Positions 1 to 35,768 of a DNA stretch of 35,768 nt are shown here, piece after piece (position 1 is the first letter of the stretch; the number at the start of each line of letters is the position of its first letter). The notes under the pieces are model-generated. The model was not told where the DNA came from. It searched no databases and saw only the letters and a program-made list of their open reading frames with translations. Source of the DNA: Candidatus Kaiserbacteria bacterium (GTDB lineage: Bacteria > Patescibacteriota > Minisyncoccia > Phycocordibacterales > UBA2100); contig JACRFJ010000014.1 in NCBI GenBank assembly GCA_016217935.1, positions 1-35,768 of the forward strand. Direction: 5' to 3'. A program made the translations under genes and the position numbers.

Positions 1-15
1 AGACGCCCTCCCTCG

Positions 16-21
16 TATAAT
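16..21 (+). promoter_or_regulatory. Possible -10 box of the rplJL promoter
   Basis: A perfect TATAAT lies ahead of the L10 leader. The matching -35 would fall just outside the window, so only half of the promoter can be seen. Confidence 0.4.
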
Positions 22-63
22 AATAGCACATATGAGGCATCTAGTCAATATTCCAGGGATGGC

Positions 64-205
64 TCAACTGCGATACTATTCGGCGCACAAGGCCAGAGAA
101 AGCGGGTGACCAAACGGTCTTCAAGCGAAAGCGCCTGCCGAGGTCGAGCACTCCGCCTTGGAAGACCCTTCGACTTCGCTCAGGGTCTAAGAGCTACTAA
201 GCTCA
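64..205 (+). promoter_or_regulatory. L10 (rplJ) leader, ribosomal-protein autoregulatory RNA
   Basis: The 5' region of rplJ carries the hallmarks of the L10-leader family: an ACGGTC/GACC-type pairing, a short GCGAAAGC hairpin (125-132) and CCTGCCGAGGT at 135-145, resembling the kink-turn and L10(L12)4 binding site. Binding of the L10-L12 complex to such leaders is known to repress the rplJL operon. At the 3' end, ACCC-TTCGACTTCGCTCA-GGGT (174-195) forms a hairpin that could act as an attenuator; it also belongs to a dispersed TTCGAC..CTCAGG repeat seen again at 4.3 and 7.6 kb. Confidence 0.7.
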
Positions 206-229
206 TGTTATTCGCTAAGTATCTCTAAG

Positions 230-739
230 ATGGCAAAAACAAAAACAGAGAAAGCAGAAATCGTGCAGAAACTCGAAGGTGCATTCAAGAATGCGGCGTC
301 GAGCGTATTCGTTCATTTCAACAAAGTGAATGTTGCAGAAGAGACGGCGATGCGCCGCGCCCTTCGCGCGGGCAATGTGTCCTACGTCGTTGCCAAGAAG
401 ACGCTCATCCGCCGAGCGCTCGAGAATCTCGGCCACAAGAGCGCGGATGTAACGCTCGATGGGGAAGTCGCTATTGCATATGGCCTACCTAGCCAGAGCG
501 GTGGCGAAGATATAACGGCCCCTGCGCGACTGATACACGAATTCGGAAAGAAACTCACGGACCGCATCGCGATCCTCGGTGGTATTTTCGAAGGAAAACT
601 CATTGGCCAGGCGCACATGCGAGAAATTGCAATGGTGCCTCCGATGGAAACGCTCCGCACAATGTTTGCGCAGCTTGTGAACTCACCACGCCAGCGATTT
701 GCTGTCGTGCTCAGTAAAGTCGCGGAAGTGAAGCAGTAG
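230..739 (+). CDS. rplJ: 50S ribosomal protein L10
   Basis: A 169-residue protein of normal L10 length. The N-terminal part (to about residue 100) has the L10 RNA-binding fold with typical segments such as SVFVHFNKVNVAEE and AKKTLIRRALEN; the C-terminal helix (about 140-169) is where L7/L12 dimers dock. It anchors the L7/L12 stalk at the base of the GTPase centre of the 50S subunit. The ATG at 230 follows the L10 leader and rplL begins 53 bp downstream, the usual rplJL pair. No strong Shine-Dalgarno precedes it. Confidence 0.97.
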   Translation: MAKTKTEKAEIVQKLEGAFKNAASSVFVHFNKVNVAEETAMRRALRAGNVSYVVAKKTLIRRALENLGHKSADVTLDGEVAIAYGLPSQSGGEDITAPARLIHEFGKKLTDRIAILGGIFEGKLIGQAHMREIAMVPPMETLRTMFAQLVNSPRQRFAVVLSKVAEVKQ

Positions 740-792
740 GTGTACTTCGCATGTACTACTTACTACGTTCTACTAACTACTAAACTATTCGT

Positions 793-1152
793 ATGAATCA
801 AGATCAAATCATTGAGGCCGTGGAGAAAATGACGGTGCTCGAACTCAACACGCTCGTCAAAGCGATCGAAGAGAAGTGGGAAGTCTCGGCAGCGGCGGTT
901 GCCGTCGCAGGACCTGCTGCGGGTCCTGCAGCAGAGGAAAAGAGCGAATTCGATGTGGAACTCACGGCGATGGGCGATCAGAAAATCGCAGTCATCAAGG
1001 CCGTAAAGGAAGTGCTCGGTCTCGGCCTCGCCGAATCCAAGGCGATGGTGGAGGGTGCACCGGCGATGATGAAGCAGGGTGTAAAGAAAGAAGACGCCGA
1101 AGCGTGGAAGAAGAAGATAGAGGAAGCAGGCGGCAAAGTTACCTTGAAGTAA
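793..1152 (+). CDS. rplL: 50S ribosomal protein L7/L12
   Basis: A 119-residue acidic protein with the L12 organisation: N-terminal dimerisation and L10-binding helices (residues 1-32), an Ala/Gly-rich hinge (about 33-52), and the C-terminal domain that contacts translation factors (about 53-119). The signature [20 protein letters not shown] and the GGKVTLK terminus are present. It forms the flexible stalk that recruits EF-Tu and EF-G. The stop codon sits inside a hairpin (1135-1156) whose sequence recurs downstream. Confidence 0.97.
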
Positions 1153-1301
1153 CTTTTCCGATCTGCTTGGGAAGGGGTCGGGGAACGGGAGTTCCCCGCG
1201 TCGGAGAGCAGGCCGGAGGCCGATGAGAACCGAGGGTTCTCATGGAGGAGTGAAGCGACGACGGCTGGTGGAAAGGTTACCTTGAAGTAACTTTTCCGAT
1301 C
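1138..1301 (+). repeat. Duplicated rplL 3' tail with hairpin
   Basis: A 26-bp identical direct repeat occurs at 1138-1163 (end of rplL) and 1276-1301, about 138 bp apart. The second copy still encodes GGKVTLK-stop in frame with a preceding Ala-Thr-Thr-Ala. Each copy forms a hairpin, GTTAC-cttgaa-GTAAC, overlapping the stop codon and followed by a short T run, so it may double as a weak terminator. The spacer holds GC-rich hairpins: GGGAAC/GTTCCC, and TGAGAACC-GAG-GGTTCTCA. Confidence 0.75.
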
Positions 1302-1361
1302 CGAAGAAAGCAGCGGCCAGAGTGCCGTTGTTTTCTTTTGAGAGCGAGCTACGATAGCTTC

Positions 1362-1856
1362 GTGGCGGTCATTTACCTCGGACTCGGATCCAATGTGGGA
1401 AATCGGCGCGAGCATTTGAGCGATGCGATTCGCATGCTCTCCCCCAATGTACTGGTGCGCGAAGTATCACCAATCTACGAGAGCGAACCGCACGGCGTGA
1501 GCGAGCCGCAGCCACGCTACTTCAATCTCGCACTGCGAGCGACCACTGACTATGCGCCACAGATGCTCCTCAGCTATCTGAAAAATCTTGAACAAGCACT
1601 TGGCCGCAGTCGCAATACCCACAATCAGCCGCGACCGATCGACATCGACATCCTCCTCTACGACGACCTCGTGCACGAGAGTGACGAACTCACGATTCCG
1701 CATCCACGCATGCACGAGCGTGCCTTTGTTCTTGCGCCACTTTCTGATATCGCGCCACTCGCGGTACATCCAACGTTCAACGTAGTCGTTGCCGAGCTCG
1801 AAGGTCGGCTCGGCGACTATTCTTCGCTCGCATGGCTCTCCGAAGAGCGGCTATGA
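1362..1856 (+). CDS. folK: 2-amino-4-hydroxy-6-hydroxymethyldihydropteridine pyrophosphokinase (HPPK)
   Basis: Transfers pyrophosphate from ATP to 6-hydroxymethyl-dihydropterin in folate synthesis. Family motifs are clear: GLGSNVGNRREHL at the N-terminus, YESEPHGVSEPQPRYFNLAL, the ATP/Mg signature QPRPIDIDILLYDD, and IPHPRMHERAFVLAPL. Length (164 aa) is normal. I prefer the GTG at 1362 to the TTG at 1338 because the protein then starts right at the first strand (AVIYLGLGS) and because TACGAT (1350-1355) looks like a -10 box placing transcription start at the GTG. It overlaps folP by ATGA. Confidence 0.93.
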   Translation: MAVIYLGLGSNVGNRREHLSDAIRMLSPNVLVREVSPIYESEPHGVSEPQPRYFNLALRATTDYAPQMLLSYLKNLEQALGRSRNTHNQPRPIDIDILLYDDLVHESDELTIPHPRMHERAFVLAPLSDIAPLAVHPTFNVVVAELEGRLGDYSSLAWLSEERL

Positions 1857-2692
1857 CATTTGATTGGGGAAAGAAGACGTATGTAATGGGCATCGTGAAT
1901 GTGACTCCGGATTCTTTTTCTGGGGACGGCCTTACGGATGCTGCGGCTGCAATTGAGCGGGGGGTACAGATGGAAACCGGTGGAGCGGACATGCTCGACG
2001 TGGGCGGAGAATCGACACGCCCAGGATCCACGCCACTTCCGCTCGAGAAAGAACTCGATCGGGTGATCCCGGTCGTTCACGCACTCGCAAAGCGCGTCCG
2101 GATTCCGATTTCAATTGATACATACAAATCAGAAGTCGCAAGACGCGCGATTGAATCGGGAGCAGGGATCATCAACGATGTATGGGGCGGAAGAATGGAT
2201 CCAGATATTTTGAAAGTTGCCGCTGAGAAACAAGTCCCAATTATTTTAATGCACAACCGCAGTCAGCCGAGAAATGCCGAGCAATCAGAGCAGCTCGGCG
2301 GGCGCTATGTCGGCATGGAGTACGGAGATCTCATGATGGAAGACATCAAAAAAGAATTACGCCAATCGATAGACGCCGCCCTTGCCGCCGGAGTCGTTCG
2401 TGAAAACATCGTCGTCGATCCGGGTATCGGATTTGGAAAAACGGTCGAGCAAAATCTTGAGCTCATCCGTAGATTCGTGGAATTGAAATCGCTTCGATAT
2501 CCGATCCTCGTCGGGCCATCGCGCAAATCATTTGTGGGGTACACACTCAACCTACCTCCGCACGAACGTCTCGAAGGTACGATCGCTGCGACGACACTCT
2601 GTATCGAAAAAGGTGCGGACATCGTGCGCGTGCACGATGTGAAAGAAATCTACCGAGTCGCGAGATTTGTAGATGCGGTTGTCAGATCATAG
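1853..2692 (+). CDS. folP: Dihydropteroate synthase
   Basis: Condenses HPPK product with p-aminobenzoate to dihydropteroate. Signatures: GIVNVTPDSFSGDG near the N-terminus, DVGGESTRPGS, INDVWGG, DPGIGFGKT and GPSRKSFVG. The TIM-barrel length (279 aa) fits. The start at 1853 forms an ATGA overlap with the folK stop, arguing for translational coupling; the ATG at 1832 would add seven residues within folK. A hairpin CCCTGT/ACAGGG just after the stop (about 2695-2714) may terminate the pair. Confidence 0.95.
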   Translation: MTFDWGKKTYVMGIVNVTPDSFSGDGLTDAAAAIERGVQMETGGADMLDVGGESTRPGSTPLPLEKELDRVIPVVHALAKRVRIPISIDTYKSEVARRAIESGAGIINDVWGGRMDPDILKVAAEKQVPIILMHNRSQPRNAEQSEQLGGRYVGMEYGDLMMEDIKKELRQSIDAALAAGVVRENIVVDPGIGFGKTVEQNLELIRRFVELKSLRYPILVGPSRKSFVGYTLNLPPHERLEGTIAATTLCIEKGADIVRVHDVKEIYRVARFVDAVVRS

Positions 2693-2740
2693 CCCCTGTC
2701 GATATCCACAGGGCCCTTTGCTGCGTGCTACTATGAACTC

Positions 2741-3364
2741 ATGAAAGGAGACTTTCTGGGTGAGATTCTCGGTAACAAAGCAAGGGCTCAGGTTCTCCGC
2801 GTGTTTGTTCTCAATCCAAACGAAGTCATCACGCTCGTGAACGCCGCTCGACGCTCGGGGGTCTCGCTACCTGTCACAAAAAAAGAGATTCGAGGGCTTG
2901 AAAAGATCGGTATTCTCAAGCGATCGCGCTCGATTACGATTACACTGCCGAAGAGCAAGCGCGTCGTTCGCGGCCAAAATAAAATTCCGGCATGGGCGGT
3001 GAATGCCGATTTCAGGCACCTACGCGCGGTTACCGCCTTTGTCCACGAGGTTTCTCCAGTGCGCTATGACAACATCGTGGGGGCACTCAAGAAAAGCGGC
3101 AAAGTTTCGGCCATAATCCTCTCGGGTACCTTTATGGGGGATGACTCTCGTCCGGCAGATCTTGTCGTTGCATCGGATACATTAAATGAGCGTCGTCTCG
3201 AGGCTGCGATCAAGCGACTCGAACCCGCCTTCGGCCGCGAGATCCGTTATGCCGCATTTTCAACCCCAGAATTCCGCTATCGCCTGACGATCCAGGACAG
3301 GCTCATACGCGATACGCTCGATTTTCCGCATCTGGTACTCCTCGATCGCACGAGACTTCTCTAA
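2741..3364 (+). CDS. Winged-helix / nucleotidyltransferase-like protein
   Basis: A 207-residue protein. Residues about 1-65 look like a winged helix-turn-helix (FLGEILGNKARAQVLRVF, then VTKKEIRGLEKIGILKR, a typical recognition helix and wing). Residues about 105-205 resemble the nucleotidyltransferase-like fold seen fused to such HTH domains in CPR proteins (AIILSGTFMGD, ADLVVASD), but no complete GS..D.D catalytic set is evident, so it may be a regulator with a degenerate enzyme domain. TACTAT (2729-2734) ends 6 nt before the ATG, suggesting a leaderless mRNA. ACCCCT-aacaag-AGGGGT (3398-3415) may terminate it. Confidence 0.55.
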   Translation: MKGDFLGEILGNKARAQVLRVFVLNPNEVITLVNAARRSGVSLPVTKKEIRGLEKIGILKRSRSITITLPKSKRVVRGQNKIPAWAVNADFRHLRAVTAFVHEVSPVRYDNIVGALKKSGKVSAIILSGTFMGDDSRPADLVVASDTLNERRLEAAIKRLEPAFGREIRYAAFSTPEFRYRLTIQDRLIRDTLDFPHLVLLDRTRLL

Positions 3365-3523
3365 TATCTTGGCTCAAGTAAGCCATTCTATGGACAGACC
3401 CCTAACAAGAGGGGTATCCACATACGGCTAAAAGGTTCGAAAATAAGGGAAAAGTGGTTGGTATCATGAACATATACGGGGTCGAAACCGTACTTTAATT
3501 ACTTTAATAGAGTTAAAACTCAT

Positions 3524-4216
3524 ATGATTGTTACTCAATCAGCGGGCGCAGTGCAGGGTTCGTTCTACGATCTCTGGTACACGGTGGCACAATACCTCCC
3601 GGCGATTCTCGCCGCGGTCGTCGTCTTCGTGATCGGCTGGATCGTAGGCGTGATCCTCTATCGCGTCATCGTAGAGGTCGTCAGAATCCTCAGGATTGAC
3701 GATGCTCTCAAGGCTGCGGGCATGAACGAGGTCGCGAGAGACGCGGGCATGAGCCTGGATGTCGGTCGCTTCCTCGGCACACTCGTGAAATGGTTCGTGA
3801 TCTTGGTCTTCTTGGTCGCGGCCCTCGATATCCTCGGGCTCACGCGTGTCACGATCTTCCTTCAGACGGTGGTACTCATGTACCTTCCACAGGTGATCGT
3901 CGCGGCCCTCATCCTCATCCTCGGCGCTATCGTCGCGGAAGTGGTACGAGGCCTGGTTGCGGGTTCTGCTCGCGCCGCAGGCGCACACGGTGCCAACCTC
4001 GCAGGCGCAGTCGCCAAGTGGGCGATTTGGGTCACGGCGATTCTCGCCGCGCTCAACCAGCTCGGTGTCGCAACCGAGTTCGTGCAGACTCTCTTCACGG
4101 GGATCGTGGTGTCGGCTTCGCTCGCATTCGGTCTTGCGTTTGGCCTAGGCGGCAAAGATGCTGCAGCCCGAACGATCGAACGTGTGCGCTCGGAGATCAC
4201 GCATCATCGCGACTAA
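3524..4216 (+). CDS. TM-helix (MscS-related) membrane protein
   Basis: A 230-residue, very hydrophobic protein. Transmembrane segments lie at about residues 20-48 (LPAILAAVVVFVIGWIVGVI), 85-110, 115-145, 165-180 and 190-210. The unit 'AGMSLDVGRFLGTLVKWFVILVFLVAAL' type pattern (split here as DVGRFLGTLVKWF plus a hydrophobic run) matches the conserved TM-helix repeat of MscS-like channels, and the Gly/Ala-rich last helix (GLAFGLGGKDAA) resembles the pore helix. The cytoplasmic beta domain of full MscS is absent. Likely a small channel or membrane protein of unknown gating. A GAGTTaaAACTC palindrome (3510-3521) abuts the start. Confidence 0.6.
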   Translation: MIVTQSAGAVQGSFYDLWYTVAQYLPAILAAVVVFVIGWIVGVILYRVIVEVVRILRIDDALKAAGMNEVARDAGMSLDVGRFLGTLVKWFVILVFLVAALDILGLTRVTIFLQTVVLMYLPQVIVAALILILGAIVAEVVRGLVAGSARAAGAHGANLAGAVAKWAIWVTAILAALNQLGVATEFVQTLFTGIVVSASLAFGLAFGLGGKDAAARTIERVRSEITHHRD

Positions 4217-4217
4217 G

Positions 4218-4236
4218 CCCCGACGAAATGTCGGGG
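4218..4236 (+). terminator. Hairpin after the TM-helix gene
   Basis: CCCCGAC-gaaat-GTCGGGG starts 2 bp after the stop codon; it is followed by TCTC rather than a U run, so termination is probably completed by the next hairpin. Confidence 0.5.
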
Positions 4237-4275
4237 TCTCGACCGGAGCGTCGGGATTTCGACCCGAAGAATTTA

Positions 4276-4316
4276 CGAATCCGCCCTTCGACAAGCTCAG
4301 GGCGGATTCGTCTTTT
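4276..4316 (+). terminator. Intrinsic terminator built on a dispersed repeat
   Basis: An 11-bp perfect stem CGAATCCGCCC/GGGCGGATTCG (4276-4286 with 4300-4310) encloses TTCGACAAGCTCA and is followed by TCTTTT. The loop core is the TTCGAC..CTCAGG repeat also found at 174-195 and, in altered form, at 7.58-7.63 kb. Confidence 0.8.
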
Positions 4317-4341
4317 GTGTGCGGCTTGATAGAATCTCGCT

Positions 4342-4704
4342 ATGCGCGATAGCGAGACACACGTGGCGGAATTGAAAAAGATGGTGGAAGATTTTCGCGA
4401 CGCACGCGATTGGAAACAGTACAATGATCCGAAGAATCTCGCGGAAGCGCTCTCTATCGAGGCTGCTGAATTACTGGAGTGTTTTCTCTGGAAAGATAAA
4501 GAAGCTGTTGCTGAAAAAATAAAGAATGATTCCGTATGGAGGGAGCGATTTACAGAAGAGCTCGCTGACGTCTTTATCTACTCGTTTCATCTTGCAAACG
4601 ACACAGGCACCGATATCACAGAAGCTGTAAAAAATAAAATCGCAAAGAACGAACAAAAATATCCGATCGGCGAGTGGAAGGGAAAGGTCAACAAGAACGT
4701 CTAA
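4342..4704 (+). CDS. MazG-like nucleotide pyrophosphohydrolase
   Basis: A 120-residue all-alpha NTP pyrophosphohydrolase of the short MazG/dCTPase (RS21-C6) type, which hydrolyses (d)NTPs to NMP and PPi as pool cleaning. The metal-binding EAAELLE (about residues 36-42) and EELADV (about 73-78) helices are intact, with NLAEALSIE preceding, as in dCTP pyrophosphatase-like enzymes. Length matches single-domain members. TAGAAT (4330-4335) places the predicted transcription start at the ATG. The downstream nucleotidyltransferase starts 5 bp after its stop, so they are probably one operon. Confidence 0.85.
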   Translation: MRDSETHVAELKKMVEDFRDARDWKQYNDPKNLAEALSIEAAELLECFLWKDKEAVAEKIKNDSVWRERFTEELADVFIYSFHLANDTGTDITEAVKNKIAKNEQKYPIGEWKGKVNKNV

Positions 4705-4709
4705 GAAAT

Positions 4710-5396
4710 ATGCAGGCAGTTATTCTCGCAGCAGGCCGCGGCACGCGGATGAAAGAACTCACCGATTCTACGCCGAAGGCGCTGCTCGAAGTCGCGGGCA
4801 AGCCACTCATACAGCACGAGCTCGATGCGCTTCCCGCGGTGATCGATGAGGTGATCATCATCGTCGGCTACTTGGGAAGTAAAATCCAGGAGCGTTTCGG
4901 TGGTGAATACAAAGGCAAGCGCATTCTCTACGTTGAGCAAGACACGCTCGATGGAACTGCAGGTGCGCTTTCGCGCGCGAAGAGTATCTTGAAAGATCGG
5001 TTTCTCGTGATCATGTCAGATGATCTCTATGCGCGTGACGATATCGAGCGATGCATTGCTGTAGACGGCTGGGCAGTCCTCGTGCAGCATCGCAACAAAA
5101 TAAAATCGAAAGGAAAAGTTGAAACGAAGGATGGGAAAATCGTGCGCATCACTGAGGGTCATCATGGTGATATACCGGGACTCTTGAACACGAACTGTTT
5201 CGTATTCGATACGCGGATTTTCGACGTGCCGATGGTGCCAAAAGCAGCGGGGAGCAACGAATTTGGCCTGCCACAGACAGCAATTGCAGCGGCAGAGACA
5301 CTGCGGATTCCTTTTTATGCGATCGAGACAGATCGGTGGTTTGAAATTACCGATCCCGAAGACCTGGAAGAAGCTCCGGAATACCTGACCAAATAA
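4710..5396 (+). CDS. Sugar-phosphate nucleotidyltransferase
   Basis: A 228-residue GT-A-fold nucleotidyltransferase. The N-terminus has the signature LAAGRGTRMKELTDSTPKAL with the catalytic loop and PK; later FLVIMSDDLY supplies the metal-binding Asp region and GLLNTNCFVF the sugar pocket. Such enzymes make NDP-sugars from NTP and sugar-1-phosphate. It lacks the C-terminal left-handed beta helix of GlmU, so the exact sugar (glucose-1-P, mannose-1-P or similar) cannot be told. ATG 4710 sits 5 bp after the MazG-like stop. A short AGCCA/TGGCT hairpin follows. Confidence 0.85.
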   Translation: MQAVILAAGRGTRMKELTDSTPKALLEVAGKPLIQHELDALPAVIDEVIIIVGYLGSKIQERFGGEYKGKRILYVEQDTLDGTAGALSRAKSILKDRFLVIMSDDLYARDDIERCIAVDGWAVLVQHRNKIKSKGKVETKDGKIVRITEGHHGDIPGLLNTNCFVFDTRIFDVPMVPKAAGSNEFGLPQTAIAAAETLRIPFYAIETDRWFEITDPEDLEEAPEYLTK

Positions 5397-5487
5397 GCCA
5401 AAAATGGCTTAAAAACCGCATAATATCCCCACTGTATCCACACGCTTTCCACAGGGATACCCCAATAGGGCTCTACGCCTGGATTAT

Positions 5488-5516
5488 TTGACTTCCGCTT
5501 TTGAAAAGAATATACT
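5488..5516 (+). promoter_or_regulatory. Promoter of the 23S-5S unit
   Basis: TTGACT (5488-5493), 17-bp spacer, TATACT (5511-5516). The same hexamers with a 16-bp spacer precede the 16S gene at 33819-33846, so the two separated rRNA units appear to share a promoter type. Confidence 0.85.
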
Positions 5517-5522
5517 CACCGT

Positions 5523-5952
5523 ACATATATGAGTATCGGAATGAGAACCAAAACGCGTCAGCCGTAAATGGTGGGGCAACCCACATACACGACTGACCGC
5601 GAAAGCGGTCTTTTTCTTTCGAAAAATTATATGTTGCTCGTTGACATACGAAGAGCGACAAAGAAACCCGACACACTCGTAAAGTGTGTGCCGGGCGAAT
5701 CCGTCACACGCTTTTGGCGTGTGTCGGAAATCAAAGAATCAAAACGTTTCGATCAGGTTCTCCCTCAGACCTAAAAATCAGGGGAGGTCTTTCCTGATCG
5801 GAATGCAGGAAAATTGGTCCGCAGGTATGCGGACCGAGCAAAAGAAAAAGTCTCGTCTCTCTTGTAGGAGACGAGCAGAAAGCAGATTCGTCACATGCGC
5901 AGCGGTGCATATGTGATGGATCGAAATACGCGGTTCTCAGAATTCCTTACGG
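5523..5952 (+). promoter_or_regulatory. Structured leader of pre-23S rRNA
   Basis: About 430 nt between the predicted start and 23S, containing no convincing gene but a dense series of hairpins: GTGGG/CCCAC (5571-5584), GACCGC-GAAA-GCGGTC (5595-5610), GACACAC/GTGTGT, CACACG/CGTGTG, a long ATCAGG/CCTGAT arm, GGTCCGCA/TGCGGACC, and CTCGTCTC/GAGACGAG. The last part, AATTCCTT...GAGTTCTG, pairs with the 3' flank of 23S to make the processing stem. Confidence 0.6.
5595..5619 (+). terminator. Terminator-like hairpin inside the rRNA leader
   Basis: GACCGC-GAAA-GCGGTC is followed directly by TTTTTCTTT. It lies between the 23S promoter and the 23S gene, so it would attenuate rRNA transcription unless antitermination operates. 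Confidence 0.65.
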
Positions 5953-6229
5953 GAGTTCTGAGTAAGGGCGTGTGGTGGATGCCTAGACTGAAGAAGGCGA
6001 TGAAGGACGCGGCTTAGCTGCGATATGCTTCGGGGAGGTGCTCAGCAACCTTCGATCCGGAGATTTCCGAATGGGGAAACCCCATTGAGTAAACCTCAAT
6101 GACTTCTCACTTAAACGATGAGAAGAGCGTACCTCGGGAAGTGAAACATCTCAGTACCGAGAGGAAAAGAGAACAATAGTTACTCCCTTAGTAGCGGCGA
6201 GCGAAACGGGAAGAGCCCAAACTCAGCCT

Positions 6230-6307
6230 CAAAATTTGCATTCATGGATTCCCAAGGTCGGACCTTGGGGATTCTAAAGGTCCGACCTTGAATGAATTCA
6301 AATTTTG
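6230..6307 (+). other. Expanded rRNA helix with tandem palindromes
   Basis: CAAAATTTG (6230-6238) pairs with CAAATTTTG (6299-6307) and encloses two near-identical 13-bp palindromes, AAGGTCGGACCTT and AAGGTCCGACCTT. This lies in domain I of 23S, where bacterial rRNA is length-variable; I read it as an rRNA expansion, not a gene. Confidence 0.6.
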
Positions 6308-6538
6308 GGTATGGGGGTTATAAGGCTACGGCGATGCCCCAATTAATTTTGGATTGGCAGATGGAGTTACAAAATGCTTAGTTAGTGGAACGAGCTGGGA
6401 AGCTCGACCCCAGAGGGTAATAGTCCCGTACACGAAAACGAAGCATCTCTATGGCTGTAGTTCTTGAGTATCTCGAGACATGAATAGCTCGGGTGAATTT
6501 GCCAGGACTAACTGGTAAGGCTACATACTTCTTCAGAT

Positions 6539-6581
<43 letters not shown>

Positions 6582-6644
6582 GGTGAGGGGAGTGAAATAG
6601 AACTGAAACCACATGTCTACAAGGAGTCGAAGAGGTTCACCATT

Positions 6645-6910
6645 TTGGGTGGTATCTTTTTAGGTATGTATTATGTGTATATTCTTCAAAGCACTACGAA
6701 GCCGAAAATGTATATCGGATACAGTGCCGACTTGAAGTCACGCATCGCTCGCCACAATGATGGGGGTGTGCAATCCACAAAATATTATCGACCCTGGAGT
6801 TTGTTGTATTACGAAGCATATTCGAGCGATGCGCTTGCGCACAGTCGAGAAAAAGCTTTGAAGAACAAAGGAAAAGGGTGGATAGAACTTAAGAAGCGGA
6901 TAGTGCCTAG
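6645..6910 (+). mobile_element. ORF-bearing intervening sequence in 23S helix 25
   Basis: The insertion is closed by a perfect 13-bp stem, GAGGTTCACCATT (6632-6644) with AATGGTGAACCTC (6911-6923). Flanking sequence matches the helix 25 region of E. coli 23S, a classical site of intervening sequences that are excised by RNase III without religation. No group I core (P/Q/R/S) is present, and almost the whole insertion is the GIY-YIG ORF. Confidence 0.75.
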
Positions 6911-6947
6911 AATGGTGAACCTCGACGGCGTGCCTATTGAAGAATGA
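6666..6947 (+). CDS. GIY-YIG endonuclease encoded inside 23S rRNA
   Basis: A 93-residue single-domain GIY-YIG nuclease. The N-terminal YVYILQS strand, MYIGYSADLKSRIARHN (YIG motif and catalytic Arg), RPWSLLYYEAY and the EKALK helix carrying the catalytic Glu are all present. It resembles small UvrC-N-like (YhbQ/UPF0213-type) proteins rather than large intron endonucleases. The last 12 or so codons, including the TGA, are read from the conserved 3' strand of helix 25, so coding sequence and rRNA overlap. No ribosome-binding site is obvious. Plausibly it promotes spread of the insertion, but this type is not an established rRNA homing enzyme. Confidence 0.8.
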   Translation: MYYVYILQSTTKPKMYIGYSADLKSRIARHNDGGVQSTKYYRPWSLLYYEAYSSDALAHSREKALKNKGKGWIELKKRIVPRMVNLDGVPIEE

Positions 6948-7559
6948 GCCAACGAGTTGATGCATACGGCTTGGCTAAGCCCTATCGGGTGGAGCCGCAG
7001 CGAAAGCGAGTGTGAATAGCGCGTAAAGTCCTGAGAGCAATCGAAGGATTTGTCGTATGTATCAGACCCGAAGCCGGGTGAGCTACCCATGAGCAGGATG
7101 AACCACATAGAAATATGTGGGGAGGTCCGAACCCGTAGATTGTGCAACATCTTGGGATGACTTGTGGGTTGGAGTGAAAAGCTTATCGAACTCGGTAATA
7201 GCTGGTTTTCTCCGAAAGAGCTTTCGGGCTTGCGTCGCATGTTTCTGTAGGGGGTAGAGCACTGGAAGGTTCGGATAGGCCGCAAGGCCACTGAACCTAT
7301 CAAACTCCGAATACCTACAGCCAGAATGCGGCAGTTAGACGGTGGGGGCGAAGCTCCACTCGTCAAAAGGGAAACAGCCCAGACCGCCAGTTAAGGTCCC
7401 TAAATCCATACTAAGTGCAAGCAAGGAGGTGAAATTTCACAGACAGTGAGGATGTTGGCTTAGAAGCAGCCACCATTCAAAGAAAGCGTAACAGCTCACT
7501 CACTCAGAGATTTCGCGCCACAAATGATCGGGGCTAAGTATGGTACCGAAGCTGCGGAT

Positions 7560-7650
7560 CCTTCGATTCGACACTGCGTGTCTCACTCAGGACAAGTTCG
7601 CGAACTTCGCGAGCCTGCCCTGAGCGAGGTACTTGGTACCGAGTCGAAGG
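7560..7650 (+). repeat. Hairpin insertion in 23S helix 45
   Basis: CCTTCGATTCG (7560-7570) pairs with CGAGTCGAAGG (7640-7650), one mismatch. Inside lies CTCACTCAGG...CCTGAGCGAG, related to the dispersed TTCGAC..CTCAGG repeat. The flanks (GAAGCTGCGG and GGTAGGAGAACGTTC) match E. coli helix 45, the second classical site of 23S intervening sequences. Confidence 0.7.
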
Positions 7651-8371
7651 GTGGTAGGAGAACGTTCCGTTCGCGATGAAGCCAAAGAGGTGACTCATGG
7701 TGGAGCATACGGAAGTGAAAATGTTGGCACGAGTAACCGCAATGCGAGTGAGATTCTCGCACGCCGAAAGAACAAGGTTTCCTTCGCAATGGAGATCATC
7801 GAAGGGTTAGTCGGTCCTAACAGTATGGCGAATGCCGGACTGGATGGACATAGGGTTAATATTCCCTAACTTGTGTAGTGTGCGATGGAGGGACGGAGTG
7901 CTGTACCTCGGGCCCATTATTGGTTTTGGGTTCGGGCCGTGATTGTGTGCTGTAGGTAAATCCGCAGCATAATCGAGAGCGGCAGGGATATGTAGAGGCC
8001 TCGGCCAAAGCAGATTCGAGAGAGCGCGCTTCCAAGAAAAACTTCTAAGCTTCAACATTACTCAAACCGTACCGCAAACCGACACAGGTGTTCAGGGCGA
8101 GTAGCCCAAGGCGAACGAGTGAGAGATCCCCAAGGAACTCGGCAAAAAAGCGACCGTACGTTAGCAATAAGGTCCGCCACCGTAAGGTGGCCGCAGTTAA
8201 AATTTCCCAGGCGACTGTTTACCAAAAACACAGCTCCCTGCAAACTCGTAAGAGGAAGTATAGGGGGTGATGCCTGACCAATGCCGGAAGGTCAAGTATG
8301 GAGGGTACATGCATTTATGCATGTGCTGGACTATATAAGCCCCGGTCAATGTCGGCGATAACTATAATCGT

Positions 8372-9153
8372 GAACTCGCTACGCTCCGCAAGGAGTCAAG
8401 AGTAGGGCGATTGTAAAATTCGGCTATTTGCTGGAACATCCGAGTATCTAACAGTACCGTGAAGGTAACAATCTGTTAGTGCGGACAATCAGCAGGAAAG
8501 GCCAATACAGCGTGTGCTCACGCAATAACATTGCGCATGAATCACACAACTCAGGAACTACTCAAACAATTTCACGGAAAGCGAACACTGCTCAATTATT
8601 TTGTGGCGGGGTTCGTGGACGGGGAAGGAAGTTTTAGTGTAGCAATCCTCAAACATCCAAAGAAAGAAAACGAATGGATTATTAACCCGTGTTTTCAGGT
8701 GTATCAGCATCAAAAACACAGGGAGATTCTGGAAATTTGCCAAGAAGTGTTTGGCACCGGAAGCATTTACCGCAAGAGTGGTGTGCATCCGGTACTCAAC
8801 TTCAGCATCGACTCAACGAGAAATATAATCGAACGGGTAATACCGTTTTTCGATCGATATCCGCTCGTGACGAAACAAGAAGCTTACAGGATATTTCGGG
8901 AAATTGTTCTTGCGATGAAAAATCGCGAACATTTCACGAAAGAAGGATTCGTCCGTCTTGTACGACTTGCTTACTCCATGAATCAACAGGGTAAAGGGAG
9001 ACGGCGAACTCTTGAAGAGATCGTCGGCAAACTTCCACCCGACGCTGTATTGGAATCCTCAGAGACTTTACGCCGAACTCGCACTAAGTGAGCTGCGAGA
9101 TGATAAAGTCCAATCCTTATGGCGACATGAGGGGCTCCGATAAAATCGGAATG
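8372..9153 (+). mobile_element. Group I intron, 23S site 1923
   Basis: The exons ACTATAATCGT and CCTAAGGTAGCG join to match E. coli 1912-1934 in length. P1 is AATCGT (exon, to 8371) with GCGATT, giving the usual U.G at the splice site. Core elements: P strand TTTGCTGG, Q AATCAGCAGG (about 8489), R TCAGAGACTTTA (about 9059), S GATAAAGTCC (about 9101). It ends with a CCGAT-aaa-ATCGG hairpin and terminal G. The LAGLIDADG ORF lies between Q and R (P6 region). Confidence 0.88.
8537..9091 (+). CDS. LAGLIDADG homing endonuclease (I-CreI-like, single motif)
   Basis: 184 residues with one LAGLIDADG motif, YFVAGFVDGEGSF (about residues 20-32), so it should act as a homodimer. The order of I-CreI features is kept: CFQVYQHQKHREIL after the motif, GTGSIYRKSG, the I-type core NFSIDSTRNIIERVIPFFDRYPL, and a KQEAYRIF helix. 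It is expected to cut the intronless 23S allele around position 1923 and drive intron homing. The C-terminal dozen residues are encoded by the R strand of the ribozyme core. The ATG at 8537 has no good Shine-Dalgarno; a TTG at 8531 is also possible. Confidence 0.88.
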   Translation: MNHTTQELLKQFHGKRTLLNYFVAGFVDGEGSFSVAILKHPKKENEWIINPCFQVYQHQKHREILEICQEVFGTGSIYRKSGVHPVLNFSIDSTRNIIERVIPFFDRYPLVTKQEAYRIFREIVLAMKNREHFTKEGFVRLVRLAYSMNQQGKGRRRTLEEIVGKLPPDAVLESSETLRRTRTK

Positions 9154-9181
9154 CCTAAGGTAGCGAAATTCCTTGTCTGGT

Positions 9182-9651
9182 AACTGGATTGCCAGCTTCG
9201 GGAGTGATCCCGATGAAAAATTCGGCTTATAACGGTGGAGTCTTAACCTGAGCGCTTCAGACGAGGCGCGTCGATGGAAAGATAATACCGTGGGAAGTTT
9301 GTGAACTTCAGTAGGTGAAATTGTTCATGTTCAACGAAGAGGAGAACGAGATGTACTACATCCTCATGGCATTGCCGATCGTGCTTTTGATCGGACTGGT
9401 CGTTTTGCTGAACAATTAAGACCAGCAAATCGATCTGCCGGGCAAGCTCCGTCGCGGAGACGAGGCTTGCCCCCTACTGAAGTTCACAAACCCCGTAACG
9501 ACTTAGCGCACACGCGCTAGAGTGTTTGCTTCGAGCAAACGCTAACACGCCGGCTCTCATTCAAAAGAATGAGATGAAGATATAGTCTAATGCCCGTAGA
9601 AATACGGGGAGAGTGTAGCAATCGCGCGATTGTTACGATCAAACTCAATTG
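9182..9651 (+). mobile_element. Group I intron, 23S site 1951
   Basis: Exon 1 CTTGTCTGGT ends at 9181 and exon 2 starts AAGTTCAGACG at 9652, matching E. coli CTTGTCGGGT/AAGTTCCGACC. P1 is CTGGT (9177-9181) with GCCAG (9191-9195), U.G at the site. S is AAGATATAGTCT (about 9575). Between Q and R lies a long P6 extension with perfect 19-bp arms (9297-9315 with 9473-9491) holding a small ORF. No homing endonuclease is present. Confidence 0.88.
9351..9419 (+). CDS. Micro-ORF: 22-residue hydrophobic peptide in the intron P6 loop
   Basis: ATG 9351 follows AGGAG (9340-9344) by 6 nt, an ideal Shine-Dalgarno spacing. The peptide is MYYILMALPIV followed by LLIGLVVLLNN: one probable transmembrane segment with almost no charge. 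An in-frame ATG at 9327 would add MFNEEENE. It occupies the loop of the P6 extension, the position used for the endonuclease ORF in the neighbouring 1923 intron. Translation is unproven; the hydrophobic composition and Shine-Dalgarno are the only support. Confidence 0.45.
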   Translation: MYYILMALPIVLLIGLVVLLNN

Positions 9652-9960
9652 AAGTTCAGACGCGCACGAATGGTATAACGACTTGGGAACTGTCTCGGGG
9701 ATTTGCTCGGTGAAAATACAAGGGCGGTGAAGATGCCGCCTTCCTGCAGCTAGACGAAAAGACCCCAGAAGCTTTACTGTAATTTGGTATTGGGATTACG
9801 GGTGCACTGCGTAGCGTAGGTGGGAGGATTTGAAGCGCTGTTTTCGGATGGCGTGGATCCGCCAATGCAACACCACCCTGTGTTTCTGTAATTTCTAACT
9901 CTCTCTGAGAAACAGAGAGAAGACAGTACCTGATGGACAGTTTCGGTGGGGCGCTGTCCT

Positions 9961-10950
9961 TGAGCGCCAAAGGCTGTTTATCCGCAGCTGGAAAACAAAT
10001 GGGGGACCCGATGCGGCAACGCACCGGTGCACATCCGACTATATGCTGGAACACCCGCGCATGTTTGAATACTCGCAAGAGTGAAAATTTCAAACCGATG
10101 CGGACAATCAGCAGGGAAGATTTGTGAACTTCAGCGAGGAGAGGAGCGCAAAAAATGTTAACGCGCTTGACTGCGGTCCGGAAGCTTATTGCTTACCGCT
10201 CTTCCTCTCGCTGAAGTTCACAAAAACCCTCAGAGACTACATGTCGGATCACCAGGTAAAATAGGTGAAAGATATAGTCCGATCTTATTGGCGACAATAA
10301 GTGTCGAAAGACAATCAACATGAACACAAAAGAAATTCGAGAACATAAGCTCGGGTTGAAGCTGACCGATCGCCAGCGTGCGATTATTGTCGGACTTCTT
10401 CTCGGAGATGGTCATCTCGAAACGCAAAACAACACCAGAACATATCGGCTTAAAGTCGAACATGGCTCTGCGCAGTCGGATTACGTACACTGGCTCTTCC
10501 AAGAGCTTCGTGAATGGATCCCCTCCGATAAGCCATATGTGAAGGTTCGTAAAGATGGCGTCCAAAACGTCGGATTTACAACATATTCACATGGGGTTTT
10601 GCGTTTCTATGGCCAACAGTTCTACGAAGGCAAGCGGAAGCGCATGCCTAAAATCATCGGAAAAATGATTGAGCCGATTAGTGTTGCGGTGTGGTTTATG
10701 GACGATGGTTCGCGCAAATCTGCACGACACCTTTGTTACATAATTCACACGCTCGGGTTTTCAAAGACGGACTTGGAGTTTGCCCAAAATGCGCTCCGAT
10801 CTCGATTTGGAATCCACACGATACAACATCGGCAAAAAGGAAAGTATTGGAGATTATATATTCCTTCAGACTCAGCGAGGCAATTCGAATCCTTGATCGA
10901 AGAATATATACGACCCATCGCTTCTCTGAAGCATAAGTTGGTAACAAATG
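9961..10950 (+). mobile_element. Group I intron, 23S site about 2262
   Basis: Exon 1 GGGGCGCTGTCCT (to 9960) and exon 2 CCTAAAAAGTAACGG (from 10951) join to match E. coli GGGGCGGTCTCCT/CCTAAAGAGTAACGG. Core: P TATGCTGG, Q AATCAGCAGG (about 10106), R CCTCAGAGACTAC (10228), S AAGATATAGTCC (10269). P6 carries an 18-bp perfect stem (10121-10138 with 10207-10224). The LAGLIDADG ORF is 3' of S, in the P9 region, and runs across the 3' splice site. Confidence 0.88.
10155..10214 (+). CDS. Micro-ORF: 19-residue basic peptide in the intron P6 loop
   Basis: ATG 10155 lies 8 nt after GAGGAG. The predicted peptide MLTRLTAVRKLIAYRSSSR is basic and could form an amphipathic helix; its TGA lies in the right arm of the P6 stem. 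It sits at the same structural position as the hydrophobic peptide of the 1951 intron but is unrelated in sequence. The purine run might instead be only part of the stem, so the call is tentative. Confidence 0.3.
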   Translation: MLTRLTAVRKLIAYRSSSR

Positions 10951-10955
10951 CCTAA
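10320..10955 (+). CDS. LAGLIDADG homing endonuclease (two motifs)
   Basis: 211 residues with two LAGLIDADG motifs, IIVGLLLGDGHLE (about residues 22-34) and SVAVWFMDDGSRK (about 122-134), so it should work as a monomer. The class resembles the LAGLIDADG_2 family (mitochondrial-intron and archaeal type), for example LRFYGQQFYEGKRKRMP and HTLGFSKTDLEFAQNAL. It probably cleaves the intronless 23S site near 2262. The final codons cross the 3' splice site: G10950 is the last intron base, and the stop TAA is exon sequence. Splicing therefore removes the stop codon from the ORF. Confidence 0.88.
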   Translation: MNTKEIREHKLGLKLTDRQRAIIVGLLLGDGHLETQNNTRTYRLKVEHGSAQSDYVHWLFQELREWIPSDKPYVKVRKDGVQNVGFTTYSHGVLRFYGQQFYEGKRKRMPKIIGKMIEPISVAVWFMDDGSRKSARHLCYIIHTLGFSKTDLEFAQNALRSRFGIHTIQHRQKGKYWRLYIPSDSARQFESLIEEYIRPIASLKHKLVTNA

Positions 10956-11224
10956 AAAGTAACGGAGGAGCCTATTATGGTCACCTAGGCGCGAATGGAA
11001 ACCGTGCCGATAGTGCATTGGCAAAAGGTGGCTTGACTGCGAGTCGTACATGACAAGCAGGCGCGAAAGCGGAGCAAAGTGAACCGACGATCTGCATTAG
11101 ATGCAATCGAAGATTAACGGATAAAAGTTACTCTGGGGATAACAGGCTGGTTTCGCCTAAGAGTCCAAATCGACGGCGAAGTTCGGCACCTCGATGTCGG
11201 CTCATCTCATCCCGGGGCTGGAGA

Positions 11225-11258
<34 letters not shown>

Positions 11259-11284
11259 AGGTACGTGAGCTGGGTTCAAACCGT

Positions 11285-11685
11285 TCAGCAACTCACGATG
11301 AGGTTAAACCTCATCGGTTGGGAGATTGAACGGTTTGAACCCCGAGGAAAAACGAACAATTAACGATTTCGTAAATCGTTATTTAGACATCATCACGGCG
11401 GCGATGCATAGCAATATGTATCGAGAAGCTGACTTATATCGGTAAAACCCGACGTGCAGTTTGCACGGGGCAATACCGAGGGAAGTTTGTGAACTTCATT
11501 GAGTGGATTTTGCTGTTTCCCCACTCAATGAAGTTCGCAAATGCCTGTAGAGACTGAATGTTAGCCATCCAGTAATGTAATGGATGAAGTTACAGTCCGA
11601 TCCTGCTAGTAATGGCAGTATGTCAAGGTGTCACCTTGACATTACCCTGGCGACTCAAAATGAGTCGCTCGTGGCTAACCTCATG
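11285..11685 (+). mobile_element. Group I intron without ORF, 23S site 2593
   Basis: Exons GGGTTCAAACCGT and CGTGAGACAGG match E. coli up to U2593 and from 2594, the site used by the chloroplast I-CreI intron. Core: Q CAATACCGAGG (about 11470), R TGTAGAGACTGAATG (11554), S AAGTTACAGTCC (11585). The P6 stem begins GTTTGTGAACTTCA as in the 1951 and 2262 introns but its loop is empty. A 16-bp complementarity spans the 5' splice site (GGGTTCAAACCGTTCA with 11323-11342). Confidence 0.85.
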
Positions 11686-12119
11686 CGTGAGACAGGTTGG
11701 TCTTAATCTGCTGTAGGCGTTGATTCTTGAGGAGATTCGTTTCTAGTACGAGAGGACCGAAATGAACGAACCTCTGGTCTGGGGGCTGTACCACCAGGTG
11801 CACCGCCCCGTAGCTATGTTCGGAATGGATAACCGCTGAAAGCATCTAAGCGGGAAACCAACTCCAAGATAAGGAATCGTTTGAGGGTCGTGGGAGATGA
11901 CCACGTTGATAGGCACCAGGTGGAAGCACAGCAATGTGTTGAGCCGAGGTGTACTAATACCCCGACAGAACTCTCGAAAGGAATTGTGGGAGTCGCGTTA
12001 CGCTTTCTACACATTCTTTGATTAATCTTTGTCGCTCTTCGTAGTCAACGAGAAGAGCTGTTTGAAAATTGTGTGTTGGTGGTTTGGCGATGGGGTGAGG
12101 CGCGAGTACGCGCAGCGCC

Positions 12120-12181
12120 GCAAGGCCGGAGCATCGACGGATGCGAGGCGGGGTCGCGCAAAATCGCTCCAGCGATTTATG
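12120..12181 (+). repeat. Structured repeat, copy 1
   Basis: Shares GCAAGGCCGGAG, a 4-bp hairpin and CGAGGCGGGGTCGCGC with copy 2, ending in the hairpin AATCGCT-CC-AGCGATT. The central hairpin is CATC-GACG-GATG here but GCGC-GTCG-GCGC in copy 2, so pairing is kept while sequence changes. It interrupts the outer 5S-like gene. Confidence 0.7.
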
Positions 12182-12220
12182 TGTGACACACCGTTCTTAC
12201 GTCCATGAATTTTGTTTTTT

Positions 12221-12329
12221 GTCCTGGTGATTCGTCGGAGGGGTCACACCCGTTCTCATTCCGAACACGGCAGTTAAGCCCTCTTGAGGCGATGGTAGTC
12301 GAAAGGCGAGAGTAGCTAGTCGCCAGGAC
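12221..12329 (+). rRNA. 5S ribosomal RNA
   Basis: About 109 nt with the 5S core CACACCCGTTCTCATTCCG-AACAC and GCAGTTAAGCCC, loop E/helix IV region GGCGATGGTAGTCGAAAGGCGAGAGTAG (split motif), and helix I GTCCTGG/CCAGGAC. The helix extends outward through TTTTGTTTTTT/AAAAAACAAAA to about 19 bp, a good processing stem. Confidence 0.9.
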
Positions 12330-12463
12330 AAAAAACAAAATTGCGCCTCTCACACCACCCGTCCTCATTCCGTCAACAGTCAACTTGGGCAGTTAAGCCC
12401 ATCTGCGCCGATGGTAGTCGAAAGGCGAGAGTAGGTCGCCGCCAACACACAGTTTTCAAACTC

Positions 12464-12591
12464 CAGCTGAGGTAGTCGAAAGGTGAGAAGCGAAGCTTCG
12501 CAAGGCCGGAGGCGCGTCGGCGCCGAGGCGGGGTCGCGCAAAATCGCTCCAGCGATTTATGCGTGACAGAGAGCTAGGCGCCAGAACAAAA
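12464..12591 (+). pseudogene. 5S-like 3' fragment interrupted by a repeat
   Basis: GAGGTAGTCGAAAGGTGAG and AGAGCTAGGCGCCAGAACAAAATT resemble the 3' third of the 5S gene and its flank, but are separated by copy 2 of the structured repeat. No matching 5' half was found. Confidence 0.5.
12500..12561 (+). repeat. Structured repeat, copy 2
   Basis: Identical in plan and spacing to copy 1 (12120-12181), preceded by the palindrome GCGAAGCTTCGC. The variable 12-nt hairpin differs but stays paired. Confidence 0.7.
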
Positions 12592-12636
12592 TTTTTAACA
12601 CAATAGCTCAGTCCGCATATCTCGCTAAAAAGGGAA

Positions 12637-12661
12637 CCCCAGTAAAATCCGGGGCTTTTTT
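12637..12661 (+). terminator. Terminator of the 23S-5S unit
   Basis: CCCC-agtaaaatcc-GGGG then CTTTTTT; A residues before the stem make it usable in the reverse direction for the gene at 12683-12988 too. Confidence 0.7.
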
Positions 12662-12682
12662 ATTGACGATGCGTCGTCACCC

Positions 12683-12988
12683 TTATCTTTCGAGCGTAAA
12701 GAGCAGGCCCGCGTCGCGCAATCTTGTAAACTGCGCGTTTGACGGAGCCTCCATCTCGCCGAACGCATTGCCACCAAGCGTTCGACAGTGCATGAGTCGT
12801 CCAACAGGGTTCCCGTCTGAGCGCGAGATGACGAGGAGATCATCTCCACTGAACAGAAGGCCAGTGTTGTCATTGATTCTCATAGCTCTGTCCCAGTTGA
12901 CGACAGTTCCCCGATTGCCGACAGATTGATAGTCGTGCGGGCGGCGGAACGATTGCAAAATGCGGAATACTTGAAGCGTACGGGGCAT
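12683..12988 (-). CDS. Hypothetical protein, 101 aa
   Basis: I do not recognise a family. Support for a real gene is the start: on the minus strand AGGAGG precedes the ATG at 12988 by 7 nt, one of the best Shine-Dalgarno sites here. The protein is soluble-looking, with a basic N-terminus (MPRTLQVFRILQSFRRPHDY) and a mixed C-terminal half containing GLLFSGDDLLVISRSDGNPVG. It lies between the rRNA terminator and a divergent membrane-anchored protein. Confidence 0.55.
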   Translation of the reverse strand: MPRTLQVFRILQSFRRPHDYQSVGNRGTVVNWDRAMRINDNTGLLFSGDDLLVISRSDGNPVGRLMHCRTLGGNAFGEMEAPSNAQFTRLRDAGLLFTLER

Positions 12989-13023
12989 CGGTTATCCTCC
13001 TGCTGAAGACATCATTCTCTTTT

Positions 13024-13051
13024 TTGAGCGACCGGTCAACTCGGGTACAAT
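13024..13051 (+). promoter_or_regulatory. Promoter giving a leaderless mRNA
   Basis: TTGAGC (13024-13029), 16-bp spacer, TACAAT (13046-13051); the hexamer ends 6 nt before ATG 13058, so transcription should begin at the start codon. Confidence 0.6.
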
Positions 13052-13057
13052 GAGTGG

Positions 13058-13834
13058 ATGTCGTGGGCATCTCGACGGCGCGCAAGTTACGCATTTGGCG
13101 TATCTCTTTTTTTTGCAGTGGTGATCGGTGGCCCTATTGGATATTGGTACTTCTCGATACCCGCGACATGCACCGATGGAATCGAGAATCAAGGGGAGAC
13201 TGATGTCGATCGCGGGGGTCCGTGCCTGCTACTCGACACACGTGCACTGAGTCCAGCATCGATTCTGTGGTCGCGGAGTTTTCGCGTGCGCGACGGATCG
13301 TACAGCGCGGCAGCGTATATCCAAAATGCGAATGAACAAGCCGGGGTCTCAGGTGTTCGATACAAATTTACTTTCTATGACGAGAAGAACATTTTTGTCG
13401 GCGAGCGATTTGGGTCGACCTACATCATGCCAGGCTCCATCACACCGATTTTCGAAGGCGCAATCGCGACAGGGAACAGGGTCGTCGCACACACGTATTT
13501 CCAATTCGAGGATCCGCTCGCGTGGGAGCGTCTCGAAAATCGGGCTCTTTCGATCGAGATCAACGATAAACAGCTCACCGATATTGGTACGGTACCTCGC
13601 GTGCACGCGAGCGCGCGCAATACGTCGGTACATGATATGTACGATGTAGTATTTCGCGCAGCAGTGTTCGACCCCGCGGGCAATGCTTTTGCGGCATCCG
13701 AGACAACGATCCCCAAACTTCGAGCAGGAGAGAAGCAAAATATTGTATTTACGTGGCCGGATCCCTTTACGATCGCCGTGGGTCGTATCGATGTCGTTCC
13801 CCTGGTAAAGCCTGCGATGCCACGCGCAGAGTAG
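13058..13834 (+). CDS. Membrane-anchored extracytoplasmic protein of unknown function
   Basis: A 258-residue protein with a basic N-terminus and one transmembrane anchor (about residues 11-30, YAFGVSLFFAVVIGGPIGYW), then an outside domain. Right after the anchor comes CTDGIENQGETDVDRGGPC, a Cys-bracketed Asp/Gly-rich motif common in CPR surface proteins and suggestive of Ca2+ or a disulfide loop. The rest is beta-rich. It is translated 5 bp ahead of rodA, hinting at an envelope role, but the function is unknown. Confidence 0.7.
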   Translation: MSWASRRRASYAFGVSLFFAVVIGGPIGYWYFSIPATCTDGIENQGETDVDRGGPCLLLDTRALSPASILWSRSFRVRDGSYSAAAYIQNANEQAGVSGVRYKFTFYDEKNIFVGERFGSTYIMPGSITPIFEGAIATGNRVVAHTYFQFEDPLAWERLENRALSIEINDKQLTDIGTVPRVHASARNTSVHDMYDVVFRAAVFDPAGNAFAASETTIPKLRAGEKQNIVFTWPDPFTIAVGRIDVVPLVKPAMPRAE

Positions 13835-13839
13835 TACGT

Positions 13840-14988
13840 ATGTTTGCGAAACTCGTGGATCGGAGGCGCACACACCTATTTGCACATATAGATTGGTACT
13901 TGTTTATCGCAGCACTTGCCATCTCTATTCTCGGGCTCGTTACCATGCGGAGTTTTTCGGTAGAAAACGCATTCTTTGAGCGCCAGATCGTGTGGATTGG
14001 ACTTGCCGTGATCGTTTTCTTTGTCGCGAGTATCCCTGATTATGGTTTCTTGCGGCGCACCCCTGTCGTTGTCACGATGTACATACTTACGCTGGTACTC
14101 CTCGCGCTCATCTATATCTTTGGTTCGGTTACGCTCGGCTCCCAGAATCGTTTCAACCTCGGCATCTTTTTCGTGCAGCCATCGGACCCCGCAAAGATTG
14201 TCTTGGCGCTTGTGCTCGCCAAGTATTTCGCACGTCGGCACATAGAGATCAAGCATATTCGGCACATTCTCGTCTCTGGAGCCTATGCATTCGCGATTTT
14301 TGCACTCGTCTTTTTCCAGCCCGATCTTGGCTCTGCGATCATCATTTTCTCGATCTGGCTCGGTACGGTACTCGTCGCGGGGATTTCGTGGAAACATCTC
14401 GTAACGCTTTTTGTGCTTGCAATCGTGATTAGTGTCGGTGCATGGAACTACGGGTTGCGCGATTACCAAAAAGCGCGCGTACTCACCTTCCTCCACCCGC
14501 TCGCCGATGTGCGAGGCACGGGTTACAACGCGTACCAATCGACAGTGGCGGTTGGCTCCGGTGAGCTTCTCGGCAAGGGTATTGGCTACGGGACGCAGTC
14601 GAAATTGCAATTTCTCCCGGAGTATCAGACAGACTTTATTTTTGCAGCGTACGCAGAGGAGTGGGGTTTTTTTGGTGTCCTTATACTTCTCGGACTTTTC
14701 GGTGTCCTCATTATTCGGATACTCGTGATCGCACTCCACGGGGCCGATAATTTCGATGCGCTCTTCAGTGCTGCGATTGGGATATATCTCCTCGCACAAT
14801 TTATTGTCCACGTCGGTATGAACATGGGGCTTTTACCTATTACGGGCACCACACTGCCCTTTATGAGCTACGGTGGATCGCATCTACTCACCGAATACCT
14901 CGCGCTTGGTATTCTCATGGGTTTGCGACGCCACGCACGTCCGACGATTCAGGCGCGCGATGAGACGGAGCTCGTCGGAGCCGTCTAG
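13840..14988 (+). CDS. rodA: RodA/FtsW-type peptidoglycan glycosyltransferase
   Basis: A SEDS-family polytopic protein (382 aa, about 10 TM segments) that polymerises lipid II glycan strands. Family blocks: FFVQPSDPAKIVLAL, FFQPDLGSAIIIF, the large periplasmic loop with DVRGTGYNAYQSTVAVGSGELLGKG, LPEYQTDFIFAAYAEEWGF, and NMGLLPITGTTLPFMSYGGSHLL near the C-terminus, including the conserved Asp in the DFIF loop. RodA is preferred over FtsW because of GYN.YQS.VAVGSG. No PBP2 partner is adjacent. ATG 13840 is 5 bp after the preceding stop. Its 3' end overlaps the convergent GT4 gene by 4 bp. Confidence 0.92.
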   Translation: MFAKLVDRRRTHLFAHIDWYLFIAALAISILGLVTMRSFSVENAFFERQIVWIGLAVIVFFVASIPDYGFLRRTPVVVTMYILTLVLLALIYIFGSVTLGSQNRFNLGIFFVQPSDPAKIVLALVLAKYFARRHIEIKHIRHILVSGAYAFAIFALVFFQPDLGSAIIIFSIWLGTVLVAGISWKHLVTLFVLAIVISVGAWNYGLRDYQKARVLTFLHPLADVRGTGYNAYQSTVAVGSGELLGKGIGYGTQSKLQFLPEYQTDFIFAAYAEEWGFFGVLILLGLFGVLIIRILVIALHGADNFDALFSAAIGIYLLAQFIVHVGMNMGLLPITGTTLPFMSYGGSHLLTEYLALGILMGLRRHARPTIQARDETELVGAV

Positions 14989-16097
14989 CGTAAACGATAG
15001 AGAGCAAACGTTCGCTCAAGCATCTGATGCAAAGGGAAGCGTGTACCGCTCGGTTCCATGCGCGGGCGATGTGCGAGCTCCTGAATCGCATCAGCAAGAG
15101 CTGCTCCGTCACCTCGCTGCACGATGCGTATCATGCGAAGTTCTTTTGCCAATTCGGGGTCGATCACATCAGTCGCGATGATCGGCAATCCGGCGGCGTC
15201 AGCTTCGAGAAGCACATAGGGCATTCCTTCTTTGATCGATGGAAGGACAAAGAGATCGAATCCGGCGAGATTTTGTGCAGCATCGGGCACGAATCCCGGC
15301 AGAAAAATGCGGTCCGCGACACCGCGATCGCGAGCCGATCTTTCCAATGTTGCATGTTCCTCACCGTCGCTCACCACGAGATATACGCAATCGACATCGC
15401 GGTTCTTCAATTCTGAGACAGCGTCAATCGCAAATGCGATGCCCTTATTTTTCGTGAGCTCCGCAATCGTGACGAGACGAAGCGTATCACTCTGAATCTG
15501 TGCCGGCGGGAGCGCGCCAAACATCTTTCGAAACCCTTCATCTGGCGAGAGGAGTGTCGGCGCTTCGAATCCGATGGGCACATGCGTGATTTTTTTGCGA
15601 ACCCACCACATGCACTGTGCGATACGTTCATCGGATTTCGAAACAACAATAACGTGATGAGAGAGGACAGAAGTCAACCAGCTTGCAAAGTAAATGAAGC
15701 CTCTCGCTACGGGGCTTCGATTTTCCTTGAATGGCCAGCCGTGAATGGTGAAAATAATACGCTGCACTCCAGTTAGTCGTGCAGCGAAAGCACCAATCCC
15801 AGCAGCCTTCGAGCTATTCAGGTGTAGCACATCGGGCCTTTCTTTTTTGAGCAGAGACATGATTTCGAAGAAACTTCGAACGTCGGAAATAAGCGTCACG
15901 TCTCGTGCGAGGGATGGTATCGCATGCAATACGACCGGCGAGCCCGCGAGCATTTCTCGCAGTCGGCCCGATACTCCGTATGCGACATGCACATCAAAAT
16001 TACGCGCTTGAGCCGCGTGCGCGAGATCATATACATAGCGTTGTGCACCTCCATACGTCGCTTTCGTGATCAAGAAAAGCACCTTGTTTTTAGCCAT
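14985..16097 (-). CDS. Glycosyltransferase family 4
   Basis: A 370-residue GT-B fold enzyme. The N-terminal domain has the GT4 donor loop TKATYGGAQRYVYDLAHAA and HLNSSKAAGIGAFAARLTG; the C-terminal domain has VTIAELTKNKGI and the E-x7-E motif in KEGMPYVLLEADAAGLPIIATDV. It transfers a sugar from an NDP-sugar to a lipid-linked or polysaccharide acceptor at the membrane. It is divergent from a polyprenyl-phosphate sugar transferase, so the two probably serve one surface glycan pathway. Confidence 0.88.
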   Translation of the reverse strand: MAKNKVLFLITKATYGGAQRYVYDLAHAAQARNFDVHVAYGVSGRLREMLAGSPVVLHAIPSLARDVTLISDVRSFFEIMSLLKKERPDVLHLNSSKAAGIGAFAARLTGVQRIIFTIHGWPFKENRSPVARGFIYFASWLTSVLSHHVIVVSKSDERIAQCMWWVRKKITHVPIGFEAPTLLSPDEGFRKMFGALPPAQIQSDTLRLVTIAELTKNKGIAFAIDAVSELKNRDVDCVYLVVSDGEEHATLERSARDRGVADRIFLPGFVPDAAQNLAGFDLFVLPSIKEGMPYVLLEADAAGLPIIATDVIDPELAKELRMIRIVQRGDGAALADAIQELAHRPRMEPSGTRFPLHQMLERTFALYRLR

Positions 16098-16122
16098 ATT
16101 TATGCCATTATTCTACCATCCT

Positions 16123-17478
16123 ATGACCCTCGTACCCAAGCGGGAATATCTCCTGCTCCTTCTCGGCGACGTCGCTGTCTTTGTCACGTCACTCTATATC
16201 ACGCTTGCACTGCGCTATCTCGAGTTGCCGAGTCGCGACTTTTTCCTTCTGCACCTCTTTCCATTCACCCTCCTTTTTATCGCGTGGATCATCGTCTTTT
16301 TTCTCGCGGGACTCTACGGGCGGCATACTCGCATTTTTAGGAGCCGTCTCACCGCGACAATTCTCTACACACAGGTTATCAACATACTCCTTGCCGCACT
16401 TTTCTTCTTTTTCATTCCAGCGTTCGGACTCGCACCAAAAACCATCCTCATTCTCTACCTCGCGGTTTCTTTTGTGCTCGTTGGTTTTTGGCGCATGATT
16501 ATCTTCCCCCGCACACCGCGTTCGAAAAAACTGAAAGGCGTCCTCATCGCATCAGGCGGCGATGCGAAAGCACTTGCTGAAGAGGTGAAAGCTGACCCGC
16601 ATGCGACATTCATGTTTGATTACCTCGTCGACACATCGGTCGCGCCCACGCATGAGATCATTCAGCGCGCATGCCGCGTTGCGGCCGAGGACAACGTCTC
16701 TTTTCTCGTCGTCGACTTTTCCGATAAGGCGGTGGCTGCGGCACTACCAATCATTTACGATGCGGCATTCCACAAACGCCGCTTCGCGCTTGTCGATGCT
16801 GCGGAGCTTTACGAAGAAATGTTTGAACGGGAGCCGCTCTCCCTCATCGGGTACGAGTGGATTTTGGGCAACGTGAGTGCGTCGCGTATCTACGATCTCC
16901 TCAAACGTTTTATGGATGTCGTGCTCGCCTCGGTAGCAGGACTTGTATCACTCGTGATCTATCCCGCTGTCTGCCTTGCCATCAAACTCGATGATGGGGG
17001 ACAGGTTTTCATACGTCAGCGTCGCGTCGGTCGTTACCAGGAGCCGATCGGTGTAATCAAATTTCGCAGCATGAGCGGCAACGACGAGGGGGAATACGGT
17101 GAAGAAGGAAAAACACAGCTCGCTATCACGCGTGTTGGGAAATGGCTTCGCATCTTGCGTATCGATGAGCTCCCGCAATTGTGGAATGTGGTCCGCGGAG
17201 ACCTCTCGCTCGTGGGACCGCGCCCCGAACTTCCGGCGCTCGCCGCACAGTACAACGCGCGCATTCCGTACTACAACGCGCGATACCTGATTTCCCCAGG
17301 ACTGACCGGCTGGGCGCAGACACGTCATGATAGACATCCGCATCATGGTACCGACATCGCAGAGACGAAAGAAAAACTTTCGTACGATCTGTACTATCTC
17401 AAACGCCGGTCGCTCCTGCTCGACCTGTTCATTATCCTTCAGACGATCCGTATTTTGATAACTGCGCGCGGCACATGA
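16123..17478 (+). CDS. Polyprenyl-phosphate sugar-1-phosphate transferase (WbaP/WcaJ-like)
   Basis: Starts glycan assembly by moving a sugar-1-phosphate onto undecaprenyl phosphate. The N-terminal half has four TM segments (to about residue 125) and a Rossmann-like region; the C-terminal catalytic domain carries KRFMDVVLAS, the re-entrant helix, VFIRQRRVGR, IKFRSMSGND, LRIDELPQLWNVVRGDLSLVGPRPE and PGLTGWAQ. About 451 aa, typical. The start is uncertain: ATG 16123 (MTLVPKREYLLLL) fits homologues best; ATG 16102 is possible, and GTG 16066 would overlap the divergent gene. Confidence 0.9.
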   Translation: MTLVPKREYLLLLLGDVAVFVTSLYITLALRYLELPSRDFFLLHLFPFTLLFIAWIIVFFLAGLYGRHTRIFRSRLTATILYTQVINILLAALFFFFIPAFGLAPKTILILYLAVSFVLVGFWRMIIFPRTPRSKKLKGVLIASGGDAKALAEEVKADPHATFMFDYLVDTSVAPTHEIIQRACRVAAEDNVSFLVVDFSDKAVAAALPIIYDAAFHKRRFALVDAAELYEEMFEREPLSLIGYEWILGNVSASRIYDLLKRFMDVVLASVAGLVSLVIYPAVCLAIKLDDGGQVFIRQRRVGRYQEPIGVIKFRSMSGNDEGEYGEEGKTQLAITRVGKWLRILRIDELPQLWNVVRGDLSLVGPRPELPALAAQYNARIPYYNARYLISPGLTGWAQTRHDRHPHHGTDIAETKEKLSYDLYYLKRRSLLLDLFIILQTIRILITARGT

Positions 17479-17614
17479 CCCGCTCGACCGTCGTTTGGCG
17501 GGGTCGCTATCTGCCGCTGCTGCGGCAGCACGTAGTCTCGTTGTCGCCGCGGCTGCAAAGACCCCGGCGAAGAGGGGTACTCGCTCGGCGAAGGAAATGC
17601 AGTAAGATATACAC

Positions 17615-18523
17615 ATGTTAAAAAAAGCGGTTATAACTGGCGGAGGCGGATTCATCGGGAGTAATATCGCGCACGAGCTCGTAAAAACTGGATGGGATAC
17701 ACATCTGATTGATCGCGACTACTCGTTCCGCGGCAAAGTGCTTCCTCGGGAAGCGAAGCAACATATCGAAGATATCCGTAAAACAGACGCGATCGTCGCG
17801 CTCTTCGCCGGCGCTGATGTCGTTTTTCATACGGCAGCAGTCCCGCGTGTTTCGTATTCAGTTGAACATCCTGTCGAAACCACCGATGAAAACGTGACTG
17901 GTACGGTCTCCGTACTCACTGCCGCTGCGAAAGCCAAGGTTCGTCGTGTCGTGTATTCCGCATCGGGTTCTGCATATGGAGAACAGGCGACCATGCCGCT
18001 GGTCGAAACGATGGTAGCAAATCCGGTGAATCCCTACGGATTGCAAAAATACGTCGGTGAATTGTTCGCGAAGCTCTGGGCAGATCTCTATGGAGTCGAG
18101 ACCGTGAACCTACGATATTTCAATGTGTATGGTCCCGGACTAGACCCCAACGGTCCCTATGCACTCGCGATCGGTAAATTTCTCCAAGCGACGAAAGAAG
18201 GGAAACCAAAGACCATCTTTGGCGACGGTACCATTACTCGGGATTTCACACACGTGAACGATGTGGTCGCAGCGAATATGTTGGCGGCCGAGAGTCCGAA
18301 AGTTGGGCAAGGAGAGGTCATCAATATAGGAGCTGGACGCAATGTCACCATCCAGTATTTGGCCGAGCTTTTCGGAGGCGAGATCACGTACGGTCCACCG
18401 CGCGTCGAAGCGCACGATTCACTTGCCGATAATCAGCAAGCAAAAAAGCTCCTTGGATGGGAACCAAAGGTACGGCTTGAGGATGGTATTGCTGCACTTA
18501 AGAAAGAGTGGGGAATTCAATAG
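17615..18523 (+). CDS. NAD-dependent sugar epimerase/dehydratase (extended SDR)
   Basis: 302 residues. GGGGFIGSN gives the N-terminal NAD-binding glycine motif, the catalytic set is S in SASGSAYGE with Y..K in NPYGLQKY, and FGDGTITRDFTHVNDVV is the substrate-binding block of UDP-glucose/UDP-GlcNAc 4-epimerases. It likely supplies a nucleotide sugar to the neighbouring transferases. The upstream 136-bp gap holds strong hairpins (CTGCCGC-TGCT-GCGGCAG, 17511-17528). TAAGAT (17603-17608) may be a -10 box giving a leaderless message. Confidence 0.9.
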   Translation: MLKKAVITGGGGFIGSNIAHELVKTGWDTHLIDRDYSFRGKVLPREAKQHIEDIRKTDAIVALFAGADVVFHTAAVPRVSYSVEHPVETTDENVTGTVSVLTAAAKAKVRRVVYSASGSAYGEQATMPLVETMVANPVNPYGLQKYVGELFAKLWADLYGVETVNLRYFNVYGPGLDPNGPYALAIGKFLQATKEGKPKTIFGDGTITRDFTHVNDVVAANMLAAESPKVGQGEVINIGAGRNVTIQYLAELFGGEITYGPPRVEAHDSLADNQQAKKLLGWEPKVRLEDGIAALKKEWGIQ

Positions 18524-18539
18524 AGCTGCAAACCCACGT

Positions 18540-19343
18540 ATGATAATCGATGGAAAAGCGATTGCCGCGGAGATCTATGCTGATCTCGGTGCGCAATATG
18601 CAGCTCTCGGGAAAAAGGTGCGGCTTGGCATCATTGTCGTCGGCGCGAATCCCGTGATAGAACAGTTTGTGCGTATCAAATCGCGTGCTGCGGCTGAACT
18701 CGGCATCGATATTGTGCGCACCGACGTCGTAGAAGATAGGGGAACCGCTGGTGCAATCGATGCGATACGCGCTCTCGCGCCGAGCATCGACGCGCTCATC
18801 GTGCAGCTTCCGCTCCCGAAATCGTTCGACACGAATGCGGTCCTCGAAGCAATCCCAAGAGAAAAAGATGTCGACGCACTCAACCCGGCTACTCCTGAAG
18901 ATCGGAGACTCGTTGATGCGCCGGTTGCGCTCGCTGTGCTTGAAATATTGAAGCGTTCGAACGTACGTATAGCCGGGCAAAAGGTGGTTGTCGTGGGCGC
19001 AGGCCGCCTCGTTGGTACGCCAGCAGCTGTGCTTCTGAGAAAAATGGGCGCCGATGTCTCGTTCTTTTCCCTCGATGAGGGATCAATCGATGATCTGAGG
19101 GATGCCGACATCGTGATCTGCGGTGCGGGGAAGCCGGGTTTTATCAAACCGATGCATGTAAAAACTGGGTCAGTCTTAATCGACGCAGGCGCATCGGAGG
19201 ATGAAGGGGTTGTCCGCGGTGATCTCGATCCCGTATGTGCAGAAAAGGCTTCTCTATTTACGCCAGTTCCTGGCGGCGTCGGCCCCATTGCGGTCGCGAT
19301 GATTTTTAAAAACTTGCTCCATCTCCTCCGAAAAGAAGGCTAG
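18540..19343 (+). CDS. folD: Bifunctional methylene-THF dehydrogenase / cyclohydrolase
   Basis: Interconverts 5,10-methylene- and 10-formyl-tetrahydrofolate. 267 residues, slightly short. Motifs: IVQLPLP, the KDVDALNP loop, Rossmann VVVVGAGRLVGTP and the C-terminal PVPGGVGPIAVAM. The catalytic Lys is present in EQFVRIKSRAA, but the Tyr of the usual YxxxK pair is Phe, and the GRS of the NADP loop reads GAGR. With folK and folP in the window, a folate route is partly encoded. ATG 18540 is 16 bp after the epimerase stop. A hairpin AACACGTTC/GAACGTGTT follows the gene. Confidence 0.92.
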   Translation: MIIDGKAIAAEIYADLGAQYAALGKKVRLGIIVVGANPVIEQFVRIKSRAAAELGIDIVRTDVVEDRGTAGAIDAIRALAPSIDALIVQLPLPKSFDTNAVLEAIPREKDVDALNPATPEDRRLVDAPVALAVLEILKRSNVRIAGQKVVVVGAGRLVGTPAAVLLRKMGADVSFFSLDEGSIDDLRDADIVICGAGKPGFIKPMHVKTGSVLIDAGASEDEGVVRGDLDPVCAEKASLFTPVPGGVGPIAVAMIFKNLLHLLRKEG

Positions 19344-19352
19344 AACACGTTC

Positions 19353-19380
19353 TTGGCGAACGTGTTCTTCGGGTTATACT
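19353..19380 (+). promoter_or_regulatory. secDF promoter
   Basis: TTGGCG (19353-19358), 16-bp spacer, TATACT (19375-19380); the start is 7-8 nt on, at ATG 19388, so a leaderless mRNA is predicted. The -35 lies in the loop of the folD terminator-like hairpin. Confidence 0.6.
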
Positions 19381-19387
19381 GCTGCCC

Positions 19388-20707
19388 ATGATACAAGGGC
19401 GCATAACCGCAATTTTGATTTTCCTGCTCGGAGCAGCACTTGGCTGGTGGGTATTTCATGCGCATGAGGCTGGCATACGACCATTCAAGCTCGGACTCGA
19501 TCTCTCGGGCGGAACGCAGCTTGTCTATCGCGCAGATTTGCGAGCGATCACATCGAATGATGTTGCAGATTCAATGGCATCGCTGCGTGACACGATCGAG
19601 CGCCGCGTGAATCTCTTTGGCGTTGCAGAGCCGATTGTACAGGTAGAACATGCTGGCGCGCTCGCAGGGCAGCCAGAAGAGCGACTCATCGTGGAACTTC
19701 CCGGAGTGACCGACACACAAAAAGCAATCGAGCTTATCGGGCAAACACCCGTACTCGAATTCAGATTGCTCAAAAAAGATGCAGATCCGAACGCCGAGAT
19801 CTCGACCTCATCAATCAATCAGCTCTTTGAGAGAGCGGCTATTACAGGCAAGAACCTTTCGAGTGCCGAATTGCAATTTGAAGGGAGTCGCGGTCTCAAC
19901 AACCAGGCCGTTGTCGTGCTCCACTTCAATTCCGAAGGCGCGAGAACATTTGCCGATCTCACCAAGAACAATGTTGGCCGGCGCTTCGGGATCTTTCTCG
20001 ACGGCGTCCCAATTTCAGTGCCTGTGATCCGCGAGCCGATTCCGGACGGGACGGCCGTGATTTCAGGCGGGTTCACCCCCGATGCTGCAAAAGAACTAGC
20101 GCGCAACTTGAATTATGGCGCGCTTCCAGTGCCGATCGAGCTCATCTCGACCCAAACCGTGGCAGGGACACTTGGCGACAAGGCAGTACAAGACGGCATC
20201 ATGGCGGGGCTTTTTGGATTTATTGCAGTTTCGATATTTATGATCCTCTGGTACCGTCTTCCCGGCGTCATTGCGACGGTGGCGCTCATTCTCTACGTGG
20301 TCGCCGTACTCGCACTCTTTCAAATCATCCCTGTGACGCTCACTGCCGCTGGCATTGCAGCATTTATCCTCTCGGTTGGTATGGCGGTCGATGCCAATGT
20401 GCTCATTTTCGAGCGCATGAAAGAAGAGATGCGCTCCGGAAAAAGTGCATCCGAAGGTATCCAAGAAGGATTCGCGCGTGCATGGCCCTCGATCCGCGAC
20501 TCCAATATCTCGTCGATGATTACAGCAGTGATTCTGTTCTGGTTTGGCACCTCGCTCATCAAAGGCTTCGCGCTCGTTTTCGGGCTCGGCGTACTCATCT
20601 CGATGCTGACCGCGATCACCGTCTCGCGCACGTTCCTCCTCGCGCTCGGCGTGAAGGCAAAGGGCGGCATGTCCCAGTTTCTTTTCGGCAGCGGACTCAC
20701 TCACTAA
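19388..20707 (+). CDS. secD: Protein translocase subunit SecD
   Basis: A 439-residue RND-type subunit using proton motive force to help export through SecYEG. One N-terminal TM, the D1 motif FKLGLDLSGGTQLVYRAD, the periplasmic P1 domain with ERRVNLFGVAEPIVQVE and RLIVELPGVTDTQKAIELIG, then five TMs holding D4 VGMAVDANVLIFERMKEE and GFARAWPSIRDSNISSMIT. Shorter than E. coli SecD (615) but normal for small bacteria. secF starts 2 bp after its stop. Confidence 0.95.
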   Translation: MIQGRITAILIFLLGAALGWWVFHAHEAGIRPFKLGLDLSGGTQLVYRADLRAITSNDVADSMASLRDTIERRVNLFGVAEPIVQVEHAGALAGQPEERLIVELPGVTDTQKAIELIGQTPVLEFRLLKKDADPNAEISTSSINQLFERAAITGKNLSSAELQFEGSRGLNNQAVVVLHFNSEGARTFADLTKNNVGRRFGIFLDGVPISVPVIREPIPDGTAVISGGFTPDAAKELARNLNYGALPVPIELISTQTVAGTLGDKAVQDGIMAGLFGFIAVSIFMILWYRLPGVIATVALILYVVAVLALFQIIPVTLTAAGIAAFILSVGMAVDANVLIFERMKEEMRSGKSASEGIQEGFARAWPSIRDSNISSMITAVILFWFGTSLIKGFALVFGLGVLISMLTAITVSRTFLLALGVKAKGGMSQFLFGSGLTH

Positions 20708-20709
20708 GT

Positions 20710-21621
20710 ATGTACATCGTCACACATCGAAATGTGTTCTTCTGCGCAACGGGTGCACTCGTTGTCGCCTCGCTCGTAGCACTTTTTGCATTCGGATTGC
20801 ATCTCGGACTCGATTTCACGGGAGGAACGCTTGTCCAAGTCGCGTATCCGAGCGAACGACCTGCCTCGAATCTGGTCGCTGAAGCGCTCGATGGGTCGGG
20901 CATCAAAAACTATTCCATCCGCGAAGCGGGGACGAGCGATTACATTGTTCGTGCACCGAATTTATCTGAATTGCAACGATCCTCAATCGCTGAGGTCGTC
21001 TCAGGCGGGGAGCGCTATCGCGGGCAGATTACGCAGCTTACTGAGGTTGGGCCGACAATCGGTACAGAACTTCGTAATAAATCAATCATCGCCCTCGGCC
21101 TCGTCCTTCTGTGCATCCTTCTTTTCATCGCGTTTGCATTCCGCAAGGTCTCAAAACCTGTGTCGAGCTGGATCTATGGGCTCATCGCGCTCGTGACCCT
21201 CATCCACGACGTCATCGTGCCACTCGGGTTTTTTGCCTTCCTCGGATATATCACGGGAGCACAAGTCGACACGCTTTTCGTGACGGCAATCCTTACAATT
21301 CTTGGCTTTTCGATCCACGACACGATCGTCGTTTTCGATCGTACGCGTGAGAATTTGCGGATCAACGACGAGCGGGGTCGGAGAGAAGATTTTGCCGATA
21401 CCGCAGGTCGTTCACTCGGACAGACCTTTGTTCGATCGATCAACACATCACTCACCGTGCTCATCACGCTCTCTGTTCTCTACTTCATCGGTCCTGAATC
21501 AACGCGCGTATTTGCCCTTACACTCTTGGTCGGCATCATTGCGGGCACATACTCCTCCATCTTTTTGGCAACCCCACTTCTCGTTACAGTCGAAAAGTGG
21601 CGCAGTAGTCGCAAAAAATAG
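20710..21621 (+). CDS. secF: Protein translocase subunit SecF
   Basis: 303 residues. N-terminal TM, LGLDFTGGTLVQVAYP (SecF form of D1), a periplasmic stretch ending GPTIGTELRNKSI, and the C-terminal TM bundle with GFSIHDTIVVFDRTRENLR and TFVRSINTSLTVLITL. It forms the SecDF complex with the preceding gene. The last codons overlap the promoter of the tyrosine leader. Confidence 0.95.
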   Translation: MYIVTHRNVFFCATGALVVASLVALFAFGLHLGLDFTGGTLVQVAYPSERPASNLVAEALDGSGIKNYSIREAGTSDYIVRAPNLSELQRSSIAEVVSGGERYRGQITQLTEVGPTIGTELRNKSIIALGLVLLCILLFIAFAFRKVSKPVSSWIYGLIALVTLIHDVIVPLGFFAFLGYITGAQVDTLFVTAILTILGFSIHDTIVVFDRTRENLRINDERGRREDFADTAGRSLGQTFVRSINTSLTVLITLSVLYFIGPESTRVFALTLLVGIIAGTYSSIFLATPLLVTVEKWRSSRKK

Positions 21622-21625
21622 CCGA

Positions 21626-21654
21626 TTGACTGAGGAAAGCGACAGGTATACACT
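21626..21654 (+). promoter_or_regulatory. Promoter of the tyrosine leader/tyrA-like unit
   Basis: TTGACT (21626-21631), 17-bp spacer, TACACT (21649-21654). Predicted start about 21661, only a few nt before the leader-peptide ATG. Confidence 0.75.
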
Positions 21655-21660
21655 CTGCAA

Positions 21661-21764
21661 TACATGAAATTTGAAATTGCATATTATTGCGCTTATCGAA
21701 GCCCCCGGGAGTAGGCTCTTGCTACATTTCGTAAAAGAGACCAGGCCCCCGTACGGGGCTTTTT
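21661..21764 (+). promoter_or_regulatory. Tyrosine transcription attenuator
   Basis: A promoter, a Tyr-rich leader ORF and an intrinsic terminator GCCCC-CGTAC-GGGGC-TTTTT (21745-21764) precede a prephenate dehydrogenase gene. A competing antiterminator is possible: CGGG-agta-GGC (21706-21716) with GCCCCCG (21745-21751). A ribosome stalled at the Tyr codons would leave 21706-21716 free; one reaching the stop (21712-21714) would cover it and allow termination. Confidence 0.75.
21664..21714 (+). CDS. Leader peptide with three Tyr codons
   Basis: Sixteen residues, MKFEIAYYCAYRSPRE, with Tyr at 7, 8 and 11 and Phe at 3. It lies within 3 nt of the predicted transcription start, so it would be translated leaderlessly, and it ends inside the putative antiterminator strand. 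The role expected is sensing charged tRNA-Tyr for the tyrA-like gene downstream. Confidence 0.7.
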   Translation: MKFEIAYYCAYRSPRE

Positions 21765-21871
21765 CAGTGCTGGTGGCCTGATCTCGGCGTCTCGAAAGAC
21801 TTCGCAATCAGGTCAACAGATCTTTCATACGCTTGGGAATGACCTGATACCAAGCAACAGGGAGAAGTACG

Positions 21872-22672
21872 ATGCACGATACGACGGCTACCACACCCGC
21901 GATCACATGCCGTTCGATCGGCATCATCGGCGACGGACATTACGGGAGACTGCTCCGTAAGCTCATTCGGCGTTTTGCGCTCGACGTCAATGTACAGGTG
22001 CATGACAATTCGATCGACCCCGATGGACACACGTACGTTAGGCTGCGCGGACTCAGGAAATGTGACGCGGTTATTCTCGCTGTCCCGATGGACATCTTCG
22101 AGCAAGTCGTGAAAAACCTCCTTGCAGTCAACGGGCTGCGCGAAGATATGGTGCTCGTCAACGTGTGCTCGGATCAAGTGAAGTCGGGGGCCACGATCGC
22201 AGCACTTGCGGGGAAGCACCCATACATCTCCGCCCACAGCCCGTGGGGTCCTGATGCGTACCGAGATGTCAACGAAATCGTCTCGCTGCTGCCACCGATC
22301 GTACTGACGAAATGCACGCTTCCGCATCCGAATGACGAGGATCTCTTCTTCTTCATCCAGAACTGCGGATTCAAGATCGAGACTATGATGAGTGCCGAGG
22401 CGCATGATCGGAATCTCGCGGGGCGATGGATGTATTGCGCGCATCTGATCACGCAGATTCTGGGTCGCATGAAGTTGCTCGAAGAAGATTGCAGAGCGGC
22501 GCCGATCTCATATCAAAAGATCGTCGAAGGCGCACGGATGCTTCGCGACGACCGCGCCCTCTTCTTCACCCTCTGGGATCGTGTCCCCGAATGTCATGCG
22601 ACATTCGACGCGTTCATGGCAGCGGCTCACGGGCTCGCTGTCGATCGGCGCGAGCACATTAGCGGAAAGTAA
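21872..22672 (+). CDS. Prephenate/arogenate dehydrogenase-like protein (TyrA family)
   Basis: 266 residues. N-terminal Rossmann domain: SIGIIGDGHYGRLL (GxGxxG), CDAVILAVPMDIFEQVV, VNVCSDQVKSG (the 'SVK' position), and SAHSPWGPDA in place of HPMFGP. C-terminal helical domain: SAEAHDRNLAGRWMYCAHLITQIL, matching the conserved HDR..A..Q.L.H pattern. It would oxidise prephenate (or arogenate) to hydroxyphenylpyruvate (or Tyr). GGGAGAAG 6 nt before ATG 21872 is a good Shine-Dalgarno. Control by a Tyr attenuator agrees with the function. Sequence divergence leaves the exact substrate open. Confidence 0.8.
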   Translation: MHDTTATTPAITCRSIGIIGDGHYGRLLRKLIRRFALDVNVQVHDNSIDPDGHTYVRLRGLRKCDAVILAVPMDIFEQVVKNLLAVNGLREDMVLVNVCSDQVKSGATIAALAGKHPYISAHSPWGPDAYRDVNEIVSLLPPIVLTKCTLPHPNDEDLFFFIQNCGFKIETMMSAEAHDRNLAGRWMYCAHLITQILGRMKLLEEDCRAAPISYQKIVEGARMLRDDRALFFTLWDRVPECHATFDAFMAAAHGLAVDRREHISGK

Positions 22673-22698
22673 CGCCGACATCGTGCATGCTGCAATTG

Positions 22699-22736
22699 AG
22701 CGCCGGCAGGGTCCGAAACCCTCCGGCGCTTCTTTC
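22699..22736 (+). terminator. Terminator of the tyrA-like gene
   Basis: AGCGCCGG (22699-22706) with CCGGCGCT (22723-22730) followed by TCTTTC. Confidence 0.75.
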
Positions 22737-22808
22737 ATAACCAGAAAACACCGCACGGAAGTCGGGCACGTTGTGCAGCGAACGAGTGTGGGGATGAATG
22801 GAATCGCC

Positions 22809-22849
22809 AAATAAACCGCTCCGGAGTGAAAGTCCGGAGTGGTTTATTT
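22809..22849. terminator. Bidirectional terminator hairpin
   Basis: AAATAAACCgCTCCGG pairs with CCGGAGtGGTTTATTT; A/T-rich ends make it usable from both sides. Confidence 0.65.
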
Positions 22850-22887
22850 ATAAAAATATCGGACGGCGGGCACAATGCCGCCGTCCG
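22850..22887 (-). terminator. Terminator of the minus-strand gene at 22908
   Basis: CGGACGGCGG (22860-22869) with CCGCCGTCCG (22878-22887), followed on the minus strand by ATATTTTTAT. Confidence 0.75.
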
Positions 22888-22907
22888 TGACGTAAGTGAT
22901 CAAGAGT

Positions 22908-23480
22908 TCAGGTGCTTCGTGCGGTTTCGGCGAGAGCGCAGCCGAATCTATGGACGTTGTTCGGGAAGTGCTCCCAGCCCTGTTCAGCTGAGAACAGACG
23001 GTGTTCTCGCTTCACTCCTTCAGGAAGTCCGAAGAGGTCCATATGCCAAGCCCCATGCCATCCGCTCTCCAGTCCCGTGATCTGCAGACCGAACGATGCA
23101 ACGATCCGCGGAACGGCTTTCGTTCCCGAAACATATGCCGGATGCATATGAGCGGAATTGACGATGCACAGGGCGATCGGGATCGACAATTGACAGGCTA
23201 GCTCGATGGCGTATCGCTCGGCCTGTGCGACCCTCGTGCTTGGAAGCATGCTGGCTGGAGATGTGCAGAGCGCCAGCCATTTTGCTCCCTCGAGCGCCTG
23301 TCGAATTGCTTCGTGGGGGACAGGATCGATGATGCCGATCTCGCGAGTCAGATCTCTGACCTCGACGTACTCCAGAAGTGCTAGCTCGCTCATCAGCTGC
23401 CGAATCAGGACTGTTTCATGCGCGAGAAATACGACAGGATATTTGGTTTTTGTCGTTATCTCATCCGATCCGTTGAGCAT
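22908..23480 (-). CDS. Hypothetical protein, 190 aa
   Basis: Not recognised. Alternating hydrophobic strands and helices (YPVVFLAHETVLIRQL, KWLALCTSPASMLPSTRVAQAERYAIELACQLSIPIALCIV) suggest an alpha/beta fold, faintly like TIR or nucleoside deoxyribosyltransferase-type folds, but no catalytic motif can be assigned. The start is set by GGAGG 5 nt before the ATG at 23480 rather than the ATG at 23492. It has its own terminator and lies between the tyrA-like gene and trpS on the other strand. Confidence 0.65.
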   Translation of the reverse strand: MLNGSDEITTKTKYPVVFLAHETVLIRQLMSELALLEYVEVRDLTREIGIIDPVPHEAIRQALEGAKWLALCTSPASMLPSTRVAQAERYAIELACQLSIPIALCIVNSAHMHPAYVSGTKAVPRIVASFGLQITGLESGWHGAWHMDLFGLPEGVKREHRLFSAEQGWEHFPNNVHRFGCALAETARST

Positions 23481-23542
23481 GGATTCCTCCATCGGTTTGT
23501 CTTCGATTCGAAACTCACACGCAAGTTTTTAAAAGAGCTCTG

Positions 23543-23660
23543 GTGAGCTTTTTCAAAAGCTCACGCGACAGGTCGCACTTGCGGCCCGCGATATGGGTCC
23601 AAGGTTGGGCGCACATCGCGGGCTACAAACAGAAAGCCCCTCCGAGGAGGGGCTTGTCTT
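23543..23660 (+). ncRNA. Possible structured RNA ending in a terminator upstream of trpS
   Basis: Three hairpins in order: GTGAGCTTTT/AAAAGCTCAC (23543-23564), GCCCGCGAT/ATCGCGGGC (23584-23623), and terminator AAGCCCCTCC-GA-GGAGGGGCTT (23634-23655) followed by TGTCTTTCGTTTTT. It may be a short transcript or a trpS attenuator. No T-box motif and no Trp-rich leader ending before the terminator is visible. The remainder to 23840 holds an AAG/AAA-rich tract (23710-23731) and no gene I can support. Confidence 0.4.
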
Positions 23661-23840
23661 TCGTTTTTGCTTTGGTTAGCGCAACGCCACAGGCACCCTC
23701 CTCGGGAGACTAAAAAAGAAGAAAAAGAAGGCGCTGAAGAAGTTCATTGCCACGAAATATAGCCTGAATCGCATGCGTTGACAAGTACAGCTGGAAATGT
23801 AGTTTTATCCTAGGTCCACTGGCTAACGAAAGGGTTACCC

Positions 23841-24863
23841 ATGAGCGAGATCGTCCTCTCTGGAATTCGCGCGACCGGGAAGCTCCATTTCGGCAACCTC
23901 ATGGGTGCCGTGCAGCATTTCGTGCGGTTTCAAGGACGCGGCGATACGTGTCTGTTCTTCGTCGCGGACTTGCACACACTGACGACGCTTCAGGATCCTG
24001 ATGACATGCGTCGGAATCTCAGGGAAATTGTCAAGGACTATCTAGCTGCGGGTCTCGATCCACAGCAGTCAATCCTGTACGCGCAGTCGAGCGTCCCGGA
24101 GATTCCCGAACTCTCGTTGCTCCTCTCCATGCTGCAGCCGCTCGGCGACCTGCTCCGGATACCGACATTCAAGGAGAAGGTCCGGGGCCAGGACGAAAGC
24201 GCTACCCTCGGACTCGTCACATACCCTGTCTTAATGGCCGCCGACATCCTTGGTCCCAAGGCAACCCTGGTTCCGGTCGGCGAAGACCAGGTCCCGAATG
24301 TCGAACTCGCACGGCGGCTCGCGCATATCTTCAACGCGCGCTTCGGCGAAACCTTCGTCATTCCAAGCATGATGGACGAGATGGTGAAAGTGCCAGGCCT
24401 CGATGGCGCGAAGATGGGCAAGTCCGATGGCAACGCGATCGACATCAACGCCCCGATCTCCGAGATCAGTACGCTCTACAAGAAACGGGGCGTCACAGAT
24501 CCAAAGAAAGTTCGTGCGGGGGATCCCGGAAATCCATATCGGACTGTCGACATCGCCAAAGGGGTGGACGAAGGGTGTCGATCAGTCTACGCAGTCCACG
24601 AGCTCATCACGCCTGGCGAAAAGGAGGGACGGGAGATCGCGGACGAATGTCGCGCCGGTACGATCGGCTGTGCTGATTGCAAGGAGCGACTCGTCGGGAG
24701 TATCGCTGCAATTCTGGGGCCTTTCCAGGAGAAGCGTGCAGCGCTCGCGAACCAGGACGATTACGTGATCGACGTCTTGCATGAGGGTGGAAAGAGGGCT
24801 CGTGTGCTGATCGCGCCGACCGTCGAGGCCGTGAGGGAGAAAATGGGCGTGATCATATACTAG
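23841..24863 (+). CDS. trpS: Tryptophanyl-tRNA synthetase
   Basis: 340 residues, class Ic synthetase charging tRNA-Trp. Signatures: SGIRATGKLHFGN with the HIGH-equivalent HFGN, VADLHTLT, TYPVLMAADIL, the VGEDQVPNVELARRLA helix, and KMSKS-equivalent KMGKS in LDGAKMGKSDGNAI. AAAGGG precedes ATG 23841; a TTGACA lies at 23778-23783 with a poor -10. Being in an island of aromatic-amino-acid genes it could be the sole TrpRS or a second, regulatory or self-protection copy; the window cannot tell. Confidence 0.95.
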   Translation: MSEIVLSGIRATGKLHFGNLMGAVQHFVRFQGRGDTCLFFVADLHTLTTLQDPDDMRRNLREIVKDYLAAGLDPQQSILYAQSSVPEIPELSLLLSMLQPLGDLLRIPTFKEKVRGQDESATLGLVTYPVLMAADILGPKATLVPVGEDQVPNVELARRLAHIFNARFGETFVIPSMMDEMVKVPGLDGAKMGKSDGNAIDINAPISEISTLYKKRGVTDPKKVRAGDPGNPYRTVDIAKGVDEGCRSVYAVHELITPGEKEGREIADECRAGTIGCADCKERLVGSIAAILGPFQEKRAALANQDDYVIDVLHEGGKRARVLIAPTVEAVREKMGVIIY

Positions 24864-24908
24864 GTCAAGTCGCGCGTTCCTGTGCACAGCGTGCTCGAAA
24901 ACAAGAGA

Positions 24909-24933
24909 GGGGTGTCGGACATGCCGACACCCC
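24909..24933. terminator. Terminator between trpS and the convergent gene
   Basis: GGGGTGTCGG-acatg-CCGACACCCC; the minus-strand side is followed by TCTCTTGTTTT, so it mainly serves the gene at 24953-25966. Confidence 0.75.
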
Positions 24934-24952
24934 GTATTGCTACACCAGTAAC

Positions 24953-25966
24953 TTACCGGTACTTGCGCGAATCAAATGCCATAATGCTCTGTCGAGCGGA
25001 CAGGTGCTGCATCACGTCTACCGATCCACCGGTCCCTCCGATTGGTCCACTCCTCACCTCGGGGATCTGGCGAGGCACCACTCTCAAGTGGAGCGCACGG
25101 AACGCATTGAGGAATTTGCCGATCGACTCGACCCGATCCCATAGTTGTTCCGCTCGACTGCCCCGTTGCCAGCGCGTCACGAGCGTCTTGCTCCGCTTGA
25201 CCCACTCCCGCGCACTTTCCATGCTTTCTCGCGTGCGGATGGGGTAGTATTCCATACGCTCCGCGATGTAGTCGAACTGCGCAATCCCCAGGTGATCGCC
25301 GTGAAGGAGCATGTCAACAATGGGAATCCCGGGGCTGAATTCACCGCTCGGTCCCTTGTGTCCGCGTGTCGGATGCGACATCAGAAACCGTCGGAATCCG
25401 CGCGCGTGGTCTTTAAAATGCTCGACATCCTGGCGACCCACCTTCCTGCTGTAGTTGAGGACATTCTCTGCAAAGCCATCTACAGACGCGAGCGCCCGTG
25501 TCGCGGCTTCGTCGTCTGAATTCTCGATCGCAGTCCGCATTGCCGATGCCATCGCCGCAAGCTGCACCTCAATCAGCGCGTGCCGCAGGTAGAACATCCG
25601 CTCCGTTTCCCCGATTGCGCCGCGCGTGAATGCTCGTACGTCGTCGGGCGGGTTCGCCATGACGAGATCTTCGTAGGTGAGGCTCGGGAGCTGTTCATCG
25701 GAAAAAAGCTCGACGAGCCCTTCCAATTTCCTGGGAATTTTACATCCGATGTGCATGAGCCCACGCTCAACCATGAGCACGTCCAGTCGCGCAACTGATG
25801 CGTGTTCAGATCGAACCACGTGAGCTACGAAAGCTTCGCTGAGGCTCTCGAGCAGAATCTCGATGCGCTCATAGACGTGCGTGTCGGCTGGAGGTTCGAG
25901 CGCTTCTGCAAGGCCACCGTTCGCGACAAAGTCGCTGAGCGGGCCGAGAGGCCGTTTCGCGATCAT
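24953..25966 (-). CDS. PrnB/IDO/TDO-superfamily heme protein (putative aromatic oxygenase)
   Basis: 337 residues, mostly helical. The C-terminal block FRALHLRVVPRQI then GGTGGSVDVMQHLSARQS aligns with the IDO proximal-heme helix (SYHLQIV) and its GTGGTD substrate loop, and with PrnB (FRAPHLKL, then GSGG). Upstream, GPSGEFSPGIPIVDMLLHG matches GSAGQSSVFQCFDVLLG of IDO and the GPGAVEMPLFVLEHVLWG block of PrnB. The proximal His is thus predicted in FRALH. Superfamily members oxidise Trp, Tyr or halogenated Trp. Its start has GAGGT 5 nt before ATG 25966. Substrate unknown; fold assignment is from motif comparison by eye. Confidence 0.65.
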   Translation of the reverse strand: MIAKRPLGPLSDFVANGGLAEALEPPADTHVYERIEILLESLSEAFVAHVVRSEHASVARLDVLMVERGLMHIGCKIPRKLEGLVELFSDEQLPSLTYEDLVMANPPDDVRAFTRGAIGETERMFYLRHALIEVQLAAMASAMRTAIENSDDEAATRALASVDGFAENVLNYSRKVGRQDVEHFKDHARGFRRFLMSHPTRGHKGPSGEFSPGIPIVDMLLHGDHLGIAQFDYIAERMEYYPIRTRESMESAREWVKRSKTLVTRWQRGSRAEQLWDRVESIGKFLNAFRALHLRVVPRQIPEVRSGPIGGTGGSVDVMQHLSARQSIMAFDSRKYR

Positions 25967-26040
25967 GGGGTGACCTCGATCAAGTTAAGCAGAGCCAGCG
26001 TTGCTCGGATTGGCAAGGATCAGGTCGCTGGAGCATTGTT

Positions 26041-26077
26041 GCTGTCCGCAGTATGCCGGCTAATGTATCTGAGTCAA
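26041..26077 (-). promoter_or_regulatory. Promoter of the heme-protein gene
   Basis: On the minus strand TTGACT (26077-26072), 16 bp, CATACT (26055-26050), then GCGGACAGC. The string CATACTGC.GACAGC recurs at the promoter of the gene at 26428-26841. The 77-nt 5' UTR holds a possible 18-codon ORF (26036-25980) with one Trp codon. Confidence 0.65.
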
Positions 26078-26080
26078 ATA

Positions 26081-26116
26081 TTCAAAACAAAGGCCCCGAC
26101 CACCAGGGATCGAGGC
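26081..26116 (-). terminator. Terminator of the 60-aa gene
   Basis: Minus strand GCCTCGA...TCGGGGC (26116-26093, one wobble) followed by CTTTGTTTT. Confidence 0.6.
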
Positions 26117-26147
26117 TTATACGCGGCATGCGTTGACGCTGCGTCTG

Positions 26148-26330
26148 CTATTCGAAATGCAGCACGTCCCGCGGATCGTGTCGACGCTCGCGGTCGACAA
26201 TCCGCTGGATCGCCGCCTGCACATCTTCGGGACTGGCATCGTATGGCAGCGTCAGTCCAGGGTGCTCATTCAGGATGCGCTGATCGGCGGCAGTGAGATC
26301 TTTCCAGATCCTCAGTTCCTGTTGGGTCAC
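26148..26330 (-). CDS. Small hypothetical protein, 60 aa
   Basis: MTQQELRIWKDLTAADQRIL and later SPEDVQAAIQRIVDRERRHD: a soluble, helical, charged protein, not recognised. AAGGA lies 7 nt before the GTG at 26330. It has its own promoter with a 16-bp perfect palindrome over the -10, and its own terminator, so it is a monocistronic, probably regulated gene. Confidence 0.55.
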   Translation of the reverse strand: MTQQELRIWKDLTAADQRILNEHPGLTLPYDASPEDVQAAIQRIVDRERRHDPRDVLHFE

Positions 26331-26352
26331 GATTTTGTCCTTCTATTCGAGG

Positions 26353-26393
26353 ATACTGCATGCAGTATGTGTCGGAGTGTGCCCTTGAGTCAA
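26353..26393 (-). promoter_or_regulatory. Promoter with palindromic operator
   Basis: Minus strand TTGACT (26393-26388), 18 bp, CATACT (26369-26364). The perfect palindrome ATACTGCA/TGCAGTAT (26353-26368) overlaps the -10 and start region, a typical repressor-site position. Confidence 0.6.
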
Positions 26394-26427
26394 ATGTTTG
26401 GTAATTCGGGACTATTGCCTGGCAAGG

Positions 26428-26841
26428 TCAGACTTTTTCATGATCGCTGAAATAGCGAGTGTACCTTTCTAGATCTTCTCGCTCATCGCTCAAATAGATG
26501 TGCCTCCCCGTGTCGTCTTTTCTGACAAACAGTAACTGAGAACCATCGATGAGTAACATCCGGCGATAGTCAGTCTGATCCGTACGATGAAATAAATAGT
26601 TCGGGTGTTGAATATGCACACGACTAAATATTCTCTCAAAGTCTTCTGCGCGGCCAAATCCGATCCGAGTAACTTTAACACCCTCATTCATTTTCCTTTC
26701 CAGTAGAGCAAAATATTCTGGAGGGAGCGGACGCTCAATCTCTTCGATCGCTTGCATTGTCATCTGAATCGTAGAATGCGCATCGCGAACAAGACGCATT
26801 GCGGTCTCGAGCACGTCTGATTGTTCGATCTCCGAGGTCAT
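26428..26841 (-). CDS. Hypothetical protein with a PLD-like/TrmB-sensor-like pattern
   Basis: 137 residues. An N-terminal helix (EIEQSDVLETAMRLVRDAHSTI) is followed by LERKMNEGVKVTRIGFG and RMLLIDGSQLLFVRKDD, a strand pattern like the 'gvkVr.i......ll.iDg..l.i' part of phospholipase D-like and TrmB C-terminal domains. No HKD motif is present, so a catalytic PLD is unlikely. GGAGG 6 nt before ATG 26841 supports the start. AT-richer than its neighbours. Function unknown. Confidence 0.55.
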   Translation of the reverse strand: MTSEIEQSDVLETAMRLVRDAHSTIQMTMQAIEEIERPLPPEYFALLERKMNEGVKVTRIGFGRAEDFERIFSRVHIQHPNYLFHRTDQTDYRRMLLIDGSQLLFVRKDDTGRHIYLSDEREDLERYTRYFSDHEKV

Positions 26842-26858
26842 GGTCGTCCTCCATGGTG

Positions 26859-26897
26859 GCTGTCAGCAGTATGTGCACGTTCGCAGATGACGGGCAA
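26859..26897 (-). promoter_or_regulatory. Putative promoter sharing an element with the heme-protein gene
   Basis: Minus strand TTGCCC (26897-26892), 18 bp, CATACT (26873-26868), then GCTGACAGC. Fifteen positions match the element at 26041-26055 with one difference. Confidence 0.5.
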
Positions 26898-26948
26898 GTC
26901 GGTATCTTTGAATGAAATTACGAGCATGTGTCGAGACGATTGCTTTGA

Positions 26949-27449
26949 TCACTGAGAGAATTCAGTCTTAGCGAAACGATGTATATCCTCGGCAATTTGT
27001 GTAACGACATTCTGCAGGTAGTCGGCATCTTTCTGATTATGCGGATCCGCAACGCTCGATAAAAGACGCATTTTTTGTGTGATCGCGGGCGCTTCTTGCC
27101 ACTCGGCTTGCAACTTGTTGAGCGCTTCCTCACCAAGGACGAGTATCACATCAGCACGTTCAGCGTCCTCGCGTGAGATCGGAGTCGATACCTTATGTTC
27201 AGAAATGCTGATTGAGTATGCTTCAAGAATCTTGCGCGTCTGTGCGTAGGTTTCCGGATAGCCTCGCAGGTTTGCATGTTCCGCAGGCGGGACACCCATT
27301 GCGCCTTGTATGCCGCGAGACTCGATACGGTATCTGTCTTGCATGTTTCGATCAATGAGGACTTTGCGAAGCAGCTCTTCGGCCACCACTGAGCGGTAAA
27401 TATTGCCCCAACAGACAATAAGAACATTTTTCATAATTTCATTCATCAT
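26949..27449 (-). CDS. Low-molecular-weight protein phosphatase-like protein
   Basis: About 161-166 residues of the LMW-PTP/arsenate-reductase fold. The P-loop CWGNIYRS fits C-x5-R-S near the N-terminus, and VADPH provides the DP motif with the general-acid Asp near residue 138. It could remove phosphate from protein Tyr or from a small metabolite. The start is uncertain: ATG 27449, or ATG 27434 giving MKNVLIVCWGN; neither has a clear Shine-Dalgarno. Proximity to a dikinase raises the possibility of opposing phosphorylation and dephosphorylation, which is inference. Confidence 0.75.
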   Translation of the reverse strand: MMNEIMKNVLIVCWGNIYRSVVAEELLRKVLIDRNMQDRYRIESRGIQGAMGVPPAEHANLRGYPETYAQTRKILEAYSISISEHKVSTPISREDAERADVILVLGEEALNKLQAEWQEAPAITQKMRLLSSVADPHNQKDADYLQNVVTQIAEDIHRFAKTEFSQ

Positions 27450-27489
27450 ACGTCGTACAAAAGATTTCTGGTATCCCGATTGCAGTATA

Positions 27490-27526
27490 CGAAAAAAGAT
27501 ACGGAGGGCGGCGGAAACCGCCCTCC
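27490..27526 (-). terminator. Terminator of the dikinase gene
   Basis: GGAGGGCGG (27503-27511) with CCGCCCTCC (27518-27526); the minus-strand transcript continues GTATCTTTTTT. Confidence 0.8.
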
Positions 27527-27539
27527 GAAGAACATGCCG

Positions 27540-29978
27540 CTAATCGTCCGAGAGGATCTCGACGATTCCGGCTCGGCCATCAACACGCACGCGCATTCCT
27601 GTCTTGAGGTGTTTGATCGCGTCGCCGAGGTTCACGACTCCGGCGATGCCTTGTTCGCGCGCGCATATCGCGGTGTGCGCCAAGATGCCGCCTACCTTGG
27701 TTACGATGCCGCCGGTCTTGCCGACTGCCTCGATGACCGGCGACCAGGCGGGGTCGGTTTTCTTGGTGACGAGAATCGAACCCTCCTGGATCTGTGCGAT
27801 CACTGCGGCATCGCTGAGATCAACGACTACGATGCAGATACCCTCTGTGCTGTAGCTGGTCACGCCGATGCCTCGCAACGCACGATCTCCGTTTGCGGGC
27901 GGAACACCGATTGCGCGAAGATCGTCCGTGTACAGGATCTGCGGGACGTAGATTTCCGCATTCTGTGCATGCTCGCTTCGAGCAAGGACCGCGACGTCGT
28001 GCATCCGAGCCGCTTCAGCGGGGAGCTGGAATACCTCGATCGGGTCAAGATGGAAGATGAGACCATCCTCCCACCCGAGCATGCGTCCGATCTCGATGGC
28101 GTGCCCGCGAGCCACCTCGTAGCCCTTGAGGTAGTGGAATTTCACTACCTCGCGGAGCATGAGGTACTCTCGCGCGTATAGCACGTCGCTCCACACGGAG
28201 CTCCACGTCTCCCCGAACACGCTCTCGAGACGTGAGTATGCCTCCAGCGCGCGGCGGAAGTTTGCTTTAGTCTCGGGCTCACGAGCGTTTGCGACAAGCG
28301 CCTCGATGAGATCGGAGCGGTTGCGGTATCGAGGCAACGAGATCTCGAGCTCATGCTCGGCGAGGTGACCGAATTCCGCGATGACTGCCTCCACCGACAG
28401 GTCGCCGCGACGTGCGGCGAGCAGCATGTTGCTGAACCGGAGGTTTGGACTTTCCGGATCCCTTACGCCCATGAGGTCGCTCAGGTACGCATCTGCTTCC
28501 TCCTTCCCGAATTTCTCGAGCAGTGCTTTGTGCGCGCGAGCGAACGCAAAGAAGCCGAGCCGTGCGATTTGTACGAACATCGGACACGCGATGGTCCGAA
28601 GCTCGTCGCACATTCTGCGATAGAGCCCGACGTGGGCGTCGACAGAATCCGGCTTTTCGTTCAAGTGCGCATCGATCACGCGTTGCCACTGAGGTACGAA
28701 GTTCAGACGACACTCCGATGCCCGGGTCGCTTCAAGTGCTCTGATGCGTTTGAAGAACGTCGCGTACGCGCGACCATACCGTCTCGCATGCTTCGGGTCG
28801 AAGATTCGAGTGAGAAACTCTTCCGACGGGTTCTGCTCGTAGAGGCCGACTTCCGGATAGTTTGCGAACGTAGCATCTGTCTTGATCTTGCAGAGATAGC
28901 TCTCCACGATCCGGCAGTAATCCTGAAGGGGAATGCCAGCGATTCGGTACGTGAACGCGTCGTGGACAATGCTTGCGCGTGGTTTTCCCGCCACGAGCAA
29001 CTGGAAACCGGCGTTCAACTCATCGCCGATCTCGTACCCCATCGAATTACGACCGGTCTTGATCGCGCCTTCGCCATGAGCGAACAGGTAGCAGAAAAGC
29101 CCATGTGTCATCCGCGTCGGCGTATCACCGAGTATTTCGACGATGTTTTGATCCGAGAGCACGTCCTCGCCGAACTTGGCGCCGAGCGCATTGAGACGCA
29201 CCGTTTCTGCGCGAAGTGCCGCATTGAGATTGCCGACGCGCAGAGCGATATCGTCGAGCGCTGCATCGATCCCCGTGATGGGTCGCGCTTGGTTGATGTA
29301 GAGGTCATGGGTCTTAGTCTCAAACGCCCACTCGATGTCCTCTTCGCCTCCAAACGCCTCCCGTATCTTGAGAGCAGCGAGATAGAGTTCTTGCCTCTCT
29401 CGGTCGGTGAGTTGGAATCCGTCGACGATGTGCGACCGCTTTGTTTCTCCAGTTGCGGGATCGATATAGTAGCGGGTGGACTCCACGTGTGAGTTCACCA
29501 GCTTCTCCGCGTTGCCGCGGACAGCCTCGATGACCATGAGACCTTCGGAGCCGACGGGATCACGCGTGAAGAGCACGCCTGCGCACTTCGCGTCGACCAT
29601 TTCCTGGACGATAAGATCGAGGCTACCGGGGTCGACTCCGCGAGCGGCGCCGTATGCGGCGACGTTCGTGCTAGTAATCGCCTCAGCGCACTCGATGATC
29701 GCCGATTCGAGATTTGCAGTCTTTACGTCGAGTAGGGTTTTGAACTGCCCCGCCCACGAGTGGGCCGCGGAGTCTTCGCCTTTCGCAGAAGAGCGAACGG
29801 CGTAGAGAAGATCGCTGCGCAGGTGTGCGAGATTGTCACGAACGTGGGGCGGAAGACCCCTTGCTTCGAGAATCAGGCGGACGTCTTCCGCGGCGATCAC
29901 GATGAACGGCTTTACGCGCACGAATGCGCTGAGTGCCTGAAGACGTCCTGCTTTGCCGTTGGAACGTTGGGTAGCCAC
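27540..29978 (-). CDS. PEP-synthase/rifampin-phosphotransferase-like dikinase
   Basis: 812 residues. N-terminal ATP-grasp domain (to about 240): GKAGRLQAL, YAVRSSAKGEDSAAHSWAGQ, VQEMVDAKCAGVLFTRDP and YINQARPIT. A long helical middle (about 250-690) has no family I can name. The C-terminal phosphohistidine domain holds ILVTKKTDPAW, IVTKVGGILAHTAICAREQG with the catalytic His, and MRVRVDGRAGIVEIL, and the protein ends there, without the PEP/pyruvate barrel of true PEP synthase. This order is that of rifampin phosphotransferase, which phosphorylates a small molecule via His. GTG 29978 has a perfect AGGAGGTGA 5 nt upstream. A T-box controls it. Confidence 0.8.
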   Translation of the reverse strand: MATQRSNGKAGRLQALSAFVRVKPFIVIAAEDVRLILEARGLPPHVRDNLAHLRSDLLYAVRSSAKGEDSAAHSWAGQFKTLLDVKTANLESAIIECAEAITSTNVAAYGAARGVDPGSLDLIVQEMVDAKCAGVLFTRDPVGSEGLMVIEAVRGNAEKLVNSHVESTRYYIDPATGETKRSHIVDGFQLTDRERQELYLAALKIREAFGGEEDIEWAFETKTHDLYINQARPITGIDAALDDIALRVGNLNAALRAETVRLNALGAKFGEDVLSDQNIVEILGDTPTRMTHGLFCYLFAHGEGAIKTGRNSMGYEIGDELNAGFQLLVAGKPRASIVHDAFTYRIAGIPLQDYCRIVESYLCKIKTDATFANYPEVGLYEQNPSEEFLTRIFDPKHARRYGRAYATFFKRIRALEATRASECRLNFVPQWQRVIDAHLNEKPDSVDAHVGLYRRMCDELRTIACPMFVQIARLGFFAFARAHKALLEKFGKEEADAYLSDLMGVRDPESPNLRFSNMLLAARRGDLSVEAVIAEFGHLAEHELEISLPRYRNRSDLIEALVANAREPETKANFRRALEAYSRLESVFGETWSSVWSDVLYAREYLMLREVVKFHYLKGYEVARGHAIEIGRMLGWEDGLIFHLDPIEVFQLPAEAARMHDVAVLARSEHAQNAEIYVPQILYTDDLRAIGVPPANGDRALRGIGVTSYSTEGICIVVVDLSDAAVIAQIQEGSILVTKKTDPAWSPVIEAVGKTGGIVTKVGGILAHTAICAREQGIAGVVNLGDAIKHLKTGMRVRVDGRAGIVEILSDD

Positions 29979-30262
29979 GGGTCACCTCCTGCGGTGTGTT
30001 GATGAATTTTCAGAGAGCAGAAAGATCTCGGTTTTTTGCTGGTAGGAGCCAACAAAAAACCGCCCGTATTCCACAAGCATATGCTCATGAGATAAGGGCG
30101 ATTTTCAGTCGCGGTACCACCTTAGTTGTTTCTCACCGACTCCGCAAGAGCGACATCGGTTTTCCTGATTACGGAGGAGTTCCGGATCACGACTTGCGCC
30201 GCGATCTCCTCACCGGCCCCAACCCCGCGTTGATGCGGGAACCGGTTCAATGGATTTACCTA
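29979..30262 (-). promoter_or_regulatory. T-box riboswitch 1 (dikinase leader)
   Basis: The minus strand carries AAGGTGGTACCGCGAC (30123-30108), the T-box sequence, then a terminator CGCCC...GGGCG (30100-30061) with a TTTTTT run. The 5' part has a short stem I (ACCGG/CCGGT with inner CCCGC/GCGGG) and a hairpin ATCGCG...CGTGAT also present, with compensating changes, in T-box 2. The UGGU bulge predicts a tRNA with discriminator A. The specifier is not certain: GUUGGG in the stem I loop allows UUG (Leu) or UGG (Trp). A second stem CGGTTTTTTG/CAAAAAACCG (30029-30062) overlaps the U run. Confidence 0.85.
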
Positions 30263-30268
30263 TTTTTG

Positions 30269-30296
30269 ATACTACATGTTGTTTCTCATCTGTCAA
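30269..30296 (-). promoter_or_regulatory. Promoter of T-box 1
   Basis: Minus strand TTGACA (30296-30291), 16 bp, TAGTAT (30274-30269). Confidence 0.75.
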
Positions 30297-30383
30297 TATC
30301 GGAGTTTTTAGGCCTCTGGCATAGTGGGCGCGGTGGCTTTGGCACGAGGCCTAAAGCTGAGAATCCAACGAACGGGTGCGGCT

Positions 30384-31514
30384 ATGCCGACGTCAGATCT
30401 TGATCTGCTTGCTTTGGGCAAACGACTCCACATGGTGGACGACATCCTCGTGCAGATGCTCGCGGCGAGACATAAGCTCGCAGGGGAGGTTTCGCGATAC
30501 AAGCGCAAAAACGGGCTCCCTATCTATCGTCCCGATATCGAACGGAAGCGGATCGAAGAGGCATGCGCCTACGGCGCAAGGCTCGGTCTCACTCCCGAGT
30601 ACGTCAGCTCTATCATGTACGGCGTGATTCGCGAGGCATGCATGGATCAGGTGATCGACCGTGAGCGAAACGACGGTCCGATCCAGCCGCTGACCTACGA
30701 GCAGCAGAAAGCGAATCTGCTCGAGCTCACGTCGTCGATCGCGGGTACCTACGACGCGACCTACGCGATGCCGTATGCGACCCGCGTGCTTCATGATTAC
30801 GAGGACCAGCGTCTTGAGAATCTCATCCTCGAAATGCCACGTGGGCGGCGTGGGCGGTTTCTCGATCTGGGCTGCGGCACAGGGAAAATCGCATTTCGCG
30901 CCGCGTACATGTTCAAGAAGGTCGTCGGTTACGACCTGAGTGCGCCGATGCTTGCGGTGGCGCGCCAGAAACACGCATCGCGCCATGCGAATACCGATGT
31001 GAGCTTCGTAGAAACAGATCTGGACAATGGAATTCCAGAACCCGACGAGAGCGTGTCGTTTGTCGCAATGACGCTCGGCACCGGAAGCGATATCCGCGAG
31101 ATCGAGAATCTGGTCGAGGAGATACAGCGAGTTCTCGAACCCGAGGGGCGTTTCCTGGTATCGTTCTACAATGCGGGTGCACTGCTCTATGAGTGGCAGT
31201 ACGTGCCCTGGCAGTTGCCGCTCGCAGCCTGGATGAACATCGACGAGCACACCTTGGAGGTTCCGCACGCTGGCAAGACCTACCAGGTGTTTGCCCGCCC
31301 CCGTACGATCGACGAGGTGAAGGAGCTGTTCAGCTGGGCGTTGGCGGGTTCACTGGACGTTACGACATACCCCACAATTTTGCCCGTGATTCCAAACGAA
31401 GCATTTGTGGGGCAGCCAAGCGATCAGCTCGCACGGACGCTCGGTGATCTCGAAAAGCAACTCGCGCACGGACATCACGGCGCGTACGCGATCGTCGGTG
31501 GCCACAAGTATTGA
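30384..31514 (+). CDS. Chorismate mutase (AroQ) - SAM methyltransferase fusion
   Basis: 376 residues. Residues about 1-95 are an AroQ-type chorismate mutase: LGKRLHMVDDILVQMLAARHKLAGEVSRYK with the Arg and Lys positions, RPDIERKRIEEA (D..ER), and ending IREACMDQ with the terminal Gln. Residues about 115-376 are a class I methyltransferase: FLDLGCGTGKIAFRAA (motif I), VVGYDLSAPML (acidic ribose-binding loop), FVAMTLGTGS, and VLEPEGRFLVSFYNAG. Such a fusion suggests methylation of a chorismate/prephenate-derived compound. ATG 30384 is chosen; GTG 30324 would run through a 9-bp inverted repeat (30308-30354). It diverges from the T-box-controlled dikinase and ends at a strong terminator. Confidence 0.8.
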   Translation: MPTSDLDLLALGKRLHMVDDILVQMLAARHKLAGEVSRYKRKNGLPIYRPDIERKRIEEACAYGARLGLTPEYVSSIMYGVIREACMDQVIDRERNDGPIQPLTYEQQKANLLELTSSIAGTYDATYAMPYATRVLHDYEDQRLENLILEMPRGRRGRFLDLGCGTGKIAFRAAYMFKKVVGYDLSAPMLAVARQKHASRHANTDVSFVETDLDNGIPEPDESVSFVAMTLGTGSDIREIENLVEEIQRVLEPEGRFLVSFYNAGALLYEWQYVPWQLPLAAWMNIDEHTLEVPHAGKTYQVFARPRTIDEVKELFSWALAGSLDVTTYPTILPVIPNEAFVGQPSDQLARTLGDLEKQLAHGHHGAYAIVGGHKY

Positions 31515-31539
31515 ATGGTCACAGCGAAGATGAATCGAT

Positions 31540-31573
31540 GGTCGGCAACCTCTCAGTTGCCGACCGCTTTTAT
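31540..31573 (+). terminator. Terminator of the chorismate mutase fusion gene
   Basis: GGTCGGCAAC (31540-31549) with GTTGCCGACC (31556-31565), then GCTTTTATTT. Confidence 0.85.
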
Positions 31574-32010
31574 TTAAAATTTCGTGTTGGAGATTCATCT
31601 CCGCAGGTTTTTTCAAAAAGTAGGGGCGCGTCCGCGGACGCGCCCCTTGTTGCCGATACGATCATGCCCATGAGAGCGATCGTCGCTCTCTCTGCTGCGC
31701 GCACACATCGTTGCAAACGTGTCGGGGGAAGTGGGCTCAGCGCCACACCCCATCCGTCGTAGTCAGGACGCATTCGATTCCACGCTCTCCGCACGAGCGA
31801 TTCTTCGTCGATCTTGAGCCGCGTGATTGCGTAGATGAACGCGCACTGAAACGCTTGAAGCTGTTCTGCGTTCATACGGAGCAGAAAAGGCCGACGGATG
31901 CATAGTGCGGAAATCAACAGGACTCGCTTTCTCGATGCATCCTCCTTCGGAAGCGAATCCAATTGGATCGTCAGAGAGTGAGCGAGAGTCGAGAGCTTCG
32001 CGTTCACCAT
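31570..32010 (-). CDS. Hypothetical protein, 146 aa
   Basis: Unrecognised helical protein, for example LSTLAHSLTIQLDSLPKED and NAEQLQAFQCAFIYAITRLKIDEESL. TGAGG lies 6 nt before ATG 32010 and it starts 10 bp after the preceding minus-strand gene, so both should be under T-box 2. The reading frame continues through a 24-bp palindrome that looks like the operon's terminator (31623-31646), so the last 30 or so residues may rarely be made, or the annotated end may reflect a lost upstream stop. Confidence 0.5.
   Translation of the reverse strand: MVNAKLSTLAHSLTIQLDSLPKEDASRKRVLLISALCIRRPFLLRMNAEQLQAFQCAFIYAITRLKIDEESLVRRAWNRMRPDYDGWGVALSPLPPTRLQRCVRAAERATIALMGMIVSATRGASADAPLLFEKTCGDESPTRNFK
31613..31646 (-). 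terminator. Terminator-like palindrome inside the 3' end of a gene
   Basis: GGGGCGCGTCC/GGACGCGCCCC, perfect, followed on the minus strand by TACTTTTTG. Confidence 0.7.
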
Positions 32011-32020
32011 GAAAGCCTCA

Positions 32021-32311
32021 TCATCCGAATGCTGTCGCCGAGTTCCAGGTCGCACCGTCAATGCCGATCGCTTTGCAGACGACGTCGATGCGGCCTTCCG
32101 CAGCTGCGAAGAGCCTCTCGCCGATACGCTGTACGATTGCAGGCATCTCGCCGACCGGGTCAAAGTCGCAGGTCGTGATTTGGACCGAGACGGATGCCCG
32201 GTCCTTTTCGTCAACGGCGATCGGATGCTTCTTCACGTCGTTAATCGCCGCTTCGATGAGCGAAGCAACTTGCAACTGAAGTCCCCTTGGAATCCACGCC
32301 GAGATATGCAT
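32021..32311 (-). CDS. Hypothetical protein under T-box control, 96 aa
   Basis: First gene after T-box 2. Not recognised; ISAWIPRGLQLQVASLIEAA is a helical start, followed by SVSVQITTCDF, a strand. AAGGAGG lies 8 nt before ATG 32311, which also lies just after the T-box terminator, so this start is well supported even though the frame is open further upstream. Since T-boxes normally control amino-acid uptake, synthesis or charging, an amino-acid-related role is inferred. Confidence 0.6.
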   Translation of the reverse strand: MHISAWIPRGLQLQVASLIEAAINDVKKHPIAVDEKDRASVSVQITTCDFDPVGEMPAIVQRIGERLFAAAEGRIDVVCKAIGIDGATWNSATAFG

Positions 32312-32564
32312 CTCGTCTTCCTCCTTGTTGTAACAAAGATCGTTTGGGTCTTGCTCAAACGCAAAACCCGCCCTCGCAGCACAAAAATATTGTGCCGTAA
32401 GGGCGGGTTTCAAATTCCGCGGTGCCACCTTCTTTAGTCTCATCTCGTCCAATTGGACGGATTATCACTGTTACGGGCGAATCCCGGATCGCGACTTGTG
32501 CCGTGATCAGCCTCCCTGGCCCGAACCCGTGCCAATGCACGGAACCAGATCGCAGGCTTTTACT
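32312..32564 (-). promoter_or_regulatory. T-box riboswitch 2
   Basis: Minus strand AAGGTGGCACCGCGGA (32431-32416), followed by terminator AAACCCGCCCT...AGGGCGGGTTT (32410-32363). Short stem I CTGG/CCAG with inner CCGTGC-ATTG-GCACGG and loop strand GUUCGG (UUC Phe or CGG Arg possible). The hairpin ATCACG...CGCGAT corresponds to ATCGCG...CGTGAT of T-box 1. The UGGC bulge predicts a tRNA with discriminator G, unlike T-box 1. Confidence 0.85.
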
Positions 32565-32570
32565 GCGATC

Positions 32571-32598
32571 ACTGTACTCCCGAAAAAAGACACGTCAA
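32571..32598 (-). promoter_or_regulatory. Promoter of T-box 2
   Basis: Minus strand TTGACG (32598-32593), 16 bp, TACAGT (32576-32571). Its -35 is 9 bp from the -35 of a divergent promoter. Confidence 0.65.
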
Positions 32599-32607
32599 AT
32601 CTACCTG

Positions 32608-32635
32608 TTGACAACGGAGCGCGACAGTATATTCT
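32608..32635 (+). promoter_or_regulatory. Promoter of a leaderless micro-ORF
   Basis: TTGACA (32608-32613), 16 bp, TATTCT (32630-32635). Predicted start about 32642, exactly the ATG of the 24-codon ORF. Confidence 0.6.
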
Positions 32636-32641
32636 CAAAAT

Positions 32642-32716
32642 ATGTCAGGCAAGCAGAATGTGAATCTCGTCTTCGGCCTCCTTACCACTTCTGGTGGAGG
32701 TTCTGCTTGTGTCTAG
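32642..32716 (+). CDS. Leaderless micro-ORF, 24 aa
   Basis: The peptide runs MSGKQNVNLVFG then LLTTSGGGSACV. It begins at the predicted transcription start and is followed by GTGTCT/AGACAC (32710-32737) and then a strong terminator, with a Shine-Dalgarno-led gene 75 bp beyond. The layout copies the tyrosine attenuator, so it may be a leader peptide; alternatively it is a small secreted or precursor peptide. No amino acid is clearly over-represented besides Gly/Ser. Confidence 0.4.
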   Translation: MSGKQNVNLVFGLLTTSGGGSACV

Positions 32717-32740
32717 ATAACAAAAAAATAACCAGACACA

Positions 32741-32774
32741 CGAAGGCCCTTCACCCAAGAAGGGCCTTCGTTCT
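32741..32774. terminator. Terminator after the micro-ORF
   Basis: CGAAGGCCCTTC-accca-AGAAGGGCCTTCG then TTCTTT; a 12-bp stem. Confidence 0.75.
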
Positions 32775-32843
32775 TTATGTACCCCAGAGTTTCGTGAATA
32801 TCCGAATCACGGATGAAGGGACAGCAAATATGGAGGCGATGTG

Positions 32844-33170
32844 ATGGGGAAGCATGCGGCGAAACAGAAGGTCAATGGCACTGGCGTCGCGATTCCGCGT
32901 GGATTACCACGCACGATCTGTTCTATTCTCAATGAGCTCGAGAATGTCCAGCATGTGGTGGTGTGCGGAGCTACGCGTAATTACCAGGGTCGGGCAGCTG
33001 CGAACTTTGCGTGGAGACCCGAACCAAAAGGAGCTCTCGCGCTCTGCACCATTCGCGCCAAGGATCCAGACAATGGCGAGCGAGAGATCCGTGTGCGGGC
33101 GCGCAAGCTCGGCGCTGTTGTACGCATCCTCAAGAAGCGACTCTTCGCAGAGGGTGTTCATATCTCCTGA
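32844..33170 (+). CDS. Small basic hypothetical protein, 108 aa
   Basis: Unrecognised. Basic N-terminus (MGKHAAKQKVNGTGVAIPRG), a central ELENVQHVVVCGATRNYQGR, then REIRVRARKLGAVVRILKKR. GGAGG sits 7 nt before ATG 32844. Ends in an intrinsic terminator. Size and charge would suit a nucleic-acid-binding protein, which is only inference. Confidence 0.6.
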   Translation: MGKHAAKQKVNGTGVAIPRGLPRTICSILNELENVQHVVVCGATRNYQGRAAANFAWRPEPKGALALCTIRAKDPDNGEREIRVRARKLGAVVRILKKRLFAEGVHIS

Positions 33171-33181
33171 GTCGACTACTT

Positions 33182-33219
33182 CGCCGCCAAGAATTACATT
33201 CTCGGCGGCGAGTCTTTTC
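33182..33219 (+). terminator. Terminator of the 108-aa gene
   Basis: CGCCGCC (33182-33188) with GGCGGCG (33204-33210), inner GAAT/ATTC, then AGTCTTTTCC. Confidence 0.75.
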
Positions 33220-33291
33220 CTCTCAAGCTACAATGTATGTACATATGTACAAATGTTGTCACGGCCGATCTTGATTGACAGCTGAGGAAGT

Positions 33292-33366
33292 ATGAATACA
33301 CTCGGAGGGACTTGTGATTCAGGATCGGCATTCAAAAAATTGAAAGTCGATCCTGGGTCGCGGTGA
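33292..33366 (+). CDS. Possible micro-ORF, 24 aa
   Basis: MNTLGGTCDSGSAFKK followed by LKVDPGSR; GAGG lies 5 nt upstream. It overlaps a CAGGATCG/TCGATCCTG hairpin. It could be a leader of the basic protein downstream. Weak support. Confidence 0.25.
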   Translation: MNTLGGTCDSGSAFKKLKVDPGSR

Positions 33367-33407
33367 CCTAGTCGAGATCATTCTCGGAAACGCCATGGAG
33401 GACACAG

Positions 33408-33575
33408 ATGGCGAAGAAGACGATCAAGGTTCTTCCCCGTACCAGGTCACGGCATCGGAAGCCAAAGCTTAAGCGGGCGTCGCGTGTCTCTGAACAGCAG
33501 GAGCGGCGGGTTGGCTATCGTCATCAGCGCAACTCGCTCGACAGCTCTGGATTCACACGGTGGGCGCGGACCTGA
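33408..33575 (+). CDS. Small, very basic protein, 55 aa
   Basis: MAKKTIKVLPRTRSRHRKPK then LKRASRVSEQQERR: strongly Arg/Lys-rich, like small ribosomal or nucleic-acid-binding proteins, but not matching bL32-bL36 or bS21 by eye. GGAGG 7 nt before ATG 33408 and a perfect terminator after it support a real gene. It is the last gene before the 16S unit. Confidence 0.6.
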   Translation: MAKKTIKVLPRTRSRHRKPKLKRASRVSEQQERRVGYRHQRNSLDSSGFTRWART

Positions 33576-33603
33576 TCGGATCATCGGTGAGACGTGCCAA
33601 CGA

Positions 33604-33637
33604 GCCGGCGGGGATTTATCCCCGCCGGCGCAATCTT
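33604..33637 (+). terminator. Terminator of the 55-aa gene
   Basis: GCCGGCGGGGA-ttta-TCCCCGCCGGC (33604-33629), then GCAATCTTTC. Confidence 0.7.
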
Positions 33638-33641
33638 TCGT

Positions 33642-33732
33642 GTTACCCTGTGAGTAGGATGATTGCGCGGGGTTCTGCTGAGAAAAGGCGCCAATGCCCA
33701 CTCCTGCAGCGGACTCGACAGAAGAGGGTAAC
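33642..33732 (+). ncRNA. Possible structured RNA upstream of 16S
   Basis: GTTACCCT (33642-33649) pairs with AGGGTAAC (33725-33732), closing a GC-rich 91-nt segment. It does not match SRP, RNase P, tmRNA or tRNA signatures. Only the closing stem supports it. Confidence 0.25.
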
Positions 33733-33793
33733 CAATCCCAAACTAGTCGAGAGTGGCATATCCAGCCGCGTGATCGTACATCCACGTGGACTT

Positions 33794-33816
33794 GGCGCGC
33801 TCGTGGCGCGCCTTTT
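33794..33816 (+). terminator. Terminator just before the 16S promoter
   Basis: GGCGCGC-tcgtg-GCGCGCC-TTTT, insulating the rRNA promoter that starts 3 bp later. Confidence 0.75.
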
Positions 33817-33818
33817 AC

Positions 33819-33846
33819 TTGACTCTCACTTACTTTCACCTATACT
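33819..33846 (+). promoter_or_regulatory. 16S rRNA promoter
   Basis: TTGACT (33819-33824), 16 bp, TATACT (33841-33846), the same hexamers as the 23S promoter. Confidence 0.85.
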
Positions 33847-34251
33847 GGTCCGACCATCGCTCCTGATGGTTTTTGCCTGATGTGCGCTAGCACTTGGGCC
33901 TTGGACCGGATCTGCCGGAAGGTAGCTCTTGGAGAGGTGGTTTGAACTTTGACATACAGAATACGCATTCGAATTCCGTAGCGGAGTTCGAATGTAACAA
34001 CCAATGCAAACATTGGTAAGTTTCGAATCAAAAGATTCGAAAGCAACACACACAAGTCGAGGACCTGAAAAGGTCCGAGATCCTGAGCACGCAGTTGCGT
34101 GCGAAGGGCAAGAAAAAATCGGCACGAAGTTCTAGGAGGATTTTGTGTCGTACAGTAAAGGAACTAGAATGTTCCACATTCTTTTGTTCCGTCCATCCTA
34201 AGAGAAAGAGTAAACCTCTTTATCGGTAATCTCGCCGCAAGGCGGATTATT
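33847..34251 (+). promoter_or_regulatory. Structured leader of pre-16S rRNA
   Basis: About 400 nt with no supportable gene. Hairpins include ATTCGAA..TTCGAAT (about 33967-33992), CCAATG/CATTGG, TTCGAATC/GATTCGAA (34022-34040), GGACCT/AGGTCC and ATC-CGCC-GCAA-GGCG-GAT just before 16S. Like the 23S leader it is unusually hairpin-dense. Confidence 0.55.

Positions 34252-35768
<1,517 letters not shown>

Follow-up and report, generated by a model that had tools for sequence, protein, structure and literature searches.

We consider it probable that the segment described here is one of two copies, within a single genome, of a tryptophan-starvation island that occurs sporadically across the CPR radiation and combines a line of second tryptophanyl-tRNA synthetase (TrpRS-II) and tRNA-Trp with enzymes of recovery or modification. 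The window, i.e., the whole stretch of DNA analysed, comprises positions 1-35,768 (35,768 nucleotides) of contig JACRFJ010000014.1 from Candidatus Kaiserbacteria bacterium (assembly GCA_016217935.1, 94% complete); the segment studied spans positions 21,626-33,603, and the other copy lies on a second contig of the same genome, C35. In our best reading, the module is induced by tryptophan starvation and would supply, protect, or process tryptophan by way of a dedicated TrpRS/tRNA pair; the enzymatic functions that we infer for it are family assignments, several of them below curated cut-offs.

The tryptophan T-box

Two T-box leader RNAs were located in the segment:

30296 (at), minus strand: promoter-like sequence of T1, TTGACA-N17-TAGTAT
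30088-30262, minus strand: Trp T-box T1, upstream of the dikinase; specifier UGG, bulge UGGU
32393-32564, minus strand: T-box T2, belonging to the RNA subfamily of T1; specifier UCG (Ser) by homology, bulge UGGC
32021-32311, minus strand: 96-aa ORF behind T2; containing frame without Pfam match
31570-32010, minus strand: 146-aa ORF behind T2; containing frame without Pfam match

T1 was matched by Rfam and, at 140 bits, by R1, a model built solely from the island T-boxes and T2. Its antiterminator and terminator are mutually exclusive, with segment CGCCCTTA serving both folds, and compensatory changes (both sides altered and the pair kept, in at least one sequence) were observed at 14 of the 32 consensus pairs of the T-box alignment. 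Rfam T-box scores in this genome were 28-45 bits (45.4 for T1) against a cut-off of 93, which is a curation threshold and not a structural one; among five control genomes with matches, two exceeded 93. The first-pass annotation had also proposed a second T-box operon. T2 does precede two small ORFs, but it is not a Trp switch; its UUCGGG reads UCG by homology.

The RNA subfamily was searched across 247 genomes of the order; it stands ahead of trp genes in lineages that possess them, and ahead of the recurring island in others. R1 matches preceded trpBA-trpS (G031, G075), trpBA (G143), trpB (G109), trpEG (G102), and trpS (G159), and this placement ahead of trp genes in sister genomes independently confirms the tryptophan specificity. 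The specifier loop read [G/A]U-UGG-G in 22 of 23 R1 matches. The bulge was UGGC or UGGU wherever readable (the script failed to read three), a sequence suited to G73; the tRNA-Trp genes found in the island loci carry G73. Leucine (UUG) was ruled out as the T1 specifier on the grounds that the loop is shared with relatives in which it governs trp genes, and that the bulge varies between C and U. In a genome of another class (G541), a T-box with specifier UGG was found ahead of a tryptophan dehydrogenase-aminotransferase pair.

Bulge U occurs in 46% of the Trp T-boxes in TBDB (PMC7778990). The leaders described here share with those T-boxes the UGG specifier, a UGGN bulge whose last base, U or C, lies opposite G73, stem II, a IIA/B-like pairing, stem III, an antiterminator/terminator switch, and trpBA, trpEG, and trpS as targets. 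They differ in their short stem I, which has the specifier beside a small hairpin and no distal part, in their occurrence in an ultrasmall bacterium, and in also controlling dikinase, GCS2/AstE-like, and tryptophan dehydrogenase operons.

Readthrough of T1 in response to tRNA is predicted from T-box anatomy and homology. When Trp-tRNA runs short, the CCA anticodon of uncharged tRNA-Trp would pair with specifier UGG and its GCCA end with the UGGU or UGGC bulge, so that the antiterminator would form in place of the terminator. Transcription would then extend into the dikinase gene in the window, or into the GCS2-like/AstE-like pair on contig C35.

The recurring island and its second TrpRS

The genes around and behind T1 are as follows:

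23841-24863, plus strand: TrpRS-II, second tryptophanyl-tRNA synthetase; TIGR00233, 235.8 bits against a cut-off of 176.75
24953-25966, minus strand: IDO-like protein with motif FRALH...GTGGS; promoter-like site at about 26077
26148-26330, minus strand: 60-aa ORF upstream of the IDO-like gene, with its own promoter-like site
26428-26841, minus strand: 137-aa protein, no family assigned
26949-27449, minus strand: LMW-phosphatase-like protein (profile match)
27540-29978, minus strand: Rph/PPS-like dikinase (PPDK_N, PEP-utilizers); ATP-grasp and swivelling His domains, no PEP/pyruvate barrel
30393-31514 (alternative start 30324), plus strand: CM-MT, a fusion of a chorismate-mutase fold with a SAM methyltransferase (CM_2, Methyltransf_25)

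Profile matches upheld three identifications made in the first-pass annotation, namely the TrpRS, the CM-MT fusion, and the T-box-controlled dikinase. TrpRS-II retains the HxGN, MAAD, and GxDQ motifs, carries KMxKS as the variant KMGKS, and splits from the housekeeping TrpRS in the tree. A single operon running from the T-box through the dikinase, the LMW-phosphatase-like protein, and the 137-aa protein to the IDO-like gene was rejected on two grounds: a hairpin resembling a terminator lies past the end of the dikinase (about 27527-27490), and the 60-aa and IDO-like genes show promoter-like sites of their own.

Conservation of the whole gene set, which the first-pass annotation had made the check on its reading, was found for a core. 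A set of TrpRS-II, CM-MT, and the Trp T-box, completed either by a dikinase or by a GCS2-like ligase plus an AstE-like deacylase, is shared with other families and with another class. The order is TrpRS-II/CM-MT/T-box/dikinase in G082, where the dikinase behind the Trp T-box is 42% identical to that of the window, and TrpRS-II/CM-MT/T-box/GCS2/AstE-like in G060; further loci were found on C35, which shows a putative frameshift, and in G148, G423, and G541. A ScyB-like tryptophan dehydrogenase (profile match, E = 7e-91) with an aminotransferase also recurs, as do tRNA-editing-domain proteins, and a relative of the LMW-phosphatase-like protein (35% identity) lies behind a Trp T-box in G023. The IDO-like gene, however, was confined to its own genome (1 of 247), and the TyrA-like and 194-aa proteins described below were seen in none of the island loci retrieved.

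In six relatives the island contains a tRNA-Trp(CCA) gene, which adjoins or lies within the TrpRS-II unit in G023, G148, G423, and G541. G148, the genome read whole, carries the island tRNA-Trp as an extra, divergent copy beside the housekeeping one. For the genome studied here, no tRNA-Trp was found in the window or on C35 (model R2, filters off) or by tRNA search of the 94% complete assembly, and relaxed ARAGORN returned noise only. The core of the island is TrpRS-II, accompanied in most relatives by a dedicated tRNA-Trp gene, and the two may sustain tryptophan charging when tryptophan is scarce or the main enzyme impaired. Operons of TrpRS-A, tRNA-Trp(A73), and ORF1 have been described in CPR and DPANN (PMC5370408); there too an extra TrpRS-tRNA-Trp pair exists beside the canonical one in CPR, and a tie to tryptophan availability was suggested. 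That pair has an archaeal-type TrpRS, an A73 tRNA, and ORF1, whereas the island has a bacterial-type TrpRS, a G73 tRNA, a T-box, and metabolic genes.

The pair might instead provide Trp-tRNA for tRNA-dependent chemistry, or for decoding UGG with a tryptophan surrogate, the editing-domain protein, GCS2-like ligase, and methyltransferases acting around the charged tRNA. The position of the tRNA gene in the four loci named, its divergence from the housekeeping copy, the recurrent editing-domain proteins, and the documented use of aminoacyl-tRNA outside translation are all consistent with such a role. Nevertheless, the island tRNA keeps anticodon CCA and G73, which makes cross-talk with the housekeeping machinery probable; no transferase of the PEARL, CDPS, or FemX type was noticed in the loci, and the dedicated tRNA was not seen in the genome studied here. 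On balance we regard this role as rather unlikely. We are similarly doubtful that ultrasmall bacteria hold a naturally separate TrpRS-II/tRNA-Trp pair, tied to tryptophan-starvation T-boxes, that feeds such chemistry or surrogate decoding.

A second alternative is a small natural-product cluster, in which tryptophan would be converted into an inhibitor aimed at the host or at rivals; TrpRS-II, with its tRNA, would be the self-resistance copy and would be switched together with the other genes upon inhibition of the main TrpRS, an arrangement like that of indolmycin producers. A second-copy TrpRS as resistance gene is a known pattern, and the indolmycin-resistant Streptomyces TrpRS1 and Deinococcus TrpRS II are likewise second, inducible enzymes (PMC9437257). 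The recurrent dehydrogenase, aminotransferase, and methyltransferase would suit such a cluster, as would a DMT transporter near one island, although dehydrogenase and deacylase are equally explained by salvage. For neither of the two enzymes do we know of a description that places a tRNA gene or a T-box island beside it. None of the TrpRS-II examined has a T-box directly upstream. All of them have Leu or Val at what we take to be the Trp-pocket Phe position of well-studied TrpRS, but so do several housekeeping TrpRS of the same genomes. The dikinase resembles the Rph/PPS/PigC-RedH family in its ATP-binding domain, middle region of no known kind, and swivelling His domain, and, as in Rph and PigC, in having no C-terminal PEP barrel. 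RedH/PigC and Rph are among the families it scores, yet it misses every equivalog cut-off by a wide margin (rifamycin phosphotransferase NF041857, 152 against 999 bits). No assembly line or precursor peptide was recognisable in the loci, and sister lineages place ordinary trp biosynthesis under the same T-box. A natural-product cluster is thus possible but, in our judgement, doubtful.

Under the preferred reading, a tryptophan-starvation response, the tryptophan dehydrogenase and aminotransferase, deacylase, ligase, phosphotransferase, and methyltransferases would recover, interconvert, or modify external tryptophan or a tryptophan derivative. A salvage role for the methyltransferases and the CM-like domain is not obvious.

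Chorismate supply, a putative tyrosine leader and the phenylalanine attenuator

The remaining features of the segment are these:

21626-21662, plus strand: promoter-like TTGACT-N17-TACACT ahead of the Tyr leader (promoter scan)
21664-21714, plus strand: putative Tyr leader peptide MKFEIAYYCAYRSPRE (moderate support)
21743-21766, plus strand: terminator hairpin AGGCCCC/GGGGCTT with T-run; 3' arm alternatively pairs with GAAGCCCC within the leader ORF
21872-22672, plus strand: divergent TyrA-like dehydrogenase, 266 aa (PDH_N, E = 8e-6; NCBIfam PRK08507, E = 3e-6)
22908-23492, minus strand: 194-aa protein under the Phe attenuator; without match in Pfam or NCBIfam and without a convincing one in the PDB
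23634-23747, minus strand: Phe attenuator; leader peptide MNFFSAFFFFFFSLPRRVPVALR (23747-23676), antiterminator pairing CCGAGGAGGG/CCCTCCTCGG, terminator 23655-23634

The first-pass annotation had the genes making or modifying an aromatic metabolite from a substrate taken from a host. Spelled out, the TyrA-like protein and a chorismate mutase would draw on host chorismate or prephenate, and a PrnB-like heme enzyme and the dikinase would complete the product. Chorismate synthase was found in none of 15 genomes, no route to chorismate was detectable in the genome studied here, and the island genomes yielded no TrpB. TyrA-like and CM-fold proteins are present all the same, and one genome without chorismate synthase keeps a T-box-controlled trpEG, which requires chorismate.

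The conserved residues of AroQ chorismate mutases are R11, R28, K39, R51, E52, and Q88. In the CM-MT alignment the equivalents of R28, K39, and Q88 are kept but R11, R51, and E52 are not conserved; with classical catalytic residues missing, the domain is unlikely to be a chorismate mutase. An AF2 model (pLDDT 55) gave a methyltransferase domain preceded by helices at the N terminus; nearly all the Foldseek matches listed were methyltransferases, so the structure is uninformative on mutase activity. Among GTDB contigs, the single full-length relative outside was in a Hyphomicrobiales MAG, with no other island genes within 12 kb.

In the IDO-like protein, FRALH...GTGGS is readable by inspection and is presumably the heme-ligand region of IDO (FRxxH with the proximal His, then GTGG), but the match to PF01231 (E = 3e-5) reached 23.5 bits against a cut-off of 26, and PrnB chemistry finds no support beyond this weak IDO match. 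An IDO-like enzyme that degrades tryptophan also fits poorly with a tryptophan-saving response, though its gene lies outside the T-box transcription unit.

The TyrA-like protein scored 25.9 bits against PDH_N, under the gathering cut-off of 26.5, and far below prephenate dehydrogenase equivalogs. The Tyr attenuator claimed ahead of it is plausible: the leader begins about 2 nt past the predicted transcription start and is followed by the terminator hairpin. It is not statistically distinctive, as six short ORFs of the window pass the Tyr-density test alike.

Aromatic regulation is thus real, the Trp T-box and the Phe attenuator being solid and the Tyr leader plausible only. The occurrence of the same T-box over trpBA, trpEG, and trpS in sister lineages nevertheless argues for a response to tryptophan shortage. 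With the CM residues not conserved, the IDO-like gene unique to one genome, and both it and the TyrA-like gene outside the conserved island, synthesis of an aromatic metabolite from host chorismate appears very unlikely.

The Phe attenuator had been overlooked in the first-pass annotation. It has a Phe-run leader ORF, an antiterminator, and a terminator, matched Rfam Phe_leader at E = 6e-4, and comparable leaders appeared in 0 of 20 simulated sequences. Phe-run leader peptide, alternative stems, and terminator are shared with the ribosome-mediated leaders of pheA and pheST; the target here is an unrelated 194-aa protein, of which the AF2 model was poor (pLDDT 46). Because this Phe-attenuated gene and the probably Tyr-attenuated TyrA-like dehydrogenase share the neighbourhood of the island, provision of tyrosine, phenylalanine, and tryptophan alike may be controlled there.

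Implications

T-box regulation seems to be common throughout this order of ultrasmall bacteria, with matches, weak ones included, in 72 of the 247 genomes; our literature search found no description of it and no paper linking T-boxes with CPR. The coherent T-box subfamily gives a direct readout of the genes that such a cell, presumed to rely on a host for its amino acids, switches on once tryptophan is exhausted. In the extra TrpRS that recurs together with a tRNA-Trp of its own we see a candidate natural TrpRS/tRNA pair that is open to testing, and a way into the question of how these bacteria acquire, protect, or make chemical use of an amino acid in short supply.

Gene content and a second island copy

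The Kaiserbacteria genome (764 kb, 94% complete) contains the window as its entire contig C45. Its size, its rRNA introns, and the pathways it lacks are consistent with CPR. Gene content of the 21.6-33.6 kb region was checked with Pfam and NCBIfam profiles.

Gene content of the 21.6-33.6 kb region
TyrA-like dehydrogenase: weak profile match
194-aa protein: orphan
TrpRS: genuine by profile
IDO-like protein: weak match; FRALH...GTGGS legible in the sequence
137-aa protein: orphan
LMW-phosphatase-like protein (LMWP): Pfam/NCBIfam check
Rph/PPS-like dikinase: Pfam/NCBIfam check
Chorismate-mutase-fold/methyltransferase fusion (CM-MT): Pfam/NCBIfam check
Two small proteins: orphans

In the mutase domain of CM-MT, equivalents of R28, K39, and Q88 are kept; those of R11, R51, and E52 are not. 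Of the four class-Ic synthetase genes in the genome, the one on C42 is presumably a TyrRS, C5 carries the housekeeping TrpRS, and the window and contig C35 each have a TrpRS paralogue (TrpRS-II). Contig C35 (5.1 kb; L038) additionally holds a Trp T-box, genes for a GCS2-like ligase and an AstE-like deacylase, and a second CM-MT (3465-4588), split by an apparent frameshift that reflects either assembly error or a pseudogene.

Elsewhere in the window, the 23S rRNA gene (5950-11976) is expanded to 6 kb through insertions, including a group I intron (9968-10301). Intron-type ORFs at 8531-9091 and 10320-10955 resemble homing endonucleases, and an ORF at 6645-6947 is GIY-YIG-like in appearance. The 16S rRNA gene (34252-35768) contains a group I intron (35038-35399).

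Recurrence in relatives

In the order (247 genomes), TrpRS-II was found in six and full-length CM-MT in five, the Kaiserbacteria genome included in each count. Three further genomes exceeded the TrpRS threshold in a phylum-wide sample (n = 380): G541 and G423 carry TrpRS-II with island neighbours, which are absent around the match in G268 (42% identity).

Island loci in relatives (TrpDH, ScyB-like Trp dehydrogenase)
G082: Zn-ribbon, TrpRS-II, CM-MT, tRNA-Trp, T-box, dikinase
G060: TrpRS-II, CM-MT, T-box, GCS2, AstE-like
G148: TrpRS-II, tRNA-Trp, editing protein, 333-aa-family protein; also T-box, GCS2, AstE-like
G423: CM-MT, tRNA-Trp, TrpRS-II, Zn-ribbon, GCS2, AstE-like
G541: TrpRS-II, tRNA, editing protein, tRNA, 333-aa-family protein, T-box, TrpDH, aminotransferase
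G241: T-box, TrpDH, aminotransferase, AstE-like (small contig)
G023: TrpRS-II twice, tRNA-Trp, T-box, LMWP, TrpD-like

The gene set thus recurs in differing order. The first-pass annotation had proposed a wider aromatic island and named joint conservation in relatives as a check; conservation together holds for the island genes and fails for the IDO-like gene, present in 1 of the 247 genomes (our own). Neither the TyrA-like gene nor that for the Phe-attenuated 194-aa protein was seen in the island loci retrieved from relatives. All three may have arrived next to the island later and answer to aromatic amino acids other than Trp.

A 320-333-aa protein (39-54% identity) recurs at L182 11118-12089, L088 2654-3655, L189 7914-8915, and L184 2-607; it follows an aminoacyl-tRNA editing-domain protein wherever the contig holds both, and one member scanned had no Pfam match. 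A full-length CM-MT relative (35% identity) was observed outside CPR, on a contig labelled Hyphomicrobiales (L094 1042-2145).

A predicted tryptophan-responsive T-box subfamily

Rfam models matched two T-boxes and one Phe leader in the window, every score below the gathering threshold.

30088-30262, minus strand: T1, Trp T-box before the dikinase
32393-32564, minus strand: T2, T-box before two small ORFs

The 5' end of T1 coincides with the predicted transcription start (promoter TTGACA-N17-TAGTAT at 30296), and its anatomy comprises a short stem I, stem II, IIA/B-like pairing, stem III, an antiterminator with a UGGU bulge, and a terminator. T2 belongs to the same RNA subfamily, its specifier altered G-to-C to UCG. 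The Phe leader has Phe at 8 of its first 12 codons and three competing stems as in a classical attenuator; none of 20 simulated sequences yielded such a leader. A Tyr leader is plausible and is not statistically distinctive. Between T1 and CM-MT, a 71-nt element (30317-30387) with perfect 7-bp ends, GGCATAG...CTATGCC, followed by G, is tRNA-sized, yet hand drawing gave no cloverleaf.

A covariance model built on nine T-boxes (eight from islands, plus T2) was run across the 247 genomes. Strong matches beyond the training set included leaders of trpBA-trpS, trpBA, trpB, trpEG, and trpS. The specifier loop read [G/A]U-UGG-G in all 23 aligned matches except T2, and the bulge, wherever legible, was UGGC or UGGU, the same mixture as in Trp T-boxes of TBDB, where U lies opposite G73 in 46% (PMC7778990).

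At E <= 1e-3, 72 of the 247 genomes had T-box matches, none of which reached the Rfam cut-off. In G148 (L182, L185), T-box leaders adjoin AspRS-like and ThrRS genes. At L199, L200, L203, and L209, the gene immediately downstream of a Trp T-box encodes a member of one protein family (about 253-278 aa); two members were scanned and had no Pfam match. At L200 and L209 a histidine-phosphatase-like gene comes next. T-box-controlled trpEG at L225 (G102:C7, 2348-4863) precedes a small remnant-like piece similar to the C-terminal end of TrpA; G102 is 99% complete and lacks chorismate synthase, and this trpEG may be a decaying trp operon or one supplied with outside chorismate.

A dedicated tRNA-Trp

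ARAGORN located tRNA-Trp(CCA) genes, and no other tRNAs, inside six islands. The gene lies within about 100 nt of TrpRS-II in G023, G148, and G541, between CM-MT and TrpRS-II in G423, between CM-MT and the T-box in G082, and on the T-box contig in G241. In G148, read whole in stretches, the tRNA set is nearly complete; the housekeeping tRNA-Trp is separate, on C13, and the island copy is divergent. No tRNA-Trp was found in our window or C35.

Extra TrpRS/tRNA-Trp pairs are already known in CPR as TrpRS-A (PMC5370408), whereas the island pair is of a different form; second TrpRS copies are also known as resistance or stress enzymes (PMC9437257). No description of T-boxes in CPR was found in the literature searched, which is not proof of none. 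As far as could be tested, the combination of short-stem Trp T-box, TrpRS-II, own tRNA, and enzyme set is undescribed.

Pathway context and proposed function

Chorismate synthase was absent from all 15 genomes checked, our own included. TrpB is absent in island genomes and present in genomes with T-box-controlled trpB, so one switch would drive Trp synthesis in genomes that have the genes and the island in those that lack them; the apparent complementarity rests on few genomes.

The ScyB-like dehydrogenase and aminotransferase could produce Trp from indolepyruvate, the AstE-like deacylase could release it from N-acyl-Trp, and the dikinase and GCS2-like ligase may act on a Trp derivative, activating or ligating it. 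The methyltransferases and mutase-like domain speak for modification over salvage alone, and so two rival roles, in natural-product formation and in tRNA chemistry, stay in contention. At the level of sequence, the regulatory logic, the recurrence of the island, and its extra synthetase and tRNA are established; the island would presumably help its carriers during Trp-tRNA shortage.

Follow-up and report, generated by a model that had tools for sequence, protein, structure and literature searches.

We conclude with high confidence, on comparative sequence grounds, that a short element between secF and a tyrA-like gene is a tyrosine-sensing transcription attenuator of the ribosome-mediated kind, with a leaderless leader peptide as its sensor, and that it belongs to a genus-wide set of such elements. 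The switch very probably turns on the downstream gene, which resembles a gene of the tyrosine pathway, when this ultra-small CPR bacterium runs short of tyrosine. The window analysed is a whole contig (C45) of 35,768 bp from a genome of 764 kb that is 94% complete. Among named records, its SecD protein best matches a metagenome-assembled genome (MAG) labelled only "bacterium" at 78%, followed by Candidatus Kaiserbacteria MAGs (Paceibacterota, CPR) at approximately 67–75%. Sequence, conservation, pairing, promoter geometry and the match between leader amino acid and downstream gene in relatives were computed. The features of the Tyr leader are as follows.

20791 to 21621, + strand: secF, the conserved neighbour upstream of the leader, also in relatives
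21626 to 21654, + strand: predicted promoter TTGACT-17-TACACT, from sequence; relatives have −10-like hexamers 6–10 nt before the ATG
21664 to 21714, + strand: putative leaderless leader peptide MKFEIAYYCAYRSPRE, 16 codons, with seven distinct homologues of 16 codons each
21700 to 21705, + strand: region 1, AGCCCC (Ser-Pro codons), possibly pairing with region 4 (fold) and invariant in five aligned Tyr leaders
21706 to 21720, + strand: region 2, CGGG and GGCUCUU, the 5′ half of the predicted antiterminator, overlapping codons 15–16 and the stop codon
21735 to 21751, + strand: region 3, the 3′ half of the predicted antiterminator (AAGAGACC...CCCG), overlapping the terminator 5′ arm
21743 to 21764, + strand: predicted intrinsic terminator (regions 3:4), AGGCCCC-CGTAC-GGGGCTT-TTT with a U-run, from sequence and structure prediction
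21872 to 22672, + strand: tyrA-like gene (prephenate dehydrogenase family, PDH_N match), with a Shine-Dalgarno-like GGGAGAA at 21860

The reading frame runs from the ATG at 21664 to the TAG at 21712–21714, and direct reading places its Tyr codons at 21682–21687 and 21694–21696 (codons 7, 8 and 11). The three Tyr residues in 16 codons reported by a first-pass annotation of this DNA were thus confirmed by direct reading as well as by conservation in seven species. The promoter ends 9 nt upstream of the ATG and predicts a transcript start 0–3 nt upstream of it, in agreement with the claim that the leader begins at the predicted transcription start. The ATG lacks a Shine-Dalgarno sequence, and the tyrA-like open reading frame (ORF) downstream has one. 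Promoter geometry supports a leaderless start for the Tyr leader as well as for the Phe and Leu leaders described below. The intrinsic terminator and TyrA-family gene said to follow the leader were also found. The match of the TyrA-like ORF to PDH_N (E = 8e-6, 25.9 bits) lies just under the Pfam cut-off of 26.5, and the homologue L056 scores 49.8 bits. A first scan of genome contigs with TyrA as the query gave no match, and AlphaFold models obtained without alignments for the TyrA-like protein and the protein under the Phe leader were unusable (mean pLDDT of 41–42).

From these data we infer transcript start, translation, stalling, control of termination and TyrA activity. RNA polymerase would start at the AUG or no more than 3 nt away, and a ribosome would load at the 5′ end of the transcript, with no need of a Shine-Dalgarno sequence. 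With Tyr-tRNA plentiful, the ribosome would reach the stop codon and mask region 2, so that the GC terminator would form and transcription would stop before the tyrA-like gene. With Tyr-tRNA scarce, the ribosome would stall at codons 7–11 and mask region 1, region 2 would pair with region 3, and the downstream gene would be transcribed past a terminator that does not form. Folding of the Tyr leaders with the ribosome halted on the Tyr codons predicted that the freed stretch, with the stop codon inside it, forms the antiterminator and takes up the terminator's 5′ arm; once the ribosome was placed at the stop codon, the terminator alone remained. In these predicted structures the terminator and antiterminator are mutually exclusive and a ribosome that has reached the stop codon covers the antiterminator, as had been proposed.

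We searched 52 genomes of the genus with the leader peptide and then with a covariance model trained on five copies of the element. The 101-nt element was present in 8 of the 52 genomes including our own (best E value of 4e-24; 1.8e-18 for the own copy), with copies outside the training set in G061 (4e-18) and G065 (3e-13). Reading of the matches confirmed seven distinct leaders in seven species, all of 16 codons and all directly after secF; a weaker second match in G061 and one match in G031 stand outside this confirmed set. The peptides are listed below.

Window: MKFEIAYYCAYRSPRE
G017: MHFQTTYTYAYRSPRG
G003: MNIGAAYYYGYLSPRG
G011: MNIGAAYYYDYRSPRG
G070 and the named record L195: MNIGATYYYAYLSPRG
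G061: MNIGAAYYYDYLSPKG
G065: MNFSATYYYTYRSPRG

All seven leaders have TAT at codons 7 and 11. Codon 8 is TAT or TAC but encodes Thr in the leader of G017. At codon 9 every leader has TAC apart from that of the window, in which a Cys codon leaves three Tyr rather than four. At the four Tyr positions of the seven leaders, pN was 0.08 versus a pS of 0.40. The check proposed by the first-pass annotation, alignment of relatives, showed Tyr codons kept in seven species with synonymous changes and, among the stems, re-pairing in one. The upper stem of the antiterminator is GGCUCUU/AAGAG-A-CC in the window and UCUGUC/GACAGA or UUUGUC/GACAGA in relatives, and is thus re-paired with different bases, whereas the terminator helix is nearly invariant among the Tyr leaders and so provides no covariation support. 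The antiterminator originally suggested, CGGG..GGC, captured the real CGGG/CCCG pairing of the lower stem (GGGGG/CCCCC in most relatives) but was incomplete, the predicted upper stem having been missed. Only the leaders of the window, G003 and G017 precede tyrA; the other four precede small or medium-sized ORFs of no known function. The genome of G017 has a Phe leader-pheA unit facing tyrA-Tyr leader-secF in convergent orientation, and the window mirrors this layout with another protein in place of pheA.

The other leaders identified are the following.

23756 to 23784, − strand: predicted promoter TTGTCA-17-TATATT of the Phe leader, from sequence
23676 to 23747, − strand: putative leaderless Phe leader MNFFSAFFFFFFSLPRRVPVALR, starting 8 nt after TATATT, with 8 of its first 12 codons encoding Phe
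23634 to 23655, − strand: predicted Phe-leader terminator, whose antiterminator partner CGAGGAGGG lies inside the peptide
22908 to 23492, − strand: protein under the Phe leader, in the position of pheA of G017; no family assigned and no relative found in the genus
32608 to 32716, + strand: predicted promoter TTGACA-16-TATTCT and putative leaderless Leu leader MSGKQNVNLVFGLLTTSGGGSACV (32642–32716)
32741 to 32770, + strand: predicted Leu-leader terminator; antiterminator GGTGGAGG/CCTTCACC, with the 5′ arm complementary to GGTGGAGG in the peptide
32841 to 33170, + strand: small protein under the Leu leader, no family assigned
30091 to 30259, − strand: T-box-like leader upstream of a PEP-synthase-like ORF (29978–27540), matched over its full length at 45.4 bits, E = 1e-7 (gathering score 93)
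32396 to 32562, − strand: second T-box-like leader, upstream of a 96-aa ORF (32311–32024) without assigned function, 32.3 bits (gathering score 93)
G000 contig C35, 154 to 322, + strand: third T-box-like leader, before a GCS2-like ORF, 29 bits (gathering score 93)

The Phe leader matched the Rfam family Phe_leader (RF01859) end to end at 40.7 bits, under the gathering score of 55. By eye, a UGG (Trp) specifier is possible in the T-box-like leader at 30259–30091, and sub-threshold T-box-like matches were found in 19 of the 41 genomes searched. Our genome thus carries Tyr, Phe and Leu leaders together with three T-box-like leaders, and most of the controlled genes have no known function. In 759.5 kb of this genome, no further convincing leader was detected beyond the Tyr, Phe and Leu leaders of the window; a looser scan gave 5 matches, compared with 4 and 6 in shuffled sequences, and was not significant by count. 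The candidate L290 was discarded as a chance match; in the relaxed scans of this genome the background equalled the signal. The peptide VISHAHSHSVRDL, before a protein of no known function (L300 8122, − strand), may be a His leader but is a lead only.

Approximately 50 leaderless leaders for at least six amino acids were collected in the genus, which therefore appears to use leaderless attenuators for Tyr, Phe, Leu, Ile, Val and Arg and perhaps for Met, Thr and His. The pattern TTGACA-N16-18-TANNNT-N4-9-ATGA occurs in 51 of the 52 genomes, compared with approximately 5 matches in all for a reversed-pattern control. Given that many of the matches are ordinary genes, leaderless genes seem to be common in the genus. 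Among 137 distinct sites that were read, 57 are ORFs of no more than 40 codons, and the majority of these are amino-acid-rich leaders that have a GC terminator. When 757 kb were scanned strictly for a leaderless leader plus terminator, 16 matches were returned, compared with zero for each of five shuffles and zero for the reversed sequence. The set excludes L106 and L154, short leaderless ORFs (approximately 30 codons) that overlap the downstream ATG; by eye, their stop codons overlap the start of an apparent carA, and translational coupling is possible.

According to Pfam, Val leaders precede ilvB (L114, L119), Leu leaders precede leuC (L118, L121) or leuA (L028), Phe leaders precede pheA (L054), DAHP synthase (L171) or aroQ (L152), and Arg leaders precede argC (L074) or, after an intervening ORF of no known function, argG (L133). 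Wherever the downstream gene was an identifiable biosynthetic gene, the leader amino acid was that of its pathway, with no mismatch seen in a reading that was not blind. The 3′ end of the peptide was complementary to the terminator arm in excess of shuffled sequences for 47 leaders (Fisher p of 2e-33, a value overstated by related copies). Folding of regions 2–3 in 49 leaders yielded a mean z of −4.2 relative to shuffles, and 92% pair at least 4 bases with the terminator arm. Leu and Ile leaders were also found in named records of Candidatus Taylorbacteria (L215, L251), so the device extends beyond a single genus. On contig C30 of G068, leaders rich in Ile/Val, Tyr and Met (L166, L167, L191) precede mutually similar proteins (blastp), and the Ile leaders (III) L126 and L170 precede small related proteins of no known family (26% identity, E = 2e-11).

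The terminator hairpin of the Tyr leader lies approximately 120 nt past the secF stop codon, a place where a terminator is expected, and it might simply terminate secDF, with the promoter and the Tyr-rich ORF present by coincidence. Given that the peptide, the promoter position and the antiterminator are conserved alongside the hairpin in seven species, and that two similar leaders of the window do not follow secF, we regard such a coincidence as extremely improbable. The leader RNA might instead respond to a metabolite, a protein or uncharged tRNA rather than to ribosome stalling. The T-box-like leaders in the same window suggest that RNA-based sensing of tRNA probably exists here. The T-box covariance model (RF00230), however, gave no match over positions 21500–21900, and the Tyr leader matches no Rfam family; conservation falls on a reading frame that contains Tyr codons, and across leaders codon identity follows the downstream pathway. 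A direct RNA response thus seems very unlikely.

The element could also be a decaying relic of an attenuator that once served tyrosine synthesis, with selection weakened here by loss of the pathway. Chorismate synthase was found by profile search of these incomplete genomes in 12 of the 52, but the seven genomes whose Tyr leader was confirmed by reading, our own included, gave no match, which makes tyrosine synthesis from chorismate doubtful in our genome. The window leader has Cys in place of one Tyr codon, and its antiterminator (regions 2–3, z of −2.2) is the weakest of the Tyr family. On the other hand, the promoter, the 16-codon length, three Tyr codons and both hairpins are retained, a C specific to the window at 21706 adds a CGGG/CCCG pair where region 2 has changed, and the adjacent Phe and Leu leaders are strong. 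We therefore consider decay unlikely and favour a working tyrosine attenuator.

Proteins of the LeuA type (HMGL-like) were found by profile search in 11 of the 52 genomes, and not in our own (94% complete). Together with the failure to find chorismate synthase and the position of four of the seven Tyr leaders before proteins of no known function, this suggests that the switches have partly outlived their pathways. They appear to persist in genomes that have lost the trunk pathway, where they would control either a remaining branch enzyme or a protein of no known function. The term "classical" in the first-pass annotation is accordingly only partly apt, given that chorismate synthase was not detected in our genome and that four of the seven Tyr leaders stand before genes other than tyrA. 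Tentatively, and with slightly less than even confidence, we suggest that in these CPR bacteria, which are probably host-dependent, the attenuators now act as starvation sensors that switch on uncharacterised proteins, possibly ones with which the cells obtain amino acids from a host or a neighbour. Elsewhere in the window, the ORF at 30324–31514 (+) fuses a type II chorismate mutase domain to a methyltransferase domain, in a genome without detected chorismate synthase. ORFs at 25966–24953 (−) and 23841–24863 (+) combine a weak indoleamine 2,3-dioxygenase-like match (E = 3e-5, under the cut-off) with an adjoining tRNA-synt_1b (Trp/Tyr-type) synthetase gene. Positions 5400–13000 contain few long ORFs, together with homing-endonuclease-like ORFs (8531–9091 and 10320–10955); by eye, this stretch may be an rRNA operon with introns.

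Mycobacterial polycysteine leaderless upstream ORFs are reportedly short, amino-acid-responsive attenuators, in that case for cysteine and in Actinobacteria. The enterobacterial Phe leader (RF01859) resembles that of the window in its Phe-rich peptide and terminator/antiterminator, but is led by a Shine-Dalgarno sequence and belongs to another taxon, the window leader scoring below the gathering threshold. According to PMC11857589 (citing Morbach 2000), the ilvBNC leader MTIIRLVVVTARRLP of C. glutamicum lacks a ribosome binding site and begins 1 nt from the start of the transcript, and it has a run of regulatory codons and translation-dependent attenuation that was tested by experiment. In its features, rather than by sequence, it is like the Tyr leader with its codon run and its predicted leaderless start and attenuation, but it comes from an actinobacterium with a full pathway and responds to Val, Ile and Leu rather than Tyr. 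In S. meliloti, a 14-aa leader peptide has its ATG at the very 5′ end of the trpL transcript (peTrpL/rnTrpL; PMC7298713). The transcript thus starts at the leader ATG, as predicted for the Tyr leader, but in an alphaproteobacterium, with Trp as the amino acid, and with an attenuated RNA and peptide that also act in trans.

Given these examples in Corynebacterium and rhizobia, the mechanism is of a known kind, and the novelty claimed for leaderless attenuation in CPR holds for the lineage, where it is apparently unreported in the open-licence literature searched, and not for the device. A search of the open-licence literature for attenuation, leader peptides and T-boxes in CPR, Patescibacteria or Parcubacteria retrieved nothing relevant. 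As far as that literature shows, what is new is the presence and extent of leaderless attenuation in CPR and its apparent retention after pathway loss.

CPR bacteria are usually described as poor in regulation and in amino acid synthesis. Our results suggest that at least part of this group has a broad regulon of amino-acid-specific attenuators that depends on leaderless translation. Given that the regulating codon names the signal, function becomes testable for CPR proteins of no known function, and those that would be induced on exhaustion of tyrosine, phenylalanine or leucine are candidates for how these cells feed.
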